Virus record (IMG/VR): IMGVR_UViG_3300033545_000001
Coordinates: 55,393 to 119,392 of that record
DNA: 64,000 nt
Strand: one strand, 5' to 3'
Source: a virus
The stretch's first letter is position 1; every line of letters begins with the position of its first letter. The translations under genes were made by a program, and so were the position numbers. Positions 1 to 64,000 of this stretch are shown piece after piece. The notes under the pieces are model-generated. The model did no database searches. It worked only from the letters and a program-made list of their open reading frames with translations, and had not been told where the DNA came from.

Positions 1-12
1 CACGAGGTGCCC

Positions 13-891
13 ATGACGAAGGATGCGATACTTCAAGCAGCCTCTCTGTGCGGCCTCTCGGGGGCTTACGTGAAGAAGACGCCCTCCAAGCTCATTGAGC
101 CCCACCTGAACTACTGGTACGGCTCTCAGGGGCTTGGTAATCGCCCTGCTAAGATTCTCGTGACCAATGAGGTAGCATCGGCTGTCACTCGTCAGAGTAT
201 TAATCCGTTCAGCAATATAAGACTGCTTGACAGCGTGCTGAATGGTATAAAAGATTCTTTTGGTGATGAAGAAGTATTAGTGGACTCTAAGTTCCATCAT
301 TCAGTCACAGGAACCCACATGAGGCTGGTACTTCCACAGAGAAGTTTTATCATTAATGACAGCGGGGTGGATGATGACGAGTGGTGTATGGGACTAAGTT
401 TCCATAATTCGCTTGTAGGAAAGACTAAGACAAGTTTAGATGGTTATTTATTCCGTTGGTGGTGTTTGAATGGAGCTATCGATACTAAGGCTTCTTCAGG
501 AACTTGGACTAGGAGCATAGGACCTTCTGATGAGGATGGTATATACAGTTGGGCTAAAGAGATTGTAGGCAACATTATCAGCCCTCTTGATCAGTCAGCT
601 CATCTCCTCCAAGAAATGACAAGTCAGTCTATTGAAGGAGATGTTAATCAAATTCTCAGTGATCTTTTTGAGGATTACAGGCTCCCTGCAAGAGACCGTA
701 AGGCTATTATTGCTAATATGGTAGAAGAAGATAGTCTTACTATGTATTCTCTTATGCAAGCAGTGACTGAGATAGCCAATGATATGAGTCTTAGTCCTTT
801 AGAACAGGCAAAGCTTATGCATGTAGGAGGAGACTTAACACACTCTTCTGCACACCGATGCGAGTCTTGCCACAGGATAGAAAAGATGTAA
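13..891 (+). CDS. DUF932-like phage protein
   Basis: A soluble protein of 292 residues, best matched by eye to the DUF932 (phage/plasmid-like) family, whose members often sit in DNA-metabolism regions; its molecular role is not known. The family-like part is the central stretch around residues 125-155 (GLSFHNSLVGKTK followed by RWWCLNGA). The ATG at 13 is preferred over the in-frame GTG at 7 because a GAGG ribosome site lies at 4-7. The C-terminus reads CESCHRIEKM, and a related SCHRL ending is found at the end of the next gene, which suggests that gene was inserted into the 3' end of this one. The gene is complete, but its upstream operon lies outside the window. Confidence 0.6.
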   Translation: MTKDAILQAASLCGLSGAYVKKTPSKLIEPHLNYWYGSQGLGNRPAKILVTNEVASAVTRQSINPFSNIRLLDSVLNGIKDSFGDEEVLVDSKFHHSVTGTHMRLVLPQRSFIINDSGVDDDEWCMGLSFHNSLVGKTKTSLDGYLFRWWCLNGAIDTKASSGTWTRSIGPSDEDGIYSWAKEIVGNIISPLDQSAHLLQEMTSQSIEGDVNQILSDLFEDYRLPARDRKAIIANMVEEDSLTMYSLMQAVTEIANDMSLSPLEQAKLMHVGGDLTHSSAHRCESCHRIEKM

Positions 892-892
892 T

Positions 893-1459
893 ATGAGAAG
901 ATACCACAGGGCTGACTACTCTGGGCAAACATTCGGAGAACTTATGGCTCTTGAAAGAGATTCAGAAAATTCTAAGAAATGGATTTGCGAGTGCAGTTGT
1001 GGAAAAGTTACTTCTGTGTTTGGAGGTAATTTGACTACTGGTAGAACCAAGTCCTGTGGACATCTTCTTGATAGGTATAGAAACAGCTCTCCAGGATATA
1101 TGGGCTATAAAGACATCTCTGGCCGTAAATGGGCCTCCATAAAGGCAGGGGCTGATGCTAGAGGTATAGATTTCATGCTTGATATAGAAGATGCGTGGGA
1201 TTTATTCAGGGATCAGGATAGAAAATGCGCCTTGTCAGGACAGCCTCTGAAGTTTGATGAGAAGTCCTACACCAGGGATGGAAATGCTTCTTTGGATAGA
1301 ATAGACTCATCTATGTCATACACTTTAGATAATGTTCAATGGGTAGATAAGGCTATCAATATTAGTAAGTGGGCAATGTCAGATGCTGAGTTCATAGATA
1401 TGTGCTGCTTGATAGCCGACTACCAGAGGTCTTGCCACAGGTTGAGCACTGTGGTATAA
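893..1459 (+). CDS. HNH homing endonuclease
   Basis: A free-standing HNH endonuclease of 188 residues. The N-terminal part carries a small Cys-rich motif (ICECSCGK at about 31-38, then SCGH at 54-57), common at the front of phage HNH genes. The nuclease core runs from CALSGQPL (about residue 111) through SLDRIDSS to LDNVQWV (about 132-150). The ATG follows the upstream stop by one base, with only a weak ribosome site. Its last residues (QRSCHRL) mirror the end of the upstream gene (CESCHRI), sharing a 13-base identical stretch, so the reading frame probably runs into the displaced original 3' end of that gene. It likely acts as a selfish mobile gene with no role in virion growth. Confidence 0.8.
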   Translation: MRRYHRADYSGQTFGELMALERDSENSKKWICECSCGKVTSVFGGNLTTGRTKSCGHLLDRYRNSSPGYMGYKDISGRKWASIKAGADARGIDFMLDIEDAWDLFRDQDRKCALSGQPLKFDEKSYTRDGNASLDRIDSSMSYTLDNVQWVDKAINISKWAMSDAEFIDMCCLIADYQRSCHRLSTVV

Positions 1460-1460
1460 T
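1432..1460 (+). promoter_or_regulatory. Promoter TTGCCA-17-TATAAT
   Basis: A near-consensus vegetative promoter: -35 TTGCCA at 1432-1437, a 17-base spacer and -10 TATAAT at 1455-1460. The -10 overlaps the stop codon of the HNH gene. Transcription would start near 1467 and almost at once meet the terminator hairpin at 1486-1520, so it may drive the SbcC-half gene through an attenuator or make a short RNA. Confidence 0.6.
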
Positions 1461-1485
1461 GGATTCCTGACATAGACGGTTAACC

Positions 1486-1520
1486 AAAGATCCCACACTG
1501 TGTCAGTGTGGGATCTTTTT
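1486..1520 (+). terminator. Rho-independent terminator, 15-bp stem
   Basis: A perfect 15-bp stem (AAAGATCCCACACTG at 1486-1500 pairing with 1504-1518), a TGT loop and a run of T. It lies between the promoter at 1432-1460 and the gene starting at 1532, so it may end transcription from upstream, act as an attenuator, or both. Confidence 0.85.
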
Positions 1521-1531
1521 ATGGAGTTAAA

Positions 1532-2446
1532 GTGATTAATAGTCTAGACATAAATAACTTTCAATCTCTAAAGTCTGTTCACATAGAGTTAGGTCCCTTG
1601 ACTGTTATTGTGGGGGATTCTAACTGTGGCAAGTCTGCCCTGGTTAGATCTGTACAAGCTTTAGCTAGTAATGTAAGAGGTAACTCTATAGTAACCCATG
1701 GGTACAAGATTGCTTCTGTGTCAGCTACTACAGATTCAGCTAAAGTCACTTTGGAGAAAGGTGAAGGTCATGGGTCCTACAGAGTAGTTCATGGTGACAG
1801 TGAGAAAGAGTTCACTAAATTAGCTGGAGAAGTTCCAGAAGATGTTTCCAGAGTCTTGGAATTAGATCCTGTTAAAGAGGGTTTATCTCTTAACTTTGCT
1901 CCTCAACATGAGCCTCCATTTCTTTTGACTTCTTCAGGGTCAGTAGTGGCTAGAACTTTGGGGGATTTGACAAAGGTCAGCACAGTTCTAGAGGCTGTTC
2001 GGGAAGCTAATAGACGCAGAACTTCTACTACCAGTGATTTGAAGTTGCGTAGCAAGGATTTAGACAGTCTTAGCAATGCTCCAGAACTACTCAATAGTTT
2101 GAATATTCGTAAAGATGCTGTTCATGCAGTAGGTAAGCTTATTATTGATATAAAGTTTATAGAATCTGAAATTGCCAAATTGGAAATCATAGCAAATTCT
2201 TTAGGCAAGTTGGATATTGAAGTACCATGTATTTATGACATATCTGAATTGGTTAAAGCTTACGAAGATTTCAGTACTCTGTATAAAAGCTTAGAGAGAC
2301 TACGTGAACTGACTATAGAAGTCACAGCTTGCGAAAGATTTTACGACAGTTGGACAGAGAGATCAGAAGTATTGGATAGAGAATTTCACGAAGCGCTAGA
2401 AGAGATAGGGGAATGTCCAATATGCGGTCAGAAGATTTCGAAGTGA
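1532..2446 (+). CDS. SbcC/Rad50-like ATPase, N-terminal half
   Basis: The N-terminal half of an SMC-type DNA-repair ATPase. It has a RecF/Rad50-like N-terminus, a Walker A motif (VGDSNCGKSALVR, about residues 27-39), then a helical coiled-coil part, and it ends with CPICG about eight residues from the stop. That CxxC is the zinc hook found at the tip of the Rad50 coiled coil. Walker B and the ABC signature are absent and appear instead in the gene at 6377-7036. I chose GTG 1532 behind an ATGGAG ribosome site, because the longer frame from 1508 would start inside the terminator stem. It probably works with the SbcD nuclease encoded just downstream on DNA ends. Confidence 0.8.
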   Translation: MINSLDINNFQSLKSVHIELGPLTVIVGDSNCGKSALVRSVQALASNVRGNSIVTHGYKIASVSATTDSAKVTLEKGEGHGSYRVVHGDSEKEFTKLAGEVPEDVSRVLELDPVKEGLSLNFAPQHEPPFLLTSSGSVVARTLGDLTKVSTVLEAVREANRRRTSTTSDLKLRSKDLDSLSNAPELLNSLNIRKDAVHAVGKLIIDIKFIESEIAKLEIIANSLGKLDIEVPCIYDISELVKAYEDFSTLYKSLERLRELTIEVTACERFYDSWTERSEVLDREFHEALEEIGECPICGQKISK

Positions 2447-2796
2447 AAGATATTAGACCTAAAGGAATGTATGGAAGTGGTATGGTCCGAGAAGATGAAG
2501 GCGATAGACCTAGATTCGATCTTCTCGTGATTGAAGATATGCCATATGAGCATCAACCTCTTACAAGATGGGCAGCTCTCCTAGCTAAGGGCGCTAAGAA
2601 GTACAGTGCTAGAAACTGGGAGAAGGCTAATAGTCCAGAGGAGTTGGAAAGATTCAAGTCTAGTGCTTTTAGACATTTCATGCAGTGGATGGCTGATGAA
2701 AAGGATGAAGATCATCTTACTATGGCATGGTTTAATATGATGGCTGCTGACTGCACGGAATGGAAGCTTAATGACAAACTACCTTCTGATAAGTGA
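2422..2796 (+). CDS. dATP/dGTP diphosphohydrolase-like (DUF5664) protein
   Basis: About 124 residues resembling the dATP/dGTP diphosphohydrolase N-terminal family (PF18909), which includes MazZ of cyanophage S-2L. The family-like core is RFDLLVIEDM followed by LLAKGAKKYSARNWEK and the acidic stretch GADEKDEDH-like around ADEKDEDHLTMAW. Family members hydrolyse dNTPs and in some phages support modified-base genomes. No PurZ partner is seen in this window. It overlaps the 3' end of the SbcC-half gene by 25 bases and the start of the SbcD gene. ATG 2422 sits at good distance from AGGGGAA, while ATG 2413 would be too close. Substrate cannot be inferred from sequence alone. Confidence 0.55.
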   Translation: MRSEDFEVKDIRPKGMYGSGMVREDEGDRPRFDLLVIEDMPYEHQPLTRWAALLAKGAKKYSARNWEKANSPEELERFKSSAFRHFMQWMADEKDEDHLTMAWFNMMAADCTEWKLNDKLPSDK

Positions 2797-3727
2797 TATT
2801 CATCTAGCAGATCATCCTCCAGCTTCCCGCAAAGAAGGCTACCTTGATGAGATTGTAAACTTGTTGTGGGACACAGTCAGGGTCGCTAAGCAGTATAACG
2901 CAGTGGCAGTATGGGCTGGGGACGTCTTTCATATCAAAACACCATCTCGTAATAGCCATGAGATGGTGGGATATGCGGTAGATATTGCTAAGTTGTATCC
3001 AAATGGTTTGTATATTGTACCAGGTAATCATGATCTAACTCACGATAGATTGGATTCCATATATTCTCAGCCTTTAGGTCAGTTATTTAAGCATGGTAGC
3101 ATTACCATGTTAACTGGCAAGCAGGCAATGGAAGATGGGTACAATATTTATGGCGTTCCATGGCTACAAAGATTTACAGATGAAGCAGTATACAAAGCTC
3201 TAGAGGGTTATAGAGACGAGCAGTGGGCCTTTGATGAGCATTCTTTGGTAGTTACACATGCTCCTATGTATCCTCCAGGCCGCGAGCTTAAATACGAATT
3301 TTATGATACTCATAAATGGGCTTCTTGCATGGGTAACAGGGGCAGCGTATTCTATGGTCATGTGCACAATCCCCATGGAGTTTACGAGGTAGATGGCGTT
3401 AAATTCTGCAATAATGGAGCTCTCTCTAGGGGATCTTTGGATGAGAGTAATCTTACCCGAGAAGTTGTGGCTACTGTATGGTCTGATATCAATGGAGAGT
3501 TTTATAAAGTTCCTCTAAACTTCATTGATGCTAAAGATATATTCAGAATGGAAGTCAAGAGTACCCGAGAAGCTCAAGTCAAATTGGACGATTTCTTGGA
3601 ATCTATTGGACAGACTTCTCTGGCAATTACTACTTCATCAGCAGTTATGGACCATATCAGATCACTAGGCTTGGGATCAGAAGTGGAAGTACTGATCCAG
3701 GAGCTTCTTGACAGCTGTGAAGTTTGA
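2771..3727 (+). CDS. SbcD/Mre11-like DNA nuclease
   Basis: A calcineurin-type metallophosphoesterase of 318 residues and the nuclease partner of the split SbcC/Rad50 proteins. All metal-binding motifs are visible: DxH (D9, H11), GD (D51), GNHD (residues 85-88), a histidine in VTHAP (H163) and GHVH (H197, H199). SbcCD-type complexes trim or cut DNA ends and hairpins during replication and recombination. The ATG at 2771 overlaps the previous gene by 26 bases, indicating a translationally coupled operon. The C-terminal 80 residues are not recognised and may be the ATPase-binding part. Confidence 0.85.
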   Translation: MTNYLLISDIHLADHPPASRKEGYLDEIVNLLWDTVRVAKQYNAVAVWAGDVFHIKTPSRNSHEMVGYAVDIAKLYPNGLYIVPGNHDLTHDRLDSIYSQPLGQLFKHGSITMLTGKQAMEDGYNIYGVPWLQRFTDEAVYKALEGYRDEQWAFDEHSLVVTHAPMYPPGRELKYEFYDTHKWASCMGNRGSVFYGHVHNPHGVYEVDGVKFCNNGALSRGSLDESNLTREVVATVWSDINGEFYKVPLNFIDAKDIFRMEVKSTREAQVKLDDFLESIGQTSLAITTSSAVMDHIRSLGLGSEVEVLIQELLDSCEV

Positions 3728-3736
3728 TGCTAGACT
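3708..3736 (+). promoter_or_regulatory. Promoter TTGACA-17-TAGACT
   Basis: A -35 TTGACA at 3708-3713 inside the end of the SbcD gene, a 17-base spacer and -10 TAGACT at 3731-3736. This fits the actinobacterial housekeeping consensus. Transcription would begin near 3743, upstream of the HAD phosphatase gene at 3761, leaving a short leader with an AAGGAG ribosome site. Confidence 0.75.
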
Positions 3737-3760
3737 GGTCTCCTACCAAGGAGAGACAAC

Positions 3761-4261
3761 ATGCATCTGCCCCCAACGGGTAAGAAATTCAATGAGTTGA
3801 TAGTTTGTGATTTAGATGGAACACTAGCAGATAACAGGCATAGGAAGCACTTAGTGCCAGAACAAGGAGAACTCAGAGATTGGACCCCCTACTCAAAGGC
3901 TTGTGTGGATGACACTCCCATCAATGGAGTGATATCTTTGATTAACATGTTATGGAATCACTATGGCATATTTTTACTGAGTAATCGTGAATCATCTGCT
4001 ATGGATGAGACCCGTTGGTGGCTGTCCAGGCATAAAGTTATGTATGATTTTATTCAGTTAAGAGAGCCTGGGGATGTTGAGGGCAGCTCTGAGTACAAAG
4101 TAAAGGCTATTGACAGTCTTAGAGATGATGGATATACAGTTAATCTTCTCATAGACGACCTGCCTGCTACTTTTACTCAAGTAAGTGCTGCTGGGACGCC
4201 TGTAGTGTGTGTTAATCCTCTATATTCTGATATTAGTGTACCAGGAAAGATTCTCAAATGA
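3761..4261 (+). CDS. HAD-family phosphatase (PNKP 3'-phosphatase-like)
   Basis: A HAD-superfamily hydrolase of 166 residues. Motif I is DLDGT with nucleophile D17 and D19; a motif II-like LLSNRES lies near 72-78, and the motif IV acidic pair is in LLIDDLP near 137. The overall pattern resembles the phosphatase half of phage polynucleotide kinase (as in T4 Pnk), without the kinase P-loop. It may remove 3'-phosphates from nicked DNA or RNA. It starts behind its own promoter and its end overlaps the nuclease gene by four bases (ATGA). Another HAD phosphatase specificity is possible. Confidence 0.7.
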   Translation: MHLPPTGKKFNELIVCDLDGTLADNRHRKHLVPEQGELRDWTPYSKACVDDTPINGVISLINMLWNHYGIFLLSNRESSAMDETRWWLSRHKVMYDFIQLREPGDVEGSSEYKVKAIDSLRDDGYTVNLLIDDLPATFTQVSAAGTPVVCVNPLYSDISVPGKILK

Positions 4262-5085
4262 GTGAAGAGAAAATGCTTTCAGTGTCTTGGAGCAGACTGA
4301 AGACTTGGGAGCATTGCAAGCAGAAGGCGTGGCTTCAAAGCGGAGGATTCAAAAGTCCTACTGCCAATACCAGGGTATTTTTCAGGGGTACTGTAACTGA
4401 CCGAATTCTTAGAACTTGGCTTCAGGATGAGAATAGGCAATCAGAGCAAATGCCCAGCATGGTTGAAGAGTACATAGAGCTCTGTGAGCAGGAGCACAAA
4501 GACCAAGGGACTGGTATTGTACGTTGGAAATCTCCAACAGACAAGCAGGAATCTGTAGAGTGGTGCAAAGATCTTCTTACTAATATAGAGCCAATTGTAC
4601 AAGAGTTGGTAGTACCTTATCTGCCTGATGTGTATGCTGATAAGCATCTGAAAGCAAAGATTACTATTCCTGATCGTGAAGGTAATCCCAAGGAAATTCT
4701 CATGACAGGAATTCTTGACATTCTTATAGATTCTCCAGAATTCCTCGCAGTGTACGATTTGAAGGCTACAGCTGACGAATCATATTGGAAGAAGACTATC
4801 ATGCAGTTGGTTTTCTATACTATTATGTTAGAAGCTTCTGGTTATAAGTCTCCTGACGCTACTGCCCTTATTCAGCCTATGTGCAAAGAGCAGATTAAGT
4901 ATATTGATATTACTGATCAACACAGAATGGCTCTTATGCAGAAAATTGTTGCTTATGCACACAGTGTTTGGGCAGCTGATTTCTCCCCAAAAGAGAGTGA
5001 CGCAGGCTGTTTGAACTGGTGCGAAATGGCTCATGCCTGTGTCAAATTTAAGAAGAATGAGAGCGGGCGACTGAATTGGGTATAG
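4258..5085 (+). CDS. PD-(D/E)XK nuclease, Cas4/AddB-like with Fe-S cysteines
   Basis: A 275-residue RecB-type exonuclease. The nuclease core has D154 in GILDIL, the DLK at 167-169 and a QLVFY motif at 183-187, the usual Q-x3-Y. One cysteine near the N-terminus (C20) and three near the C-terminus (C251, C255, C261) match the arrangement that holds an iron-sulfur cluster in Cas4 and AddB. No cas genes or repeats are nearby, so this is a phage recombination or repair nuclease and not a CRISPR component. It lies in the same operon as the SbcCD-like proteins and the clamp. Confidence 0.8.
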   Translation: MSEEKMLSVSWSRLKTWEHCKQKAWLQSGGFKSPTANTRVFFRGTVTDRILRTWLQDENRQSEQMPSMVEEYIELCEQEHKDQGTGIVRWKSPTDKQESVEWCKDLLTNIEPIVQELVVPYLPDVYADKHLKAKITIPDREGNPKEILMTGILDILIDSPEFLAVYDLKATADESYWKKTIMQLVFYTIMLEASGYKSPDATALIQPMCKEQIKYIDITDQHRMALMQKIVAYAHSVWAADFSPKESDAGCLNWCEMAHACVKFKKNESGRLNWV

Positions 5086-5315
5086 AGTCCAGAGTTCAAA
5101 GTCTGAAGAATCAGCATGCTCAGGCACTTGATAAGAAGTACAAGGCGGAGGCTCACAAGGATGCTGCTGAGGCAGCTAAAAATGAGGCTCTGAGCCTGCT
5201 GAAGGAGACTTGGGGCATTGATACCTTGGATGAGGCTAGAACTCTCATAAGGGAAAAGCATCGGGCTCTAGAGGCCCTTCTAGAGGAAGCGGAGGCGCAA
5301 CTGAAGAATGCCTGA
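5076..5315 (+). CDS. Small coiled-coil protein
   Basis: A 79-residue, highly helical and charged protein, predicted coiled coil over most of its length (LKNQHAQALDKKYKAEAHKD and onward). It starts at a TTG overlapping the 3' end of the nuclease gene, with a GAGCGGG-like ribosome site, and its end overlaps the clamp gene by eight bases. The family is unknown. Its place between the two halves of the split Rad50-like ATPase, both of which end in coiled coil, makes a partner role possible, but nothing in the sequence proves this. Confidence 0.55.
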   Translation: MGIESRVQSLKNQHAQALDKKYKAEAHKDAAEAAKNEALSLLKETWGIDTLDEARTLIREKHRALEALLEEAEAQLKNA

Positions 5316-6420
5316 AATTCATGTACCTAAGCAAGTGCTAAAGTCTATTGTAGAAAGAGTTTCTGGGGCAGTTGCTACTTCAGGTGGAAATGTGGCTCTT
5401 CAGTGTTTTCATTTCAATGTGACTCCCCAGGCTATTACTGTCACAGCGTCAGATCAATCTAATACTCTGATGGTGACAGAGCCTGGGGGGTTCGACTCCT
5501 CATTCGAATTCATGGCTTTGGCATCTAAATTCAAGCCAATTGTCAGACAGGCAGCAGACGGGCTCATACAGCTTGGAGTGTCTAACAATACTTTGACAGT
5601 AGTAGCTGGAAATACAGCCTGGGATATTAGGATGCCCGCAGTTACATATCCTAAGATATCCAAGTCTTCTGAAGTAGGATGTGAAATTTCCGTACCAGTA
5701 CTTCGTGAAGCTATAAAGGCTACACGCAAGTCTATAGCAGAAGATCCCCTAAGGCCATCATTAAGAATGCTGTCTATTAGAAAAGGTTATATGACAGCTT
5801 GTGACGGTTCTAGATTATCTCAGATATCTTTGGGAGAAGACTTTCCGAAGGATTTCACTACTTCAGTGCCGTTAAATTCTGTAGCTCTGTTGGCAGAGTT
5901 GGTTAAGGATAATGAATTTGATGTTGTGAAGATGTCTACTATAGACAGTCACAACATATTTGAAGTTGGCAATATAAAGCTATTTGCAAAGAAGTTAACT
6001 AACGATTTCCCCAATGTAGAGCAGTTAATGCTTCGTCCAGCTCTTGAGAATAAGCAAGAGCTGCTAGTAGATAGATTAGAGCTTATCAAGGCTATTGACA
6101 GAGTTCGTATCAATGCAGATATAGAGACTGACGCCATGGGACTTTCTCTATCTGCGAAGAGTATTGCTGTGGCTTCTAGAGATAAAGATGGAAACAGTAG
6201 CACTGAGATTATTCCTTCTAGTTGGATGGGCAAGGATAGAGTTTTAGTAGTTAATCATAAGTATTTGACAGCTTTAGTACGAGGAATATCTTCAGACGAG
6301 TGTCACTTCATGCTGGGGGAAGATACTAAGTCTAGAAAATCAGTACTTCTACTTAAAGATGAAGAGAGAGGCTTCAATGGGGTCATTCCACAGTTCTCAG
6401 GAACTGTCAAGATATTTTGA
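5308..6420 (+). CDS. dnaN: DNA polymerase III beta-like sliding clamp
   Basis: A 370-residue homologue of the bacterial beta clamp, the expected length for three repeated clamp domains. Family-like segments include SGGNVALQCFHFNVTPQAIT near the N-terminus and EVGCEISVPVLREAIK at the start of the second domain. The clamp rings DNA and tethers the polymerase. It is encoded close to a DnaX-type clamp loader at 7068, consistent with a phage-encoded processivity system. ATG 5308 overlaps the coiled-coil gene by eight bases. The usual C-terminal strand is present, so the gene looks intact. Confidence 0.85.
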   Translation: MPEIHVPKQVLKSIVERVSGAVATSGGNVALQCFHFNVTPQAITVTASDQSNTLMVTEPGGFDSSFEFMALASKFKPIVRQAADGLIQLGVSNNTLTVVAGNTAWDIRMPAVTYPKISKSSEVGCEISVPVLREAIKATRKSIAEDPLRPSLRMLSIRKGYMTACDGSRLSQISLGEDFPKDFTTSVPLNSVALLAELVKDNEFDVVKMSTIDSHNIFEVGNIKLFAKKLTNDFPNVEQLMLRPALENKQELLVDRLELIKAIDRVRINADIETDAMGLSLSAKSIAVASRDKDGNSSTEIIPSSWMGKDRVLVVNHKYLTALVRGISSDECHFMLGEDTKSRKSVLLLKDEERGFNGVIPQFSGTVKIF

Positions 6421-7036
6421 TGATAAGAAGAATAAACTAGCTCAAGATATTGGAGCTGCTAAAGTAGTCATAGAACGCAAAGCTGAGTTGGATAAAGAAG
6501 TAGTTCATCTCACTGAACTTGTTGCTATTTTAGAAAAAGCTGCTGGCGTTCTAGCTAAGATTGGCGAAGAACGCCAGCAGGAAGCTCAGAATCAGATAGA
6601 ATCTTTAGTAACCCAAGGATTACAGAAGATATTCGGAGACCATTTAGCATTTAAAGTAGTTCAGTCAGTCAAAGGTAGGACTCCAGTAGTAGAGTTTGTT
6701 ATTCAGACAACTTTGACAGATGGTAAGATTCGTGAAACTGATATTCTCAGCGCCATGGGCGGAGGAGTGTCAGCTGTAACAGGATTCCTGCTTAGACTTG
6801 TAGTACTGCTTCTTGACAAATCTAGGAAAAGCTCTATACTGGTACTAGATGAGACCTTCGCACATGTGTCTGATGCTTACCTGCCAGCTCTGTCAGAGTT
6901 TCTTAGGGAAGTGGTAGACAAAGCGCAGGTCCAGATTATAATGGTAACTCATCAGCATATATTCTCAGAAGTTGCAGATAAGGCTTATAGGTTCTCTCTA
7001 GACTCTAATGGCTTTACTGTAGCTAGACCTTTGTAG
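6377..7036 (+). CDS. SbcC/Rad50-like ATPase, C-terminal half
   Basis: The C-terminal half of the split Rad50/SbcC ATPase. A coiled-coil N-terminal part (about residues 15-85) leads into an ABC signature (MGGGVSAVTGFLLRL, about 127-140), Walker B (SILVLDET, about 153-160) and the H-loop histidine in MVTHQH (about 190-194). Walker A and the zinc hook are missing and lie in the gene at 1532-2446. The split therefore falls at the apex of the coiled coil, and a working ATPase would need both proteins. ATG 6377 follows AGAGAGG at good spacing; an ATG at 6359 is also in frame. It overlaps the clamp gene by 44 bases. Confidence 0.8.
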   Translation: MGSFHSSQELSRYFDDKKNKLAQDIGAAKVVIERKAELDKEVVHLTELVAILEKAAGVLAKIGEERQQEAQNQIESLVTQGLQKIFGDHLAFKVVQSVKGRTPVVEFVIQTTLTDGKIRETDILSAMGGGVSAVTGFLLRLVVLLLDKSRKSSILVLDETFAHVSDAYLPALSEFLREVVDKAQVQIIMVTHQHIFSEVADKAYRFSLDSNGFTVARPL

Positions 7037-7067
7037 GTCGATTGTTTTAGTCTAGGGAAGAGGTTAA

Positions 7068-9239
7068 ATGGACAGTTCGCTAGCATTGAAGTATCGTCCC
7101 AAGACATTTGATGGAGTTGTAGGGCAAAAGGCTGTATCTCAATTACTCAAACTCATGGTTAGCAAGGGAGCAGTTCCCCAAACCATTCTTTTGACAGGCC
7201 CAAAAGGATCTGGTAAGACGAGTACTGCTAGAGTACTGGGAGCTGCTCTTAATTGCGATTTTGAAGATGATTCCCCGTGTGGGAAATGTCCTTCCTGTGA
7301 GGCCGTGTTCGATGGCTCGTCTCTTGACTACCGAGAGATAGACGCGTCCACTAACGGCCTTGTAGGGGACATTAGAAGGCTCCAGGAGGAGCTTCTGTAC
7401 CAGACTCCAGGCAAGTGTCAGGTAGTCGTCCTGGACGAAGCTATGTCTCTGGATACTCCCTTACCTACTCCCTATGGTTGGACTTCCATGGGAGAAGTCC
7501 AAGAGGGGGATGAGGTACTAGGAGCAAATGGGCTTCCTGTTAAGGTTCTAAGAAAGACAGAAGTATTTTATGGTAAAGATTGCTACTTAGTGACACTTCA
7601 GGATGGCTCAAGTGTAACAGTTAGTGGTAATCATCTGTGGAAGGTACGGAGACAGTGGGGTGCTCCTGAAGTTAGAACTACGGAAGACTTAGCCAAGTAC
7701 AAAACTCGGCTCCAGGTTCCAAGGGCACAGCCGTGGGTATTACCAGAGAAGCACTTAACAGTACCCCCATACTTGCTAGGGCTGTGGCTAGGAGATGGTG
7801 ACTCAAATGCCGCACACATTTCAGGTTTGTTGGAAGACGTACTATTTTACCAGACGGTATTAAATACTTTGGGTATTGAGACTAAGTTACTTAGGACACA
7901 GGAAGGGAAAGCTTCTAGACTAAGTTTTGCAGGCCCTAATGGAACGGGGCAAGTAAGGCGCCAAATAAGGACAGAGAAAGGGAAGCAAAGATACGGAAAG
8001 CCAATAGGCTACGCATATCCTCTGCGCGACAAGGCTGGCGATAGTCAGTCTGCTGCGCTGAGAAGCCTACCCTGCTATGGGAATAAGCACATACCTGAAG
8101 AGTATTTACGAGGAAGTTACAGTCAGCGCGTAGAGCTACTCCAGGGGCTTATGGATTCCGATGGGTATGTAGGCAAAGACAGGCACTGCACTTATGTTGG
8201 TAATGATGACCTTACCCTAGGCGTGATGGAACTGCTGGTGAGTCTAGGTCAGACGTGCACAAGGCGATGGGTTCAAGATGACAGGAGTCTACTAGGAGGC
8301 TACTTCAAGGTAGAGTTTTCTACAAGGAATGGTTTAGTTCCAGTAAAGCTTCCTAGAAAGGTAGTCAGGGTAGGGGACACTACAGATTGCTCAGAGTGGG
8401 TTAGCATAAAGTCCATAGAGCGCATAGAGTCTGTACCGGTGCAGTGCCTAGAGGTCGATAGCGAGGACCACCTTTTCCTGGCAGGATTATCAGGCACCGT
8501 AACACACAACTGTCACGGCCTTAGCTCGGCTGCTGCCAATGCTCTTCTGAAGACACTGGAGGAAGCTCCTGAAGGAGTTGTTTTCGTTCTTGTGAGTACT
8601 GAGCCTGAAAAGATCATGTCTACCATTAGAAGTAGATGCATGACATTTCAATTTCGTAGAGTAGCTCCAGATATTATTGCTAAAAGGCTGTATGAAGTGA
8701 ATCAGGCTGAGAAGTTAGATGTATCTACTGATGTGCTTGTCGCCATTGCTGATAGAGTTGATGGAGCGCTCAGGGATGCACTTATGCTTCTTGATCAAAT
8801 CAGTAGGGCCGGAATATCAGATGTTACTTCGTTCAATTCGTTGTTCGGAACTCCTGATTTCGCGCCTCAACTTATTTCAGCGATGGAATCTGGCGACTTT
8901 GTAAGATCATTTGATATATTGGATGATCATATTGCCATTACAGGTAATCCTTCAGCAGTACTTAACTCTGTAGTTGCTGCATTAAGAGATATAATGGTAA
9001 TTCAAGGTGGTGGAAAGACTACTTTAAGATCCTCAGCTTTGAAATCTCGTACAGAACTGTCTAAAAGAATTTCAGCTATGAAACTAATGGCTGCCATGAG
9101 AGTCTTATGGGATCTAAAGGTAAAGCTCAGAGTAGGAGAAGATTCTACGTCTGCTCTGAGTCTAGCTGTGACTATGATGATTTCAGTACTAGCAGATGAG
9201 AGTACATTAGTTCGAGAGAAAGTAAATGTAAGTGTCTGA
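7068..9239 (+). CDS. dnaX: Clamp loader DnaX (gamma/tau) precursor with intein
   Basis: A clamp loader subunit interrupted by an intein. The extein has Walker A (GPKGSGKTS, 44-52), a zinc-binding region (C63, then CGKCPSC at 71-77), Walker B, sensor 1 (VSTEPEK) and an SRC motif (IRSRCMTFQFRR). The intein occupies residues 125-481, directly after the DE of Walker B; splicing rebuilds LDECHGLSS, a DExH-type box of normal length. The spliced product would be about 366 residues, close to a minimal DnaX. ATG 7068 has a GAAGAGG ribosome site. It would load the clamp encoded at 5308. Without splicing the ATPase motif is split, so the intein must be active for function. Confidence 0.9.
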   Translation: MDSSLALKYRPKTFDGVVGQKAVSQLLKLMVSKGAVPQTILLTGPKGSGKTSTARVLGAALNCDFEDDSPCGKCPSCEAVFDGSSLDYREIDASTNGLVGDIRRLQEELLYQTPGKCQVVVLDEAMSLDTPLPTPYGWTSMGEVQEGDEVLGANGLPVKVLRKTEVFYGKDCYLVTLQDGSSVTVSGNHLWKVRRQWGAPEVRTTEDLAKYKTRLQVPRAQPWVLPEKHLTVPPYLLGLWLGDGDSNAAHISGLLEDVLFYQTVLNTLGIETKLLRTQEGKASRLSFAGPNGTGQVRRQIRTEKGKQRYGKPIGYAYPLRDKAGDSQSAALRSLPCYGNKHIPEEYLRGSYSQRVELLQGLMDSDGYVGKDRHCTYVGNDDLTLGVMELLVSLGQTCTRRWVQDDRSLLGGYFKVEFSTRNGLVPVKLPRKVVRVGDTTDCSEWVSIKSIERIESVPVQCLEVDSEDHLFLAGLSGTVTHNCHGLSSAAANALLKTLEEAPEGVVFVLVSTEPEKIMSTIRSRCMTFQFRRVAPDIIAKRLYEVNQAEKLDVSTDVLVAIADRVDGALRDALMLLDQISRAGISDVTSFNSLFGTPDFAPQLISAMESGDFVRSFDILDDHIAITGNPSAVLNSVVAALRDIMVIQGGGKTTLRSSALKSRTELSKRISAMKLMAAMRVLWDLKVKLRVGEDSTSALSLAVTMMISVLADESTLVREKVNVSV
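7440..8510 (+). mobile_element. Class 3 (WCT) intein with LAGLIDADG endonuclease in DnaX
   Basis: A 357-residue intein. It begins with Ala (codon at 7440) instead of the usual Cys or Ser and ends in THN before extein Cys. It has the three signature residues of class 3 inteins: Trp two residues after the block B His (GNHLWKV, W191 of the precursor), Cys at block F position 4 (VQCLEVD, C460) and Thr at block G position 5 (GTVTHN, T479). Two DOD endonuclease motifs are present, LLGLWLGDGD (about 235-244) and LLQGLMDSDGYV (about 357-368), so it is probably mobile. Its insertion point is the conserved Walker B motif, a typical choice for inteins. Confidence 0.9.
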
Positions 9240-9900
9240 TCTTCTTACCATAATCCCCACTAGGGGTCGCCCACATGTAATTATGAGTCTGTGGGAATCT
9301 TTTGTGAATAATTCACAGGCATCGGACTTGATTCTGGCTCTAGATGATGATGATCCAACTCTTTCAGAGTATATGCTAATTGCTGAAAAGTGCTCTATAG
9401 ATGTGAGAGTTGGGCAACGTTTAAGGTTGGGAGGAACTCTTAACTCTGTGGCACTGGAGTATTGTGACAAGTATCTTTATTTGGGATTTATGGGCGATGA
9501 CCATAGGCCTAGAACTTTAGGCTGGGATGTAAATTATACAGAGGCACTACAGTCTAATCTGTTCGTATATGGCAATGATCTTCTCCAAAGTGAGAATCTT
9601 CCTACTCAGATAGCTATGAGTTCTTCTGTGGTAAAGACTTTGGGGTATATGAGCCCTCCAATTCTTATCCACATGTTTATAGATAATGCTTGGAAGGCAT
9701 GGGGCGATGGTACAGGAAGTATGAAGTACCTGCCTAATGTAGTAGTAGAGCATCTACATCCTGCTGCTGGGAAAGCTTCTACAGATACCAGGTATGATGA
9801 AGTATGGGCATACATGGATCCTGACTCAAAAAAGTGGCAGGAGTATAATGACTCTGGAGATCTAGAGTCTGACATAGATAAACTGCGAGGATTGCTATGA
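9232..9900 (+). CDS. GT-A type glycosyltransferase-like protein
   Basis: A 222-residue protein with a GT2-like start (LLTIIPTRGRP), an acidic DxD-like stretch (LALDDDDP near residue 37) and a second acidic site (GFMGDDHRP near 87-95). These fit a nucleotide-sugar binding, metal-dependent glycosyltransferase, although the acceptor cannot be told. GTG 9232 overlaps the dnaX stop by eight bases, and its own end overlaps the next gene by four bases (ATGA). It is the first of five tightly packed sugar-modification genes. Confidence 0.65.
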   Translation: MSDLLTIIPTRGRPHVIMSLWESFVNNSQASDLILALDDDDPTLSEYMLIAEKCSIDVRVGQRLRLGGTLNSVALEYCDKYLYLGFMGDDHRPRTLGWDVNYTEALQSNLFVYGNDLLQSENLPTQIAMSSSVVKTLGYMSPPILIHMFIDNAWKAWGDGTGSMKYLPNVVVEHLHPAAGKASTDTRYDEVWAYMDPDSKKWQEYNDSGDLESDIDKLRGLL

Positions 9901-10472
9901 CAGAGATAAGATTTTTTGATGAAGGAGTGGTCCCAGAGTGGACCACTCCTGAGTGGTATGCTGGAAGGGAAACAGCTCCTCATCTAGAACAGGATGGGCA
10001 TAGAGAGCGTTTATTGGCTACAGCTGACATTATCAATACGCTCAAGCCAAAGTCTGTAGTAGATTTGGGAGCTGGAGATGGAGGCTTATTGTCTCAGCTA
10101 GAGTGCGACAATAAGTGGGGGTATGATTTGCAGCAGACGAATGTGGACGTTGCTTGGAGTAATAGGCACGTGGATGTGAGACTACGGGACGTAGTCACTC
10201 ATGGAGATTTCATTACCTGGGGAGATTTAGCAGTTGCTACAGAGATGTTGGAACATCTTATTGACCCTCATGGATTCGTACGGTGGGTATATGGCCATGC
10301 CAAGTATTTTGTGGCTTCAAGTCCATGGCATGAAGTAGATGGTCCTCATTACGAGTTTCACACATGGGCCTGGGATATGGAAGGATTTAGAGCCATGTTC
10401 GAGTCAGCAGGATTCAAAGTATCTCAGCATGTCAAAGTTCAAGGCGCTCAGATAATAGTAGGCGTAAAGTGA
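9897..10472 (+). CDS. SAM-dependent methyltransferase (class I)
   Basis: A 191-residue Rossmann-fold methyltransferase. Motif I is VVDLGAGDGGLL near residues 54-65, followed by an acidic residue in GYDLQQ and a motif IV-like ATEMLEHL near 115-122. The region MLEHLIDPHGFVRWV resembles methyltransferases acting on small molecules or sugars. In this cluster a sugar or glycan O- or N-methylation role is likely, but that is inferred from neighbours. It is coupled to both neighbours by four-base overlaps. Confidence 0.75.
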   Translation: MTEIRFFDEGVVPEWTTPEWYAGRETAPHLEQDGHRERLLATADIINTLKPKSVVDLGAGDGGLLSQLECDNKWGYDLQQTNVDVAWSNRHVDVRLRDVVTHGDFITWGDLAVATEMLEHLIDPHGFVRWVYGHAKYFVASSPWHEVDGPHYEFHTWAWDMEGFRAMFESAGFKVSQHVKVQGAQIIVGVK

Positions 10473-11344
10473 AGTCTGTACTGATTACAGGTTCTTCAGG
10501 ATTTGTTGGACGCCACTTCATCAAGAAGCTGGAAGATGACAATGAGCTGCATCTTATAGATATTAAAGATGGTCAGGATGCCAGAGACTACTTCAGGTTT
10601 TCAGATAAGAGATATGACCTGGTAATTCACTTGGCGGCTGTTGTGGGAGGCCGAGAAACTATTGAGAGAGAGCCTCTTAAAGTAGCTGTAGATCTTTCTA
10701 TTGATGCTGAAATGTTCCAGTGGGCTTTGCGTACTAAGCCTAGCAGAGTAGTATATTTCAGTTCTTCAGCAGCATATCCAATATCTTACCAGTCATTGTA
10801 TAGAAGAACTAGTCTATGGGAAGATGCAATAGATCTTAACAGTATAATGTCTCCAGATATGACGTATGGATTTGCAAAATTGGCTGGAGAATATCAAGCT
10901 AAATTCTTAGCAGAGGCTGGCATAAATACTCATGTATTCAGGCCTTTCTCAGGATATGGAGAGGATCAGGATTTGTCTTATCCATTCCCCTCATTTATAG
11001 CTAGAGGCGCTAGAAGAGAAGATCCGTTTCCCATTTGGGGTGATGGCAATGCTTGCAGAGATTTTATTCATATTGATGATATAGTAGATGCTGTGCTTAA
11101 GGCAATAGATGAGGATATACGCGTGCCCGTTAACCTAGGGACTGGTATAGCTACTTCTTTCAATTCTCTAGCTTCCACAGTAGCTGAACAAGTAGGCTAT
11201 AGTCCTCAGTTTGAGCATTTGCTAGACAAGCCAGTAGGAGTAGAGTACAGAGTGTGTACTAGCGAACTTATGAGATCATTCTATACTCCTAAGATTAGTC
11301 TTGAAGAAGGAGTAGCTAGATCCTTGAGAGCTTCTGGTGTATAG
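10469..11344 (+). CDS. NAD-dependent epimerase/dehydratase (extended SDR)
   Basis: A 291-residue extended short-chain dehydrogenase. The dinucleotide motif TGSSGFVG is at residues 7-14, the acidic cofactor residue in HLIDIKDG near 33-36, the FSSSAAYP segment carries the catalytic Ser, and YGFAK holds the catalytic Tyr and Lys near 131-135. Such enzymes epimerise or dehydrate nucleotide sugars such as UDP-glucose or dTDP-/GDP-sugars. It would provide an activated sugar to the flanking glycosyltransferases. Confidence 0.85.
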   Translation: MKSVLITGSSGFVGRHFIKKLEDDNELHLIDIKDGQDARDYFRFSDKRYDLVIHLAAVVGGRETIEREPLKVAVDLSIDAEMFQWALRTKPSRVVYFSSSAAYPISYQSLYRRTSLWEDAIDLNSIMSPDMTYGFAKLAGEYQAKFLAEAGINTHVFRPFSGYGEDQDLSYPFPSFIARGARREDPFPIWGDGNACRDFIHIDDIVDAVLKAIDEDIRVPVNLGTGIATSFNSLASTVAEQVGYSPQFEHLLDKPVGVEYRVCTSELMRSFYTPKISLEEGVARSLRASGV

Positions 11345-12056
11345 CGTAGTATTTACCTGCTACAACAGGCCAGAATTCCTTAAAGAGACGTTGGATTCTT
11401 GGGCTAATGTCAGAGGTATAGAATCTTGGCGAAAATGGATATTTGTAGAGCCTAGTGATCGTAGAGATGAAGTACTCAGACTTATAGATAAAAGTCCTTT
11501 AGACTTTACTGTAGTGCTTAATGAGTGGAAATTTGGCGTATTGCACAATCCTTGGGTGGCTTTAGACACAGCATTTTATAACGGGTCAGATTTCGCAGTG
11601 CTGGCTGAAGATGATATTATTGTCAGCACTGATACTGTAGAATATTTCACGTCCGCTAGCTCGATGTATAGTCCAGAAGAATTACTTGGAGTATCTGCCT
11701 TCACGTCTAACCTATCAGGAGACGACAGAAAACTAGTCAGGGCTCCTACTTTTGGCGGCTTAGTGTGGGGTGTATGGAAGAAATCATGGTATGATCATCT
11801 TAGGGATACTTGGGACCACGATTACTCCACTCATAATGGCATTCCTGGAGAACAGTCAGGATGGGATTGGAATATAAGTACACGTATAATGCCTCAGCTT
11901 GGCAAAAGATTCATATCTCCCGATGTAAGCAGATCAAGGCATATTGGACGCTATGGAATGCATATAACTGTGCAAGACTTTGACAGTATATCTCCAAGTC
12001 CTAGTTTTGTATTGGATAGATCTCCAATAGAATACTATGATGGAGGTGATTATTAA
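11337..12056 (+). CDS. Glycosyltransferase (GT-A fold)
   Basis: A 239-residue protein opening with YSVVFTCYNRPEFLKETL, the nucleotide-binding start of GT-A enzymes, with a metal-binding acidic motif VLAEDDIIVS near residues 88-97. The later W-rich region (FGGLVWGVWKKSW) is like the acceptor side of GT13 or related enzymes. GTG 11337 overlaps the epimerase gene by eight bases and the end overlaps the next start by one base. The substrate is unknown. Confidence 0.7.
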   Translation: MYSVVFTCYNRPEFLKETLDSWANVRGIESWRKWIFVEPSDRRDEVLRLIDKSPLDFTVVLNEWKFGVLHNPWVALDTAFYNGSDFAVLAEDDIIVSTDTVEYFTSASSMYSPEELLGVSAFTSNLSGDDRKLVRAPTFGGLVWGVWKKSWYDHLRDTWDHDYSTHNGIPGEQSGWDWNISTRIMPQLGKRFISPDVSRSRHIGRYGMHITVQDFDSISPSPSFVLDRSPIEYYDGGDY

Positions 12057-12610
12057 TGAAATGGTCAATTTTGATATTGACTCAGGTATCTAGAGAAAAG
12101 TATTTACATTATCTATTGCAAACTCTTGAACCTCAAGTAGAGCAGTACTCTGACCAGGTAGAGCTTATCATTAGATATTGTGATAGTAGAATGTCTGTAG
12201 GAGACAATCGCCAGACTATGAGAGAGCAAGCCAAAGGCGAATACTCTAATTTTATAGATGATGACGATCTTGTTTCTACTGCTTACGTCAGAGATCTATT
12301 ACCTTTGATGGATGGAGTAGATTTCATAGGCCATAGAATTAGCAGATATGATGATGAAGTATTTACAGGAGAGTATGAGCACTCTCTAAGACATAAAGGA
12401 TCTTCAAGTCCCCACTCTACTCCTCATGTCAATCCTACTAAAACAGAACTAGCCCTTAAAGTTCCAATGTCTGGAGGCTATGGGGAAGATAGGCGTTGGT
12501 GGTATGAGCTTATGGACAGTAATCTCATAGTAACAGAGAATTACTTAGATGAAGTAGAGTACTCATATTATTATAGATCCAATAAGTCTGATGGTGTAGC
12601 CACAAGTTAA
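12056..12610 (+). CDS. GT2-like glycosyltransferase
   Basis: A 184-residue GT2-type protein. The N-terminus (KWSILILTQVSREKYLHYLL) is a typical GT2 opening and the metal site is SNFIDDDDLVS near residues 62-72. It is shorter than most GT2 enzymes (about 230-300) and may be a minimal version. A strong ribosome site (GGAGGTGAT) precedes ATG 12056. It ends the sugar cluster; a palindrome and a new transcription context follow. Confidence 0.7.
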   Translation: MKWSILILTQVSREKYLHYLLQTLEPQVEQYSDQVELIIRYCDSRMSVGDNRQTMREQAKGEYSNFIDDDDLVSTAYVRDLLPLMDGVDFIGHRISRYDDEVFTGEYEHSLRHKGSSSPHSTPHVNPTKTELALKVPMSGGYGEDRRWWYELMDSNLIVTENYLDEVEYSYYYRSNKSDGVATS

Positions 12611-12624
12611 TAATAATCCGATTG

Positions 12625-12652
12625 TCCTCCATAGAAACGTTTCTATGGAGGA
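12625..12652. promoter_or_regulatory. Perfect 28-bp palindrome covering a ribosome site
   Basis: The half-site TCCTCCATAGAAAC is followed by its exact reverse complement. The right arm contains the GGAGG ribosome site of the ParB-like gene that starts at GTG 12659. As RNA it would hide the ribosome site in a 12-13 bp hairpin; as DNA it could be a dimer operator. There is no T-run, so it is not a standard terminator. It lies just after a CCGAT motif. Confidence 0.6.
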
Positions 12653-12658
12653 TTTGTC

Positions 12659-13417
12659 GTGTCTGGATTAGATATAGTCGAGTTGGCAGCCGCAGCTGCT
12701 TTAACTCCTACTCAAGCCGTAAGGCTTCAGACTCTTGATGATTACCCATCTTCTGTCATTGGTTGGATGTCCAAACTTCCCTGGGATTGGCCCCATGCTG
12801 TTCCACTAGACAAGATAGATTTCTCCAATAAGGCCAGTTGGAATGCCCAGGCTAATCAAGATAAGATTGAGCATTTCAAGAAGAAGATTACTAAGGGTAC
12901 CCTAAAGCCAGCTATACTTGTGATGCCAAAAGGCGAGACTAGGTATGTAGTAGTGGATGGCCATCACAGAGCTTTGACCTGCTTGGAATTGAATAGGCCT
13001 TTATTGTCTTGGACTGCTGATGCTCCGGAACATGACGGTCCTTGGGATGTAATGCATGATTCTCAGAAGCACGGGTCATCTATAAAGGCTTCTTACAGCG
13101 AGTCAGAGCAGATACTGAGACTGAATAGGGAAGGCACTTCTGTAGAGAAGGCCAGCACTGTTCAGCCAGTAGGCCCCAAGCCTCTTTGGCATAAAACCAA
13201 GCCAAAGCCTTGGCATTTACCAGCCTATATAGAGCATATTGCCAATGCTTTGATAGCTCATGGACATTCTGAGTCTGAAGCTATTCAGATAGCAGTAGGT
13301 GTAGTAAAGAGATGGGCTTCTGGAGGCGGAAAGGTAGATGCCAACACAAGGCAGGCTGCCCAGAAGGCTCTAGGAGAATGGAATGCCGAGAAAGCAGCTG
13401 CTCACGGGAGTAAGTAA
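12659..13417 (+). CDS. ParB-like nuclease-domain protein near packaging genes
   Basis: A 252-residue protein with an N-terminal ParB/Srx-fold domain: VPLDKIDF near residue 46, then TRYVVVDGHHRALTCLEL near 95-112, where the DGHHR is the family hallmark. The C-terminal 60 residues (LPAYIEHIANALIAHGHSES onward) form a helical domain often seen in actinophage head-morphogenesis proteins. ParB-like proteins can bind CTP or cut DNA; here a role at the start of packaging or head assembly is inferred from position. The start is GTG 12659, whose GGAGG lies within the palindrome. Confidence 0.7.
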   Translation: MSGLDIVELAAAAALTPTQAVRLQTLDDYPSSVIGWMSKLPWDWPHAVPLDKIDFSNKASWNAQANQDKIEHFKKKITKGTLKPAILVMPKGETRYVVVDGHHRALTCLELNRPLLSWTADAPEHDGPWDVMHDSQKHGSSIKASYSESEQILRLNREGTSVEKASTVQPVGPKPLWHKTKPKPWHLPAYIEHIANALIAHGHSESEAIQIAVGVVKRWASGGGKVDANTRQAAQKALGEWNAEKAAAHGSK

Positions 13418-13785
13418 TGATTGATGTAGTTACAACATATCCTATTACGTTTGAGCAGGGAACGCCTTATCAATATACTTATATTTGGTCTACTAACGGG
13501 TCAGTAAATGATCTTACAGGCTATACAGCTCGTATGCATATAGTTACCGATCTTGTTAATAAAGTTCCCATCTTAACACTAACTTCTGATGGCACAACTG
13601 CTCCTAATACTTCCATAACTCTTGGAGGAACAGCAGGAACTGTTACTGTCAATTTAACTGATGCTGCCACTGCTGCTATGAATTACGATACTGGGTATTA
13701 TGCTCTTCTTGTGCAATCTCCAGGAGGCGTCAATTACAAGCTTATGGAAGGCACTGTGACAGTTGCGCTAGGATTGAGCTACTAA
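13417..13785 (+). CDS. Hypothetical beta-rich structural protein
   Basis: A 122-residue beta-rich protein with the pattern of the BppU N-terminal domain family (FEQGTPYQYTYIWSTNGSVN, then TGYTARMHI and a C-terminal strand VNYKLMEGTVTVAL). Similar domains recur in the tail spike genes at 43867 and 46647. Such modules attach fibres to phage baseplates, but their presence beside head genes is less usual. It is coupled by one-base overlaps to both neighbours. Function is not established. Confidence 0.5.
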   Translation: MIDVVTTYPITFEQGTPYQYTYIWSTNGSVNDLTGYTARMHIVTDLVNKVPILTLTSDGTTAPNTSITLGGTAGTVTVNLTDAATAAMNYDTGYYALLVQSPGGVNYKLMEGTVTVALGLSY

Positions 13786-14222
13786 TGACTGATATTGCAG
13801 AGCATGCCCAGAAGGTTTCTCACAGTTACACTGTGCACTATCCTCCACATCCTGCCCGTGAAGATGATCCCCACTATAAAGATTTCAATCATTTCCATAG
13901 GACAACTAAGAATGATCCTGAGATTTATCAGTGCGCCATAGGTAAGCACAGAGGTGACTTCTCTGAATGTTCTGTAGACAAGCCTCTTGAAACTCATCAT
14001 TCTCATGTTGAGTTTTCTTTACAGAATGGTATAGATTTACAGTGGTTGGAGAAAGACTATCCAGGTATTTCTAATCCTGATGAATTAGGAGCGTGGGTAG
14101 AATCAGCAGATAACCTTCAATGGCTTTGCGAAAGGCACCATAGAGGTTCGGGCGGAGTTCATGTAGTTTCAGCTGCTGACTATGAGGCTGAACGCTATGT
14201 GAGAAATCTTACTTCTGACTAA
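13785..14222 (+). CDS. HNH-type protein next to terminase
   Basis: A 145-residue protein with an HNH-like core: a Cys/His start (EIYQCAIGKHRGDFSECSVD), LETHHSHVEF, then DNLQWLCERHHRG near residues 109-121. In many siphoviruses an HNH protein encoded beside the terminase helps cut DNA during packaging. That role fits here, and unlike the mobile HNH genes it sits in tight coupling (ATG overlaps the previous stop) inside the packaging block. A homing enzyme remains possible. Confidence 0.65.
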   Translation: MTDIAEHAQKVSHSYTVHYPPHPAREDDPHYKDFNHFHRTTKNDPEIYQCAIGKHRGDFSECSVDKPLETHHSHVEFSLQNGIDLQWLEKDYPGISNPDELGAWVESADNLQWLCERHHRGSGGVHVVSAADYEAERYVRNLTSD

Positions 14223-14267
14223 TCCGATGGTTAATTCAGGTATACCACTATTTTATTGGAGTTTGTA

Positions 14268-14999
14268 ATGAGCTCATCACAGCTAGAGCTGGTCATTGAA
14301 CTTGCTGCTAGGAAGAAGTTCTCTAAGATCGCTGACGACAACATGAAGGATCAGACAAAGTTTCCAGCTGCGTCTGTTCCTGTAGGTGGCGTCAATGCTG
14401 AAGATGGCTCTTCAGCAGAGACAGCTCCCCCAATTGTTCCAGCCGCTAGTCATGACGATTGGCAGGACAATGAGGATATGCACTCTATGGGAGTGACTAT
14501 TGGTCCTGCTGGTGACGTTATGCATGGTGCTATGAAGATTGGCAACATTGTAACTATTCCCAAGGGTAAGAACCGTTATATCGGTATCCATCACCCTTCT
14601 GGCGCACTGACTGACGCACACCCTAATCGTGCTCGTGCTGCCATGGAACTTCGTACACTTCATCATTTCCTTCCTCATCACAATGAGAAGGGCGCACATC
14701 CTGGCATGGCTTTATCAGCTGAGCAGGAATTTGCCACAGTTATAGCACTTGCAGCTAAGAATCAGGAACGTACAGCTTCTGAAGGAATGGCTAAGTACGG
14801 GGATGTAGAGTATGCAGATCCTAAGAACAAGGCTTACCCTATAAATAATGCTGAGAGGGTAAAAGCTGCTCGGGACTATGTAAATCATCCAGATGATGCT
14901 GCTAAATATCCTCGTAATGGAGTTAGTTTAGAGTCTGTAAAAGCTAAGATAAAGTCAGCTGCTAAGAAGTTTGGCGTAGAGATTAGCGAAGACAACTAG
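14268..14999 (+). CDS. Head-region protein with DUF6582-like C-terminus
   Basis: About 243 residues. The middle part has a His/Gly-rich domain (DMHSMGVTIGPAGDVMHGAM, then IGIHHPSGALTDAHPNRARA). The C-terminal 60 residues match the DUF6582 pattern (VEYADPKNKAYPI, AARDYVNHPDDAAKYP, SAAKKFGVEI), common beside actinophage portal and terminase genes. Function unknown. ATG 14268 follows GGAG; the longer frame from TTG 14256 starts before that ribosome site. A CCGAT motif lies 44 bases upstream. Confidence 0.6.
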   Translation: MSSSQLELVIELAARKKFSKIADDNMKDQTKFPAASVPVGGVNAEDGSSAETAPPIVPAASHDDWQDNEDMHSMGVTIGPAGDVMHGAMKIGNIVTIPKGKNRYIGIHHPSGALTDAHPNRARAAMELRTLHHFLPHHNEKGAHPGMALSAEQEFATVIALAAKNQERTASEGMAKYGDVEYADPKNKAYPINNAERVKAARDYVNHPDDAAKYPRNGVSLESVKAKIKSAAKKFGVEISEDN

Positions 15000-15039
15000 T
15001 ATAAAGTAGAACTAAGCCCAATAATTAGGCCCGGAGCCA

Positions 15040-16926
15040 ATGAGTAAGTTCGCACAACTCTTTGCAGAAGAGCCCCCAGAGCCAATAGCTCCAGTAGGGG
15101 GCTCTAATGCTTATGCCCTTGAAGACCTGCTTGAAGAGATCCCTGTGTCTTTGGAAGTATTCATCAGAGACAAGAAGTACCTTGGGGATGCTACTTTTAA
15201 GCCTAGTGACATTCAAGCAGATGCTATTAAGCACATTGAACGTATATACTTTGCTGACATGTACCCAAGTATGGGCGAATATGAGCCTTATTGGCTAGAT
15301 GATATTAGAATGACTAACTTCCATGCCCTTCAGTGGGGAAAGGGAGCTGGCAAGGATTCTATCTGCCGCATGTCATTCCTCAGGGTAGCTTATCTGTTCT
15401 CATGTCTTAAGAATCCACAGGCTTATTTTGGCATTCCTGATGATGATGATGTTCATATGCTTAATGTTGCTATGTCTGCCAAACAGGCGCAAAGAGCATT
15501 CTTCAATCCTTTGAAGAAGAATGTTAAGAAGGGTTGGTTTAAGGACAAGGCAGATTGCACTGTATCTGAAATCACCTTCGCTAAGGGACTAATTGGAATA
15601 TCAGGACATTCAGAAACAGAGTCTCAGGAAGGTCTTAACCTGCTGCTGGGAATCTGTGACGAGATTGACGGTTTCAAGACTAAGGCAGACTTGGCAAGGA
15701 ATCAAGGAGCTTCTCTAAGAGATTCTACCCGTAGCGCTGAATCCATCATGAACATGATGAGATCTTCTGGAATTACTAGATTCCCGGAAACATTCAAACA
15801 GGTTTACATTAGCTTCCCTCGCTACCTTGGATCTACTATTCAGCAGAAGACTCAGCAGGGTTATGATGATATTGCTGAGAATGGCAGTAATTCAAGATGG
15901 TTTTCTTCTGGACCTTATGCTACGTGGGAAGTAAAGCCAAGTGCCAAGAAATGGCATTTCTCTGAAGAGTACAAAGAGAATCGCCATGAAGCTATGGCTA
16001 AATATGAATGCAAGCCAAGCTTTGCCGCTGACCCTTACTACAAGAATCCAATGGCTGTAGAGGCTTGCTTTAGACATGAAGAAATTCCTTCAGTTACTGT
16101 CTCTTATGTATGCGACGGTAACGTGTGGAGGCCAGATTACGAATTCTCAGAAGATTTCTACCCTATTCAGGGCGCTCAGTATGCTATGCATGCAGACCTT
16201 GCAGTCAAGGGAGACCGTGCGGGTATAGCGATGGCTCATGTAGTAAGGAATGAGTTGGTAGAGAAAGAGATCTTTGGAGAAGGCGGAGAAATCATTCGTG
16301 TGAATGACATGCTGCCCTATGTAAAGACTGACTTTATTATAACTTTTGAAGCCGACCTGTCAGCTGATCCTTTCCGAGAGATTCAGATACGTTGGGCTAG
16401 AGACTTGTGGGCTGAACTTAAGCTTAGAGGATTCAATATTCGTCAGTTCAGTTTCGACGGTTATCAGAGTACAGAAAGTCGTCAAGAGTTAGAGCGCCTG
16501 GGAGTAGATTCTCCAGTTATCTCTACTGACCGTACTGAAGATCCTTGGAAGACTTTGAGAGACCTTATGTATGGTGGTAGAGTATCTATGCCTTATACTG
16601 ACATTCTGCGTAATGAGCTTCTAGGTCTTACTAAGCGTACAAATGGTAAGATAGACCATACTTCCCTAGGAAGTAAGGATATGGCTGATGCTTTCGCGTG
16701 TGCCTGCACAGGAGCCATTATGCTAGGAGGCTCAGAAGCTGCTAGTGGGGCCAGAGCTTACTATTCTAAAGTTGAATTCTCTGGAGATAGTTATGAATCT
16801 ATTCCAGAGTTGAAGTTTGATGATAGAGATGTATTCAACATGGGGCAATTTGGCCATGAGTTTGATAATATGATTGAAGGAGACGGCTGGTCTGGCGATG
16901 GAGGATCTCTAGCTAACTGGTTATAA
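15040..16926 (+). CDS. terL: Terminase large subunit
   Basis: The packaging motor, 628 residues. The ATPase domain has a Walker A variant WGKGAGKDS (99-107) and a Walker B LLGICDEID (D207, E208). The nuclease domain shows the expected acidic positions in MHADLAVKGDRAG (D386), SFDGYQS (D473) and KDMADAFA (D547, D550). It docks on the portal encoded next and translocates DNA into the head. No separate small subunit is recognisable between the sugar cluster and this gene. The ribosome site is CCCGGAG. Confidence 0.9.
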   Translation: MSKFAQLFAEEPPEPIAPVGGSNAYALEDLLEEIPVSLEVFIRDKKYLGDATFKPSDIQADAIKHIERIYFADMYPSMGEYEPYWLDDIRMTNFHALQWGKGAGKDSICRMSFLRVAYLFSCLKNPQAYFGIPDDDDVHMLNVAMSAKQAQRAFFNPLKKNVKKGWFKDKADCTVSEITFAKGLIGISGHSETESQEGLNLLLGICDEIDGFKTKADLARNQGASLRDSTRSAESIMNMMRSSGITRFPETFKQVYISFPRYLGSTIQQKTQQGYDDIAENGSNSRWFSSGPYATWEVKPSAKKWHFSEEYKENRHEAMAKYECKPSFAADPYYKNPMAVEACFRHEEIPSVTVSYVCDGNVWRPDYEFSEDFYPIQGAQYAMHADLAVKGDRAGIAMAHVVRNELVEKEIFGEGGEIIRVNDMLPYVKTDFIITFEADLSADPFREIQIRWARDLWAELKLRGFNIRQFSFDGYQSTESRQELERLGVDSPVISTDRTEDPWKTLRDLMYGGRVSMPYTDILRNELLGLTKRTNGKIDHTSLGSKDMADAFACACTGAIMLGGSEAASGARAYYSKVEFSGDSYESIPELKFDDRDVFNMGQFGHEFDNMIEGDGWSGDGGSLANWL

Positions 16927-16971
16927 GATCTACCGATGATTTACGTATATAGACTATCATAGGAGTTGTCC

Positions 16972-19833
16972 ATGCCTAAGGGTAACGAGGAAGAGATTCG
17001 ACCAGATGACGTGGTTGAACTTGCCTCTCAGCAGGAGAATCCTGGATATGCCAACTCTGGTGTTACCGGGCCAAGCAACATGGGTGCTGTTGGTGATACA
17101 GGCCTGATCATACCCAAGCCACGTAAGAAAGATCTTAATCTAGAACGTGGTGTTACTTTCTCTTACCCATTTTCCACTCAGTACCATGACTTGTGGGAAT
17201 TGTGGCGAACTGAGAAGGTTACTGTAAAGCAGCTTGAAGTAATGCGTCGTACAGACGGACATGCAAGAGCTTTGTACAGTATGATAACTATGCCTATTAG
17301 AGCTTGCCTTAAAACTGCCTCTGTTGCACCTATATCAGGAATAGAAGGTGGTACTGATGAGGCCAACTTCATTAATCTAATGCTTAATCTTCCACCAGCA
17401 GCTGGTGGAATGGTAGTGCCAATGAATCAGTTTATTGCTCAGATGCTTTTGGGTACTTTCCATGGATTCTCTGCATTTGAAATGGTGTACTGGGTTCCTA
17501 GAAAGGGACCTCTTGCAGGTAAGGTTACTCTGAAGAAGGCTTCATGGCGTCCAGCTGATACTATTCACTTTTTGACTAACGATCAGGCTGAATTTGCGGG
17601 TTGGCGTCAAAGATGTCTGACAGGAGATACTAAGATCTCCCTGCTAGACGGCACAGAGCCTCGAATCGATGACATGGTTAAGCGCTGGGAGGCTGGCGAG
17701 CAGTTCTGGGTATATTCCAGCACGCTAGACGGCCACGTGGTTCCTGGTAAAGTTTCTTACGCTACCAAGACTAGTGACAGCGAGAAGCTTGTAGAGGTAG
17801 AGCTGGACAACGGAGAGAAGGTACGCTGCACTCATACTCATCCATGGCTTCTACGGTCAGGCGAGTACAAGCGCGCAGACGCGCTACAGCCTGGTGATAG
17901 TCTAATGCCCCTGTATCGTAAAAACCAGAAGTTGAACTCGTACTCAGGTCAGGAGTACGAGTGGGTTTCTCATCCCGCAGGTACTTGGGAGCCTACGCAT
18001 CGTATGGTGAGCCGGGAACTAGGATTCGGCGTTCGTGGAGGAGAAGTCATCCATCACGGTTTTGAGGGAGAGGGTCATCTTAATAACGATCCTAGAAATC
18101 TTCAACGCCTTACAAGCGCCCAGCACAGAGAACTCCATGAAAAGTTGGGCCAGGAGGGCAATAAGGCTCTCAGGGCTTGGCAGCATAATGCTTCTCCTGA
18201 GACGCTCTCTGCTATTGGAACAGGAGCAGCCAACAAGCGTTGGAGTAATCCTGACTATCGCCAGCTCCGCTCCGAGCAGTTTAGAGCTCAGAGAGAGCAG
18301 TGGATAGCTGATGGCATAGACCTAGAAAATACTAGACGTCATGACATTACTTTCGAAGTCATTGATGAGGCTGCTCGTAAGACTGTCTCTGAAGGTAAGA
18401 AGTTGTCTCAGGCAGTTCTTCAGGAAGAGCTAGGATGTTCCAAGGACGTGCTGCTTGCTCGAATGAGAGAAGCAGGATATCCAGACTGGAAGACGTACAA
18501 GTGGACGCTGGTTCAGAGAGATGCGGATTGGGCTCGTAAGTCAGGCGCTCCAGTTAACCACAAGGTGACTGCTGTCAGATTCTTGGATGAGCCCGAAGCT
18601 GTCTATGACATCGAAGTTGAGGACTACCACAACTTTGCTCTGTCTGCTGGAGTGTTCGTTCACAATACGTTCCAGCATGGTCGTTACATTGATGTTCTGT
18701 TGCCTAATGATACTGCACTTGTTTATACTTGTCGCGCAGAAGAAGCCCCTTTCTATGGTGTTTCTATGTTTGAAACAGCTTTCTGGCATTACGACAAAAA
18801 AGTCAAGATGTACTACTTGGCACACCTTGCAGCACAGAAGGGTGCCATTGGTACACGTATTGGCCACATGCCTCCAAACCCAAACAAGGCTGACGTTGAC
18901 CATTTCCTAGAGCAGTTAGGCAAACTAGGTACTCAGCAGTTTATGGCGATGCCTATTGACTGGGATGTGGATGTAGTTCAAGAAGCTGGTAAGTTCGACT
19001 ACATTAGTTTTATCGAGCATCACAATCACATGATGTCTGAGTCTGTAATGGCTGGATTCATGGATGGTAACGCTACTGGTGGAAATACTCCCCAAGTAGA
19101 CTTCAGTACTCAGGATGATACTTTGTTCATTCAGATGCTTGAAACCATCATGGATGATATTGCTTCTGTTATCAATAATCAGCTTATACCTAGATTCATT
19201 GATTGGAACTTCGGAACTGGACTATACCCAACATTCAAGTGGGGTCCATTTACTGATGAGCAGAAGGACGCCATTCGTCTTGCCTTCAATCAGCTCTCAA
19301 TGGCACCTACAATCAATATGGAGCCTGAACTATGGCAGGCACTTCAGCTTAAGTGGGCTGAAGATCTTGGCATCAACACTGACACTGATATTCTACAGTC
19401 TCGTTGGGATATGCAAAATGCTCAGCAGCAGGATCTTGCAGGGCTTAATTACAAGACTCAGCTTGTGGAGGCTAAAAATGCTTTGGACATGGCTGTTAAT
19501 CCGCCACCTCCAATGCCTCCAGCTGGTCCTGTAGGAGCCCCTACAGCCGCTCCTAAGGCTGCCCCAGCTAAGAAAGTAGCTGCCAAGAAGACAGCTACTC
19601 CAGCCAAAGCTGCGACGGCTCCAGTTAAGGCAGTAGCAACACCTGCCAAGGCGACTCCTGCAAAGACAGCAGCCAAGGTGACTGAGGCCACAACTTCAGC
19701 CTCTACCCATGCTGCTCCGAGCAAGCAGAATTCGGGGAATTCTAACCCTACTCAGGGTTCTAAGCAGTTGAGTCCTAAATCAGCTGCCCAGAAGGATGAA
19801 GATCGTCAGGATGAGAGAAAGCGTGGCCACTGA
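16972..19833 (+). CDS. Portal protein precursor with intein
   Basis: A portal protein of 953 residues before splicing. The extein resembles the DUF935-type portal group: VTFSYPFSTQYHDLWELWR, then RTDGHARALYSMITMPIRAC, FEMVYW and a late segment PRFIDWNFGTGLYPTFKWGP. The intein at 17614-18666 leaves about 602 residues. The C-terminus carries a long Ala-Pro-Lys tract (about 19500-19690), like histone H1 tails. ATG 16972 follows AGGAG; the frame could extend to TTG 16966 but the spacing argues for ATG. It forms the DNA gateway of the head. Its stop overlaps the start of a 55-residue gene. Confidence 0.85.
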   Translation: MPKGNEEEIRPDDVVELASQQENPGYANSGVTGPSNMGAVGDTGLIIPKPRKKDLNLERGVTFSYPFSTQYHDLWELWRTEKVTVKQLEVMRRTDGHARALYSMITMPIRACLKTASVAPISGIEGGTDEANFINLMLNLPPAAGGMVVPMNQFIAQMLLGTFHGFSAFEMVYWVPRKGPLAGKVTLKKASWRPADTIHFLTNDQAEFAGWRQRCLTGDTKISLLDGTEPRIDDMVKRWEAGEQFWVYSSTLDGHVVPGKVSYATKTSDSEKLVEVELDNGEKVRCTHTHPWLLRSGEYKRADALQPGDSLMPLYRKNQKLNSYSGQEYEWVSHPAGTWEPTHRMVSRELGFGVRGGEVIHHGFEGEGHLNNDPRNLQRLTSAQHRELHEKLGQEGNKALRAWQHNASPETLSAIGTGAANKRWSNPDYRQLRSEQFRAQREQWIADGIDLENTRRHDITFEVIDEAARKTVSEGKKLSQAVLQEELGCSKDVLLARMREAGYPDWKTYKWTLVQRDADWARKSGAPVNHKVTAVRFLDEPEAVYDIEVEDYHNFALSAGVFVHNTFQHGRYIDVLLPNDTALVYTCRAEEAPFYGVSMFETAFWHYDKKVKMYYLAHLAAQKGAIGTRIGHMPPNPNKADVDHFLEQLGKLGTQQFMAMPIDWDVDVVQEAGKFDYISFIEHHNHMMSESVMAGFMDGNATGGNTPQVDFSTQDDTLFIQMLETIMDDIASVINNQLIPRFIDWNFGTGLYPTFKWGPFTDEQKDAIRLAFNQLSMAPTINMEPELWQALQLKWAEDLGINTDTDILQSRWDMQNAQQQDLAGLNYKTQLVEAKNALDMAVNPPPPMPPAGPVGAPTAAPKAAPAKKVAAKKTATPAKAATAPVKAVATPAKATPAKTAAKVTEATTSASTHAAPSKQNSGNSNPTQGSKQLSPKSAAQKDEDRQDERKRGH
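17614..18666 (+). mobile_element. Intein with HNH-type endonuclease in portal
   Basis: A 351-residue intein running from Cys (CLTGDTKISLLDG, block A) to HN (SAGVFVHN, block G) before extein Thr. Block B is in VRCTHTHPWLL, and block F is in EAVYDIEVEDYHNFAL. It therefore fits a standard class 1 intein. The inserted endonuclease is HNH-like: EVIHHGFEGEGHLNNDPRNL then LTSAQHRELH. Splicing would join WRQR to TFQHGRYID. This is a second intein in the same genome and of another class than the one in DnaX. Confidence 0.9.
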
Positions 19834-20000
19834 TGAACTCGGTGAAGTTTGCTAGAATTCAGCGCAAGATATTTGAACGCTACATGAGCCATTCATTGCA
19901 TTGCCAGAAGAATTCCTCTGGGCAAGAATGCAATGAATGTGGTAGTCATAGATTAAAATATTGCGCTATGTGGCATAGTCGCGGGTTAAGAACTCTTTAG
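19833..20000 (+). CDS. Small Cys-rich protein
   Basis: A 55-residue frame starting at an ATG that overlaps the portal stop (TGATG), so it is probably translationally coupled. It has five cysteines; HCQK, ECNEC and YC suggest a small zinc ribbon. The rest is basic (KFARIQRKIFERY). No family is recognised. It ends two bases before a CCGAT motif that precedes the protease gene. Confidence 0.5.
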   Translation: MNSVKFARIQRKIFERYMSHSLHCQKNSSGQECNECGSHRLKYCAMWHSRGLRTL

Positions 20001-20042
20001 TCCGATAAATCAATAGACGTAAACTTTCACAAGGAGTCATCA

Positions 20043-21167
20043 ATGCCTGAAGAGCTAAGTATTTTCCCTTCGCAAGGGGATGACTGGGTAGAGTTGGCTC
20101 GTGTTAAGAGTGGAACTCTATTTCGTAAGCATATTCTCAATAAGGGAGTGCTTATCCATCCTGCTACAAAAGCAAAAATTACTATCGACGATGACTTTGT
20201 TTCTAAGTTGAAGCAGAACTTCGCAAATAATGTTTGTGATATTGTTCAGGTTCCCCTGGCTGACGACAATAATCAGCATTCAGAAAGCCCTGAGCGCAAT
20301 CAAGGTGAAGTAGTAGGTGTGGAAGAAGAGAATGGCAAGGTTTATGCCATTATCGATGCTCGTACTGATGACGCGAAGAAGAATCTAGGTAAGACTTGGC
20401 TAGGCGCATCAGCCATGCTCAGTACTAATTATGTAGATACTGCTACTGGTGAGCGTGTGGGTCCAACCCTTTTGCATGTGGCTGTGACAAATAGGCCTTA
20501 CGTGACAGGCTTAGAACAGTATCAAGAGATTATAGCAGCTTCCAATAGCGATCCAGATTCCACTGTTGTGGTATATGAAACTGAAGAAGTTGTGGAAGAA
20601 GAAACTTCAGAAGAAGTGCAGGCATCTGCCGATAGATTAAATGATGAGACGCTGGAAGCGTCTTCGCCTACTGAGGAGAATAAGACAATGACTCGTGAAG
20701 AGTTGATTGCGGCCCTCGCAGAGCATGGCATTGATGTCCCTGCTCTTCAGGCCGCTGCTGAAGAGGCAGAGGCCAACGCAGCTCTCTCAAATCAGCTTGC
20801 CGACAAGCTTGCTGAGACCCTTGAGCTAACTAACGGTTCAGTAGACACAGAAACCCTAATTGGTGCTATCGCTCAGGTGCACTCAGAGAAGGTTGAACTG
20901 TCTAACCGTGTACAGGGTCTAGAGCGTGCGCAGGCTGAGCATGTAGTAAGTGGCCTAATCAATGAGGGCTATGTACTGCCAGCGCAGAAGGACGTATATG
21001 TTGAATTGCGTCTATCAAACCCAGAGACTTTCAAGCGCCTAATCCCTAGTGAGCCAGTTGTAAAGCTGAGCGCTATGGTGGGCCAGGAATCACTCGATGA
21101 CCAGACGAAGGATGACCTGAACATTGACGACGAGATTACTCGTCTCACTGCTCGTGTAGGTCAGTAA
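20043..21167 (+). CDS. Head maturation protease-scaffold fusion (Mu I-like)
   Basis: A 374-residue protein with an N-terminal part like Mu gpI-type prohead proteases (WVELARVKSGTLFRKHILNK, then NNQHSESPERNQGEVVGVEE, GASAMLSTNYVD and LLHVAVTNRPYV) and a C-terminal acidic, helical scaffold part (EEVVEEETSEEVQ to about residue 350). In this family the protease cuts the scaffold and capsid proteins during head maturation. The internal ATG near 20690 (MTREELIAAL), which follows a GAGGAG sequence, could start a separate scaffold product, as in other phages. ATG 20043 follows AAGGAG. Confidence 0.75.
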   Translation: MPEELSIFPSQGDDWVELARVKSGTLFRKHILNKGVLIHPATKAKITIDDDFVSKLKQNFANNVCDIVQVPLADDNNQHSESPERNQGEVVGVEEENGKVYAIIDARTDDAKKNLGKTWLGASAMLSTNYVDTATGERVGPTLLHVAVTNRPYVTGLEQYQEIIAASNSDPDSTVVVYETEEVVEEETSEEVQASADRLNDETLEASSPTEENKTMTREELIAALAEHGIDVPALQAAAEEAEANAALSNQLADKLAETLELTNGSVDTETLIGAIAQVHSEKVELSNRVQGLERAQAEHVVSGLINEGYVLPAQKDVYVELRLSNPETFKRLIPSEPVVKLSAMVGQESLDDQTKDDLNIDDEITRLTARVGQ

Positions 21168-21195
21168 TTCCCGATTAAGATAGGAAAACGAAGCA

Positions 21196-21690
21196 ATGGC
21201 TAACGACTACACTTCGGGAATTTACACTCCAGGTGATTCATACCAGGAGATTCCAGTTCCCGGATTCATCAAGCCTACTCACACATATGGTGAGACTTTT
21301 GGTGACGAATTCCACGCACCTACAGTATTTGAACTTCTAGCCTCTACAGATGGCGGCTTCACTCAGCGCGGTGTTATTCTAGCTGGTGGGCAGGGAGTTC
21401 TACTTACAGGAACTGTTCTAGGTCAGTTCACATCAGGTGCTAATCAGTACCTATACGGTGTATACAACGCATCTCACAGTGATGGTTCTCAGATTCCTCT
21501 GGGTTTCCTACGTAATGGTGTAGACACTGGTGGCACAAACAGTCCAGCAGGTCTTCCAGCAACAAACGTTGCAGGTCTTCTTGTAGACCGTGGAATTCTT
21601 AACTACAACGTAATTTCAGGACTAGACACTAACGCTATCAACAGTCTAAACGGCCGTCTTGATAACGCTGTTAATCGTTTCTACTTCTAA
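21196..21690 (+). CDS. Head decoration protein
   Basis: A 164-residue protein resembling the lambda gpD-type head decoration family: a flexible N-terminus, then FELLASTDGGFTQRGVILAGG and a C-terminal AGLLVDRGILNY. It would stabilise the capsid by binding its surface. The order protease, decoration, capsid is typical. A bidirectional terminator follows at 21700-21733 and a reverse-strand endonuclease gene separates it from the capsid gene. Confidence 0.75.
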   Translation: MANDYTSGIYTPGDSYQEIPVPGFIKPTHTYGETFGDEFHAPTVFELLASTDGGFTQRGVILAGGQGVLLTGTVLGQFTSGANQYLYGVYNASHSDGSQIPLGFLRNGVDTGGTNSPAGLPATNVAGLLVDRGILNYNVISGLDTNAINSLNGRLDNAVNRFYF

Positions 21691-21699
21691 GATTAGCAA

Positions 21700-21733
21700 A
21701 AGAAAGACCCTCTCAATTGAGAGGGTCTTTCTT
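21700..21733. terminator. Bidirectional terminator
   Basis: A perfect 34-base palindrome built from AAGAAAGACCCTCTCAA and its reverse complement. It has A-rich and T-rich ends on each side, so it should stop transcription from both directions: from the decoration gene on the plus strand and from the endonuclease gene on the minus strand, whose stop codon overlaps it. Confidence 0.85.
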
Positions 21734-22361
21734 ATTTCTCTGACAGGTATTTAGCAAGGTGCAGTAATCTGTCAGGGTTATCTTTAAAGAAGCCTTCTGT
21801 AATGTTGCATTCTAAATGAAGTAGGCCTCTTATGCATTTTCCACATGATGCCCCTCTCGAACAGCAGGCGTGGTCATGATCTATGACTAGTCTTCTGCCC
21901 TCTTCTGGGGGTTCTAAGCATCCTATGCATACTCCTGCCTGGTTATTTAAAAGCTCTATATATTTATGCGAGCTTATGGAATATCTTTGGAAAGCTTCTT
22001 CTTTTCTCCTGCACTCCCAAGAACAGTAGATTTGCCTGTTTGGCGAATATGTTCTGGATACAATAAATTCTTTGCCGCAGAAAGCATGAGCACATATTTT
22101 CTGAATTATGGGCCTGCCTGGGCAGTGTATCCCGCAGGTAATTTGATTTGAAGCTCTTGGTACGTATTCATTGCCACATACTGTACACACGCTTAAAGTG
22201 ACATAGTTTGCTTTAGACATATCCCTAGCTTTAGCTGTGTACCTACACCTCCTAGGTGAAGGGCAGAACTTTTGACTTTTCCTTACAGGGATGTAGTTTT
22301 CATTGCATACAGGGCAAAATCTTACAGACTTATCCCATATTCTATCTTTTCTGGTTCCCAT
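21732..22361 (-). CDS. Endonuclease VII-type homing endonuclease, reverse strand
   Basis: The only clear reverse-strand gene in the window, 209 residues. It has several Cys-pair modules (CPVC, CTVC, CGIHC, CAHAFC) and a C-terminal endonuclease VII-like core: LVIDHDHACC, then CGKCIRGLLHLECN. The frame runs back to 22415, but ATG 22361 has the AAAGGG ribosome site and lies downstream of its own promoter. It interrupts the decoration-capsid gene pair and looks like a mobile cassette carrying promoter, gene and terminator. Confidence 0.8.
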   Translation of the reverse strand: MGTRKDRIWDKSVRFCPVCNENYIPVRKSQKFCPSPRRCRYTAKARDMSKANYVTLSVCTVCGNEYVPRASNQITCGIHCPGRPIIQKICAHAFCGKEFIVSRTYSPNRQIYCSWECRRKEEAFQRYSISSHKYIELLNNQAGVCIGCLEPPEEGRRLVIDHDHACCSRGASCGKCIRGLLHLECNITEGFFKDNPDRLLHLAKYLSEK

Positions 22362-22386
22362 TTTTCCCTTTCTACAGACTTCTGTC

Positions 22387-22415
22387 ATATTAATATTAAT
22401 CGGAAGTTCTGTCAA
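22387..22415 (-). promoter_or_regulatory. Reverse promoter TTGACA-17-TAATAT
   Basis: On the minus strand, -35 TTGACA (22415-22410), 17 bases, then -10 TAATAT (22392-22387). It precedes the endonuclease ATG at 22361 by about 25 bases. The longer frame of the endonuclease would start on top of this promoter. Confidence 0.6.
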
Positions 22416-22425
22416 GTAACTTCCG
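22401..22425. promoter_or_regulatory. Operator-like dyad over the reverse -35
   Basis: CGGAAGTT, nine bases, then AACTTCCG: a perfect 8-bp inverted repeat with its centre on the TTGACA box of the reverse promoter. This spacing is like a dimeric repressor site and would control the endonuclease gene. The right arm also contains a CCGAT motif. Confidence 0.4.
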
Positions 22426-22550
22426 ATAGACTAACTAGGCACTCCTAGTGCTAGGTCAGCTGAGTGGGCTCACTAGAGCGGCGCAGACCGGTCACTGTAA
22501 ATTATTGTGACGCTGCCCTTATTGTCCGTTTATATATAGGAGTCCCCTTT

Positions 22551-23615
22551 ATGCCTAATATTTCACTACTTGAGCCAATGGTCCTTAATGGAGTAGTGCA
22601 GAAGTTCACAGCCCCTCAGAACCTGGCTCTTCTGCCTAATATCCCATCTAGCCCATCAAACGCACCTGACTATGTGACATGGGACGTTCTAAAGGGTAGT
22701 CGTCAGCTTGCAGGCTTCAACCTGCCAGGTGCTGAGGCTCAGACTGTAGACCAGCTTGGTCGTACACAGGAAAGCGCTCAGCTCGCTTACATCCGTCTAA
22801 AGAAGGTTTTCCAGCCACAGCTTATGCACTGGCTACGTGAGCCTGGACAGATTGCTACGACAAATGCTGAGGCTATGGTCCTTCGAGAGCTTCAGGATCT
22901 TTCACAGCGTATTGATCTTGTACAGGAGCAGCTCCTATGGAATGCTCTCCGTGGAACTAGTACAATCACTTACCCAGATGGATCATCAGCAACAGTTAAC
23001 TATGGTTTCCCAAGCTCTCACATTGTTACTCCGTCTGTTGGCTGGGCTACAGCTACTCCAGAGAACATCATCAACGATCTTGTTACTTGGAAGCGTCTAG
23101 TACAGACACACGGTCGCGTTAAGCCAACCACAGCTTACTGTTCAATCTTGACTATTCAGTCTATCTTCAACTCATTCGCAGCTAATGCAACTGCTGTAGT
23201 AACAGTTGGCACACCAACTAATACTCAGGCTGTTGCGCCAATGGGTGGAATGCTTTCAGATCGTATGAAGGACACATACTACACCAACGGAATTCTTCCT
23301 GGATTCGCTGGACTTGACTGGATTCCAGTTGAGGAAGTATACACCAACTCAACAGGTTACCTAACAAGGTTCGTTGGCGATGGTACTTCAAACAACGCTG
23401 AGGTCTTCCTTGGTAACTTCACTGAGCAGCGTCCTTTCGAGGTTAAGCTTGGTAAGTCTGCTGACGACTCAGCTCCAGAAGGAATGTACGGCAAGTTCAC
23501 CAAGACTTGGAAGCAGGAAGACCCTTCTGCTCGTATCGTACTAATGGAACTACACTTCCTCCCAGTTGTGTACCGTCCAGAGCAGTTCATCTATTGCGCT
23601 AATGCATACGCATAA
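22551..23615 (+). CDS. Major capsid protein
   Basis: The main head protein, 354 residues from ATG 22551, chosen for the AGGAG at 22538-22542; the frame upstream to 22464 is not coding-like. Segments include NISLLEPMVLNGVVQKFTAP, LAYIRLKKVFQPQLMHWLRE and a late ARIVLMELHFLPVVYRPEQF. It lies after the protease-scaffold and decoration genes and before a strong terminator, the usual setting of an actinophage capsid gene. Codon choice is visibly richer in C-ending codons than in the early genes, as expected for a highly expressed gene. Confidence 0.85.
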   Translation: MPNISLLEPMVLNGVVQKFTAPQNLALLPNIPSSPSNAPDYVTWDVLKGSRQLAGFNLPGAEAQTVDQLGRTQESAQLAYIRLKKVFQPQLMHWLREPGQIATTNAEAMVLRELQDLSQRIDLVQEQLLWNALRGTSTITYPDGSSATVNYGFPSSHIVTPSVGWATATPENIINDLVTWKRLVQTHGRVKPTTAYCSILTIQSIFNSFAANATAVVTVGTPTNTQAVAPMGGMLSDRMKDTYYTNGILPGFAGLDWIPVEEVYTNSTGYLTRFVGDGTSNNAEVFLGNFTEQRPFEVKLGKSADDSAPEGMYGKFTKTWKQEDPSARIVLMELHFLPVVYRPEQFIYCANAYA

Positions 23616-23630
23616 TAATTAATTGATTGA

Positions 23631-23660
23631 GGACCGGCTTCGGCCGGTCCTTTTCATTTT
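23631..23660 (+). terminator. Terminator with TTCG tetraloop after capsid gene
   Basis: An 8-bp GC-rich stem (GGACCGGC / GCCGGTCC), a TTCG loop and a T-rich tail (TTTTCATTTT). It lies 15 bases after the capsid stop and probably limits read-through and stabilises the abundant capsid transcript. A CCGAT motif follows directly. Confidence 0.9.
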
Positions 23661-23693
23661 CCGATTGTTTAGATAGACTTTAAGGAGACTAAA

Positions 23694-24008
23694 TTGAAGA
23701 ATATAAGAGTATTCAATATTGAAGTCGCTTCAAATGGCGTAGTTGGTATGTTCACTGAGACTCAAATGCCTCAGGGTCCATGTAACGTATATATTACCGG
23801 CGGTAATGAAGAAGTAACTCGTCTGTATGTAGTAGATAGTGACGATCCTAATTCAGCAAGGTTTCCCTTCCAGGGTATCTGGATAACAGATGGCTCGGAG
23901 ATTTATATATTGAACGCACATCCTAAAGACAGCGTGACATTACAAGTATTGTTCACTCCTGTAGTATTAGAGCAAACAGCTCCTACACAGGAGACCGAGT
24001 CAGCATAG
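23694..24008 (+). CDS. Hypothetical head-region protein
   Basis: A 104-residue protein of unknown family. It begins at TTG 23694, with AAGGAG at ideal distance. It is predicted mainly beta (IRVFNIEVASNGVVGMFTE, CNVYITGGNEEVTRLYVVD), ending in a Thr/Glu-rich tail. Position between capsid and connector genes suggests a minor head part. A CCGAT motif with ATAGACT lies about 40 bases upstream. Confidence 0.55.
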   Translation: MKNIRVFNIEVASNGVVGMFTETQMPQGPCNVYITGGNEEVTRLYVVDSDDPNSARFPFQGIWITDGSEIYILNAHPKDSVTLQVLFTPVVLEQTAPTQETESA

Positions 24009-24022
24009 CACTGGAGATTAGA

Positions 24023-24535
24023 ATGCCTAGAGCATCAACTACTGCACGCACATCTGTCAGAGCTACTAATAAGAAGGAAGTAGTTGAAGAATTGATTGCG
24101 GTGGAAGAAATTCTTCAACAAGAAGTACAGGAAGAGCTAGTAGAGATTGAGAAGATAGAAGAAGCTATTACTGAACTAGAATCACAGAATGATATAATTC
24201 TGCTGCATTTTGTGAGAGATGGTGTAACAGCTTTCGGCACAGTGTGGTATGCTGGCCAGGAGATAGAAGTTGAGAGAGGCTCAGAGTACTTTAGGCAGAC
24301 TCTTGATCGTAATGGAAATTCTTGGCTTGACAGATCAGAAGAAGACAGACTTGAAAAAGGTCCTCTGTCTTGGAAGTTAGGGCCTTCTGAAATTAAGAAT
24401 GAGCTTATAGAATACCCTGAAAACTTTGATCCTCACGGAATGACTTACCATAAAGGTGAATGGCTCGATCTTACAATGCTTAGACTGCGTGCCGAAAAGG
24501 AAGTTGCGAGAGGTCGCAACATTCCTAACAACTAA
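24023..24535 (+). CDS. Hypothetical head protein with acidic coiled coil
   Basis: A 170-residue protein: a basic N-terminus (RASTTARTSVRATNKK), a Glu-rich helical part (about residues 18-54), then a compact C-terminal domain (HFVRDGVTAFGTVWYAGQEI to WLDLTMLRLRAEKE). The domain resembles small barrel domains in phage head proteins, but the family is not recognised. It starts 14 bases after the previous stop with a GGAG-like site. Confidence 0.5.
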   Translation: MPRASTTARTSVRATNKKEVVEELIAVEEILQQEVQEELVEIEKIEEAITELESQNDIILLHFVRDGVTAFGTVWYAGQEIEVERGSEYFRQTLDRNGNSWLDRSEEDRLEKGPLSWKLGPSEIKNELIEYPENFDPHGMTYHKGEWLDLTMLRLRAEKEVARGRNIPNN

Positions 24536-24544
24536 GGACATTTC

Positions 24545-25150
24545 ATGGGTGACGGATTCCCAACATTTACTGTAGCTCAATTGGCTCAATTCTCTGGCAG
24601 GCCACTACAGTCATATACCCCATATGCTGATCAAGCATTGATTCAAGCTGTAGTAATTTTTATGCTTGTTACTCAGGTAGAGTCATGGCCTACAGATGCA
24701 TTATCTCAGCAGATTGCTACACTGGGCATCCTTCAGTATGCAGATGTATTAGTTCTAGAGCAGCCATTCCAGCAGGTTACTCACAACCCATTCCAGAGTC
24801 AGACAATTGGTTCTACTTCCTACTCTAAGCCAACAGCCTACATGCGTGGAAATGCACAGGCTAATGCTCTTAAGGGTGAGGCTACAGGAATTCCATTCTT
24901 TGACTACGCAGTACAGAAGCTTGCTCTTCGTACAGAGTTCGGCGGAATTTACGGGTTCTCACTAGAGCTTGAAATGGGTCGCGGAGATGGCGATGTTTGG
25001 GTACGTGTAGATCACAAGACTGGTGAAATTAAGCTAGTAGGTCCAGCAGAGCGCGATCGTGAGCTTGGAATCTTCGCTGGTGGAGATATGAATGCTGAGA
25101 ATTGGCCCGCCGATGAAGGTAATGGCAGCTCAGGCGGGATGTGGTCATAA
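24545..25150 (+). CDS. Head-tail adaptor protein
   Basis: A 201-residue protein with the features of gp6-like adaptors: FTVAQLAQFSGRP, then QALIQAVVIFMLVTQVESWP, a helical body for the portal-bound ring. The C-terminus is NGSSGGMWS. A second copy of this ending (GGGGMWS) closes the following endonuclease gene, which shows where that element entered. The annotation as adaptor rests on position and helical pattern. Confidence 0.6.
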   Translation: MGDGFPTFTVAQLAQFSGRPLQSYTPYADQALIQAVVIFMLVTQVESWPTDALSQQIATLGILQYADVLVLEQPFQQVTHNPFQSQTIGSTSYSKPTAYMRGNAQANALKGEATGIPFFDYAVQKLALRTEFGGIYGFSLELEMGRGDGDVWVRVDHKTGEIKLVGPAERDRELGIFAGGDMNAENWPADEGNGSSGGMWS

Positions 25151-25666
25151 GTGGCTAGAGTGCAAGAGCCTTACTGTAATCAGCCACACTGTGAAGATGA
25201 GTCTTTTTCCTTAGACATGTGTAGAAGGCATTATTCTAAGCATTTAAAAGGCAGAGGGCCTAAGTCATGTGAGCATTGCAGTGTTCCTATGAATAATTTA
25301 GGCAGAAACCAAGGCCAGCGTAAGTATTGTTCTACATGCTCTCCAGTAGGGGATTCTGAAGCTAATCAGCTTTTATGGAAATACCAATTGTCTCGTCCAG
25401 AGTATGATGCTATGTATGAAGATCAGTTGGGCTTGTGTGCTATGCCAGGGTGTGACAGAGAAGCTAAAGAAGTAGATCACTGGCACGGCTGCACAGAGGG
25501 CCATAAAAATCATAGGGCTTGTAGTAAGTGTGTTAGAGCATTACTGTGTAGGAATTGTAATAATAGACTAGAGCCAGTGGAGGACGAAATGTTTAGAGAA
25601 GCAGCACTGGCCTATCTAGATCAGTTTGAAAACCCTGGCAGTGGCGGAGGAGGTATGTGGAGCTGA
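25151..25666 (+). CDS. Endonuclease VII-type homing endonuclease
   Basis: A 171-residue mobile endonuclease. The N-terminal half has Cys pairs (CNQPHCED, CEHC, CSTC) and the C-terminal core reads AKEVDHWHGC followed by CSKCVRALLCRNCNNR. GTG 25151 follows the adaptor stop directly. The last residues (GSGGGGMWS) repeat the end of the adaptor with other codons, so the frame has probably taken over the displaced original gene end. The next gene starts at the overlapping TGATG. Confidence 0.85.
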   Translation: MARVQEPYCNQPHCEDESFSLDMCRRHYSKHLKGRGPKSCEHCSVPMNNLGRNQGQRKYCSTCSPVGDSEANQLLWKYQLSRPEYDAMYEDQLGLCAMPGCDREAKEVDHWHGCTEGHKNHRACSKCVRALLCRNCNNRLEPVEDEMFREAALAYLDQFENPGSGGGGMWS

Positions 25667-26136
25667 TGGCTGGCTACAGTAATCTTAGAACTTCATACAG
25701 TTCTATTGTTCAGGTTAGGCGATTGGTAGCTGGATCTGGACCAGGACGTATAAATGGAGCCCCTAACTATACTTGGGGCAATTCTTCAGATATCATTGAC
25801 GACTATTGGGGAGTTCCTGGCCAGATGCAGTGCCGTTTGGACGTACAGTTTGTACGTCCTGGTAGTGGAGCTCCTATGCCTGCTGAATCAGCTACAGTGA
25901 TTCCTCGTGTTGGAACTGTATTCTATGATATTCCAGACGATCCTTCCTATGTAAGGGCTGGAGATCATTTAATAGGTATATCAGGAGCTTTCGCTGGAAA
26001 TACTTTTGAAATAAGAGTTATTCCTGAACCAGCTCAAGACTATTTTGGCCCAACACACATGGAAGCTCAAATAGTAGAGATTGCTATTGATCTTGATCTA
26101 TACCCAGGAGTTGAGCCGGGAAGTATCACGAGGTGA
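25666..26136 (+). CDS. Head-tail connector (stopper-like) protein
   Basis: A 156-residue beta-rich protein in the place of the head-completion or stopper protein. Segments such as VQVRRLVAGSGPGR, MQCRLDVQFVRPG and GDHLIGISGAFAGNTFEIRV fit a small barrel. ATG 25666 overlaps the endonuclease stop, and the GGAGGAGGT ribosome site is inside the duplicated gene end. Before the endonuclease insertion this gene would have followed the adaptor directly. Confidence 0.6.
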   Translation: MAGYSNLRTSYSSIVQVRRLVAGSGPGRINGAPNYTWGNSSDIIDDYWGVPGQMQCRLDVQFVRPGSGAPMPAESATVIPRVGTVFYDIPDDPSYVRAGDHLIGISGAFAGNTFEIRVIPEPAQDYFGPTHMEAQIVEIAIDLDLYPGVEPGSITR

Positions 26137-26139
26137 TGT

Positions 26140-26886
26140 ATGTCAGAGAAGATACATGTCACTGTTGATACTAGTCAGGTAGATAAAGAGCTTAACAGGC
26201 TTATACAAGCTCCTGATATGAAGACTACAGTTGCCTTCAACAGTCTATTCGCTGAAATTACGGCTGAGGTTATGGCCATCATTCACGTAGAGACAGGTTC
26301 CCTTAAGACAACTGCTAGATGGGAAGTAGATCCTTTTCCAACAGGCTGGCAGGGAACTGTCCATGTCGGTGGAGCAGCTCCAGGCGAGATTAATGATCCT
26401 GCATACTATGGCGTGTTCGAATTGGCACGTGGAGGATCTCACTTTTTCTTCGCTCCTGCCTATGCCGAAGTGCCTTCAAAGATGACAGACATTATTATGG
26501 ACTTCTTTGCTGGTGGGGATGCTGGTATGGCAGAACAAGCTGCCACTCCGACACCAGGAATTGGAGGAGCTGCAAAACTTCTCGGTAAGTCTGTAGAAGG
26601 AACTGCCAGGCATGAGGCTAAGAATACAGAGAAGAAAGTCAAGAAGAAGGTAGAGAAGACTTTCGAGCAGATGGCGAAAGAGGAAGAACGTAGGAATGAG
26701 AAACTATTTCCTGGTGCTTACTCTGGTCGTGGTGGAGAAGGTTTGAAGAGATCTGCCAGTACAAAGGCTGCTCAAGAAGGAGCAGAATCTAGTGATCGTA
26801 CAGCTGAGGCTAGTAAATTGTACGGAATAGATTCCCCTAAAATAAAGCCTCATCGCGTCACTAGGGCACGTAGGAGAAACTTCTAA
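26140..26886 (+). CDS. Tail completion/neck protein (HK97 gp10-like)
   Basis: A 248-residue protein. The first 110 residues (IHVTVDTSQVDKELNRL to YYGVFELARGGSHFFFAPAY) match the HK97 gp10-type neck family, with the usual hydrophobic FFFAPA near the end. The C-terminal half is Lys/Arg-rich and low in complexity (KNTEKKVKKKVEKTFEQMAK, then RVTRARRRNF), far longer than in typical gp10 proteins. The extra tail may contact DNA in the neck. Confidence 0.65.
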   Translation: MSEKIHVTVDTSQVDKELNRLIQAPDMKTTVAFNSLFAEITAEVMAIIHVETGSLKTTARWEVDPFPTGWQGTVHVGGAAPGEINDPAYYGVFELARGGSHFFFAPAYAEVPSKMTDIIMDFFAGGDAGMAEQAATPTPGIGGAAKLLGKSVEGTARHEAKNTEKKVKKKVEKTFEQMAKEEERRNEKLFPGAYSGRGGEGLKRSASTKAAQEGAESSDRTAEASKLYGIDSPKIKPHRVTRARRRNF

Positions 26887-27437
26887 TGGCTATTATAGCT
26901 GGTAACAATAATTATCCTGATGACATTGTGCGCGGCTGTGTAAAGTATCTACTTGGCATACCTGATGTCGCCAATATTGTAGGAGCTGATTTCAACGGTC
27001 CTTGGATATTTGAAGGTACCTGCGGGGTTAGAATGCAAGGTCAGTCTGTCAAGACTCCAGGCAGCGCAGTGACTTCTCTAGTAGTATACAGGGCTGGTAA
27101 TTGGGGCACTCCAGCGCCAGGCATGACTGCTGAATTTCCGAAGTTGGGATTTGAAATCTGGGCAGATCCTCCCAGAGAGATTAATCCCGATACTGGAAAG
27201 GGAGAAGTAACTCGTCCACAAGATGCTAGAATAGCATCTGACTATCTTTACAGTGCTTTAGACTATTACATGAATAGAACATCCCGAGGATTGGTGATGT
27301 TCGGTGATGTATATACATGGGATTCAGTAAGACTGTCTTCAATGTCTTATCTTCCCACAATGCCTGCTGATGATCATACTACTATGGGCACATGCTCATA
27401 TGGGATACAGACAGCAAACTTCTTTACTCCTTCTTAA
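26886..27437 (+). CDS. Tail terminator protein
   Basis: A 183-residue protein in the tail-terminator position, between neck and tube genes. It opens with a helix (DDIVRGCVKYLLGIP) and has the strand pattern of the gpU-type fold (TSLVVYRAGNW, LGFEIWADPPREI). It would cap the tail tube. ATG overlaps the previous stop by one base. Confidence 0.6.
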   Translation: MAIIAGNNNYPDDIVRGCVKYLLGIPDVANIVGADFNGPWIFEGTCGVRMQGQSVKTPGSAVTSLVVYRAGNWGTPAPGMTAEFPKLGFEIWADPPREINPDTGKGEVTRPQDARIASDYLYSALDYYMNRTSRGLVMFGDVYTWDSVRLSSMSYLPTMPADDHTTMGTCSYGIQTANFFTPS

Positions 27438-27466
27438 ATAATCATACTTGAGCCCTGGAGGCCATG

Positions 27467-28639
27467 ATGTTACAGAACGAAGGACCGCTCAAGGTCCTTA
27501 TCTCTGCTCCTATGTCACGATACAGTGGTTACGGATCAGATGGAATTGATATGGCTTTGGCCCTTGCAGGTAAAGGCGTAGATGTTTATTTGCAGCCAAC
27601 CAATGTACAGCCTCCACTTCCACAAGAAGTCGCCAACCTTCTTACGAAGAATCTAGAAGCTCCTTTTGATCTTATGATTCACCATGTAGATCCAGGTCAG
27701 CTTAATGCTCGTGAAGAACAGCGTGTGGCTTGTGACCTAGTTATTGGATGGTCCATGTGGGAATTCTCAACATTGGATAATCTTTCAGGTAAGTCTTCAT
27801 TCAAGAAGCGCACTAAGAACTTTGATGCTCTTGTAGGATACACTGATGTGTGTAAGGGAGCCTTTGAAGATTATGCTCCTAAGAAGATGCCCATAGGAGT
27901 TCTTCAAGGCGGTTTTGACGCTGATCGTTGGAACTACATGGAACGTGATTGGTTCAGTCCTAGATTTAGCTTCATTATGAATGGTCAGCTAGGGGATAGA
28001 AAGAATCCTTGGGTAGCTATTGCTGCTTTCCAAGAATTGAAGGATGAGTATCCTGAAGAGTTTGAACCAGCAGAATTTCATCTTCATACTACAGTAAGAA
28101 CTATTCCTCCCATCATTGAGGAAGCAATCCCCAAGCTTAGAATACATTATCAGACATTTACTGATAATGAGATGCATGCATTCTATAAGAGTGGTCATGT
28201 TCTTCTTGCTCCTTCCAGAGGAGAAGGAAAGAATCTTCCGGCTCTTGAGATGTTCTCAGCTGGTGGAAGTGTAATCTACACTAATTGGGGCGGACATAAA
28301 AACTGGGGCTCTGATATGTATGGCTATCCTATCGATTATAATCTTGTGCCTATCGGTAGCAGCAAGTATCCTGACTGCAAGTGGGCTGAAATCGACAAGG
28401 ATGAATTAAAGGCAACAATGCTTCATTGCTTCCGTAACAGAGACGAAGTAAGGCTTAAGGGATTAAATGGGTCTAGATTCATTCCAGAAGCTTTCTCCTG
28501 GGATACTGTTATGGATCAGTTCTTTAGAAATCTTCCAGACCTTATACCTGGTAAGGGTCATGAAGTCAAGATGAAGTATGATGATGTACTTCGTGAAACT
28601 TCTAGAAGGTATACGAGTCGAGGCGTTAGATATGCCTGA
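27467..28639 (+). CDS. GT4-family glycosyltransferase in tail operon
   Basis: A GT-B glycosyltransferase of 390 residues. The N-terminus LKVLISAPMSRYSGYGSDGI binds the acceptor side; the GT4 donor motif is in APSRGEGKNLPALEMFSAGG, with the two Glu residues eight apart that typify the family. It is placed between the tail terminator and major tail protein, so modification of a tail protein or of a sugar made by the 9.2-12.6 kb cluster is likely but inferred. ATG 27467 is better spaced from GGAGG than ATG 27464. Confidence 0.8.
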   Translation: MLQNEGPLKVLISAPMSRYSGYGSDGIDMALALAGKGVDVYLQPTNVQPPLPQEVANLLTKNLEAPFDLMIHHVDPGQLNAREEQRVACDLVIGWSMWEFSTLDNLSGKSSFKKRTKNFDALVGYTDVCKGAFEDYAPKKMPIGVLQGGFDADRWNYMERDWFSPRFSFIMNGQLGDRKNPWVAIAAFQELKDEYPEEFEPAEFHLHTTVRTIPPIIEEAIPKLRIHYQTFTDNEMHAFYKSGHVLLAPSRGEGKNLPALEMFSAGGSVIYTNWGGHKNWGSDMYGYPIDYNLVPIGSSKYPDCKWAEIDKDELKATMLHCFRNRDEVRLKGLNGSRFIPEAFSWDTVMDQFFRNLPDLIPGKGHEVKMKYDDVLRETSRRYTSRGVRYA

Positions 28640-28916
28640 GGTTGAAATTAGATGCCCTGAAGGGCCTCAGCGATTATTCATGAAGATGAGGCTGAGTGAT
28701 AATGCTGATGAGCGTCCTCATATAATTCAAGGTCTCAACTTGATGGAACTTGCTTGTTCCGATTGTGCCAGAGCTTACCGCAAAAGAGATCCAGAAATAT
28801 TCAGAATACTTCATCGTTATGCCATAGATGGAGATCTGGTAGAAAGCATAGTACAGTATAAAGATGGATCTGAAGTGATTAACAGCATATGGGATGTAAC
28901 TGCCGATTATAAGTAG
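28632..28916 (+). CDS. Small conserved phage protein with CxxC
   Basis: A 94-residue protein starting at ATG 28632; the frame extends upstream inside the glycosyltransferase gene. A typical actinophage pattern is visible: EVEIRCPEGPQRLFMKMRL, NLMELACSDCARAYRK, then LHRYAIDGDLVES. The CxxC may bind zinc. Function unknown. Confidence 0.6.
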   Translation: MPEVEIRCPEGPQRLFMKMRLSDNADERPHIIQGLNLMELACSDCARAYRKRDPEIFRILHRYAIDGDLVESIVQYKDGSEVINSIWDVTADYK

Positions 28917-28970
28917 GAGAGGCCGTGAGCCTCAGCTTACGCACTTTCTGTATAGTGAGGTTTATACAAT

Positions 28971-29579
28971 ATGGCACAGCTCTTCTCAGGGAATGACGAA
29001 GCCTTCTCTCTGATTGCGGCTTCTATTCTTAACGGAACTACTGGCGCTGAAGCTCAGCCCATCTATGGTATCCGTACAGGAACCCTATCTGCTAACATCA
29101 GCCAGTTTGACAATACTGGTAATGACCGTGTGCTATCGCACTGGGTATGGTCAGACTACGCCACAGTGACAATTGAGTCTGGATACATTCCATGGGCAAT
29201 GTATGCTAACATTACTGGTACATCTATTACATCTTCAGGTACAGCTGGCGCTGACTACTACGCCTTGCCTCTCTGGGACTACAATTCGCTGAACCAGCCA
29301 ACTCAGTCAATGCGTCTACGTTCTGCTTCTAAGGATTCCCTTGGACAAGTTCGTACATTTGACATGATTCTTTACAAGGTTCAGTTCAACCCAATCAACT
29401 TCACAGGTCCAGCTTACAAGACAGGTCTTACCTTCTCTTGCTCTGGAACTGCCTTGTACTCTCAGTTTGACGAGGCTGGAAACACTCTAACCAACCTATG
29501 TATTGGTAGAATCGTTTCTTCTCCTGGACAGGCTGGATTCTCAACAACAGCCTCTTACGGTCAAGGTCTTTCTACCTGA
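28971..29579 (+). CDS. Major tail (tube) protein
   Basis: A 202-residue protein with abundant-gene codon use and a beta-rich composition (IYGIRTGTLSANISQFDNTG, VWSDYATVTIESGYIPW, FDMILYKVQFNPINFTG). It lies between the tail terminator and the tail chaperones, the standard place for the tube protein. A GC-rich hairpin follows. The assignment is by position and expression style. Confidence 0.75.
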   Translation: MAQLFSGNDEAFSLIAASILNGTTGAEAQPIYGIRTGTLSANISQFDNTGNDRVLSHWVWSDYATVTIESGYIPWAMYANITGTSITSSGTAGADYYALPLWDYNSLNQPTQSMRLRSASKDSLGQVRTFDMILYKVQFNPINFTGPAYKTGLTFSCSGTALYSQFDEAGNTLTNLCIGRIVSSPGQAGFSTTASYGQGLST

Positions 29580-29602
29580 TCTTAGTCAGATGCTCGTGGG
29601 AT

Positions 29603-29630
29603 GGCCCCTCGCAAGAGGGGCCTCTCCCTT
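29603..29630 (+). terminator. Terminator-like hairpin after tail tube gene
   Basis: GGCCCCTC, loop GCAA, GAGGGGCC: an 8-bp stem with a GNRA loop. The tail (TCTCCCTT) is poor in T, so it may only slow transcription or protect the 3' end of the tube transcript. Confidence 0.55.
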
Positions 29631-29680
29631 AAAACTTAATATAACATTAATTATCGATAAGCCTCGGAGGCTAGAAACTA

Positions 29681-30253
29681 ATGTCTGAACTAGACGCGCT
29701 TGATCCCGTACCAGGTACTATTACTTTATCCACTGGTGCTGAGGTCAAGCTTCTTGATTTGAAGGCCCGACAGTTCTTCAAGCTGCTACGTATCATTTCT
29801 CATGGTCCAGCTATGGCAGCTCTCTCTAACTCTAATAACCTGCTTCAGGGCGATCCTGAAGCAGTTGTTATGCGTCTAGTCGGATTCCTTCTAGTGAGTA
29901 TCCCAGATGCTTACGATGAGACACTTGCATTCCTTCAGGACATGGTACAGCCAATTGATCTTAAGGAAATTCCTACCAATGGTGACAAGGTATCAAAACA
30001 GTCTGCCACTGAGCATAATCAGGCACAGTGGAATGAACTTGCCAAGGCTTTGGACAATCCAGAGATCGAAGATGTTGTAGATCTAGTAGACGCCATTATC
30101 AAGCGTGAGTCAGCTGATCTGGTGGCCCTGGGAAAAAAGGTAGCCAGCCTGTTCCGAGTAGCGGAGAAGACAGGCCAGTTAGAGAAGCCTACACCCCAGA
30201 AATCCCAGGGTCAGAGTACCTCGGGGGCTTCAGCAAAGCGTTCGACACGATAA
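29681..30253 (+). CDS. Tail assembly chaperone, short form (G)
   Basis: A 190-residue chaperone, equivalent to lambda gpG, encoded just before the tape measure. It begins with a small beta part (GTITLSTGAEVKLLDLKARQ) and continues mostly helical. A slippery GGGAAAA at 30130-30136 lies near codon 150, allowing some ribosomes to shift -1 into a second frame. Downstream of this site the zero frame continues for about 40 residues and stops at 30253. Confidence 0.8.
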   Translation: MSELDALDPVPGTITLSTGAEVKLLDLKARQFFKLLRIISHGPAMAALSNSNNLLQGDPEAVVMRLVGFLLVSIPDAYDETLAFLQDMVQPIDLKEIPTNGDKVSKQSATEHNQAQWNELAKALDNPEIEDVVDLVDAIIKRESADLVALGKKVASLFRVAEKTGQLEKPTPQKSQGQSTSGASAKRSTR

Positions 30254-30705
30254 GTTCTGAGTATGGATGGTCAGACAAGAAGGTAATGAATCTGACCATT
30301 AAGCGTATCAGGCAGATCACTGCTGCTATAGCTGAGAGAAAGTTCTATGAGGACAAGAGAAATCGTTCTTACAGTACTTGGACCGTGCAATCTCTAGCTC
30401 ATATTATAGCCTCTAATGGAATGTTGGATGAGAAGAGTTCTAAGAAGATTCATGAGTATATTAGTGAAGACATATTCTTAGAAATCCCAGCTGAGCGTGA
30501 AATCAGAGAGAAGCAGAAGGTCAAGGATATTGCCAATAGTTTCAAAGATCTTGGCGATTACGAGCGTATCATGCAAAATCTTCCAGAAGGCTTTACTGGG
30601 GGAATGGGAGCTATGGGAGGGCTCGCGGCTATTGCTGAAACTTCCTCAAGTGGTGAAATGTTAATTAGTATTGCCGATCTACCTGACGGCCCTCCTGAGC
30701 TGTAA
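29681..30705 (+). CDS. Tail assembly chaperone, -1 frameshift product (GT)
   Basis: A predicted fusion of about 341 residues made by slipping at G GGA AAA (30130-30136). After the shift the -1 frame is open through KGSQPVPSSGEDRP, EIPGSEYLGGFSKAFDTISS and on to the stop at 30705. The T part alone has an ATG at 30286 but no ribosome site, which supports the fusion. Lambda-type phages make both forms in a fixed ratio to load the tape measure protein. Confidence 0.8.
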
Positions 30706-30736
30706 GAAGGTCGATAGTAGTATTGGATAGACTTAG

Positions 30737-30770
30737 AACCGACACAGACTATCTGTGTCGGTTTCTTTGT
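30737..30770 (+). terminator. Terminator before tape measure gene
   Basis: An 11-bp stem (AACCGACACAG / CTGTGTCGGTT) with an ACTAT loop and a T-rich tail (TTTCTTTGTT). It separates the chaperone genes from the tape measure gene. ATAGACT lies directly upstream, after a CGAT motif. Confidence 0.85.
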
Positions 30771-30796
30771 TAGAGCGCATGACGCGGAGGTAAGCA

Positions 30797-33700
30797 GTGC
30801 CTAGTGTACCTGGAGATCACACATACGATGTGGTTTATCGCGCAACTGCTGACTTCACAGATCTCTTCGCTGAAGTAGCAGCAGCCAAGGCTGCGATGGA
30901 AGAGCTCAAAGAGAGCACTGACGATACCAACTCTTCTAGTGAAGATGGCGCTAAGGCCGCCGCAGATGCTGAGGAAGCTCGCACTAAGGCGATGCAGGAT
31001 GCCTCAAAGGCAGCCAAGGAATATGAGCAGCAGCAATTGTTGCTCAACAAGGCTGAGAACAATGGCTTCAACACGCCCCAGGAAGCTAAAGCTTTCCGTG
31101 ATCAAGATACTCAGAGTCTTTTACAGCACAACATTCAAGAAAATGGTGGACGCACAAGTCCAGACCAGGCTCTTCAAGATATTCGCAATAAGACTGCTGC
31201 CCTAAATAGTGAGAATGCATCTCTTGCTGAAATGCGAGAGACCATTGATGAGTCCACTAACTCTCTCCAGGATGCCAGTAAGGCAGCTCAAGATTTTCAA
31301 GACAGCCTAGAAGATCTTGAAGAAGGTTCTCAGGATGTTAAGCAGGCTGTAGAAGATACAGGTCAAGCTCTAGATGATTTCTCTTCTAAGTCTAAGAGTG
31401 CTGGAAGTAATGCTTCTCAAACTGGAAACAATCTAAAAGATATTGCTGAGGGAGCTTCTATAGCTGCCAGGGGTATTGATGATGTAAATCAATCTCTTGA
31501 TGAAAGCTCTAAGGCATTTTTGGAATATCAGCAAGCTCGCAAAGATGCCAACTCTGCTGCAAACCAGACTCCTACAACTTCATTAAACACTTCTATTGGC
31601 AATGCCTCAACTGACATTGAAGAGGCCATGCGTGAGCAAGCAGCAGCAATTGCTGCTGCCAATCAGTCTCGCAATAACATGTCAGCTGAATCGTTAGCAG
31701 AGTCAGCTGAAAAGAATGCTGCAAACAATGTCTCTACTGGGCTGTTCTCGGCAGAGGCTCTTAATGGCGCAAAGAACTTTGCAGAAGAAGTAGAGGAAGA
31801 AGTAACTCCTGCTGTCAAGAATGCTGACAGTGCTTTGAAGGCTGCTGGGCAATCTGCTTCTGGTCTAAGCGATGAATTTGAAGCTTCTACTGCTCAAGGT
31901 GTTGTTTTATCAGCTGCTATGGCTGACGTGGACAAGAAGGTAGAAGGACTTTCTAATAACCTCAGCAGCGGCTTCTCTTCTGCTTTTGTTAAGCAGCTGG
32001 GTGGAGTTCTCAAGGATTACAATTCTGTAGCTAAGGCCGCTACTGGCTTAGATGACCCTTCTGCACGTCAGTGGGTAGTTGATACAGGCAATGAACTTGA
32101 CAGTCTGGCTGTGCAGCTTCAGGAGACTCAGAAGGGCATAGAGGGAGTTGGAGGAGCATTTGAATCCTCTGGGGATGATGCTGACAACTTCGGAACTGTG
32201 CTTTCAAAGGTTAATAGTGCGTCTGCTGTAATTCTAGCTAGTAACCTAGAATCTATTGAGAACAAGCTAGCTAAGATGCACAGCGATCTTGAGACTGGCG
32301 GTAATGACTGGGATACCTTTGCATCAAGTATTGCCAAGACTAACTCGCAGCTGAATGCTGCCACAAAGCAAGCAGCTGCACTAGATGATCCTGCTGCTAA
32401 GAATGCTGTAACTGATCTTAAGATTGCATTCGATTCTTTGTCTATGCAGGCATTGGCATCTAGAGATGATGTTGATGTATTCACTGCTTCTGAAATGAAG
32501 AACAGTGCAGCTTCGGTAATTCTAGCTAGTAATATAGAAGCTATTGAAGACAAGCTCACTAAGATGAGCACTGATCTAGAAGCTGGTGGAAACGACTGGG
32601 ATGCCTTCTCAGTAAGTATTGCTAAGACCAACGCTCAGCTTAACGCTGCTTCGAAGCAGGCAGATGCTCTAGATGATCCTGATGCAAAGAATGCTGTCAA
32701 TGATTTGAAGGAAGCCTTTGGTTACCTATCTCAGCAGGCACTTGCATCTAAGGACGACCTAGATGTATTCACTGCTGCTGAGAGCAAGAACAGTGCAACT
32801 TCTGTACTGCTTTCTAGTAACATAGACAGTGTAAGGTCTAAGGTAGACGATCTAGAGAATTCTCTGAAGTCTGGGGACTCTGCCTGGAATGACTTCATTG
32901 TAGCTCTAACTAAGGCCAACACTGAGTTGGCAGGCGTAGGAAAGCAGGCTGGGACTCTAGGAGATACTGAATCTAGAAATTCTATAAATGCTCTACAGCT
33001 AGCTCTTAATGATATAGCTGTACAGGCTCTAGGCTCTAAAGATGATTTGGGAGCATTCAAGACTGCTGAGGATGTGGCAGCTGAGAGTGCTGCCAAGCTT
33101 GCTGCTGCCACAAAAGATGCAAAGACAGCTGCCTATGAGGCAACAACCACTTATAAAATATTCGCTAGTGGCCTTAAGGCAATTTCTAATGAATTTGCAT
33201 CTTTGTCTGCTCAGACAAAAGCAGAAGGCGGAGGAAGTGGATTCTTAGGATTCCTAGGTAATTTCTTAGGTGGAGGACTTAGCGGAGTTTCTTCAGGATT
33301 CAATGCTCTAGCTACTGCTGCTGGAAGCGCACTTCCCCTAGTTCTAGGTCTTTCTGTAGCTATTCCTGCTGTTGCTACAGCTATTGTAGGTCTTGCCACA
33401 ATAGTTGGAGGTTTAGTAGGCGCTATGGCGCCAATGGTGGGTATATTTATCACCTTCTTGCCTATTATTCTAGGTGTGGCAGAGGCTGCTGGAGTTCTAT
33501 ATCTTGCTATTGAACCACTGATCTCTGCTGTCAATGAATTCAGACAGGCTACTACCAAGAGCGGAGCAGAAGCTGCCCTCAAGGGACTTAGTCCTGTCAT
33601 GGCACAGGCAGCTAAAGACATTGCTGGATTTATCAAGGCTCTTACTGGAGCTAAGGGAGCCCTTAAGGATATTGGCACTGAGGTATTCTCTCCTCTCCTG

Positions 33701-36700
33701 GGATCTCTTAGTAAGTTAAGTACTGTAATTAAGCCTGTTGAAGAGGCTTTGAATACAATGGCTGGAGCTGCGGGTAAGTTCCTACAGCCAGTTCTTGCTG
33801 GATTCGTCAATTTCTTGGACAGCTCTAATTTCCAAACCTTGACAAAAGCAGCTGCTGACGGACTTGTGTACTTTGGTGGAACTGTATCCAACTTCCTAGA
33901 TGCTTTGGGCAAGTTGGCAACTGATGCTGCTCCTTACACAGTTCAAATTGCTAAGATATTTGATGATCTGTCAAAGGCTCTAAATACATCTGTATCTGTA
34001 GGATCTAGTGATGGAAGTATCAGCACATTCCTCAATCAGATGATGACAGGATTTGGAATCCTGTTTAACATCATCAGTGGAATCTTTGATATTCTAGCCA
34101 AGTGGGGTCCTGCTCTTGCTCCTATTGGCAATCTTATTGGAAATGATCTAGCTAAGGGACTCCATGATGCAGCTAATGCTGCTGACAGTGTTGACTTTAA
34201 GCAGTGGAACAGTGAGCTTACCCAGTTCATTTCAGGAATTGGAACAGCGGCCAAGGGTATTGGTACACTATTTGCAGCTCTAGTAAATAACAAGTTCCTA
34301 GGATTCCTTGGAGACATCCTTACTGATATTGGACATATTGCTACTGCTCTGGCTCCTATTGTCAAGTTCTTTACTGACATTGTTGCAGGATCTCTACCTG
34401 CTCTACAGAAGATATTCAATGATATCTCTGGTGTAGTAGTGGGCATATTGAAGCCTATTGATGACTTCCTGGATAAGGTAGAGCAGAACAAGGACGCCAT
34501 GAAGGTCCTTTCCGGAATCTTCACTGCTTTGGCTTCTCTGGTTATCGCTGGAAGTGTTCTCTCATTCTTCAGCATGCTGGGAGGATTGGCAGGTAAGGGA
34601 TTCTCAGGCCTTATAGATCTTATCAACAAGATCCCTGGAATCAATCTTCCTGGAGGATCAGGCGGAAGTAGTGGAAGTAGCACTCCCGTAGTAAGCGCTA
34701 TCAACAAGCTTGGTGTTGATGTAAGTGCTAATGCTGATGAGAATGCTGCAAAGATTGTCACAGCTATTACTGGGGAAGAGACTGAAGAAGGAGTAGCAGG
34801 AGAAGGTGAATCAGCAGCTGGTGCTGAAGCTGCTGGTATTGGAGCTACTGCTACTATTGCGGGCATTGTTACTGCTGTTTTGGCATTCCTTGGTGCAGGA
34901 TTCCTTATCTACGAGATTATTCATGGAGCTGCTGATCCTAATTCTACGGTTCACAGGGCTAACAGTTATGTTACTCAGCATGATGGGGCTAATTGGTGGG
35001 ACAGGGAAGTAGCTGGACCCGCTGATAGAGATGTGTATGATCCTACTGGCCGTGGAATTGCTGGCGCCGCTAAGGGTCTTGCTGATATTAATAAGACTGC
35101 TGTTCCTGACTTCTTTACAGATGACACTCAGTGGGAGAAGGATGCTAATAAGGCAATGATCGCATTCTTCACAGGTAACGCTGGTTGGGAGAAGGCATCT
35201 AATACAGCTATTCCTGACTTCTTCACAGACAAGTCTGAATGGGAAAGGACTGCGCAGAGAGCTGTAGGGGACTTCTTTACCAATAATGATGAGTGGGAGA
35301 AGGCTTCTGAAACAGCAGTTGGACATTTCTTCACAGACAACACTGCTTGGGAAAAGGCTGCTAATCATGCTATAGCTGATTTCTTTACAGACAATACTGG
35401 CTGGGAGAAGGCTGCTGATAAGTCTATTTCAGGGTGGTTCAGCAGTGCTGGCGAATGGTTCATGCGTGATGTGTATGAGCCTATCGAGAAGTGGGTAACT
35501 AACGACTTTGTCGGATTCTTCACTAACTCAGTAGCCCGCTGGTTTACTGATGCTGGCTCATGGTTCATGAGAGATGTTTATGAGCCTGTAAAGAATTGGG
35601 TTACTGGAGACTTTGTAAACTTCTTTACTAGCTCTATTCCTCACTGGTTCGATGATGTAACCACTTGGTTCATGAGAGATGTCTATAATCCAGTAGAGCA
35701 TTGGGTTATGAATGATATCCCTGGATTTTTCACTAATTCTATCCCTAACTGGTTCTCCAGTGTGTGGAAGGAATTCCAGAAGAATGTTGTTGATCCTATT
35801 GGTAACTGGCTGACGGGTACTGGAAGTGATTCACTGACAGGATTCTTTGAAGCTGGATTCAAGGATGCTCTTAACGCTGTAATCAAGGACGTATTCAACA
35901 ACGGACTTATCCATCTATTGAATGATGCTCTTGGTGTAGTAGGTCTGAAGATTCCTAACATTCCTACATTCGCAGCAGGAGGCCATGTACAAGGCAACCT
36001 AGGAGAAGCTGATAACAGCGATTCTGTATGGGCTAAACTGACTCCCGGAGAATTCGTTATTCGTAAGAGAGCTGCTGCTGCTCTTGGACCAGACACTCTG
36101 GCTCAATTGAATCAGGCAGACAGGCCAGGAGCTATTGGCAAGCACGCTAATGGAGGATACGCAGGAGCCTTCGCAGGCGGCGGTATAGTAGGAGACGTAG
36201 AAGGCTGGGGAAGCAGCCTGCTTTCAGGTGCTGAGGGCCTAGTAGGAGACGTGGCTAGCTGGGCTTCAAGTTTCGTCTCCGGAGCCCTACAGAGTACGTT
36301 TAATGAAGCTTACAAGGCTATCGTTAATCCTATCCTTGGCACCTTGCCTTCAGGCACTATTCCTACAGGAATGGCTACCTTGGCTGCTGGAAGTGTGAAG
36401 AATGCTGTAGATGTGTTCTTAGGAGCTCAGGATCAGAAGGCTGATGCTGCTGCAACAGGAGCAGTTGGAGGCTCTCTTCCAACTGGAGATCACAAGCAGA
36501 TCATTGTTGAAGCTCTTCAGGCTGCTGGAGTTGCTGCTAATCAATGGCCTGTGTGGGAAACAGGATTGAACACTCTTATTACAAGAGAGTCTAGTTGGAA
36601 TCCATCTTCTGTTAACACAACTGACTCTAACGCTGCTGCTGGGAATCCTTCAGAAGGACTTGCTCAGACAACTGGTACTACCTTCAATGAGTACCATGTG

Positions 36701-37078
36701 CCAGGAACTTCTGACGACATTCTAGATCCTGTAGCTAATGTTGCTGCTGCCATTAAGTATATTGAAGATGTATATGGTTCAATTACTAATGTTCAGCAGG
36801 CTAATGCCAATGAGCCTCCAAAGGGTTATGCTACAGGCGGATTCGTGGGAGATCCAACTTTGGGAATGGGATTTGCTGCTGGAGGTTACAGTATGGCTCC
36901 TACAGCTGGAACTCCTTCAATGAAGTCTCAGGCTGGAATGAATGCTGGTGGAAGACTTTCTGGTCCTGGAGTTCATGTGGAAAATTTGAACATCACTAAT
37001 CCAATTCCAGAGCAGTCAGGCGATTCTCTACAGAGAGCAATGACTCGCTTGCGCGTCTATGACGGGAGAGGCAACTAA
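30797..37078 (+). CDS. Tape measure protein with transglycosylase domain
   Basis: The longest gene: 2093 residues, implying a tail near 300 nm at about 0.15 nm per residue. Order: helical N-terminal part; four repeats of about 96 residues (nt 31940-33090); a hydrophobic region of about 65 residues (nt 33330-33525); a second hydrophobic segment near nt 34860-34920; six 18-residue FFT-x4-WE repeats (35111-35434); three and a half 35-residue WF-x5-WFMRDVY repeats (35435-35818); then a lytic transglycosylase-like domain (nt 36486-36800) with likely catalytic Glu1931 in TRESSWNP. GTG 30797 follows GGAGG. The C-terminus VYDGRGN recurs in a scar just downstream. Confidence 0.9.
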   Translation: MPSVPGDHTYDVVYRATADFTDLFAEVAAAKAAMEELKESTDDTNSSSEDGAKAAADAEEARTKAMQDASKAAKEYEQQQLLLNKAENNGFNTPQEAKAFRDQDTQSLLQHNIQENGGRTSPDQALQDIRNKTAALNSENASLAEMRETIDESTNSLQDASKAAQDFQDSLEDLEEGSQDVKQAVEDTGQALDDFSSKSKSAGSNASQTGNNLKDIAEGASIAARGIDDVNQSLDESSKAFLEYQQARKDANSAANQTPTTSLNTSIGNASTDIEEAMREQAAAIAAANQSRNNMSAESLAESAEKNAANNVSTGLFSAEALNGAKNFAEEVEEEVTPAVKNADSALKAAGQSASGLSDEFEASTAQGVVLSAAMADVDKKVEGLSNNLSSGFSSAFVKQLGGVLKDYNSVAKAATGLDDPSARQWVVDTGNELDSLAVQLQETQKGIEGVGGAFESSGDDADNFGTVLSKVNSASAVILASNLESIENKLAKMHSDLETGGNDWDTFASSIAKTNSQLNAATKQAAALDDPAAKNAVTDLKIAFDSLSMQALASRDDVDVFTASEMKNSAASVILASNIEAIEDKLTKMSTDLEAGGNDWDAFSVSIAKTNAQLNAASKQADALDDPDAKNAVNDLKEAFGYLSQQALASKDDLDVFTAAESKNSATSVLLSSNIDSVRSKVDDLENSLKSGDSAWNDFIVALTKANTELAGVGKQAGTLGDTESRNSINALQLALNDIAVQALGSKDDLGAFKTAEDVAAESAAKLAAATKDAKTAAYEATTTYKIFASGLKAISNEFASLSAQTKAEGGGSGFLGFLGNFLGGGLSGVSSGFNALATAAGSALPLVLGLSVAIPAVATAIVGLATIVGGLVGAMAPMVGIFITFLPIILGVAEAAGVLYLAIEPLISAVNEFRQATTKSGAEAALKGLSPVMAQAAKDIAGFIKALTGAKGALKDIGTEVFSPLLGSLSKLSTVIKPVEEALNTMAGAAGKFLQPVLAGFVNFLDSSNFQTLTKAAADGLVYFGGTVSNFLDALGKLATDAAPYTVQIAKIFDDLSKALNTSVSVGSSDGSISTFLNQMMTGFGILFNIISGIFDILAKWGPALAPIGNLIGNDLAKGLHDAANAADSVDFKQWNSELTQFISGIGTAAKGIGTLFAALVNNKFLGFLGDILTDIGHIATALAPIVKFFTDIVAGSLPALQKIFNDISGVVVGILKPIDDFLDKVEQNKDAMKVLSGIFTALASLVIAGSVLSFFSMLGGLAGKGFSGLIDLINKIPGINLPGGSGGSSGSSTPVVSAINKLGVDVSANADENAAKIVTAITGEETEEGVAGEGESAAGAEAAGIGATATIAGIVTAVLAFLGAGFLIYEIIHGAADPNSTVHRANSYVTQHDGANWWDREVAGPADRDVYDPTGRGIAGAAKGLADINKTAVPDFFTDDTQWEKDANKAMIAFFTGNAGWEKASNTAIPDFFTDKSEWERTAQRAVGDFFTNNDEWEKASETAVGHFFTDNTAWEKAANHAIADFFTDNTGWEKAADKSISGWFSSAGEWFMRDVYEPIEKWVTNDFVGFFTNSVARWFTDAGSWFMRDVYEPVKNWVTGDFVNFFTSSIPHWFDDVTTWFMRDVYNPVEHWVMNDIPGFFTNSIPNWFSSVWKEFQKNVVDPIGNWLTGTGSDSLTGFFEAGFKDALNAVIKDVFNNGLIHLLNDALGVVGLKIPNIPTFAAGGHVQGNLGEADNSDSVWAKLTPGEFVIRKRAAAALGPDTLAQLNQADRPGAIGKHANGGYAGAFAGGGIVGDVEGWGSSLLSGAEGLVGDVASWASSFVSGALQSTFNEAYKAIVNPILGTLPSGTIPTGMATLAAGSVKNAVDVFLGAQDQKADAAATGAVGGSLPTGDHKQIIVEALQAAGVAANQWPVWETGLNTLITRESSWNPSSVNTTDSNAAAGNPSEGLAQTTGTTFNEYHVPGTSDDILDPVANVAAAIKYIEDVYGSITNVQQANANEPPKGYATGGFVGDPTLGMGFAAGGYSMAPTAGTPSMKSQAGMNAGGRLSGPGVHVENLNITNPIPEQSGDSLQRAMTRLRVYDGRGN
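32216..33080 (+). repeat. Three tandem 288-nt repeats in tape measure gene
   Basis: Equivalent GTA codons lie at 32228, 32516 and 32804, exactly 288 nt (96 residues) apart. Each unit has SV/AV-ILASN, a helix ending in DLE-GGNDWD-F, then QLNAA-KQA-ALDDP-AKNAV and ASRDDVDVFTA. The third copy is more diverged, and a still weaker copy precedes the first. Confidence 0.85.
35111..35434 (+). repeat. Six 54-nt (18-residue) repeats in tape measure gene
   Basis: Six units start at 35111, 35165, 35219, 35273, 35327 and 35381. The consensus is FFTDNxxWEKAAxxAIxD with Phe-Phe and Trp-Glu fixed. They are likely regular helical turns of the tape measure rod. Confidence 0.9.
35435..35818 (+). repeat. 35-residue WF repeats in tape measure gene
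   Basis: Units begin at 35435, 35540 and 35645, with a partial fourth at 35750. Conserved parts are WF-x5-WFMRDVYEP, NWV, and FFTNSI. The Trp and Phe spacing is typical of aromatic repeats in tape measure proteins. Confidence 0.9.
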
Positions 37079-37126
37079 CTGCCGCTTGTAGTAAAAGTAC
37101 AGTCATTGCGCAGTTAGGAGCCTTTT

Positions 37127-37174
37127 ATGAAGTGCAGTTCTTGCTTGGAGAAGTATGATGGACGTGGAAACTAA
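37127..37174 (+). pseudogene. Scar of a homing endonuclease gene after tape measure
   Basis: A 15-codon frame with a good ribosome site (TTAGGAGCC). The first nine codons (MKCSSCLEK) look like the N-terminal zinc part of the endonuclease genes in this genome; the last six plus stop (YDGRGN) repeat the end of the tape measure gene. The two copies of these seven codons differ at five bases, all synonymous. The body of the endonuclease appears to have been deleted. Confidence 0.6.
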
Positions 37175-37195
37175 TGGAGCCCATGGAGGCGTTAG

Positions 37196-38086
37196 ATGAC
37201 TAACAGCGATAACGAATATTGGTTCGTAGGTGGAACCAGTCTGAATCAGTACTGCTGGGCTGTTAACACTTTTGCTGCTGGACGAGCTGTTCCAGTTCTG
37301 CGTGGAAATAACATTCAAGTAGCTTACATTCCCGGTCAGATTCATCGTCAGAAGTATCCTGACAGTAGAACTTTGGACTTTGCCATGTTTGTGGCTGCTG
37401 TTGATCCCACAACTGATCAGCCTCCATCTCAGGCACAGAAGCTGATGTTCAGCAACAATGTAAAGACATTACAGAAATTGTTCTATAATTACAATGGTCA
37501 GGTTGCTGGACAGCAGATTCCTCTTACACGTCAATGGTACTATTCTCTTCCAATAAATATAGGAATGCCTCAAGGTGTTCCCACTATGGTACAGGCAACA
37601 GCTCAAGCTGAAATAGCTGGGGACCTTCAACTTACTATGAATGGTCCCCATTCGGCTAGTCTTACAGTAAGTCTTTTGTTAGCTGATCCCTATTTCTATG
37701 GGCCAGCTATTACAGGAGCTGTACCAGTTAACACTACTGCCTCAAGTGTTATCAATACTGGTGATGATGTTGCTGCGTATTTCAATAATTCAGTAACATT
37801 GTATGGTCCTTTGCAATATCCTAGGCTATTGAATGCTACAACAAGTCCAAATACATGGTTCCAGCTTAATACTGTTATCTTAGCTGGGGATTCTGTAACA
37901 CTGGATATTGCCAACTTCACAGCTTATAGAGCTTCTGACGGGGCTAACCTGTCAGGACTTCTGAGCCATTCGGGGACTACTAGGTGGATGAGTTATTATC
38001 CAGGAGTTAACAGTCTTATTCTGAGTTCTAATAATAGCGGAGATACAGGAAGTGCTACATTTTCCTTTGTACCTCCTTATGTCTAA
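37196..38086 (+). CDS. Distal tail (Dit-like) protein
   Basis: A 296-residue protein after the tape measure, the standard position of the distal tail protein. The family-like features are an N-terminal beta domain (IQVAYIPGQIHRQKYPDSRT, LDFAMFVAAVD), QKLMFSNNVKTLQKLFYN, and a later LTVSLLLADPYFYGPA, as in siphovirus Dit proteins. It joins the tail tube to the baseplate. ATG 37196 follows GGAGG. Confidence 0.75.
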   Translation: MTNSDNEYWFVGGTSLNQYCWAVNTFAAGRAVPVLRGNNIQVAYIPGQIHRQKYPDSRTLDFAMFVAAVDPTTDQPPSQAQKLMFSNNVKTLQKLFYNYNGQVAGQQIPLTRQWYYSLPINIGMPQGVPTMVQATAQAEIAGDLQLTMNGPHSASLTVSLLLADPYFYGPAITGAVPVNTTASSVINTGDDVAAYFNNSVTLYGPLQYPRLLNATTSPNTWFQLNTVILAGDSVTLDIANFTAYRASDGANLSGLLSHSGTTRWMSYYPGVNSLILSSNNSGDTGSATFSFVPPYV

Positions 38087-38136
38087 TCCGATTGTTTATA
38101 TGATTTTACTCCTAGAGTCCATGGAGACCAGCATAC

Positions 38137-38331
38137 ATGACCCAAAATCGTTCTTTTTCTGCTGATCACGATCACTCTTGCTGCCCAAACCCTGCAAAAA
38201 GTTGCGGAGAGTGTATAAGAGGACTGTTATGTCAACGTTGTAATATGGCTTTGGGTCTCCTAGCTGATAATGTAGAAACTTTATTGAGGGCAGTAAATTA
38301 CCTAAGTGGTGAGTCTAATTACACAGAATAG
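38137..38331 (+). pseudogene. Truncated endonuclease VII-type homing endonuclease
   Basis: A 64-residue remnant with only the nuclease core: [20 protein letters not shown] then [15 protein letters not shown]. The first five residues (MTQNR) are a copy of the start of the tail-fibre genes downstream (ITQNR, STQNR), and the two nucleotide copies differ only at synonymous positions over TQNR. The N-terminal zinc region is lost. Its stop lies inside the next gene. Confidence 0.75.
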
Positions 38332-39271
38332 ATATTACTCTAATCTAGCTCAGGCAACATTTATTGCCAATACAGGCGGATTAGGTATTTCTACAGCTTC
38401 TCTTCAGGTTACTGCTAATGAGAACTGGCCTACTCAGTTTCCATTCGCTCTTTGGTTAGAGCCGAATACTAACAATGCTGAAGTAGTCCTTGTAACATCT
38501 GGAAGTGGCACTTCTATTAGTCCTTATGCCATTACACGTGGCTATGATGGAACTATTGCCTTTGCTCACGCTTCTGGAGCTATTGTAACCCCTGGCGTTA
38601 TTGAGCTTGACCTGGCTGATCCTCAGAATCATATTAATCTATCAGGATCGACTTCAGGTGCTCACGGTCTTCCAGCCTCAGCTTGGTTGGGAGGACAGCT
38701 TCAGCTTATCAGCACTCAGACTGTCCTCACTCCACAGCCAACTGTGACTTTCAACTCAGCTGTGTTTGCAACTATTCCATCATCTATAAATCACCTGCTA
38801 GTAATGGTTCAGGCTCTGTCCTCTTCCCTGGCTAATAATAATGATTATTTAATGGTACAGTATAATGGATATACAGGCAGCTTTTACTGTGATGAATTCC
38901 TTCTAAATGTCAATGGGACTAACACCACTGGCAACTCTGCCTCTAACACTTCCTCATCAGGTATGACTAACAACTGGCATATCAACTCCAGCATGGCTAC
39001 TTGTGGAGTTATTATGACTACTGATGATGGAATAGCTTCTACAGGATACTGTGAGGTAGTATTCCCTAACTTTAAGAATACTGCAAATACTGCTCCAAGA
39101 GGTCATAACTTCAAATTCGGTGGAAGTAATAACACAGTTCCTTATATAATCTCAGGGAATGGCAGTGGATCTTGTGCTAATGTGACAGCTCCTATTACTT
39201 CACTGACATTCCAGACTATTCTAGGGTATAACTTCACAGCTAACTCTGTATTCCAGCTGTATGGTTTCTAG
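38306..39271 (+). CDS. Minor tail/fibre protein, paralogue 1
   Basis: A 321-residue protein whose first 135 residues are shared with the next gene: [22 protein letters not shown], the RGYDGT motif and [15 protein letters not shown]. The C-terminal part differs and probably forms the receptor-binding or surface domain. The start codon was altered by the endonuclease remnant: GTG 38306 or 38309 with a weak ribosome site. The two paralogues lie head to tail and come from tandem duplication. Confidence 0.7.
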
Positions 39272-39279
39272 GGAGAATT

Positions 39280-40209
39280 ATGTCTACTCAGAATAGATAC
39301 TACAGTAATCTTGGCCAGGGGACCTTCATTACCAACACTGGTGGACTGACAGCTAGCGCATCTGCTCTTACTGTTCAATCTAGCGGAAACTGGCCCACTC
39401 AATTTCCTTTCACTGTGCGACTGGAACCAGGAACTGCTAATGAGGAAGTTGCTCTAGTAACATCTGGAGCTGGAACGGCTGCCACGCCTTATCAGCTACA
39501 AAGAGGATATGATGGCACTAATCAGTTAGTACATGCTCAAGGAGCTTCTGTAATTCCTGGATTCTGTCAGCTGGACTTTTCTCAAGCAGGTCAGCACATT
39601 AATTTGACAGGTTCAGCTTCAGGTGCTCACGGTCTTCCAGCCGGAGCGTGGCTTGGTGGAACTCAGCAACTTATCAATAAGTATGCTTACACAGCATTCT
39701 CAGGAACACAGCTTAACATTACTAGCATTCCCCAGACATTCAGTCATCTTAGATTGATTTATAGCCTTAGAGGCAATGGAACTACTACAGGTCACTTTGG
39801 AGCGAGCGTTCCTTTCGGAGATGCTCTCCAGATGGCAATGAATGGTGTGACAACCGCTACTTATACTGGTCTTTACACTATACAGTATCCAGGAACTTCC
39901 ACACCTTCTGGGACTATCACTCCTGGTGCAGCATTCAATTGTGGCATTATATGGAATCAATACTATGCTACTCCAGGTATGGGTAATGGATATGTGGATA
40001 TCTTCTCATATGCTGATACTACAGGCATTAAGCAGGTAAGTTTCAATGGTTCCGCTTCTGATCATGGAAGTGCTTATGGTGCTGTATTTGGATGGGCTGG
40101 TCCTGGAGGATCTTCCAATGCTCATGCTATAACTTCTATACAACTCAGTGTGTCTGGATCTTCTTCAGGATTTATAGCTGGTAACGTCTGGCTTTACGGA
40201 ATTTCATAG
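39280..40209 (+). CDS. Minor tail/fibre protein, paralogue 2
   Basis: A 309-residue protein that matches the previous gene over its N-terminal attachment part ([37 protein letters not shown]) and has an unrelated C-terminal domain rich in Gly, Ser and Thr. A conserved base with variable tips is common in fibres with different receptors. GGGAG precedes the ATG. Confidence 0.7.
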   Translation: MSTQNRYYSNLGQGTFITNTGGLTASASALTVQSSGNWPTQFPFTVRLEPGTANEEVALVTSGAGTAATPYQLQRGYDGTNQLVHAQGASVIPGFCQLDFSQAGQHINLTGSASGAHGLPAGAWLGGTQQLINKYAYTAFSGTQLNITSIPQTFSHLRLIYSLRGNGTTTGHFGASVPFGDALQMAMNGVTTATYTGLYTIQYPGTSTPSGTITPGAAFNCGIIWNQYYATPGMGNGYVDIFSYADTTGIKQVSFNGSASDHGSAYGAVFGWAGPGGSSNAHAITSIQLSVSGSSSGFIAGNVWLYGIS

Positions 40210-40214
40210 GAGTA

Positions 40215-40826
40215 ATGATGATAATCGAGCAAGCATCTACCATTAAGTGGACAGCTCATGCTTCTGTACACAAGTGGGATGTTGACCAGTACGATTGGCT
40301 AATTCGTAAGTATGGTCCTGATGCTGATATCATGCAGTACTTGGATCAGGTAAAGCCTTATGAAATTGTAGATGCTCCAGGTAACCTTCTCACTTATGTG
40401 GGATTGGCATTTCTACTGTCTAACCTAACAGGTGTAACAACAACTACTTCATCTCAGCTACTTGCTAATGGCTACATGCCCATAGGAGTTGGAGATGGTG
40501 GAGGAACTGTCCCTACAGCGGCTGTAACAGACTCTGATCTTACAGCTTCTAGCAATAAGTACTATAATCCTATAGATGCTGCATATCCGGCTGTAGGAGC
40601 TGCTGGGGTTACTGCTGGAATCATTACTGTGCAGTCTACCTATACTTCTGCCATAGCTAATTTTGCATGGAACGAGTGGGGAATTTATGGATCTACAGCA
40701 CTATTTACTGTTGGCCAGACTACTACTCCTGCAAATTCTACTATGATCAATCACAAGGGTGTGTCTCTAGGTACTAAGACATCTTCCAATGTATGGACTC
40801 TATCAGCCACTCTCACTCTTTCGTAG
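40215..40826 (+). CDS. Minor tail/baseplate protein
   Basis: A 203-residue protein of the type found next to actinophage baseplate genes. It starts IIEQASTIKWTAHASVHKWD, then YGPDADIMQYLDQVKPYEIV, GDGGGTVPTAAVTDSDLTA and ends in beta strands. Fold and exact role are unknown. The two ATG codons at 40215 and 40218 are both usable behind AGGAG. Confidence 0.55.
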   Translation: MMIIEQASTIKWTAHASVHKWDVDQYDWLIRKYGPDADIMQYLDQVKPYEIVDAPGNLLTYVGLAFLLSNLTGVTTTTSSQLLANGYMPIGVGDGGGTVPTAAVTDSDLTASSNKYYNPIDAAYPAVGAAGVTAGIITVQSTYTSAIANFAWNEWGIYGSTALFTVGQTTTPANSTMINHKGVSLGTKTSSNVWTLSATLTLS

Positions 40827-40835
40827 GAGGTCTAA

Positions 40836-43832
40836 ATGACTACTATCACTTCTAGTGATGCCTCCAATGCGACTGTTGATTCAGCGAGTGTCATATCAGG
40901 TAGCTTAATAACTAGTTCGGATACCTTTAATAGCACAGTAGATGTTGCTGGTCAGTCAGAAAACACTGGCCGTGCCAATAACATTGAGTATGCTGCTGCT
41001 ATTCCAGGCTCACTTCCAGGCACATTCACCACTTATGGTTTGAATAACTCTAACCATGCAGGCTCTCAGTTTTATATTCCTGGATTTGAAGCTAGTCTTC
41101 CTACAACACTCCCTTTTGTCTTTGACAACTATTGCGGGCCTGCCAATGGTCCCCTATCTCCTAATTACATAACTGAAGTAGGCTGGGAATTAAAAGTATT
41201 CTCAGGCAATGGCTATAATTACATGACAACAATTCCTCGCTATCAATCACTGTCATTCAACTTTGAAGTAAGTAATGAGGGCTCCGGGCAGTTAGTAATC
41301 GATAGGAATGATCCTATTTTTACTCAGATACTTGGTACAGGTGGCCCTGGCACTGATTTGATGGACTATGAGAATTTCTGGCAATGTCTTTACAATGGTG
41401 AGCCAGTATTCGAGTTCTTGGGGACTACTATAGATGAAGTGTTTGTTGACGCATCTTCAGAGCAGCAGCCTATTACCATATCAGGTGCTGGTACTGGACG
41501 CTGCCTGTCTTGGGCCTGTACCCAGCCTCCAGGGTTCCCAAATGTTGTATACAAGCTAGCTGCTTTAACAGACACTTTTCAGTTGACTGAGATTGATACT
41601 CAGACATGGAATCTTACACGTACAGCTGATATTACTGCTGGAAATGTATATGTTGATCTAACTAATAGTGCCGCTGCTGTGAATGGGTCAATGAATTCAT
41701 TCTTGACATCCCCGGCTCTGTCTGCTGGATACTACAATGCATCATCTTCAGCCCTGTCTGCTCAGATTACCCCTCTTAACATGCCAAATCAGCCTGCCAA
41801 TTTAGTGGCTAATGGCTCATTCACTCTGGGTATATCAGGCTGGGATACAGGATCAAGTGCGGTACAGGCTGCTGGAGCCATTGCTACACTCAATACAACT
41901 GAGTCATATCAAGATAGTACTGGGTATTCAGCAAGTGTTGTTACAAGTGCTATTAATCAAGGTATTGAACAGACAGTACCAGCTTTACAGCCTAACACTA
42001 ACTACACAATGACTGCTTGGGTTTATCAGTCAGTGGGTTCTCCAACTATTCAGATAAAGATGTACGACTCTACTAATTCTGTAGCTAGCTTTCCAACTAC
42101 TACTATTGAAACAGTAGGGCAGTGGAATCTTATACAGTGTTCTATTTTAACTGGTGCTCATGCCAACGTTAATTTGATATGCTCTATCAACACAGGAAGC
42201 GCTGTAAACTCATTCCTTGTAGATAATGTTAATTTATTCTCATTCACTCCATACACTTCCAGTGCTATGATTCTGTACTCTCAAAGTGATCCAAATGACT
42301 ATGTTATGATGGAGCTTGACTTCTTCAATCCTGGCAGTCACTTCTGGGCTCAAATTGTCACTGATGGAAGTACGTCAAGTGTGACTCTGGCTTCTACTTA
42401 TGATACTGTAGAGCACATGTACTGGAGAGTTAGAGAATACAGTGATATATTCTACTTTGACTCAGCTCCAGATGGCTCTACGTGGACTAACATGGGATCC
42501 CTACCGCATAGTTGGAGTACAGCTGAAGTATCTGTGTCATTTACTACATGGTATCACGGAGCATATGGAGCTACTCCAGATTTTACTCCTATGGAAATTT
42601 CTAACATAAACAGCTCTAGTTCTACTCCTATTGTACAAGGTAATGGCTCAACAGCTACCAGCGTAAATGAAGGATCTACTGCTTCTGGAAGCTACAATCT
42701 CAACTCGGCTAACCTTGTAGGATTGCAGAATGCTTACATTGAAATTCCCAATGCTGCTCTCTGGTTAGATCTTCTTAATCAGAGTCAGACTAGAGGTACT
42801 ATCCCATTCATCAATCCAACCTTCTCAGTTACTGCCGACTCAGCTGGGACAGTGTGGACAGACCAAGCTTCGTTGGTTATTAGCAACGGATCTGACCTTG
42901 AAACTCAGTTAGAAGCATCTGTTACTGCTTTCAATGGGGACTGGGTTATGTATCCTGGCTTCCAGCTGTATGTAGGTAATGATGGAATATTGGGAAATAA
43001 CCTATCCTCAGATATCATCTTCTACTCCAGCGGACACATTGTAGATCATGAACGCACACGTGTTCGTGATCAGGTCTACAACTACATTGTGGCATCTGAT
43101 GGAACAGGTAATCTGACTTACCAGACAAGTCCTACTTCAACCTCTCAGTGGACTCAACGAGAGAACTTTGTTCAGTCATCACAGGCTACAGACATTGGTA
43201 CTCTACAGCAAATGGCTGCTGCTGCTATTCAAGAATTTCAGAGTGAGACTGCTCAGCGTACTTTGACTGTTCCTCCTAAACTGCCAGGACGTACAGTATT
43301 CGTAGATTACCAGCTTGGGGACTGGATTGGAGTGCAGAATCCTAATCTTAGTACTATTGATTCAGTGAGAGTAGTAGGAATTGCTATCTCTATCGATGGT
43401 ACTCAGGACTATGTAACTATGGAACTGACTCTTGAGACACGTATACAGCTTCTTATCGAGCGTATGAATGTTCTTCTACAGAAGATTGGCGCCAACGCAG
43501 ATGCTCAGGTTATCGCTGCTCCTGGAGCTGTGTCTCAGTTCATTCAGCAGTCTATCAATCAGACTGCTGTAAACACATATACTCAGGTACTTGGTGATGG
43601 AAGTACCACAAGCTTCTACATTGGACATGGCCTAGGAACTCAGAATGTTACTGTCACTCTACGCAATAATTCTACTGGCACTATGTACTATCCCCAGACA
43701 GCCGCTGTAGGAGCAAGCACTACGCCAGGGCTGTACAATGTTGTATCTCAGTCATTGAATCAGGTGGAGATTGTATTCAGTACTGCTCTTCCGCCTACTG
43801 TGAATGAATACACGATAGTAATAAAGTCCTGA
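40836..43832 (+). CDS. Large baseplate/tail tip protein
   Basis: A 998-residue protein. The N-terminal third resembles tail-tip hub proteins (YNYMTTIPRYQSLSFNFEVS, PVFEFLGTTIDEVFV). The middle part has a jelly-roll carbohydrate-binding-like domain (NLVANGSFTLGISGWDTGSS to FLVDNVNLFSF). Later segments resume hub character (TVFVDYQLGDWIGVQNPNL), and the C-terminus carries a small beta module (GDGSTTSFYIGHGLGTQNVT). It probably links the distal tail to spikes and binds cell-surface sugars. Confidence 0.65.
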   Translation: MTTITSSDASNATVDSASVISGSLITSSDTFNSTVDVAGQSENTGRANNIEYAAAIPGSLPGTFTTYGLNNSNHAGSQFYIPGFEASLPTTLPFVFDNYCGPANGPLSPNYITEVGWELKVFSGNGYNYMTTIPRYQSLSFNFEVSNEGSGQLVIDRNDPIFTQILGTGGPGTDLMDYENFWQCLYNGEPVFEFLGTTIDEVFVDASSEQQPITISGAGTGRCLSWACTQPPGFPNVVYKLAALTDTFQLTEIDTQTWNLTRTADITAGNVYVDLTNSAAAVNGSMNSFLTSPALSAGYYNASSSALSAQITPLNMPNQPANLVANGSFTLGISGWDTGSSAVQAAGAIATLNTTESYQDSTGYSASVVTSAINQGIEQTVPALQPNTNYTMTAWVYQSVGSPTIQIKMYDSTNSVASFPTTTIETVGQWNLIQCSILTGAHANVNLICSINTGSAVNSFLVDNVNLFSFTPYTSSAMILYSQSDPNDYVMMELDFFNPGSHFWAQIVTDGSTSSVTLASTYDTVEHMYWRVREYSDIFYFDSAPDGSTWTNMGSLPHSWSTAEVSVSFTTWYHGAYGATPDFTPMEISNINSSSSTPIVQGNGSTATSVNEGSTASGSYNLNSANLVGLQNAYIEIPNAALWLDLLNQSQTRGTIPFINPTFSVTADSAGTVWTDQASLVISNGSDLETQLEASVTAFNGDWVMYPGFQLYVGNDGILGNNLSSDIIFYSSGHIVDHERTRVRDQVYNYIVASDGTGNLTYQTSPTSTSQWTQRENFVQSSQATDIGTLQQMAAAAIQEFQSETAQRTLTVPPKLPGRTVFVDYQLGDWIGVQNPNLSTIDSVRVVGIAISIDGTQDYVTMELTLETRIQLLIERMNVLLQKIGANADAQVIAAPGAVSQFIQQSINQTAVNTYTQVLGDGSTTSFYIGHGLGTQNVTVTLRNNSTGTMYYPQTAAVGASTTPGLYNVVSQSLNQVEIVFSTALPPTVNEYTIVIKS

Positions 43833-43866
43833 TGATTGCACCGATTGTTCTTGTGAGGGAGGCAGA

Positions 43867-46617
43867 ATGTCATATGCGCCTATATATGCTGTAAGTCAGG
43901 CCGATACACTGCCTCCTTACACAGCGACGCTTACATACAATAATGCTCCTGTAAATCTTACAACTGCCACAAGTGTTACCTTTATCATGGCTAATTACTT
44001 CTCGGGAGTTGTAGCTACAGGAACAGCTACTATTGTCAGTGCTTCAACTGGACAGGTAAGCTATTCTTGGGGATCTAGCGATCTAGCTACTCCAGGAGTA
44101 TACTCTATTCAGTGGGAAGTGACATTTCCTACTGGAAATGCAACATATCCAGCCCATGGATATAACTATTTAACAGTATTGAACAACCTTGCGATAGGAT
44201 ACCCGAACGTGAGCCCAGTATTCAACACAATTCACAGTAGTACTGCTGCTCCAACATCAGCGCAAGGTGTTAATGGAGATTACTGGTACAACACCAGTAA
44301 TACTTACTTTTACGGCCCTAAGGCAGCTGGCGTATGGCCAGCAGGATTTCCTCTGTATGCTTCTGGAGGAGTGCAACTTGCTGGAGACCTTGGAGGCACA
44401 GTAAGCATCCCTGAAGTAATCTCCACTCATCTGACAAGCGCTCTTCCTATCAATCAGGGTGGAACTGGTCAGAATACTGCTCCAACTGCTGGGCAAGAAC
44501 TTGTAGCAACGTCAGGTACTGCTACTCAGTGGGTTACCAGAGATTTCAATGTGCAGGCATTCGGTGCTTTAGGTAATGGCACTACTGATGATACAGCCGC
44601 CATTCAATCTGCCATCAATGCTGTAGGTGCTGGAGGCGGCAGAGTATACTTCCCTCCAACTGCTACTGGCTATCTTCTTAATTCTACTGCTCTTACTGTC
44701 ACTGTAACAAATACAATATTGGCGGGTGGTGGAGCAGAGAACACCTTCCTTATTATTGGAAGTAGTTTTACTGGTGCTGAAGCAATTGATATCACAGCAT
44801 ATAATTGTCAAGTTCAGGATCTGTCTATTCATGGAGCTTCAGGTACGACTACTTCTAATCCCGTAGCAAACGGAATTGAAGTTAGTGGAGCACGTAGAGC
44901 TAAGATCAATAGAGTAGAATTCAACAACATCAATGGTTGGGCCATTGAAGTGGCTGCTACTAACGCATCGTCTACTTCAAACTGCTTGGGAACTCAGATT
45001 GCTCAAGTATTCGGACAGTCCTGTGCTGGCGGAATTCACTTCCTGGGCAACACCACTCAGGGATTCGCTATGAACTGTCAGGCTACTGACATTCAGTTCT
45101 ACAGCACTGGAGTTACAACAGGAGCAAGTGCCAACCTTGATAGCATGCGCGTTGAAGATTCTTGGGATGTGCTTCTAGAAAACTGTATACTATGGACTTC
45201 TCTGGGCACAGGATCTTCCCTTCACATCAAAGGAAATACTGCTGCCTCATTCAACGCCAATATGGACCTTTTAGGACCAACAACAGGACCTTGTGTACTG
45301 ATTGAGAATTCCACTAATGGCAGTCCTCAGAATGTGCAACTCCAAGGCGGAGTTATTCAGCAGGGAGCTCCTGGATTGTCTATCACAGGAGCAGCTTATC
45401 AGGTACATATCTCTACTACTCGTATTATCAATAATCAGACGCATGGTATTCAAATTGGTGGAACTGGAGCGTCCATCTTTATTGTGGATTGCTTCTTCAA
45501 CACCAATGGAGCAGGTGCTTCAGGCACTAACTATGATATAAATTGGTCGGGTACCTCAATTGGCAAGGTTATCGGAGCTGGCCTGAATAGTAACATTGTT
45601 ACCACAGGCTCAGCTGGTGTGCAGACCAGTATTAACATTGCTTCTGCGCAGGCGGTAATGTTCGATCAGTTGACATTCGGAGGAAGTGGAAGCAGCTCTG
45701 CTACTTGGTTTACTAACACTCCAGCAGGTGTTTTAGAATCTGGTAGCGGTAACTTCAACTTTGTCACAACAGCCACTTTCGGAAATGGTACTCGCTCTCT
45801 TGTAGCTCAGCCTTCATCTATTACTAACACAGCTGTGGCTGGTAATGTCAGTGGAACTCAGGCTAACGACAACTGGAGGATCCTGGGTAATGGAACATTC
45901 CAGCTCGGTCCCGGAGGCGCCACAGGTAGAGACACCGTATTCGGTAGAGCAGCCGCAGGAGTGGGTTATGCCACAAATAGCTTGTTGGTAGGTTCAGCCA
46001 CAGACCTCGGGGACAACGGCTCAGGGGAAATAAAACTTGCCAATGCCACAACAGTACCAACTACCAATCCTACTGCTGGAAATTTGCTATATGCTTCAGG
46101 CGGGGAGCTATTCTCCAGAGATTCATCTGGTAATGTTTATCCCTTGACTCTTCTTTCTGCTGCTGGCGGAGGAACTACTGTAACCGGTGTAACAGCTGTT
46201 ACTGCTATAGCTTCTGGAGTTACTGTCCCTGCTAACACATTAGCTGCTGGTCAGGTATACAGATTCAAGGCCTGGGGGGCCGTTACAACTACTGTAGACA
46301 CTCAGACAGTACAGATAGCACTGTATTGGGGAGGAGTTGCTGGAACTTCCTTGTTGAACTGGGGACTTCAAACTCCTAACGCTTCTGCGACTGTTTCAGG
46401 TGCTGCATGGATGGCAGAGTGGGAAGTTGTTGTTCTGTCAACAACTTCTCTGGCAGTTTCGGGCTGGGATGGCCTTAATTACTACTTCAGTTCTTTGACT
46501 GAAAATAACGAGGCTATTACTAGCACATCTTCCGAGCAGTTTGTTGTGGGAGTAACTCCTTCAGCAACAGCTTTGTCCATTACATGCGCAGGATTCTACT
46601 GCCAGAGAGTACGTTGA
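43867..46617 (+). CDS. Beta-helix tail spike (pectate-lyase-like)
   Basis: A 916-residue spike. The N-terminal 150 residues form a BppU-like attachment domain (TGQVSYSWGSSDLATPGVYS, then GDYWYNTSNTYFYGPKAAG). Next comes a right-handed beta-helix with the classical start (NVQAFGALGNGTTDDTAAIQ, GGGRVYFPP). The C-terminal part is beta-rich and may be a trimerisation or receptor domain. Such proteins often degrade or bind surface polysaccharides; the enzyme activity is not proven. A CCGAT motif lies just upstream. Confidence 0.8.
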   Translation: MSYAPIYAVSQADTLPPYTATLTYNNAPVNLTTATSVTFIMANYFSGVVATGTATIVSASTGQVSYSWGSSDLATPGVYSIQWEVTFPTGNATYPAHGYNYLTVLNNLAIGYPNVSPVFNTIHSSTAAPTSAQGVNGDYWYNTSNTYFYGPKAAGVWPAGFPLYASGGVQLAGDLGGTVSIPEVISTHLTSALPINQGGTGQNTAPTAGQELVATSGTATQWVTRDFNVQAFGALGNGTTDDTAAIQSAINAVGAGGGRVYFPPTATGYLLNSTALTVTVTNTILAGGGAENTFLIIGSSFTGAEAIDITAYNCQVQDLSIHGASGTTTSNPVANGIEVSGARRAKINRVEFNNINGWAIEVAATNASSTSNCLGTQIAQVFGQSCAGGIHFLGNTTQGFAMNCQATDIQFYSTGVTTGASANLDSMRVEDSWDVLLENCILWTSLGTGSSLHIKGNTAASFNANMDLLGPTTGPCVLIENSTNGSPQNVQLQGGVIQQGAPGLSITGAAYQVHISTTRIINNQTHGIQIGGTGASIFIVDCFFNTNGAGASGTNYDINWSGTSIGKVIGAGLNSNIVTTGSAGVQTSINIASAQAVMFDQLTFGGSGSSSATWFTNTPAGVLESGSGNFNFVTTATFGNGTRSLVAQPSSITNTAVAGNVSGTQANDNWRILGNGTFQLGPGGATGRDTVFGRAAAGVGYATNSLLVGSATDLGDNGSGEIKLANATTVPTTNPTAGNLLYASGGELFSRDSSGNVYPLTLLSAAGGGTTVTGVTAVTAIASGVTVPANTLAAGQVYRFKAWGAVTTTVDTQTVQIALYWGGVAGTSLLNWGLQTPNASATVSGAAWMAEWEVVVLSTTSLAVSGWDGLNYYFSSLTENNEAITSTSSEQFVVGVTPSATALSITCAGFYCQRVR

Positions 46618-46646
46618 TATGACTTTGTGTGAGAGGAGAAGGTAGT

Positions 46647-48059
46647 ATGGCACCTAGTACATTCTACATTTCTCAAGGCGCTACCGCTCCTGCCATTACT
46701 GCTACTCTTATAGATCAGTATGGCAATGTTGCCAATCTGACAGGAGCGTCTGTCAGCTTCGTGATGACTAATGCCTTCTATGGTAACGCTGTTAATGCAG
46801 CAGCTACTATTGTAAATGCTGGAGCAGGCCAGGTAAGCTATTCTTGGGGTACTACAGATACAACCAATCCTGGATTATTCAGTTGTCAGTGGCAGGTAAT
46901 ATTCTCAAGCGGTGCTCAAGAGACATATCCTCAAGGATATTATAATCAGGTATCTATTTCCCCAGCATTGAATAATGGTTTCCCAGATATTATTGAGCCT
47001 TCTGTCATATTCAACACCATCTGGAACAGTATCTCGGCACCTACTTCTATTCAAGGGAACAACGGAGACTTTTGGTACGATACTGTTACTGGATATTTCT
47101 ATGGACCTAAAGCTATGGGGACTTGGCCAGCTGGAAACTTGATCAGTCCTGCCACTATTCCTCTTAATCAATTTGCTGCTCCAACAGGCAATTTGAACAT
47201 GGCCAATTTCAGTATTATCAACTTGGCTGACAATAATTTTGTAGGCTCTGTAAATACTTCTCAGGTAATCTCAGCTTTAGTTACTGGAGATGCTAACTCT
47301 CGTTGGCAGGTACAAGCTTCTGGAGCGATGAATTGGGGTCCTGGTAATGCTTCTACTGATACTAACCTGTATCGCGCAGTAGCAGGAACACTTAAAACAG
47401 ACGACAGTTTGTCTATTGGAAATCAGCTGACAGTAGCATCTTTCTCTACTTTCAATAACACAGTGACAGCTAATGCCCAGGTGGCATCCGCTAGAACTAC
47501 TGACTCTTCTGCTTTTAATGCCACATATACTACAACTTCAAATGTTACAAATGCAGCCTTTGCCTATACGGCAGTTGCCAGCACTGGACGCTTCCTGTCC
47601 ACAGCGGTAACTGCCGATACTGTAGGTAGGTTCTCAGTTGATGTAAATGGAGCTATGAGCTGGGGATCAGGTAGTGCTACGCGAGATGTGACTCTTGGTC
47701 GTACAAGTGTTGGAGTTCTCTCTGTTACTGGAGATCTAGCTGTTAGTGGGCCTTTGTACCCTAATTCAGGTACAGTTACTAATGGTTCTGCTCCTATACT
47801 TACGCCTACATTTGTAGGAGCTACAGCAGCTCAACTTTCTGATACATCGCGCGATTATATGGTGTACCTACAAATAGGTGCACCCGGATCAGGATTCTCT
47901 CTCTTGATAGGTCCTACAAGTACTCCAGCTAATACTATATTTACTAACGCTACTCCTACAGCAGGCGAATTACTTTCATTCAGGCTGCCTGCTGGGTGGT
48001 ATGTAAAGTGGGCTGGAAGTAGTACTTCTATAACTCATCAAATTGCGATTGGGTGTTAA
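46647..48059 (+). CDS. BppU-domain tail fibre
   Basis: A 470-residue fibre whose N-terminal domain matches that of the previous spike (AGQVSYSWGTTDTTNPGLFS, then GDFWYDTVTGYFYGPKAMG). The rest is a beta-rich shaft with repeats such as SGAMNWGPG and NGAMSWGSG. ATG 46647 follows AGGAGAAGG; the frame reaches back to 46629. The two genes share an attachment module and probably use the same baseplate site. Confidence 0.7.
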   Translation: MAPSTFYISQGATAPAITATLIDQYGNVANLTGASVSFVMTNAFYGNAVNAAATIVNAGAGQVSYSWGTTDTTNPGLFSCQWQVIFSSGAQETYPQGYYNQVSISPALNNGFPDIIEPSVIFNTIWNSISAPTSIQGNNGDFWYDTVTGYFYGPKAMGTWPAGNLISPATIPLNQFAAPTGNLNMANFSIINLADNNFVGSVNTSQVISALVTGDANSRWQVQASGAMNWGPGNASTDTNLYRAVAGTLKTDDSLSIGNQLTVASFSTFNNTVTANAQVASARTTDSSAFNATYTTTSNVTNAAFAYTAVASTGRFLSTAVTADTVGRFSVDVNGAMSWGSGSATRDVTLGRTSVGVLSVTGDLAVSGPLYPNSGTVTNGSAPILTPTFVGATAAQLSDTSRDYMVYLQIGAPGSGFSLLIGPTSTPANTIFTNATPTAGELLSFRLPAGWYVKWAGSSTSITHQIAIGC

Positions 48060-48060
48060 A

Positions 48061-48372
48061 ATGACTGAAACTACTCAGTGGACTCCTACTTATGTGAATT
48101 ATGTTGTCTGGTGCTCAGATGCTCAGTGGAGTCTTAATATTAGTTTTATGTGGGATCCCACATACTTAGAGAGTGATTTTGATACTGGCGTAGAGGGCTT
48201 TGCAGCCGCTTACGGCACTTTGCATCCAGTTATCAATATTACCAAGAGTTACACAGCTACTGGCGTGAGTTCTTATGATTATGCCTACACTGATGGCGTA
48301 GGAGCAGATGCTGGTGACGGCATAACTGAGTTTAATGAAGGCTTCTCTGGAATTGAGAATAACCAGACGTGA
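48061..48372 (+). CDS. Hypothetical tail-region protein
   Basis: A 103-residue protein beginning at ATG 48061, directly after the fibre stop. It is rich in aromatic residues (TQWTPTYVNYVVWCSDAQWS) and acidic in the second half. No family is recognised. It overlaps the membrane protein gene by four bases (GTGA). Confidence 0.5.
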   Translation: MTETTQWTPTYVNYVVWCSDAQWSLNISFMWDPTYLESDFDTGVEGFAAAYGTLHPVINITKSYTATGVSSYDYAYTDGVGADAGDGITEFNEGFSGIENNQT

Positions 48373-48797
48373 GCAACAGCAAGCTTGTGAGTACTGCTGT
48401 CTTTGGATCGTTTGACGGGATGACCTCCGCAATGGGGGTCATCCTTGCTTTACTGGCGACTCCTCACGCACTGCTCTTAGGAGCTCTGGGTATTGGCATA
48501 GCCGGTGTCATAGGCATGGGCCTAGGGGAATGGCAGTCGGACAGTTCTAGCGGCTGGAAAGCCCCAATTGTGATGGCTCTGGCGAGTGGCACTGGTGTAC
48601 TTATCCCAGTTCTTCCATTCCTATTTTTGGCTGGAACGCCAGCACTCTTAGTTAGTGCTGCCCTCATTATAGTTGTCACTGCTATTATAGCTAAAGTAAG
48701 AGTTTCTGAGGATAGAAGTTATTGGAAAGCAGCAAGAGAGTCTTATACTATTTTAGTGATAACTGCTTTAGCTGTGTGGTTGGGATGTAAACTATAA
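48369..48797 (+). CDS. VIT1/CCC1-like membrane protein
   Basis: A 142-residue membrane protein with about four hydrophobic segments. The start (VFGSFDGMTSAMGVILALLA) and the motif IGMGLGEWQSD match VIT1/CCC1-type transporters, which normally have about 230 residues and five helices. It is therefore a short form. It might alter ion transport or act as a holin-like lysis protein, but its location outside a clear lysis cassette leaves that open. GTG 48369 overlaps the previous gene. Confidence 0.6.
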   Translation: MSNSKLVSTAVFGSFDGMTSAMGVILALLATPHALLLGALGIGIAGVIGMGLGEWQSDSSSGWKAPIVMALASGTGVLIPVLPFLFLAGTPALLVSAALIIVVTAIIAKVRVSEDRSYWKAARESYTILVITALAVWLGCKL

Positions 48798-48837
48798 ATC
48801 TTTTGATTCCTTGGATGAATATACAGTGGAGGGATTA

Positions 48838-48996
48838 ATGGATAATTACGGTAAGTTCTCAGAGTGTCTTGAGGAAGCTGATCGAGACTTTAGAACTGAT
48901 GTTTCCTATGCGGTTGCAGTAGCCAAGGCTGCTAGAACCATTGCTGCTAAGAGATCTATGTGGCAGTCACGTCGCTTGACAGACAGCCAAAGCTAG
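48838..48996 (+). CDS. Small hypothetical protein
   Basis: A 52-residue helical protein (NYGKFSECLEEADRDFRTDV, SYAVAVAKAARTIAAK). ATG 48838 follows GGAGGG; the frame extends to 48811 without a ribosome site. The promoter for the following helicase lies in its 3' end. No family is recognised. Confidence 0.5.
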   Translation: MDNYGKFSECLEEADRDFRTDVSYAVAVAKAARTIAAKRSMWQSRRLTDSQS

Positions 48997-49005
48997 TGGT
49001 AGAGT
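48976..49005 (+). promoter_or_regulatory. Promoter TTGACA-18-TAGAGT, leaderless
   Basis: -35 TTGACA at 48976-48981, 18 bases, -10 TAGAGT at 49000-49005. The helicase ATG begins at 49012, six bases after the -10, where transcription should start. The helicase mRNA would therefore be leaderless; indeed no ribosome site precedes the ATG. Confidence 0.7.
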
Positions 49006-49011
49006 AGATGC

Positions 49012-50610
49012 ATGTCTCTACCTGACATTCGTAGACTCTTACCATCCGAACGCAACCAGTTGGCAGATAAGGTCAGAGACCTTCCTGACTTCAAGTTGCC
49101 CGAGCTGAAGTATTTCAACAGTTCCCCTTGTGCTCAACATACGGAAGTAGTTGTAGGCTGTAGGAACTGTGGCATTAAACCACGAGCCCACCAGCGTCAA
49201 GCCGCTGCCTGGGCTTATTTGCGCACTAAAGTCCTTGTAGCTGATCAGACTGGTACAGGGAAGTCCACTATTCTTGCCCTTCTTATTGCCATGCTTAAAG
49301 AGTCTGGGCAATTGGAAGACGGAAAGGTGCTTCTTGTGTGCAGAGCAGCAGCATTGCGTCAGTGGACTACAGAGCTTAATCGTATGCTACCTATGATCAA
49401 GACTGTTGCAGCTACAGGAACAGCTTCAAAGCGCCTGAAGATCATGCGATCTGATTGGGAAGTGATGGTTATTTCCCGAGAGACATATGTCAAGGATCAC
49501 GAAGCTTTTAACCATATTGACATTGTGGCATTGCTTTGTGACGACGTTGATTCTCTGGCTAACAGAGGCAACCAGATCTCTGTACGTCTGAAACAGCTGG
49601 CTAATCATTGCCGCTATGTATGTATTGCTAATGCTACTCCACTTTCCAAGCGTCTTGAGCAGCTGCATTCTGTTATGGAGCTGATCGGAGGAAGAGAATT
49701 CCTTGGAGGAGTGACACAGTTCAAGAACACCTATATTCAACAGGAAAAGATTCAAATGCCAGTCAGAGGTGGTCGAATGATGACTACTATGAAAACTAGA
49801 GGCTATAAAAATCTGAATCAGTTGAAGTCTCTTATACGTCCTATGGTTATTCGTCGTACAGCAGACCAACTTGCTGATGTGGATATGCCAGCTATTTCTA
49901 CTTCTACAGTGTGGCTTGATCTGCATCCTGCACAACGTGCTAAGTACAAAGAGATACAAGCAGGCATTCTCAAGATTATCAAAGAAGGCCGCATTGCTGA
50001 GATCAAGCAGCTTGAGGCTATCACAGTATGGATGAAAGCTGCTGCTACCTGTACCGGTCTTCCAGCACTTGGGGAAGATGACGGGCCAGGAGCTTCGTCA
50101 AAGCTGGATTGGATTATGGACAAGCTTGAAGGTGATCTTTCTGAAGAGAAGGTTGTTATCTTCATTCATAATAAGAGCATGGTGTTAGCAGCTAAAGATA
50201 GAATGGATGCTGCTGGAATAAAAGCTGTTGTTGTTTCTGGTATGGACAGCAATCCTACTCGTAGAGCTGAAGCTATTCAACAGTTCTGGGATGATCCTGA
50301 ATGTAAGGTGCTTATAGGTACTAGCGCTCTTCAATCATCTCTTAACCTTCAAGTGTCGAGACATCTGATTATGGCAGATACTTTGCATAATCCTGCTTCT
50401 ATTCAACAGCTTGCAGGACGTGTTCAGCGTGTCGGTTCACAATATCAGACTGTATATGTTCACCATCTATTGACTAGAGATACCATTGAGGAAGGTTTCC
50501 TAGAAAAGCTTGAGATTGAATCTGCTCTCATGGATCATATGTGGGATTCTTCAAGTGAGATCTTCCAGGCTCTTTCCCCAGAACAGATGATGAGGTTGAT
50601 TATATCATGA
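49012..50610 (+). CDS. SNF2-type DNA helicase/translocase
   Basis: A 532-residue superfamily 2 ATPase. After a Cys-pair region (C40, C50, C53) come motif Q (HQRQAAAW), motif I (ADQTGTGKS, about 78-86), a motif II variant DDVD (177-180), motif III (CIANATPLSKR) and, in the second domain, motif V (IGTSALQSSLNL) and VI (QQLAGRVQRVGSQ). The order is that of SNF2-like proteins found in many phages, linked to replication or recombination. The usual DEAH box is replaced by DDVD. The ATG appears leaderless. The sigma gene overlaps its end by four bases. Confidence 0.85.
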   Translation: MSLPDIRRLLPSERNQLADKVRDLPDFKLPELKYFNSSPCAQHTEVVVGCRNCGIKPRAHQRQAAAWAYLRTKVLVADQTGTGKSTILALLIAMLKESGQLEDGKVLLVCRAAALRQWTTELNRMLPMIKTVAATGTASKRLKIMRSDWEVMVISRETYVKDHEAFNHIDIVALLCDDVDSLANRGNQISVRLKQLANHCRYVCIANATPLSKRLEQLHSVMELIGGREFLGGVTQFKNTYIQQEKIQMPVRGGRMMTTMKTRGYKNLNQLKSLIRPMVIRRTADQLADVDMPAISTSTVWLDLHPAQRAKYKEIQAGILKIIKEGRIAEIKQLEAITVWMKAAATCTGLPALGEDDGPGASSKLDWIMDKLEGDLSEEKVVIFIHNKSMVLAAKDRMDAAGIKAVVVSGMDSNPTRRAEAIQQFWDDPECKVLIGTSALQSSLNLQVSRHLIMADTLHNPASIQQLAGRVQRVGSQYQTVYVHHLLTRDTIEEGFLEKLEIESALMDHMWDSSSEIFQALSPEQMMRLIIS

Positions 50611-51341
50611 TTGAAGACAAGTATAAAAGCCTTATAGACAATCATATTGCTCTAGCTATCAGTATAGCGTTGGGAGTGTACAATACAGCTCCTCATGCTT
50701 TGGAACTGGAAGAGTTGAAAGCTATTGCTTTCTTTGGTCTTTGTGACGCGGCTGATCGTTGGCCAAGTTATTGCGAGAAGAAGGGCTATGACGCATCAGC
50801 AATTCAGTATTTCACAAAGTACTCTTCTCTCCGCATTCGTGGAGCTATTTATGATAGGTTGAGAAGCAATGATTGGGCTACTAGGTCTCTGAGAGAGAAG
50901 TCCCGTAAAATCAATCTGGCTAATATTAAAGCAGATGGACTTGACCTGAGTAATGCAGAGTTGGCAGAGATCACAGGATTGACAGAAAAGGAAGTCCGTG
51001 ATACACTTACTGGGATGTCTCGTGCTCCTGTATCGCTTGACAGTGTAGTGGCTCCATGGTCTGAGGACAGCACCAGCCCGACTTCCAATGGAAGATCCCA
51101 GGTGGCTGATTCTCAAGACACGGAAAGTACTGTAGCTGTCAATGATTTGCTGAAGACCTTCGCGGATGCTGTGAAGGCTCTTCCCTTAGAGCAGAGGCTA
51201 GTTATAGTATTGCACTATCATCAAGGTTTGGAGCTTAAGAAAGCAGCAGCCTTGATGGGAGTGACTGATGCTGTGTTAAGTTCATATCACACATCAGCAG
51301 TGATAAAGCTCTTAGAAAGTCTTCAGGAAGCAGCAGTTTAA
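50607..51341 (+). CDS. RNA polymerase sigma factor (FliA/SigB-like)
   Basis: A 244-residue sigma-70-family factor. Region 2 is seen in LEELKAIAFFGLCDAADRW and IRGAIYDRLRSNDWATRSLR, the latter very like FliA/SigB/WhiG proteins. A region 3-like SNAELAEITGLTEKEVRDTL and region 4 (ALPLEQRLVIVLHYHQGLEL, AAALMGVTDAVLSSYHTSA) follow. It could redirect host RNA polymerase to late genes, which share a CCGAT element. It is coupled to the helicase gene by ATGA. Confidence 0.85.
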   Translation: MIEDKYKSLIDNHIALAISIALGVYNTAPHALELEELKAIAFFGLCDAADRWPSYCEKKGYDASAIQYFTKYSSLRIRGAIYDRLRSNDWATRSLREKSRKINLANIKADGLDLSNAELAEITGLTEKEVRDTLTGMSRAPVSLDSVVAPWSEDSTSPTSNGRSQVADSQDTESTVAVNDLLKTFADAVKALPLEQRLVIVLHYHQGLELKKAAALMGVTDAVLSSYHTSAVIKLLESLQEAAV

Positions 51342-51394
51342 CTACTTCGAGTTGGGTCCGATGACTTATATAGTACAGCTAATTTTGGAGAGAA

Positions 51395-51748
51395 ATGGTA
51401 CTGCCAGCATTTACTTTTGAGTCAGTAGAAGAACTTCCAGCAGTGGAGATTCCGGCAGACTCACGTCAGTTCAGGGCTTTGCACAACCCTTGGACTCCTT
51501 TAGAGTTGAATGGTTTGTGGGAAATGCCCACTCAAACAGCTTTAATTTATGTAGCTCTTGGTGATAATACCTGTGCAGACTACATTAAGGTTCTTCAGAC
51601 AATGCTTGAGGTTGAAGTTACTGGGGAACTGGACTGGAATACAGTCACGGAACTTCAGCGAAGATCTCTTATCGCACCGGATGGTGAATGGAATGCCGTG
51701 ACTGTTAGAGGCATTCAGGCAGCACTCAATTCAGGAATATTATTCTAA
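51395..51748 (+). CDS. Peptidoglycan-binding-like small protein
   Basis: A 117-residue protein. The C-terminal half has the rhythm of PG_binding_1 domains: LQTMLEVEVTGELDWNTVTE, then LQRRSL, DGEWNAVTVRGIQAALN. There is no catalytic domain, so it might target another lysis protein or be structural. ATG 51395 follows GGAG; a CCGAT motif lies 37 bases upstream. Confidence 0.45.
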   Translation: MVLPAFTFESVEELPAVEIPADSRQFRALHNPWTPLELNGLWEMPTQTALIYVALGDNTCADYIKVLQTMLEVEVTGELDWNTVTELQRRSLIAPDGEWNAVTVRGIQAALNSGILF

Positions 51749-51754
51749 TAGAGT

Positions 51755-51846
51755 TCCTCCTTTGGGAGGATCGCCATCCGGGCAAACGCTACCACGATGG
51801 CCAAAGCTGAGAATAACGCCCCTTTCAATTGGTCTGGAAAGGGGCG
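51755..51846 (+). promoter_or_regulatory. Structured leader with three hairpins
   Basis: Three stems in 92 bases: TCCTCC/GGAGGA with a four-base loop (51755-51770), GCCATC/GATGGC (51773-51801), and a 10-bp stem CGCCCCTTTC/GAAAGGGGCG with a 10-base loop (51817-51846). There is no T-run. It may be a translation leader for the gene at 51873, although a short frame at 51797-51880 covers the last part. Confidence 0.4.
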
Positions 51847-51880
51847 CTCAGTGTCTTCAATTAAGGAAGGTTATGGCTAA
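51797..51880 (+). CDS. Possible 27-residue small protein
   Basis: A short frame beginning MAKAENNAPFNWSGKG and ending with the overlap ATGGCTAA at the start of the next gene. The overlap suggests coupling, but no clear ribosome site precedes it and the same bases form a strong hairpin. Coding is uncertain. Confidence 0.25.
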   Translation: MAKAENNAPFNWSGKGRSVSSIKEGYG

Positions 51881-52127
51881 TAGACTTATAGTGACTCTTC
51901 ATCTCAAGAACGGGATCACTCATATGAGTGATCCTATTGAGATGGATGAGGAAGAAGTAGAACAGATCATGAGAGATGTTCAAGAAGCTCTCGAAGGTGC
52001 TGAAGGCATACTTCAATTTACTTGCAATGAGAAAACAATATTGATTAGAAATGATGCTGTTATGTCATCTACTTTTGATTATAGAGAAGTAATTGAAGAC
52101 ATTTCTAGCCATTTTGCAGGAGCTTGA
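51873..52127 (+). CDS. Small hypothetical protein
   Basis: An 84-residue protein from ATG 51873 behind AAGGAAGG; the open frame to 51762 is only structured leader. The sequence is a beta strand (NRLIVTLHLKNGITHMSDPI), an acidic helix (EEEVEQIMRDVQEALEGAEG) and further strands. Family not recognised. Confidence 0.55.
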   Translation: MANRLIVTLHLKNGITHMSDPIEMDEEEVEQIMRDVQEALEGAEGILQFTCNEKTILIRNDAVMSSTFDYREVIEDISSHFAGA

Positions 52128-52128
52128 T

Positions 52129-52347
52129 ATGCCAGCATATGATTACAGGTGTAAGGATTGTGATAGTCCTTACACCTTACAAGGAAAGATTACAGAGGAC
52201 GTTCCAATATCTGATTGTCCTCAGTGCAATTCTGACAATGTGTACAGGGTATTTTCCCCAGCACACATCAAGTTCAATGCTACTGGCTTTTACACTATTG
52301 ACAGCAAGCATGAGCAAACCTATGTGACGGAAATCAGAGGAGAGTAG
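52129..52347 (+). CDS. FmdB-type zinc ribbon protein
   Basis: A 72-residue zinc ribbon. It matches the FmdB regulatory family: MPAYDYRCKDCDSPYTL, then DCPQCNSDNVYRVFSP and a hydrophobic end (FNATGFYTIDS). Four cysteines in CxxC pairs bind zinc. Such proteins are common in phages and of unknown role. ATG 52129 follows CAGGAG; the stop overlaps the next GTG. Confidence 0.75.
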   Translation: MPAYDYRCKDCDSPYTLQGKITEDVPISDCPQCNSDNVYRVFSPAHIKFNATGFYTIDSKHEQTYVTEIRGE

Positions 52348-52517
52348 TGAGCAGCAAGAACTGGCTTGAAGAAGAGCTGGAAGGTTATGATGATATTGAC
52401 ATTGAAGAAGAAGTCATTGACCATCGTGATTCCAACATTCTCAAAGCCGAGCGCCATCAAAGAAAACTCCGTCGCCAGAGAGAAGCAGAGAAGCGTGAGC
52501 AAGAAGAAGCTTCATGA
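52347..52517 (+). CDS. Small charged protein
   Basis: A 56-residue protein at GTG 52347, overlapping the FmdB stop (TAGTG) and preceded by CAGAGGAG. The first half is acidic (WLEEELEGYDDIDIEEE), the second half basic and helical (RHQRKLRRQREAEKREQ). It has no recognised family. The next gene starts inside its end. Confidence 0.55.
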   Translation: MSSKNWLEEELEGYDDIDIEEEVIDHRDSNILKAERHQRKLRRQREAEKREQEEAS

Positions 52518-52716
52518 CCTGAGAATTAAGGTCAGTAGTTGTAGATCACTTATGGCTTATGCGCCAGCGCAGGATTTAAGCGAATTAAAGCTTAAAGAAG
52601 GCTGGTGGGTAACTGTTGTTGGGGAATGTGAGAAACCTCACATTGCTTATGTTAATAACTATGACGAGAATCTTAATCTGTGGTTCTTTATGGTGGAGAA
52701 GGAGCCTTTGCAGTGA
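52495..52716 (+). CDS. Small hypothetical protein upstream of nrdB
   Basis: A 73-residue protein from GTG 52495, overlapping the previous gene by 23 bases. It has a compact beta domain: DLSELKLKEGWWVTVVGECE, then KPHIAYVNNYDENLNLWFFM. The frame is open back to 52366, but the internal GTG makes the better operon. It overlaps the nrdB start by four bases. Family not recognised. Confidence 0.5.
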   Translation: MSKKKLHDLRIKVSSCRSLMAYAPAQDLSELKLKEGWWVTVVGECEKPHIAYVNNYDENLNLWFFMVEKEPLQ

Positions 52717-53744
52717 GTGGGCACACTAAATGGTCAGATGTAAAGGCGGCAAGAGGGTATGTGTCTAAGCCCAGGATTCAAACTAAGAAGACTACTTACA
52801 CCATGGATTATCCTGAGGCAGTAAAGTTTGCTGAAACTCAGATGGAAGTTTATTGGCTGCCAACGGAAATCAATTTGGAAAAGGATGTTCAGGATGTCCG
52901 AGTCAATCTTACGGATGCTGAGCGTCATGGCGTGGTTACGACACTTAAGCTCTTTACGCTGTACGAACTCCTTGTTGGTAATGAGTACTGGGGCGGGCGC
53001 GTCAAGCGTGCATTCCCGCGTCCAGATATCGAATTCATGGCCACTACATTCGGGTTTGTGGAGATTGGAATCCATGCACGATTCTACAACCGTCTGAATG
53101 AAGTCATGATGCTGGACACTGACGAATTTTATGAATCTTATGTAGATGATCCTGATCTCAAGGCTCGTATGGATTTCGTCACAGAGGTACTGACAGATGA
53201 CAATCTTCCTGTAGCACTAGGTGCTTTCTCCATGCTGGAGGGTGCTGTTCTCTATAGTTCTTTCGCATTCCTCAAGCACTTCCAATCCCAGGGGAAGAAC
53301 AAGCTTAAGAATGTATGTTCTGGTATCAACTTCTCAGTACGCGACGAGAATCTTCATGCTCTTGCTGGATCGTGGCTTTACAACACTCTGATGAGTGAGA
53401 TGGAAGCGTTGGGACAGCTCCCTGCTGAAAAGCTCCATGAGATCACAGTATCTCTTGAGGGAGTAGCTCAGTTAGTTTATGAGCATGAAGAGCGTATCAT
53501 CGATATGATTTTCGAGAATGGTCCTATTGAAGGACTTGAGCCAGAAGATATGAAGACTTTCGTCAAGTCTCGTATAAATCTATGCATGAGAAATCTGAAT
53601 TTGGAAGAGCCTTTCGAGGTTACTTCCAATCCTGTAGCTGACTGGTTCTACAAGGGAATCAATAGCTACCAATTTCATGACATGTTTGCTGGAGTTGGAT
53701 CAGAGTACAATAGAAATGTATCTGCTGATGGTTTTGAGTGGTAA
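52713..53744 (+). CDS. nrdB: Ribonucleotide reductase small subunit
   Basis: The class I ribonucleotide reductase radical subunit, 343 residues from GTG 52713 (AAGGAG upstream). Likely metal ligands are in the helix with FVEIGIHARFY (E117, H121), EGAVLYSSFAFLKHF (E176) and DENLHA (E212, H215). Tyr125 is the probable radical site. The spacing of E117 and H121 is one residue longer than in the classical ExxH motif. It supplies dNTP synthesis with NrdA, from which it is separated by an inserted endonuclease gene. Confidence 0.85.
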   Translation: MSGHTKWSDVKAARGYVSKPRIQTKKTTYTMDYPEAVKFAETQMEVYWLPTEINLEKDVQDVRVNLTDAERHGVVTTLKLFTLYELLVGNEYWGGRVKRAFPRPDIEFMATTFGFVEIGIHARFYNRLNEVMMLDTDEFYESYVDDPDLKARMDFVTEVLTDDNLPVALGAFSMLEGAVLYSSFAFLKHFQSQGKNKLKNVCSGINFSVRDENLHALAGSWLYNTLMSEMEALGQLPAEKLHEITVSLEGVAQLVYEHEERIIDMIFENGPIEGLEPEDMKTFVKSRINLCMRNLNLEEPFEVTSNPVADWFYKGINSYQFHDMFAGVGSEYNRNVSADGFEW

Positions 53745-54297
53745 TAAATTATGTCCTGACTGCCAAGAACACAAAGATTTCACAGAGTTCGGCAGTAATA
53801 AGGCTAGGTCAGATGGAGTTGCTTCTTATTGTAGATTGTGCTACTCCAAAAGGCAGCGAGATATAAGGACTAGCCGTAAAAATAATCCAGAGGCTCCTCC
53901 AGAAAGTAAAAAGTGTCCTCAGTGCAATACTGTAAGGCACAGGGAAGACTTTACAAAGTCTTCTAATAATGTTGGAGGCCTTTCTGGATGGTGTAGAGAA
54001 TGCTCGTCTATAAATCTTATACTTAGAAAGTATAAACTGTCTAAAGAAGAGTATGACAGGCTTTTAACAGCTCAAGAGTATAAATGTGCCATAAGAGGGT
54101 GTGACAGGCGCCCAGAAGCAGTAGACCATGACCACTCTTGTTGTCCAGGAGTTGTAAGTTGCGGTAAATGTGTCAGAGGGATACTGTGCAGCAATTGCAA
54201 CAGAGGCCTAGGGTATTTTTCAGATAGTGTGCCTAGGCTACATGGAGCTATAGAATACCTAAATCTGTCAACCGACTGCTGTTCCGATTTTAGATAG
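53728..54297 (+). CDS. Endonuclease VII-type homing endonuclease between nrdB and nrdA
   Basis: About 189 residues. It has CPDC and CRLC in the first zinc part, a second zinc part (KKCPQCNTVRHREDF), a conserved helix (RKYKLSKEEYDRLL) and the nuclease core [20 protein letters not shown], then LCSNCNRG. The start is uncertain: ATG 53728 within the end of nrdB lacks a ribosome site. The AT-rich, early-gene-like codon choice differs from nrdB. It separates two genes that are normally adjacent. Confidence 0.8.
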   Translation: MVLSGNKLCPDCQEHKDFTEFGSNKARSDGVASYCRLCYSKRQRDIRTSRKNNPEAPPESKKCPQCNTVRHREDFTKSSNNVGGLSGWCRECSSINLILRKYKLSKEEYDRLLTAQEYKCAIRGCDRRPEAVDHDHSCCPGVVSCGKCVRGILCSNCNRGLGYFSDSVPRLHGAIEYLNLSTDCCSDFR

Positions 54298-54335
54298 GCA
54301 GCTAGATAAACCCTTCCCTTTTTCAGGAGTGAACT

Positions 54336-56057
54336 GTGGTAAATAAGTATGAGACTCTATCGGAAGAGCGTAAGAGTTTGCAGGCCAGAGGGGAAGTACC
54401 TGAATGGTATACCACAGCTGGCTATCAACTCTTTACAGAGAAGTACACTCTTCCAGGCCAGAGTTTGAAGGATCGTTACGAGGATATTGCGGTTACAGCA
54501 GGATGTCTTGCTGATGAGATGTATTTCAAGCTGAAGCCTGAAGGATTCTATTCTTGGTCAGAAGTATTCTTTGATATGATATGGAAGGGATGGCTTTCTC
54601 CTTCCACTCCAGTATTGGCAAACCTAGGCACTGATAGAGGAATGCCTGTATCCTGCTCAGGCGGAGTTGTAGAGGACTCTGTAGCAGGATTCTATAAGAG
54701 TAGGCTGGAGACAGCTCTTCTCACTAAGAATGGCTTCGGCACCTCAGCTTATATGGGTGAGATTCGTCCTAGGGGATCTGCTATTTCCAGAGGCGGCCAA
54801 GCTTCTGGAACAGTTCCTGTTATCAAGGGATTTGTTCAGGATATGTCTGACGTATCTCAAGGCTCTACCCGTAGAGGTTCATGGGCTGGATATATCGAAG
54901 TAGAGCATGAAGATTTTGACGAAATCATTGACCATCTAAATAGCAGTCCAGACAACTTTAATATGGGTTGGAATATCACTGACAATTTCCTTAAGAAGCT
55001 TAATGCTGGTGACAAAGAAGCTATTCGTCGTTATCAGAAGATTATGAAGACTCGTACCGTTACAGGTAAGGGGTATCTTTATTTTGTAGACAAGGCCAAT
55101 GCCTTAGCTCCTATTGAAATGGCTGAACATGGCCTTAAGATTCATGCTTCCAATTTGTGTTCTGAGATTGCCCTGCCTTCTGATAAGGATCACACGTTCA
55201 CTTGCGTACTTTCCTCACTTAACGCAGCAAAGTATGATGAGTGGATTGACGCTGATTTTGATGTGGTAGCAGCTTCAACTGTGTTCTTAGACTGTGTGGC
55301 TGAAGCATTCATGCGACAGGCTAGAAATGTTGAAGGTCTGGAGAAGGCAGTAAGATTCACAGAGAAGTCTCGCGCCTTGGGACTTGGTGTCCTTGGATTC
55401 CATACTTATGTGCAGTCTCATGGCTGGGCTATGGACTCCATGCCAGCTAATACTTTCAACAATCTGCTCTTCAGCAGGATCCAAAAAAGGGCTCTAGAGG
55501 CCTCGCAGGAGATGGGTAGGGTAGCAGGTACCCCCGAGTGGTGCGAGGGCCGCAGAAACCTAACCCTTCTGGCTGTAGCCCCTACTATGAGCACTGCCAC
55601 GATATGTGGAGGAGTCTCAAATGGCATCGAGCCAGTAGTAGCCAATGTATACAATCAGGGATCTGCTGCTGGAGAGATTGAGCGTATTAATCCTGTGCTT
55701 CTTGATATTATGAAAGAGCGAGATGTATACAGTGAAGACACTATTTGGGATATGATAAATCATCAGGGATCTATCCAGCACGTAGGCTGGCTTAGTGATA
55801 ATGAAAAGAGAGTATTCAGAACAGCGTTTGAAATTGATCAATTTGTACTGTTAAGATTGGCATCCAATCGTCAAAGGTACATTGATCAGGGCCAATCTCT
55901 CAATCTGTTCTTCGCAGCCGATGAAGATCCTAAGTATATCAGCAAGGTGACCAGGGCAGCAGCGGAAGACCCCCGTATCAAGGCGTTGTACTACCAGCGT
56001 TCACAAGCAGGAGTTCAGGCCAGCAAAGATGAGAGCTGTATAGCTTGCGAGGGCTGA
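54336..56057 (+). CDS. nrdA: Ribonucleotide reductase large subunit
   Basis: The catalytic subunit, 573 residues, short because it lacks an N-terminal ATP cone. The active-site cysteines are C106 (PVSCSGG), C275 (NLCSEI, with N273 and E277) and C290 (TFTCVLSSLN). The C-terminal redox pair is C568 and C571 in SCIACEG. It reduces ribonucleotides using the radical from NrdB. Without the ATP cone its overall activity regulation by ATP/dATP is probably lost, as in other phage enzymes. GTG 54336 follows CAGGAG. Confidence 0.9.
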   Translation: MVNKYETLSEERKSLQARGEVPEWYTTAGYQLFTEKYTLPGQSLKDRYEDIAVTAGCLADEMYFKLKPEGFYSWSEVFFDMIWKGWLSPSTPVLANLGTDRGMPVSCSGGVVEDSVAGFYKSRLETALLTKNGFGTSAYMGEIRPRGSAISRGGQASGTVPVIKGFVQDMSDVSQGSTRRGSWAGYIEVEHEDFDEIIDHLNSSPDNFNMGWNITDNFLKKLNAGDKEAIRRYQKIMKTRTVTGKGYLYFVDKANALAPIEMAEHGLKIHASNLCSEIALPSDKDHTFTCVLSSLNAAKYDEWIDADFDVVAASTVFLDCVAEAFMRQARNVEGLEKAVRFTEKSRALGLGVLGFHTYVQSHGWAMDSMPANTFNNLLFSRIQKRALEASQEMGRVAGTPEWCEGRRNLTLLAVAPTMSTATICGGVSNGIEPVVANVYNQGSAAGEIERINPVLLDIMKERDVYSEDTIWDMINHQGSIQHVGWLSDNEKRVFRTAFEIDQFVLLRLASNRQRYIDQGQSLNLFFAADEDPKYISKVTRAAAEDPRIKALYYQRSQAGVQASKDESCIACEG

Positions 56058-56058
56058 C

Positions 56059-56087
56059 TTGACAGTGGGACATGATTGGGGTAGTCT
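56059..56087 (+). promoter_or_regulatory. Promoter TTGACA-17-TAGTCT, leaderless
   Basis: -35 TTGACA at 56059-56064, a 17-base spacer and -10 TAGTCT at 56082-56087. The ATG of the deaminase gene is at 56094, six bases beyond, so its mRNA should begin with AUG. It starts directly after the nrdA stop. Confidence 0.75.
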
Positions 56088-56093
56088 CTAATC

Positions 56094-56486
56094 ATGTCCC
56101 GACATGAGAGGTACCTTAGCCGTGCTCATCAAGAAGCTGAAGCTTCTGAACACCCGCGATGGTATCTAGGGGCTGTCCTTGTACGAGGTGGTTCCATAGT
56201 CGCTACGGCTCACAATGTGAGACGTAATTCCCCTTATGTGACTCAGGGTGCTCCAGGTACATCTTTGCATGCGGAACAGGCTGTTATTCGTAAAGTGTTC
56301 TATCAGGCAGATAGAGCTGAAGGTACTACTCTGTATGTTGTACGAGTCAATAATCTTGGACAACGTCGCCTTGCTCGTCCTTGTCATAGATGCTACAAGG
56401 CAATTGTAGCATCAGGCATAAAGACAGTAGTGTACTCTGTTGACGATGCTGCGTTTGGTATGGAAAGAGTTTACTCGAACACTTGA
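56094..56486 (+). CDS. Cytidine/deoxycytidylate deaminase-family protein
   Basis: A 130-residue zinc deaminase. The zinc site and catalytic Glu are in LHAEQ (H59, E61), and the two cysteines in PCHRC (C97, C100). This is the CDA/dCMP deaminase fold. With ribonucleotide reductase just upstream, a role in making dUMP/dTMP precursors is likely, but cytidine or tRNA substrates are not excluded. The start codon is leaderless. Confidence 0.8.
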   Translation: MSRHERYLSRAHQEAEASEHPRWYLGAVLVRGGSIVATAHNVRRNSPYVTQGAPGTSLHAEQAVIRKVFYQADRAEGTTLYVVRVNNLGQRRLARPCHRCYKAIVASGIKTVVYSVDDAAFGMERVYSNT

Positions 56487-56511
56487 CAGCAGCTGGCAGA
56501 TGTGCTAGTAT
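56483..56511 (+). promoter_or_regulatory. Promoter TTGACA-17-TAGTAT, leaderless
   Basis: -35 TTGACA at 56483-56488 overlapping the deaminase stop, 17 bases, -10 TAGTAT at 56506-56511. The next ATG is at 56518, again six bases later, so a leaderless message is expected. Confidence 0.75.
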
Positions 56512-56517
56512 CAGATC

Positions 56518-56763
56518 ATGGAACTCGACAACTGCCCCAAGTGTGGACGCTCTTTTGATGACGGCAAGGGCTATCGTCTGGAGACTTCTGTAGAGATACG
56601 TGGAATGTATGACGGCACAGCCTTTTGGGCTGATGATATTCATAATGGCGGCTGCGGATGGGCTTGGCACAGATTTCCTGAAAATGAGAAATATTGGGGC
56701 AATCTTCGCAGTAGGATTCAACCACATCTCGATAGTTATATAGAGACTAACTACAATAAGTAG
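56518..56763 (+). CDS. Small zinc-ribbon protein
   Basis: An 81-residue protein beginning ELDNCPKCGRSF, with later Cys and His in GGCGWAWHRFP. It probably binds zinc; the family is not recognised. Translation should start at the first base of its mRNA. Confidence 0.6.
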   Translation: MELDNCPKCGRSFDDGKGYRLETSVEIRGMYDGTAFWADDIHNGGCGWAWHRFPENEKYWGNLRSRIQPHLDSYIETNYNK

Positions 56764-56885
56764 TTTATGTACCTGTTTCGGTTACGCAGCGAGCCTGTCC
56801 TTGCTGCGTCCCATTCTCTCATACTAGAGTAATGGATAAGTTGGACCGAACAGTGGACGTTGCAGCAGGAGCGAGACGTCCATAT

Positions 56886-56963
56886 GCGCGAGTATCCCCG
56901 CGATCTTATAAGTCGTGCATTGTAGGGTAATGGTGCATGTGGGTTCAAGCCCCACCTCGCGTA
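56886..56963 (+). tRNA. tRNA-like sequence, possible Ile (TAT), odd architecture
   Basis: Acceptor arms GCGCGAG and CTCGCGT pair, and a perfect T arm (GTGGG TTCAAGC CCCAC) is present. An anticodon-like arm GCGAT-CTTATAA-GTCGT gives anticodon TAT. However the D-loop-like part (GTAGGGTAATGG) lies after the anticodon arm and not before it. It may be a rearranged or decayed tRNA. Confidence 0.4.
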
Positions 56964-56978
56964 CTGGAAGGAGTCGAA

Positions 56979-57623
56979 TTGAGGGAGGACGATTGCAGCA
57001 AGTACAGAATATGGACAAGTCCAGAAAATGAGGACTTGCTCCGTGAAGCAGTTATTAAGTGTTTAAATTACCGAGAAGTGGTCACCTACATAGGTCTCTC
57101 TTCTCGTGGCAGTACTGTAACTGTGCGTAAGCATATAGAGAGATTAAAATTAGATACTTCTCACTGGATTAAGCCTAAAACTAAAAATAGTTTTACAGAT
57201 GAGGAATTTACTCAAGTTTGGCAGAGTTCTTCGTCTCTAGCTGAGTGCAGCAGGAGATTAGGAATTTCTCCCACCTCCTCCACAGTAAGAGAGATATCTA
57301 ACAGACTTTCCCTTTCCAGAGATCATATGACGCATAACTATAGTAGGAGTGCTAAAAAGCCACTAGAGGACATTCTTATAGAATCTGACTACAGGCCCTA
57401 CTCTTCTAACTTGAAGAAGAGAATTCTTAACGAAGGTCTACTGGATAACAAATGCTCTATTTGTGGAATTTCTGACTGGCTGGAACAGCCCCTGTCTTTG
57501 GAGCTGGACCACATTAATGGAAACCCAGCCGATAACAGAATAGAAAATTTAAGAATACTATGTCCGAATTGTCACGCTCAGACTCCTACTTATCGAGGTA
57601 GGAACATAGGCAGAAATAAATAG
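56979..57623 (+). CDS. HNH homing endonuclease after a tRNA-like element
   Basis: A 214-residue endonuclease. The N-terminal two thirds contain helix-turn-helix-like DNA-binding segments (LLREAVIKCLNYREVVTYIG, SLAECSRRLGISPTSSTVRE). The C-terminal core has NKCSICGISDWLEQP, then LELDHINGNPADNRIENL and LRILCPNCHAQT, a typical HNH. TTG 56979 is chosen because of GGAAGGAG at good spacing. It lies directly behind the tRNA-like sequence and is similar in layout to the gene at 62254. Confidence 0.8.
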   Translation: MREDDCSKYRIWTSPENEDLLREAVIKCLNYREVVTYIGLSSRGSTVTVRKHIERLKLDTSHWIKPKTKNSFTDEEFTQVWQSSSSLAECSRRLGISPTSSTVREISNRLSLSRDHMTHNYSRSAKKPLEDILIESDYRPYSSNLKKRILNEGLLDNKCSICGISDWLEQPLSLELDHINGNPADNRIENLRILCPNCHAQTPTYRGRNIGRNK

Positions 57624-57632
57624 GGGAATAAC

Positions 57633-57911
57633 ATGGCAGCAGGTAATCTACCTAGCTTTACATCGTCTCGTACTGCGGATGATCCTGAAGAAAAGTATGA
57701 GACTCACAATGAATATACTTGGACAGGAGACTCTGACGTCAACCGTAAACTGAAGAGTATCACTGTGTGGAATGACTTCAAGCCAGACCATAAGCTTGAG
57801 TACATTGCATCAAGTAAGACTGTAAGAGTTCTAGGTTCAGCAGCAGCTCCTCTGAACCTGCATATTCACCTGACTAATCAGCTTGTACGTATTGCCGGTC
57901 AATATAGTTAA
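57633..57911 (+). CDS. Small hypothetical protein
   Basis: A 92-residue protein of unknown family. A flexible N-terminus precedes beta-like segments (LKSITVWNDFKPDHKLEYIA, SSKTVRVLGSAAAPLNLHIH). AGGGGAA precedes its ATG. It lies between an inserted endonuclease gene and a tRNA. Confidence 0.55.
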   Translation: MAAGNLPSFTSSRTADDPEEKYETHNEYTWTGDSDVNRKLKSITVWNDFKPDHKLEYIASSKTVRVLGSAAAPLNLHIHLTNQLVRIAGQYS

Positions 57912-57935
57912 GTGACAGGGGACACAATCCCCGAT

Positions 57936-58008
57936 GGCTGTGTAGCCCAATGGAAGAGGCGCCGGATTCAAGTCCCGGTCAGTGAGGGTTCGAGTCCCTC
58001 CACAGCTA
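57936..58008 (+). tRNA. tRNA with anticodon CAA (Leu) and short variable loop
   Basis: Acceptor GGCTGTG/CACAGCT, anticodon loop TTCAAGT, T arm GAGGG-TTCGAGT-CCCTC. The variable loop is only five bases, whereas bacterial tRNA-Leu normally has a long variable arm. One mismatch closes the anticodon loop. CCA is not encoded. A gene begins two bases later. Confidence 0.75.
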
Positions 58009-58009
58009 C

Positions 58010-58969
58010 GTGAAGAAACATAGAGTAGTAGACGCGTCTCCTGGTGCTGGAGGAATGCTCAAAGGCTTCCTAGACTCCGGGCGATTTGATGTGTCTGGAT
58101 ATTATTCAGAAATAGACTCATATGATGAGCAGACTTTAGTAGCCAATCTGCCAAGTTTTAGACAGAAGCCTCCATGTGATGTACTTGTAGGATCTTTTTT
58201 TGATCCCTCTCTAGAGAGTGATCAATACTACAGGAATATCATGAGAGAGTTGAAGCCAGCTATCTCTTTAGTAGAGATTCCAGCCTCAGGATATAAGTGG
58301 TCTAACCCTCCAGGATCTTGTTTCGGCTATGCTCATGAATGGTACGTCCTTGATGCAGTAGACTATCTTGTTCCTCAGCACCGTAAACGTTGTTGGGTTG
58401 TAGCCATTGATAGAAGCCTAGTAGGACCTAATTTCAAGATTGGTGCTCCTGCTCCCAGAAGTCATCCACTTACTGTGCGTGATGCTATAGGAGATGTTCC
58501 TTTTCAAGCTAAGTTTGTCCCCTGGAACCTGGCTAATGAACATTCAGGGATTTCTATGCATAGTATACTTACGCCTACAGTTAATAGGGCAAGGTATGAT
58601 ACTATTCCTCCAGGAAGTTCTGCTGATGCCATTCCAACTGATATGAGACCTTCTTACAGAAAAGATGACATAGGCCCCTCTGATATTTATGGTAGGCTTA
58701 TGTGGGACTATCCTGCTAAAGAGATTACTCCTAGAATAGATGCCAATTCAGGAAGGTTTATTCATCCTCAATGGGTTGATATTGACAGTACTGATAATGT
58801 AAACAGACTTATATCTCCACTAGAGGCTGCCAGGTTGCAGACTTTTCCAGACAGTTACGTGTGGATAGGAAATAGACATTCTGTGCTCAGGCAGATCGGC
58901 CAAGCTACGCCTCCAGCTCAAGCTATGTGCTGGGCTCATTATTTAGCCGACCTACTTGACAACGAGTAG
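58010..58969 (+). CDS. DNA cytosine-C5 methyltransferase homologue lacking PCQ Cys
   Basis: A 319-residue relative of C5-cytosine methyltransferases. Motif I (VDASPGAGGMLKGF, 7-20), the QRR-like motif VIII (PQHRKR), motif IX (HPLTVRDAIGDVP) and motif X (RQIGQATPPAQA) are present, as is the motif VI Glu (SLVEIP, E89). The motif IV region reads DVLVGSFFDPS, where the catalytic PCQ should be, so the nucleophilic Cys is missing. It may be inactive, regulatory, or use other chemistry. GTG 58010 follows the tRNA 3' end by one base, without a ribosome site. Confidence 0.75.
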   Translation: MKKHRVVDASPGAGGMLKGFLDSGRFDVSGYYSEIDSYDEQTLVANLPSFRQKPPCDVLVGSFFDPSLESDQYYRNIMRELKPAISLVEIPASGYKWSNPPGSCFGYAHEWYVLDAVDYLVPQHRKRCWVVAIDRSLVGPNFKIGAPAPRSHPLTVRDAIGDVPFQAKFVPWNLANEHSGISMHSILTPTVNRARYDTIPPGSSADAIPTDMRPSYRKDDIGPSDIYGRLMWDYPAKEITPRIDANSGRFIHPQWVDIDSTDNVNRLISPLEAARLQTFPDSYVWIGNRHSVLRQIGQATPPAQAMCWAHYLADLLDNE

Positions 58970-58984
58970 CAGGTGTGTTAGAGT
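58956..58984 (+). promoter_or_regulatory. Promoter TTGACA-17-TAGAGT
   Basis: -35 TTGACA at 58956-58961 in the end of the methyltransferase-like gene, 17 bases, -10 TAGAGT at 58979-58984. It would start transcription near 58991 for the genes from 59025; a GAGGAGGA ribosome site lies in the leader. Confidence 0.75.
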
Positions 58985-59024
58985 ATAACTAAGAGAAACG
59001 GCCTATTATGAGGAGGACGTACTA

Positions 59025-59216
59025 ATGAGTTATGTAGATGAATACCGCAAGATGGTTTCCACCAGCAATGTGATTGTTCAGGCTAGTAATGACACTCCTT
59101 TCAAGGTTTTCTCTTACCCTTCCCCTGAAGATGGCTGGGACATGTGGCAGAAGGATTACGAGACTGTAATTTTCACCGAAGATGACGATTGGCTAGAGAA
59201 TGACTGTGCAGGTTAA
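59025..59216 (+). CDS. Small acidic protein
   Basis: A 63-residue acidic protein (YVDEYRKMVSTSNVIVQASN, then YETVIFTEDDDWLENDCAG). Unknown family. It has a strong ribosome site and overlaps the next gene by 17 bases, so the two are likely coupled. Confidence 0.55.
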   Translation: MSYVDEYRKMVSTSNVIVQASNDTPFKVFSYPSPEDGWDMWQKDYETVIFTEDDDWLENDCAG

Positions 59217-59736
59217 CAACCCACTTGCTGCTGCCAACCCTGGAGATATTGGTGTTACCAGTATCTCTGGGGATGTTGGCAAGCTCATTACTTTTGGTGA
59301 GTGGCTTAATGGCAACAAGGACGACAAGTATGACCATGCTTTCATTTATGTAGGTAATGGTCAAATAGTAGAAGCTGAGCCTGGAAAGCAAGGTGCTTGG
59401 CTTGGTAATGTTTCAGAGTACATGGATGGCAGACCTTTGGCATTTTCTACAGGCAAGCTTGCTCTAGATGATGGTCAAGGTCAGAAAATAGCAGATATTG
59501 CTCTCAGTCTTGTAGGTACCAAGTATTCATTCCTTGATTATTTCTCTATTGCTGCACACAGATTCCACATGCCTATTCCTGGCTTGAAGAGTTATATTGC
59601 TTCTAGTAAGCATATGATCTGTTCGCAATTGGTGGATTATGTTTACCAGCAGGCTGGATTCAAGCTGTTTACAGACGGCCGCTGGGATGGATACGTTACT
59701 CCAGCAGCACTTGCTGAGAGAATTGGCGCAAAGTAG
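59200..59736 (+). CDS. Permuted papain-like (YiiX/NlpC-P60-type) peptidase
   Basis: A 178-residue cysteine peptidase of the permuted papain fold. The His is in YDHAFIYVGNG (H46) and the Cys in HMICSQLVDYVYQ (C141), with the family segment SLVGTKYSFLDYFSIA between. Such enzymes cut peptide or amide bonds; the group includes cell-wall amidases. Followed by a small membrane protein, it might take part in lysis, but no signal peptide or wall-binding domain is seen. Confidence 0.7.
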   Translation: MTVQVNNPLAAANPGDIGVTSISGDVGKLITFGEWLNGNKDDKYDHAFIYVGNGQIVEAEPGKQGAWLGNVSEYMDGRPLAFSTGKLALDDGQGQKIADIALSLVGTKYSFLDYFSIAAHRFHMPIPGLKSYIASSKHMICSQLVDYVYQQAGFKLFTDGRWDGYVTPAALAERIGAK

Positions 59737-59744
59737 GATGAGAA

Positions 59745-59990
59745 ATGGCTTACACAAAGTTCTTCCCCCGTGATACTAAGGTCATGGCGCAGGATTATAA
59801 CAATTATGAAGAGAGATCGAACAAGGCGCGTCAAGTCCTCGACTTCGAGCCTCTTGTACGAGTCATTGCTGATGGGGATGCACGAATGACAATGCCTGAG
59901 CTTCTTGCTGAGGCTGTCGCTGCTGAACTCAACTCAGCTTACGACAAGGGCTTTTACGATTCTAAGCATCAGCCTAAGGATATGGATTAG
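59745..59990 (+). CDS. Small hypothetical protein
   Basis: An 81-residue mostly helical protein (DYNNYEERSNKARQVLDFEP, MTMPELLAEAVAAELNSAYD). ATG 59745 follows AGGATGAG. Its stop overlaps the next GTG (TAGTG). Family unknown. Confidence 0.55.
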   Translation: MAYTKFFPRDTKVMAQDYNNYEERSNKARQVLDFEPLVRVIADGDARMTMPELLAEAVAAELNSAYDKGFYDSKHQPKDMD

Positions 59991-60163
59991 TGAAGCGTAT
60001 TAAAGTACGTATATCCCAATGGGATGGTTATGATTCCAAGAGAGTACTATACGCTGGAATTAGTACGTTGATAGGACTAGGGAGCGTCTTTGTGGGCGCT
60101 CCTATAGTTTTAGGTATGTGGGTTGGCTTGCTGATTTATACGTGCTTGACAGCCATCGCGTAG
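59990..60163 (+). CDS. Small membrane protein (holin-like)
   Basis: A 57-residue protein with a basic N-terminus (KRIKVRISQWDGYDSKR) and a hydrophobic part long enough for one or two membrane helices (YAGISTLIGLGSVFVGAPIV, LGMWVGLLIYTCLTAIA). GTG overlaps the previous stop. Size and topology would suit a holin or antiholin next to the papain-like enzyme, but small membrane proteins are common in phages. Confidence 0.55.
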   Translation: MKRIKVRISQWDGYDSKRVLYAGISTLIGLGSVFVGAPIVLGMWVGLLIYTCLTAIA

Positions 60164-60174
60164 CATGCTAGTCT
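60146..60174 (+). promoter_or_regulatory. Promoter TTGACA-17-TAGTCT
   Basis: -35 TTGACA at 60146-60151 within the membrane protein gene, 17 bases, -10 TAGTCT at 60169-60174. It would serve the small proteins from 60210 with a leader of about 30 bases that carries GGGAAGGA. Confidence 0.7.
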
Positions 60175-60209
60175 TACTACATCAGCCCGACAAGGGAAGG
60201 ATACAGAAT

Positions 60210-60353
60210 ATGGCTAAGATTCCTGATAAGCCACCAGCAAATCGCTCGGAAAGAGCTGCTGAAGAGGCTATTGCTCAAGGTGGAGGTCCTGCTCAAGGTG
60301 GCGCTCCTGCTGGAAAGCCTCAACCAGTTCCTCCGCCTCGTCCACATCCTTAA
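60210..60353 (+). CDS. Small Pro/Gly-rich protein
   Basis: A 47-residue low-complexity protein (IPDKPPANRSERAAEEAIAQ, then a Gly/Ala stretch and PVPPPRPHP). Start ATG 60210 behind GGGAAGGA; the frame reaches 60165 on top of the promoter. No fold or function can be assigned. Confidence 0.5.
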   Translation: MAKIPDKPPANRSERAAEEAIAQGGGPAQGGAPAGKPQPVPPPRPHP

Positions 60354-60372
60354 TTAAAGATAAGGGGCAAAC

Positions 60373-60723
60373 ATGAAGGATTTTATTTCAGACCACATAG
60401 GCGGTCTTCTGCTGACAGGAGCTGCTACAGTACTTGTGCTGGCAACTGGCGGCTATGATGTTGTACTGCATTCTACTCAGCGTACAGTGACTGCAACTGT
60501 TACTAAGACATGGATTCAGTATTCTGATAATCGTACTATCAATCTCATTGGCACTAACGAAGGTGTTTTTGAGGATGCAGACAGTCCATTCTATGATAAG
60601 TTTAATTCGTCTGACTACTTCAATGAACTTACTGTAGGTAAGACTTACACGTTCGATGTGACTGGTTGGCGCATTCCGATTCTTTCAGCTTGGCCTAACA
60701 TCGTATCCTGTCAAGACTGCTAG
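60373..60723 (+). CDS. DUF1523-like membrane-anchored protein
   Basis: A 116-residue protein with one N-terminal membrane helix (GGLLLTGAATVLVLATGG) and an external domain. The segment NEGVFEDADSPFYDKFNSSD and the ending TGWRIPILSAWPNIV resemble the DUF1523 family found in phages and bacteria. Function unknown. It is the last protein gene before the tRNA array. Confidence 0.6.
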   Translation: MKDFISDHIGGLLLTGAATVLVLATGGYDVVLHSTQRTVTATVTKTWIQYSDNRTINLIGTNEGVFEDADSPFYDKFNSSDYFNELTVGKTYTFDVTGWRIPILSAWPNIVSCQDC

Positions 60724-60726
60724 AAC

Positions 60727-60755
60727 TTGACAAGTGGAGGAAGACATGGTAGACT
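60727..60755 (+). promoter_or_regulatory. tRNA array promoter 1, TTGACA-17-TAGACT
   Basis: -35 TTGACA at 60727-60732, 17 bases, -10 TAGACT at 60750-60755. First of two tandem promoters before the tRNA array. Confidence 0.75.
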
Positions 60756-60792
60756 TGGGAAATCCAAGGCAAGATGGTCCTCAACTAAGGAC

Positions 60793-60821
60793 TTGACAGC
60801 ATCCGATAGTTCTGCTAGAAT
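60793..60821 (+). promoter_or_regulatory. tRNA array promoter 2, TTGACA-17-TAGAAT
   Basis: -35 TTGACA at 60793-60798, 17 bases, -10 TAGAAT at 60816-60821. This is the closest to consensus in the window, as expected for stable RNA transcription. The 110 bases between it and the first tRNA contain small hairpins (AGAACC-TCT-GGTTCT near 60836-60850) and no gene that I can support. Confidence 0.8.
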
Positions 60822-60935
60822 AGTCTTACAGGCGAGAACCTCTGGTTCTTAACCTGGCTGGGACCGGCAGGAAGCTGGACCTAGAGACTTGGTACTAGTA
60901 TTCTTTTGGTTACGCTAGTACGTGAAGTCAGGCAT

Positions 60936-61006
60936 GCGGGGTACGCTAACGGTACGCGGGAAGGCTCATAACCTTCTGTACGTGGGTTCGAATCCCATCC
61001 CCCGCT
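60936..61006 (+). tRNA. tRNA-Met (CAT)
   Basis: Anticodon arm GAAGG-CTCATAA-CCTTC and T arm GTGGG-TTCGAAT-CCCAT are perfect. The acceptor GCGGGGT/CCCCCGC has a mismatch at its base. It could also be a modified Ile tRNA reading ATA, since both have CAT. Confidence 0.8.
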
Positions 61007-61023
61007 ACGTAATAATTTAATAA

Positions 61024-61095
61024 CTGGGTGTGGTGTAAAGGTAAGCATGGCTGCTTTGGATGCAGGCGGATGGGGTTCGAGTCCCCGCTCCCGGA
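61024..61095 (+). tRNA. tRNA-Pro (TGG), first copy
   Basis: Acceptor CTGGGTG/CTCCCGG, anticodon loop TTTGGAT in a CTGC/GCAG stem, T loop TTCGAGT. The D arm is short, as in other tRNAs of this array. CCA is not encoded. Confidence 0.75.
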
Positions 61096-61127
61096 CGTAA
61101 CAGTTTCTATGATTTTAATATTATAAT

Positions 61128-61198
61128 CTGGGTATCGTATAGTGGTAAGACGTCTGTTTTGGGAACAGATGACGGAAGTTCGATTCTTCCTACCCGGA
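61128..61198 (+). tRNA. tRNA-Pro (TGG), second copy
   Basis: Acceptor CTGGGTA/TACCCGG, anticodon arm TCTGT-TTTGGGA-ACAGA, T arm GGAAG-TTCGATT-CTTCC. It has the same anticodon as the preceding tRNA. Confidence 0.8.
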
Positions 61199-61210
61199 CG
61201 TAGTAACTAT

Positions 61211-61282
61211 GGCCTATTCGTATAGTGGCAAGTACCCCAGACTTCCAATCTGGCGACACCGGTTCGAATCCGGTATAGGTCT
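61211..61282 (+). tRNA. tRNA-Gly (TCC)
   Basis: Acceptor GGCCTAT/ATAGGTC, anticodon arm CCAGA-CTTCCAA-TCTGG, T loop TTCGAAT. An endonuclease-like start codon follows two bases later. Confidence 0.85.
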
Positions 61283-61284
61283 CT

Positions 61285-61386
61285 ATGAGAAAGATACCAG
61301 CGATAAAAAAGTGTTCTCATTGTGAAGAAGAGTTTAGTACTCTCAATTTAATCCAAAGTCTAACTAAATATGTCTTAGTGGTGTAG
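61285..61386 (+). pseudogene. N-terminal remnant of a homing endonuclease gene
   Basis: A 33-codon frame beginning MRKIPAIKKCSHCEEEFS, the typical zinc start of the endonucleases in this genome, then losing similarity. It begins two bases after tRNA-Gly(TCC) and stops inside tRNA-Gly(GCC). The nuclease core is gone. Confidence 0.55.
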
Positions 61387-61442
61387 CGGTAACATACTAG
61401 CTTGCCAAGCTGGTGTCACGGGTTCGAATCCCGTATAAGACT
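61372..61442 (+). tRNA. tRNA-Gly (GCC)
   Basis: Acceptor GTCTTAG/ATAAGAC (one mismatch), anticodon arm CTAGC-TTGCCAA-GCTGG, T arm CACGGG-TTCGAAT-CCCGT. A small GAGGC-GAAA-GCCTC hairpin follows in the spacer near 61473-61486. Confidence 0.85.
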
Positions 61443-61490
61443 CGCAGTATCAAGGAAGTTAAGTAGTGCCAAGAGGCGAAAGCCTCGAAT

Positions 61491-61563
61491 GTATCCAAAG
61501 CTGACTCGGATCAAGCGCTTGGTTGAAGCCCAGGAGAACTCAGTTCGACTCTGAGTGGATGCA
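61491..61563 (+). tRNA. tRNA-Phe (GAA)
   Basis: Acceptor GTATCCA/TGGATGC, anticodon arm CTTGG-TTGAAGC-CCAGG, T arm CTCAG-TTCGACT-CTGAG, discriminator A. Position 8 appears to be A in place of the usual T. Confidence 0.8.
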
Positions 61564-61576
61564 CGCAGTAACTGAT

Positions 61577-61651
61577 GGTGGCTATAGCTTAGACGGATAA
61601 AGCGTCTGACTGTGACTCAGAAGACCGAGGGTTCGAGCCCCTCTAGTCACC
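61577..61651 (+). tRNA. tRNA-His (GTG)
   Basis: Acceptor GTGGCTA/TAGTCAC with an encoded extra G at -1 (61577) facing C73, the identity mark of tRNA-His. Anticodon arm TCTGA-CTGTGAC-TCAGA; T arm GAGGG-TTCGAGC-CCCTC. Confidence 0.9.
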
Positions 61652-61667
61652 CTTATAAACTTCATAT

Positions 61668-61742
61668 GCCTCTGTAGCTCAGCGGATAGAGCACCCGGCT
61701 ACGAACCGGGGTTTTGCGGGAGTTCGATTCTCTCCAGGGGCA
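61668..61742 (+). tRNA. tRNA-Arg (ACG)
   Basis: Acceptor GCCTCTG/CAGGGGC, D arm GCTC-AGCGGATA-GAGC, anticodon arm CCCGG-CTACGAA-CCGGG, T loop TTCGATT. The A34 would be converted to inosine by the host. Confidence 0.9.
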
Positions 61743-61773
61743 CTCCTCTTGCCAGGGACTCACAATTAAATAT

Positions 61774-61844
61774 GCCGGATTCGTCTAATGGTAGGGCCTT
61801 TGTTTTACACACAAATGGCGGGGGTTCGATTCCCTCATCCGGTA
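61774..61844 (+). tRNA. tRNA-Val (TAC)
   Basis: Acceptor GCCGGAT/ATCCGGT, anticodon arm TTTGT-TTTACAC-ACAAA, T arm GGGGG-TTCGATT-CCCTC. Confidence 0.85.
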
Positions 61845-61845
61845 C

Positions 61846-61938
61846 GCAAGGGTATAGTGTAACAGCACGCCAGTCATCGGGACTGGTAGAGCCAGTCATC
61901 GGGACTGGTAGAGCCAGTAAAGTCTGGCTGCCCGTGCC
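61846..61938 (+). ncRNA. tRNA-like RNA without T loop, element 1
   Basis: Ends GCAAGGG and CCCGTGC pair six of seven; a D-arm-like TATAGTGTAACAGCAC follows. The centre holds two tandem 22-base copies that contain the hairpin CCAGT-CATCGGG-ACTGG, then a GCCAG/CTGGC stem. No TTCGA loop is present. It shares its hairpin exactly with element 2 at 63596-63659. Confidence 0.45.
61869..61912 (+). repeat. Tandem 22-base repeat in tRNA-like element
   Basis: Two identical 22-base units at 61869-61890 and 61891-61912, each starting GCCAGTCATCGGGACTGG. A third copy of the 17-base hairpin is at 63617-63633. Confidence 0.85.
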
Positions 61939-61941
61939 AAT

Positions 61942-62015
61942 CTCTAGGTAGCTTAGTAGGTTAAAGCCTCCGTCTGATAAGCGGAAGACCGGTGGTTCGA
62001 GTCCACCTCTAGAGA
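61942..62015 (+). tRNA. tRNA-Ile (GAT)
   Basis: Acceptor CTCTAGG/TCTAGAG, D arm GCTT to AAGC, anticodon arm TCCGT-CTGATAA-GCGGA, T arm GGTGG-TTCGAGT-CCACC, discriminator A. Confidence 0.9.
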
Positions 62016-62016
62016 C

Positions 62017-62140
62017 GCTGCCCTAGCCTGAGGCGTATTAATAGCACATCAGGGAGACCAGTAATGCTGGTGAGCCTGTTGGATAGCATTAAAAGAGTAG
62101 TTATTTCTACTCAAGGTTAGCTGAGAGTAAAATCTCAGCG
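62017..62140 (+). other. Structured spacer between tRNA-Ile and tRNA-Leu
   Basis: No gene is seen. Several hairpins occur in a row: ACCAG-TAATG-CTGGT near 62057-62071, GAGTAG-TTATTT-CTACTC near 62095-62112, and GCTGAGA-GTAAAA-TCTCAGC near 62119-62138. They may be processing signals, decayed tRNAs or a small RNA. Confidence 0.4.
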
Positions 62141-62144
62141 TCAT

Positions 62145-62217
62145 GCCAGCGTAGCCCAACGGTAGAGGCCTCTGACTTAGAATCAGATTGTTGTAGGTTC
62201 GAATCCTATCGCTGGTA
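62145..62217 (+). tRNA. tRNA with anticodon TAG (Leu) and short variable loop
   Basis: Acceptor GCCAGCG/CGCTGGT, anticodon arm TCTGA-CTTAGAA-TCAGA, T arm GTAGG-TTCGAAT-CCTAT. The variable loop is TTGTT, far shorter than in a normal tRNA-Leu. The D arm is like that of the CAA tRNA at 57936. Confidence 0.8.
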
Positions 62218-62218
62218 C

Positions 62219-62247
62219 TTGACAGTCTAGAAGATAGATGCTAGACT
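62219..62247 (+). promoter_or_regulatory. Promoter TTGACA-17-TAGACT, leaderless
   Basis: -35 TTGACA begins one base after the tRNA-Leu; 17 bases; -10 TAGACT at 62242-62247. ATG 62254 of the HNH gene is six bases downstream, so the mRNA should be leaderless. Confidence 0.75.
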
Positions 62248-62253
62248 TCATGT

Positions 62254-62721
62254 ATGACAAGGAGAAAGTACACCAAAGAAGTTTTGCAAGAAGCTGCAAA
62301 TAGTTCTACAAGCTATGCAGGAATTCTAAGAGTTTTAGGAATCAAGCAGGCAGGTGGATCGCAGTCAAATATAATTAAAGCATGTAGCGTCTTAGGTGTA
62401 GATGTCAGTCATTTTACAGGTCAAAGTTGGTCCAAAGATAGAACCTTTAAGAAAAGGGCTGTGGAAGAAATTCTTGTAGTCCTCCCTGAAGGATCACATA
62501 GACCAAAAACAAAGACTTTATTAAACTGCATAAAGGCAAAAGAAGTACCTTATAGTTGCAGCGAATGTGGCTTGGGGAATATATGGAATGGCAAGTCTCT
62601 TACACTAGAGATAGATCATATTAGCGGAGACTGGCTGGATAATAGACTAGAAAATTTAAGATTTCTATGTCCTAACTGTCATAGCCAGCAAGAAACTAAT
62701 AAGCCATACAAAAATAGGTAA
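62254..62721 (+). CDS. HNH homing endonuclease in tRNA array
   Basis: A 155-residue HNH enzyme: an N-terminal helix-turn-helix-like region (VLQEAANSSTSYAGILRVLG), a middle linker and the core YSCSECGLGNIWNGKSLTLE, IDHISGDWLDNRLENL, LRFLCPNCHSQQ. It is shorter than its relative at 56979. It has its own promoter and lies between tRNA-Leu(TAG) and tRNA-Glu(CTC). Confidence 0.85.
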   Translation: MTRRKYTKEVLQEAANSSTSYAGILRVLGIKQAGGSQSNIIKACSVLGVDVSHFTGQSWSKDRTFKKRAVEEILVVLPEGSHRPKTKTLLNCIKAKEVPYSCSECGLGNIWNGKSLTLEIDHISGDWLDNRLENLRFLCPNCHSQQETNKPYKNR

Positions 62722-62722
62722 T

Positions 62723-62795
62723 GGTCCGTTGGAGCAGCGGTTAACTCGTCTCCCTCTCAAGGAGAAGATCAGGGGTTCAAATCCCCTACGGACTA
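62723..62795 (+). tRNA. tRNA-Glu (CTC)
   Basis: Acceptor GGTCCGT/ACGGACT, anticodon arm TCTCC-CTCTCAA-GGAGA, T arm AGGGG-TTCAAAT-CCCCT. An endonuclease gene starts at GTG two bases after its end. Confidence 0.9.
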
Positions 62796-62796
62796 C

Positions 62797-63222
62797 GTGA
62801 AACAATGTATAAAGTGCGGCATAGAGAAAGATGACTCTAGTTTCTTTAAAAGAACTCTTAAGTCAGGCGCAGTAGGTTTACAGTCTTGGTGCAAAGACTG
62901 TAATAAAGAACATAAAGGCACTTGGATAAAAGACAATAGGGATAAAGTAAGATGGAATACTTTGTGGTCAAAGTACAGACTTCGTGAAGAGGACTGGAAC
63001 CGCATGGTACTTCAGCAAGAAAATCTTTGCGCTGTGTGTAGATTTGAAGTTCCTACAATAGTAGATCATGACCACGATTGCTGTCCTACAGTTCCTTGTT
63101 GCGGTAAATGTGTCAGAGGTTTAGTATGTAATAGATGTAACGTGTTTATTGGATATTTAGAAATGAATCCTAATCTTCACGAAAGTGCAGTAGCCTATTT
63201 GGCCCGTTGGTCTAGTGGTTAG
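62797..63222 (+). CDS. Endonuclease VII-type homing endonuclease between tRNA-Glu genes
   Basis: A 141-residue enzyme: zinc start KQCIKCGIEKDDSSFF and CKDC, then WSKYRLREEDWNRMVLQQEN, and the core IVDHDHDCCPTVPCCGKCVR, LVCNRCNVFIGYLE. GTG 62797 follows the tRNA-Glu(CTC) end by one base and has no ribosome site; cleavage at the tRNA 3' end would make a leaderless mRNA. The last seven codons and stop lie inside tRNA-Glu(TTC). Confidence 0.85.
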   Translation: MKQCIKCGIEKDDSSFFKRTLKSGAVGLQSWCKDCNKEHKGTWIKDNRDKVRWNTLWSKYRLREEDWNRMVLQQENLCAVCRFEVPTIVDHDHDCCPTVPCCGKCVRGLVCNRCNVFIGYLEMNPNLHESAVAYLARWSSG

Positions 63223-63273
63223 GACGCCTGACTTTCAATCAGGAAAAGACGAGTTCGATCCTCGTACGGGCTA
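63201..63273 (+). tRNA. tRNA-Glu (TTC)
   Basis: Acceptor GGCCCGT/ACGGGCT, anticodon arm CCTGA-CTTTCAA-TCAGG, T arm ACGAG-TTCGATC-CTCGT. Its first 22 bases are also the 3' end of the endonuclease gene. Confidence 0.9.
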
Positions 63274-63335
63274 CGTCGGTTCCCCTGTACGCTGGGGATT
63301 AAAGAGGTCGTTCAAGTAAGGCCGCGCCGCCCAAT

Positions 63336-63408
63336 GGTTTGTTAGCTCAGGGGTTAGAGCACCTCCCTGTCAAGGAGGGGGCCACGGGTTCGACTCCCTC
63401 ACGGGCTA
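63336..63408 (+). tRNA. tRNA-Asp (GTC), first copy
   Basis: Acceptor GGTTTGT/ACGGGCT with several G-T pairs, D arm GCTC to GAGC, anticodon arm CCTCC-CTGTCAA-GGAGG. The outer T-stem pairs are mismatched, so it may be weaker than the copy at 63519. Confidence 0.75.
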
Positions 63409-63518
63409 CGCTGGGTAGGTTTCCCTTGAGGAATTAAATGATACCAAGCCTTCCGTAAGGTTACCTCTAGCCCCTGGGGTATTAAATCTGGCTTTGGAAG
63501 CTAGAGCCTTTAAACTCT
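63409..63518 (+). other. Spacer between tRNA-Asp copies
   Basis: No gene is supported. It holds small stems such as CCTT-CCGT-AAGG near 63451 and the recurring phrase GGGGTATTAAAT, also seen in variants near 63295 and 63435. Confidence 0.35.
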
Positions 63519-63591
63519 GGTTCGTTAGCTCAATGGTCAGAGCACCTGCTTGTCACGCAGGAGGTTGCGGGTTCGAATCCCGTACGAATCG
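63519..63591 (+). tRNA. tRNA-Asp (GTC), second copy
   Basis: Acceptor GGTTCGT/ACGAATC with discriminator G as expected for Asp, D arm GCTC to GAGC, anticodon arm CCTGC-TTGTCAC-GCAGG, T arm GCGGG-TTCGAAT-CCCGT. Confidence 0.9.
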
Positions 63592-63595
63592 CGCA

Positions 63596-63659
63596 GAGGA
63601 TAGTGTAAAGCGCACTCCAGTCATCGGGACTGGCAGCTCCGGGGTAGCGTCCGGTCCTC
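63596..63659 (+). ncRNA. tRNA-like RNA without T loop, element 2
   Basis: Ends GAGGA/TCCTC pair; ATAGTGTAAAGCGCAC is D-arm-like; the central hairpin CCAGT-CATCGGG-ACTGG is identical to element 1. A CCGG stem-like part replaces the T arm. It lies between tRNA-Asp and tRNA-Trp. Confidence 0.45.
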
Positions 63660-63667
63660 AGCATAAT

Positions 63668-63739
63668 ATGGGTGTAGTTCAATGGCGAGAGCAGCAGTCT
63701 CCAAAACTGCAAATGGGGGTTCGAATCCCTCCACCCATG
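63668..63739 (+). tRNA. tRNA-Trp (CCA)
   Basis: Acceptor ATGGGTG/CACCCAT, anticodon arm GCAGT-CTCCAAA-ACTGC, T arm GGGGG-TTCGAAT-CCCTC, discriminator G, consistent with Trp. Confidence 0.9.
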
Positions 63740-63810
63740 CGTAGTATGTTTGAGTAGTCTAGCCAGATCGCTTCAGGAGACACGGCTGCCCCTGACAAGC
63801 ATATTATAAT

Positions 63811-63881
63811 TGGAGAATGGTGTAATGGCAGCACTAATGACTTTGAATCATTCAGTGAAAGTTCGAGTCTTTCTTCTCCAG
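63811..63881 (+). tRNA. tRNA-Gln (TTG)
   Basis: Acceptor TGGAGAA/TTCTCCA, anticodon arm AATGA-CTTTGAA-TCATT, T arm GAAAG-TTCGAGT-CTTTC, discriminator G. Confidence 0.9.
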
Positions 63882-63893
63882 CGTAACAGCAGT

Positions 63894-63966
63894 GCCCCAT
63901 TAGCTCAATGGCTAAGAGCCACGCTCTTGTAAAGCGAAGATGAGAGTTCGATTCTTTCATGGGGCT
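63894..63966 (+). tRNA. tRNA-Thr (TGT)
   Basis: Acceptor GCCCCAT/ATGGGGC, D arm GCTC to GAGC, anticodon loop CTTGTAA, T arm GAGAG-TTCGATT-CTTTC. The outer anticodon stem pair is A-A. The array probably continues past the window. Confidence 0.85.
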
Positions 63967-64000
63967 CGTAATAATTTAATGCCTCTAAAGCATTAAGGTG

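What the first reader, a model, noticed from the sequence alone, without database searches (positions are those of the whole stretch)
37050..37195. Scar after the tape measure gene carries a synonymously recoded copy of its last codons
The tape measure gene ends TAT GAC GGG AGA GGC AAC TAA. Eighty bases later a tiny frame with the zinc start of a homing endonuclease (MKCSSCLEK) ends TAT GAT GGA CGT GGA AAC TAA. The protein ending YDGRGN is the same, yet five bases differ and all are silent. The simplest reading: an endonuclease gene entered the 3' end of the tape measure gene, bringing a recoded ending that preserves the host protein but destroys the cut site; its body was later lost. Such gene-end restoration for a free-standing endonuclease gene would be an unusual mode of invasion.
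Basis: partly seen in the sequence, partly recalled or inferred. Interest (0 to 1): 0.8.

Follow-up and report, generated by a model that had tools for sequence, protein, structure and literature searches.

The report
Phage gene ends swapped by endonucleases
A selfish DNA-cutting gene once entered both sides of a phage tail gene and brought its own spare copies of the neighbouring genes' ends; the same trick shows up again and again in other phages, so it looks like a general way these genes invade without breaking their host genes.

Summary
The tape measure protein (TMP) end YDGRGN* is repeated 75 bases downstream with five silent changes, and a match this long never appeared in 100,000 shuffles. 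The 'lost' endonuclease body is not entirely lost. A C-terminal Endonuclease_7 half lies 1 kb on, beyond an intact tail gene, fused in frame to a duplicated, recoded fibre-gene start (MTQNR). Both scars fit one mode: an endonuclease VII-type homing gene arrives with a foreign copy of a host gene's end or start, makes a working hybrid gene, and leaves the native end as a relic joined to itself. The mode recurs. Among 184 testable endonuclease VII genes, 6 have strong gene-end duplications (0.05 expected; about 1 in 1,198 control genes), including another in this window. The clearest case is in cultured Klebsiella phages (ZX4, BUCT541): their methylase is nearly identical to empty-site relatives, then switches to a diverged 3' half, and the relic behind the endonuclease matches the empty site. 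The closest precedent is fungal mitochondrial gene hybrids; I found no phage description beyond an unexplained hint (ShiLan). No close empty-site or donor relative was found for the focal site, so two decayed events versus one split gene stays open.

The parts
30797..37078 (+). tape measure protein gene (SLT domain near the end)
   Evidence: ORF; Pfam SLT E 1.2e-11
37058..37078 (+). present (inferred imported) TMP ending YDGRGN*
37127..37153 (+). N-terminal remnant of an endonuclease VII-type HEG (MKCSSCLEK)
   Evidence: resembles starts of intact relatives such as L019 MKHCPKCGEEK; too short for a profile match
37154..37174 (+). second (inferred native) copy of the TMP ending, fused in frame to the HEG start
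37175..37195 (+). spacer before the tail gene; weak resemblance to the TMP-tail gene spacer of L003 (p 0.15)
37196..38086 (+). intact minor tail protein gene lying between the two HEG remnants
   Evidence: 60% identical to L003, same position there; minor tail protein in Arthrobacter phages
38087..38136 (+). native tail gene-fibre spacer, alignable with that of L003 (p 0.0015)
38137..38151 (+). native start of the fibre gene, MTQNR, left as a relic and fused in frame to the HEG remnant
38152..38331 (+). C-terminal half of an endonuclease VII-type HEG ([18 protein letters not shown])
   Evidence: Pfam Endonuclease_7 E 1.6e-13, profile positions 36-81 of 82
38306..39271 (+). fibre gene with replacement start; recoded TQNR copy at 38321-38332
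24545..25150 (+). upstream structural gene (probable head-tail connector) whose ending ..SSGGMWS* is duplicated
25151..25666 (+). intact endonuclease VII HEG fused at its end to a recoded copy ..GGGGMWS* (25646-25666)
   Evidence: HEG absent at the orthologous junction of the L003 genome

Best explanation
The site carries scars of homing by free-standing endonuclease VII-type HEGs that travel with a copy of a host gene's end. The enzyme (inferred) cuts an empty phage genome near the end or start of a gene. Repair copies from a diverged donor across the homologous part of the gene and into the HEG. The far side is joined at the native cut end. The host gene becomes a working hybrid with an imported end (TMP) or start (fibre), and the native end remains as a relic fused to the HEG. 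Here one scar keeps the HEG's first nine codons before the native TMP end, and the other keeps the HEG's C-terminal half behind the native fibre start. The tail gene between them is intact. I think two decayed or aborted homing events somewhat more likely than one HEG split by the tail-gene segment. Shown: the duplications, the HEG parts, the recurrence, and the empty-site comparison in ZX4. Inferred: cutting, repair route, and the direction of transfer at this particular site.
For: Focal duplication beyond chance. Endonuclease_7 half at 38137 fused to MTQNR. Middle piece bounded on the fibre side by a spacer alignable with the uninterrupted relative, p 0.0015. Same pattern in 199 distinct endonuclease VII genes, 184 testable: 3' end score >=25 in 6 vs 0.05 expected, >=20 in 8 vs 0.30. 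Controls: 3 of 1,198 other genes at >=25, two of which turn out to flank endonuclease VII genes. Of 49 same-residue codon pairs in ten cases, 16 use the same codon. Mirror start cases L189, L054 and Leptolyngbya phage Lbo-JY46, 13 of 15 residues but 5 codons the same. Empty-site test: ZX4 and BUCT541 methylase 93-100% identical to phage ZCEC08 from about nt 40 to 440, then about 45%; relic vs empty end 33 and 36 of 39 bases, functional end 24 of 39. Long diverged relic in L094, 73 codons of a portal gene.
Against: No relative with a full HEG at the focal site and no close empty-site relative was found. The TMP-tail gene spacer comparison is weak (p 0.15). MKCSSCLEK is too short to assign by profile. 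TQNRYY starts recur in paralogous fibre genes, so the MTQNR copy alone could have another history. Most endonuclease VII genes show no detectable end duplication.
Confidence: 0.8

Rival explanations
1. One HEG was split: the donor carried TMP-HEG-fibre, and a recipient fragment [TMP end - tail gene - fibre start] was inserted into the HEG, replacing about 80 codons of its middle. (This is a sub-variant of the same gene-end replacement mode; the confidence is for the single-split history against two events.)
For: The left scar keeps only HEG N-terminal codons and the right only the C-terminal half, both junctions in frame; the retained parts would be complementary.
Against: Needs a donor lacking the tail gene at this place, and two recipient cut sites; L003 keeps TMP-tail gene-fibre order. 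The 27-base left part cannot be tied to the right part.
Confidence: 0.35
2. In-place duplication of the gene ends followed by synonymous drift or selection to escape the endonuclease, without transfer from a diverged phage.
For: Would also give silent-only differences in the functional copy; not excluded at the focal site itself.
Against: A relic outside the host gene should not conserve amino acids for long after duplication; in ZX4 the imported part is a different homologue over about 540 bases while the relic matches the empty site.
Confidence: 0.1
3. Chance repeat of a short C-terminal peptide.
For: Only six residues and a stop are repeated.
Against: Never reached in 100,000 shuffles, unique in the window; a second duplication and a nuclease half lie at the same locus.
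Confidence: 0.01
4. An intron or intein joins the two endonuclease halves.
For: N- and C-terminal parts flank an intervening 1 kb.
Against: No group I or II intron in Rfam scans; stop codons and an intact tail gene lie between; about 80 residues would still be missing.
Confidence: 0.02

Closest known systems
Fungal mitochondrial mobile ORFs that replace gene 3' ends (Allomyces atp6; Glomus atp6, atp9, cox2, nad3; PMC3630166)
   Same: Endonuclease ORF behind a hybrid host gene; imported C-terminal end; native end kept downstream as a relic; largely synonymous differences (as reported there)
   Different: LAGLIDADG or GIY-YIG enzymes in mitochondria; here endonuclease VII type in phages, start-side mirror cases as well, and at the focal site only HEG remnants
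F-CphI, free-standing endonuclease VII-type homing endonuclease of cyanophage S-PM2 (PMC6083498)
   Same: Endonuclease VII catalytic motif, free-standing gene beside its target
   Different: F-CphI relies on an intron in psbA to protect its own genome; no gene-end replacement described in the passages read
ShiLan element: HNH insertion in actinophage methylase genes (PMC11855218)
   Same: First 11 in-frame residues of the insertion resemble the 11 residues after the insertion site, more alike as protein than as DNA; left unexplained by the authors
   Different: HNH rather than endonuclease VII; lies within the methylase frame without in-frame stops
Free-standing seg and mob HEGs of T4-like phages (PMC2988022)
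   Same: Free-standing HEGs between phage genes, some overlapping upstream gene ends
   Different: No duplicated gene ends mentioned in the passages searched; split genes rather than restored ends

Membership tests
Endonuclease VII-type homing endonuclease gene (F-CphI like) | Endonuclease_7 domain | tested here: met
   38137-38328 E 1.6e-13 but only profile positions 36-81 of 82; the other four copies in the genome score over cut-off
Endonuclease VII-type homing endonuclease gene (F-CphI like) | Complete zinc site and catalytic core | tested here: not met
   Focal remnant lacks the first CxxC and the preceding helix region: it is a remnant, not an active member
Endonuclease VII-type homing endonuclease gene (F-CphI like) | Cuts an empty allele and is inherited by homing | not testable with these tools
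   Needs biochemistry or a cross
HEG-borne gene-end replacement (fungal mORF gene hybrids) | Duplicated host gene end flanking the endonuclease, largely synonymous differences | tested here: met
   Focal site and recurrent cases
HEG-borne gene-end replacement (fungal mORF gene hybrids) | Downstream relic matches uninterrupted relatives, upstream end is foreign | tested here: inconclusive
   Met in ZX4/BUCT541; focal site has no close enough relative
Group I/II intron with HEG | Intron structure around the endonuclease | tested here: not met
   No Rfam intron match

The most novel reading that the evidence does not exclude
Endonuclease VII-type HEGs of phages commonly spread as cassettes that carry a replacement end or start of the invaded gene, making hybrid genes (methylase, portal, head proteins, tape measure) across diverse phages, and even at both sides of one gene.
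Probability: 0.75. Interest if true: 0.72.

Novelty: new variant of a known kind. Interest (0 to 1): 0.68.

Why it matters
It gives a simple answer to how a free-standing homing endonuclease can target conserved coding sequence and insert there without an intron or intein: it brings the missing piece of the gene with it. It links mosaic, hybrid phage genes directly to endonuclease invasion, offers a reading of the unexplained repeat in the ShiLan element, and can be tested at once in cultured phages (ZX4/BUCT541 against Bas77/ZCEC08).

Tried and rejected
DNA search of the focal region in cultured phages: no match. Fibre gene in IMG/VR: nothing beyond the L003 contig. TMP end in IMG/VR: 30 loci, none with a homologous ending except the L003 contig. 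L094 portal relatives too distant for a directional test. nrdB-endonuclease-nrdA junction (53734-54297): no convincing duplication. GC-rich loci such as L187, L192, L199 and L077 gave high frame-on-frame scores that I judged spurious. L191 and L179 are repeats inside or between HEGs, not host gene ends. LinBro (L244) is a split DNA polymerase without end duplication. Intron hypothesis rejected. The relic frame was wrong in the printouts; the 39-base comparison and the frames are correct.

Full report
Observation. The TMP gene ends at 37078 with codons for YDGRGN, and the same six residues plus stop recur at 37154-37174 with five silent base changes. A stop-anchored match of this length did not occur in 100,000 shuffles of the downstream region, and no other long open frame of the window has one. 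The repeat is fused in frame to MKCSSCLEK (37127-37153), which resembles the zinc-ribbon starts of endonuclease VII-type genes. It is too short to prove.

What lies around it. The next gene (37196-38086) is an intact minor tail protein gene found at the same place in the relative L003. Behind it, a 64-residue frame (38137-38331) reads MTQNR followed by [22 protein letters not shown]. Pfam calls it Endonuclease_7 (E 1.6e-13), matching only the second half of the profile. MTQNR is the start of the fibre gene that in L003 follows the tail gene directly. The present fibre gene starts at 38306 with a second, recoded TQNR (38321-38332). So [YDGRGN* - tail gene - MTQNR] is flanked by an endonuclease N-terminus on the left and a C-terminal half on the right, with recoded copies of both gene ends outside. 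The spacer before MTQNR aligns with the uninterrupted spacer of L003 (p 0.0015). The spacer before the tail gene does so only weakly (p 0.15). I read the inner copies as native and the outer ones as imported.

Is it a pattern? This genome has five endonuclease VII matches. The one at 25151-25666 shows the same thing intact: the preceding gene ends SSGGMWS*, the endonuclease ends GGGGMWS*, with mostly different codons, and the L003 genome has no endonuclease at that junction. I then collected 199 distinct endonuclease VII genes from IMG/VR, bacterial genomes and this window, and compared the last eight residues of the upstream gene with stop-anchored peptides just behind the endonuclease. With 184 testable, 8 scored at least 20 (0.30 expected from shuffled pairings) and 6 at least 25 (0.05 expected). 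Among 1,198 control genes of the same loci 3 scored at least 25, and two of these (L103, L128) actually flank endonuclease VII genes. Clear cases include L026, L176, L142, L124, L169, L177, L013, L011 and L128. Of 49 residue-identical codon pairs in ten cases only 16 share the codon. Mirror cases at gene starts occur too: L189, L054 and the cultured Leptolyngbya phage Lbo-JY46. Some relics are long: in L094, 73 codons of a portal gene appear on both sides, diverged.

Direction. Klebsiella phages ZX4 and BUCT541 have methylase - endonuclease VII - next gene. Escherichia phages ZCEC08, Bas77 and HC6 have the methylase directly joined to the same next gene. From about base 40 to 440 the two methylases are 93-100% identical; from there to the end they fall to about 45%, and a different homologous 3' half has been brought in. 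Behind the endonuclease lies QVAAEFVKAFMESIK* (ZX4) or QVAAEFIKAFMRSV* (BUCT541). The empty sites end QVAAEFIKAFMRSV*, or in HC6 QVAEEFIKAFMRSV*. Over 39 bases the relics match the empty end of ZCEC08 at 33 and 36 positions, the functional hybrid end at 24. This shows that the downstream copy is the native relic and the upstream end the import, at least in this family.

Mechanism. The most economical account is homing in which repair copies from a diverged donor on one side by homology, while the other side is joined at the native cut end. The host gene stays whole because the imported segment completes it. Cutting and repair are inferred; nothing here measures them. At the focal site both scars carry only fragments of an endonuclease. 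They could be two aborted or decayed events, or one endonuclease gene split by the tail-gene segment. I lean to two events because a single split needs a donor without the tail gene at this place.

Known kinds. Endonuclease VII-type homing endonucleases are known (F-CphI, PMC6083498). Gene-end replacement by mobile endonuclease ORFs is known from fungal mitochondria, with native ends left downstream and largely synonymous differences (PMC3630166). In the phage papers I could search, including PMC10448857 and PMC2988022, I saw no description of it. PMC11855218 reports a matching but unexplained 11-residue similarity in the ShiLan HNH element. The library lacks most subscription papers, so absence of precedent is not proven.

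Noticed in passing
L003 about 4160-4680 and upstream (inside the TMP ORF 17-4960): The relative's TMP appears to carry an intein in its lysozyme-like domain (CVPLDTMILTKRGWLTYDKV..), absent from the window's TMP.
   Followed up: no
window 62254-62721 and 62797-63222: An HNH and an endonuclease VII gene sit tightly between tRNA genes; the latter takes its last codons and stop from the 5' end of the next tRNA.
   Followed up: partly
window 21732-22415 (-) and L231 1096-1773: An endonuclease VII gene on the opposite strand is conserved at the same place in the related genome of L003.
   Followed up: partly
window 53734-54297: Endonuclease VII gene between the two ribonucleotide reductase subunit genes, starting inside the end of the small-subunit gene.
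   Followed up: partly
window 57936-63966: Cluster of 19 tRNA genes.
   Followed up: no
L135 2767-3740: A 67-residue stretch of a structural gene is repeated on both sides of an endonuclease VII gene; relation to gene end or internal insertion unclear.
   Followed up: partly
L244 729-4250 (Escherichia phage LinBro): DNA polymerase gene annotated in two parts around an endonuclease VII gene, without end duplication; perhaps intron-associated.
   Followed up: partly
L177 4666-4812 and 5535-5681: Second endonuclease VII gene in this contig, flanked by a 49-residue duplicated end of a glycosyltransferase-like gene.
   Followed up: partly
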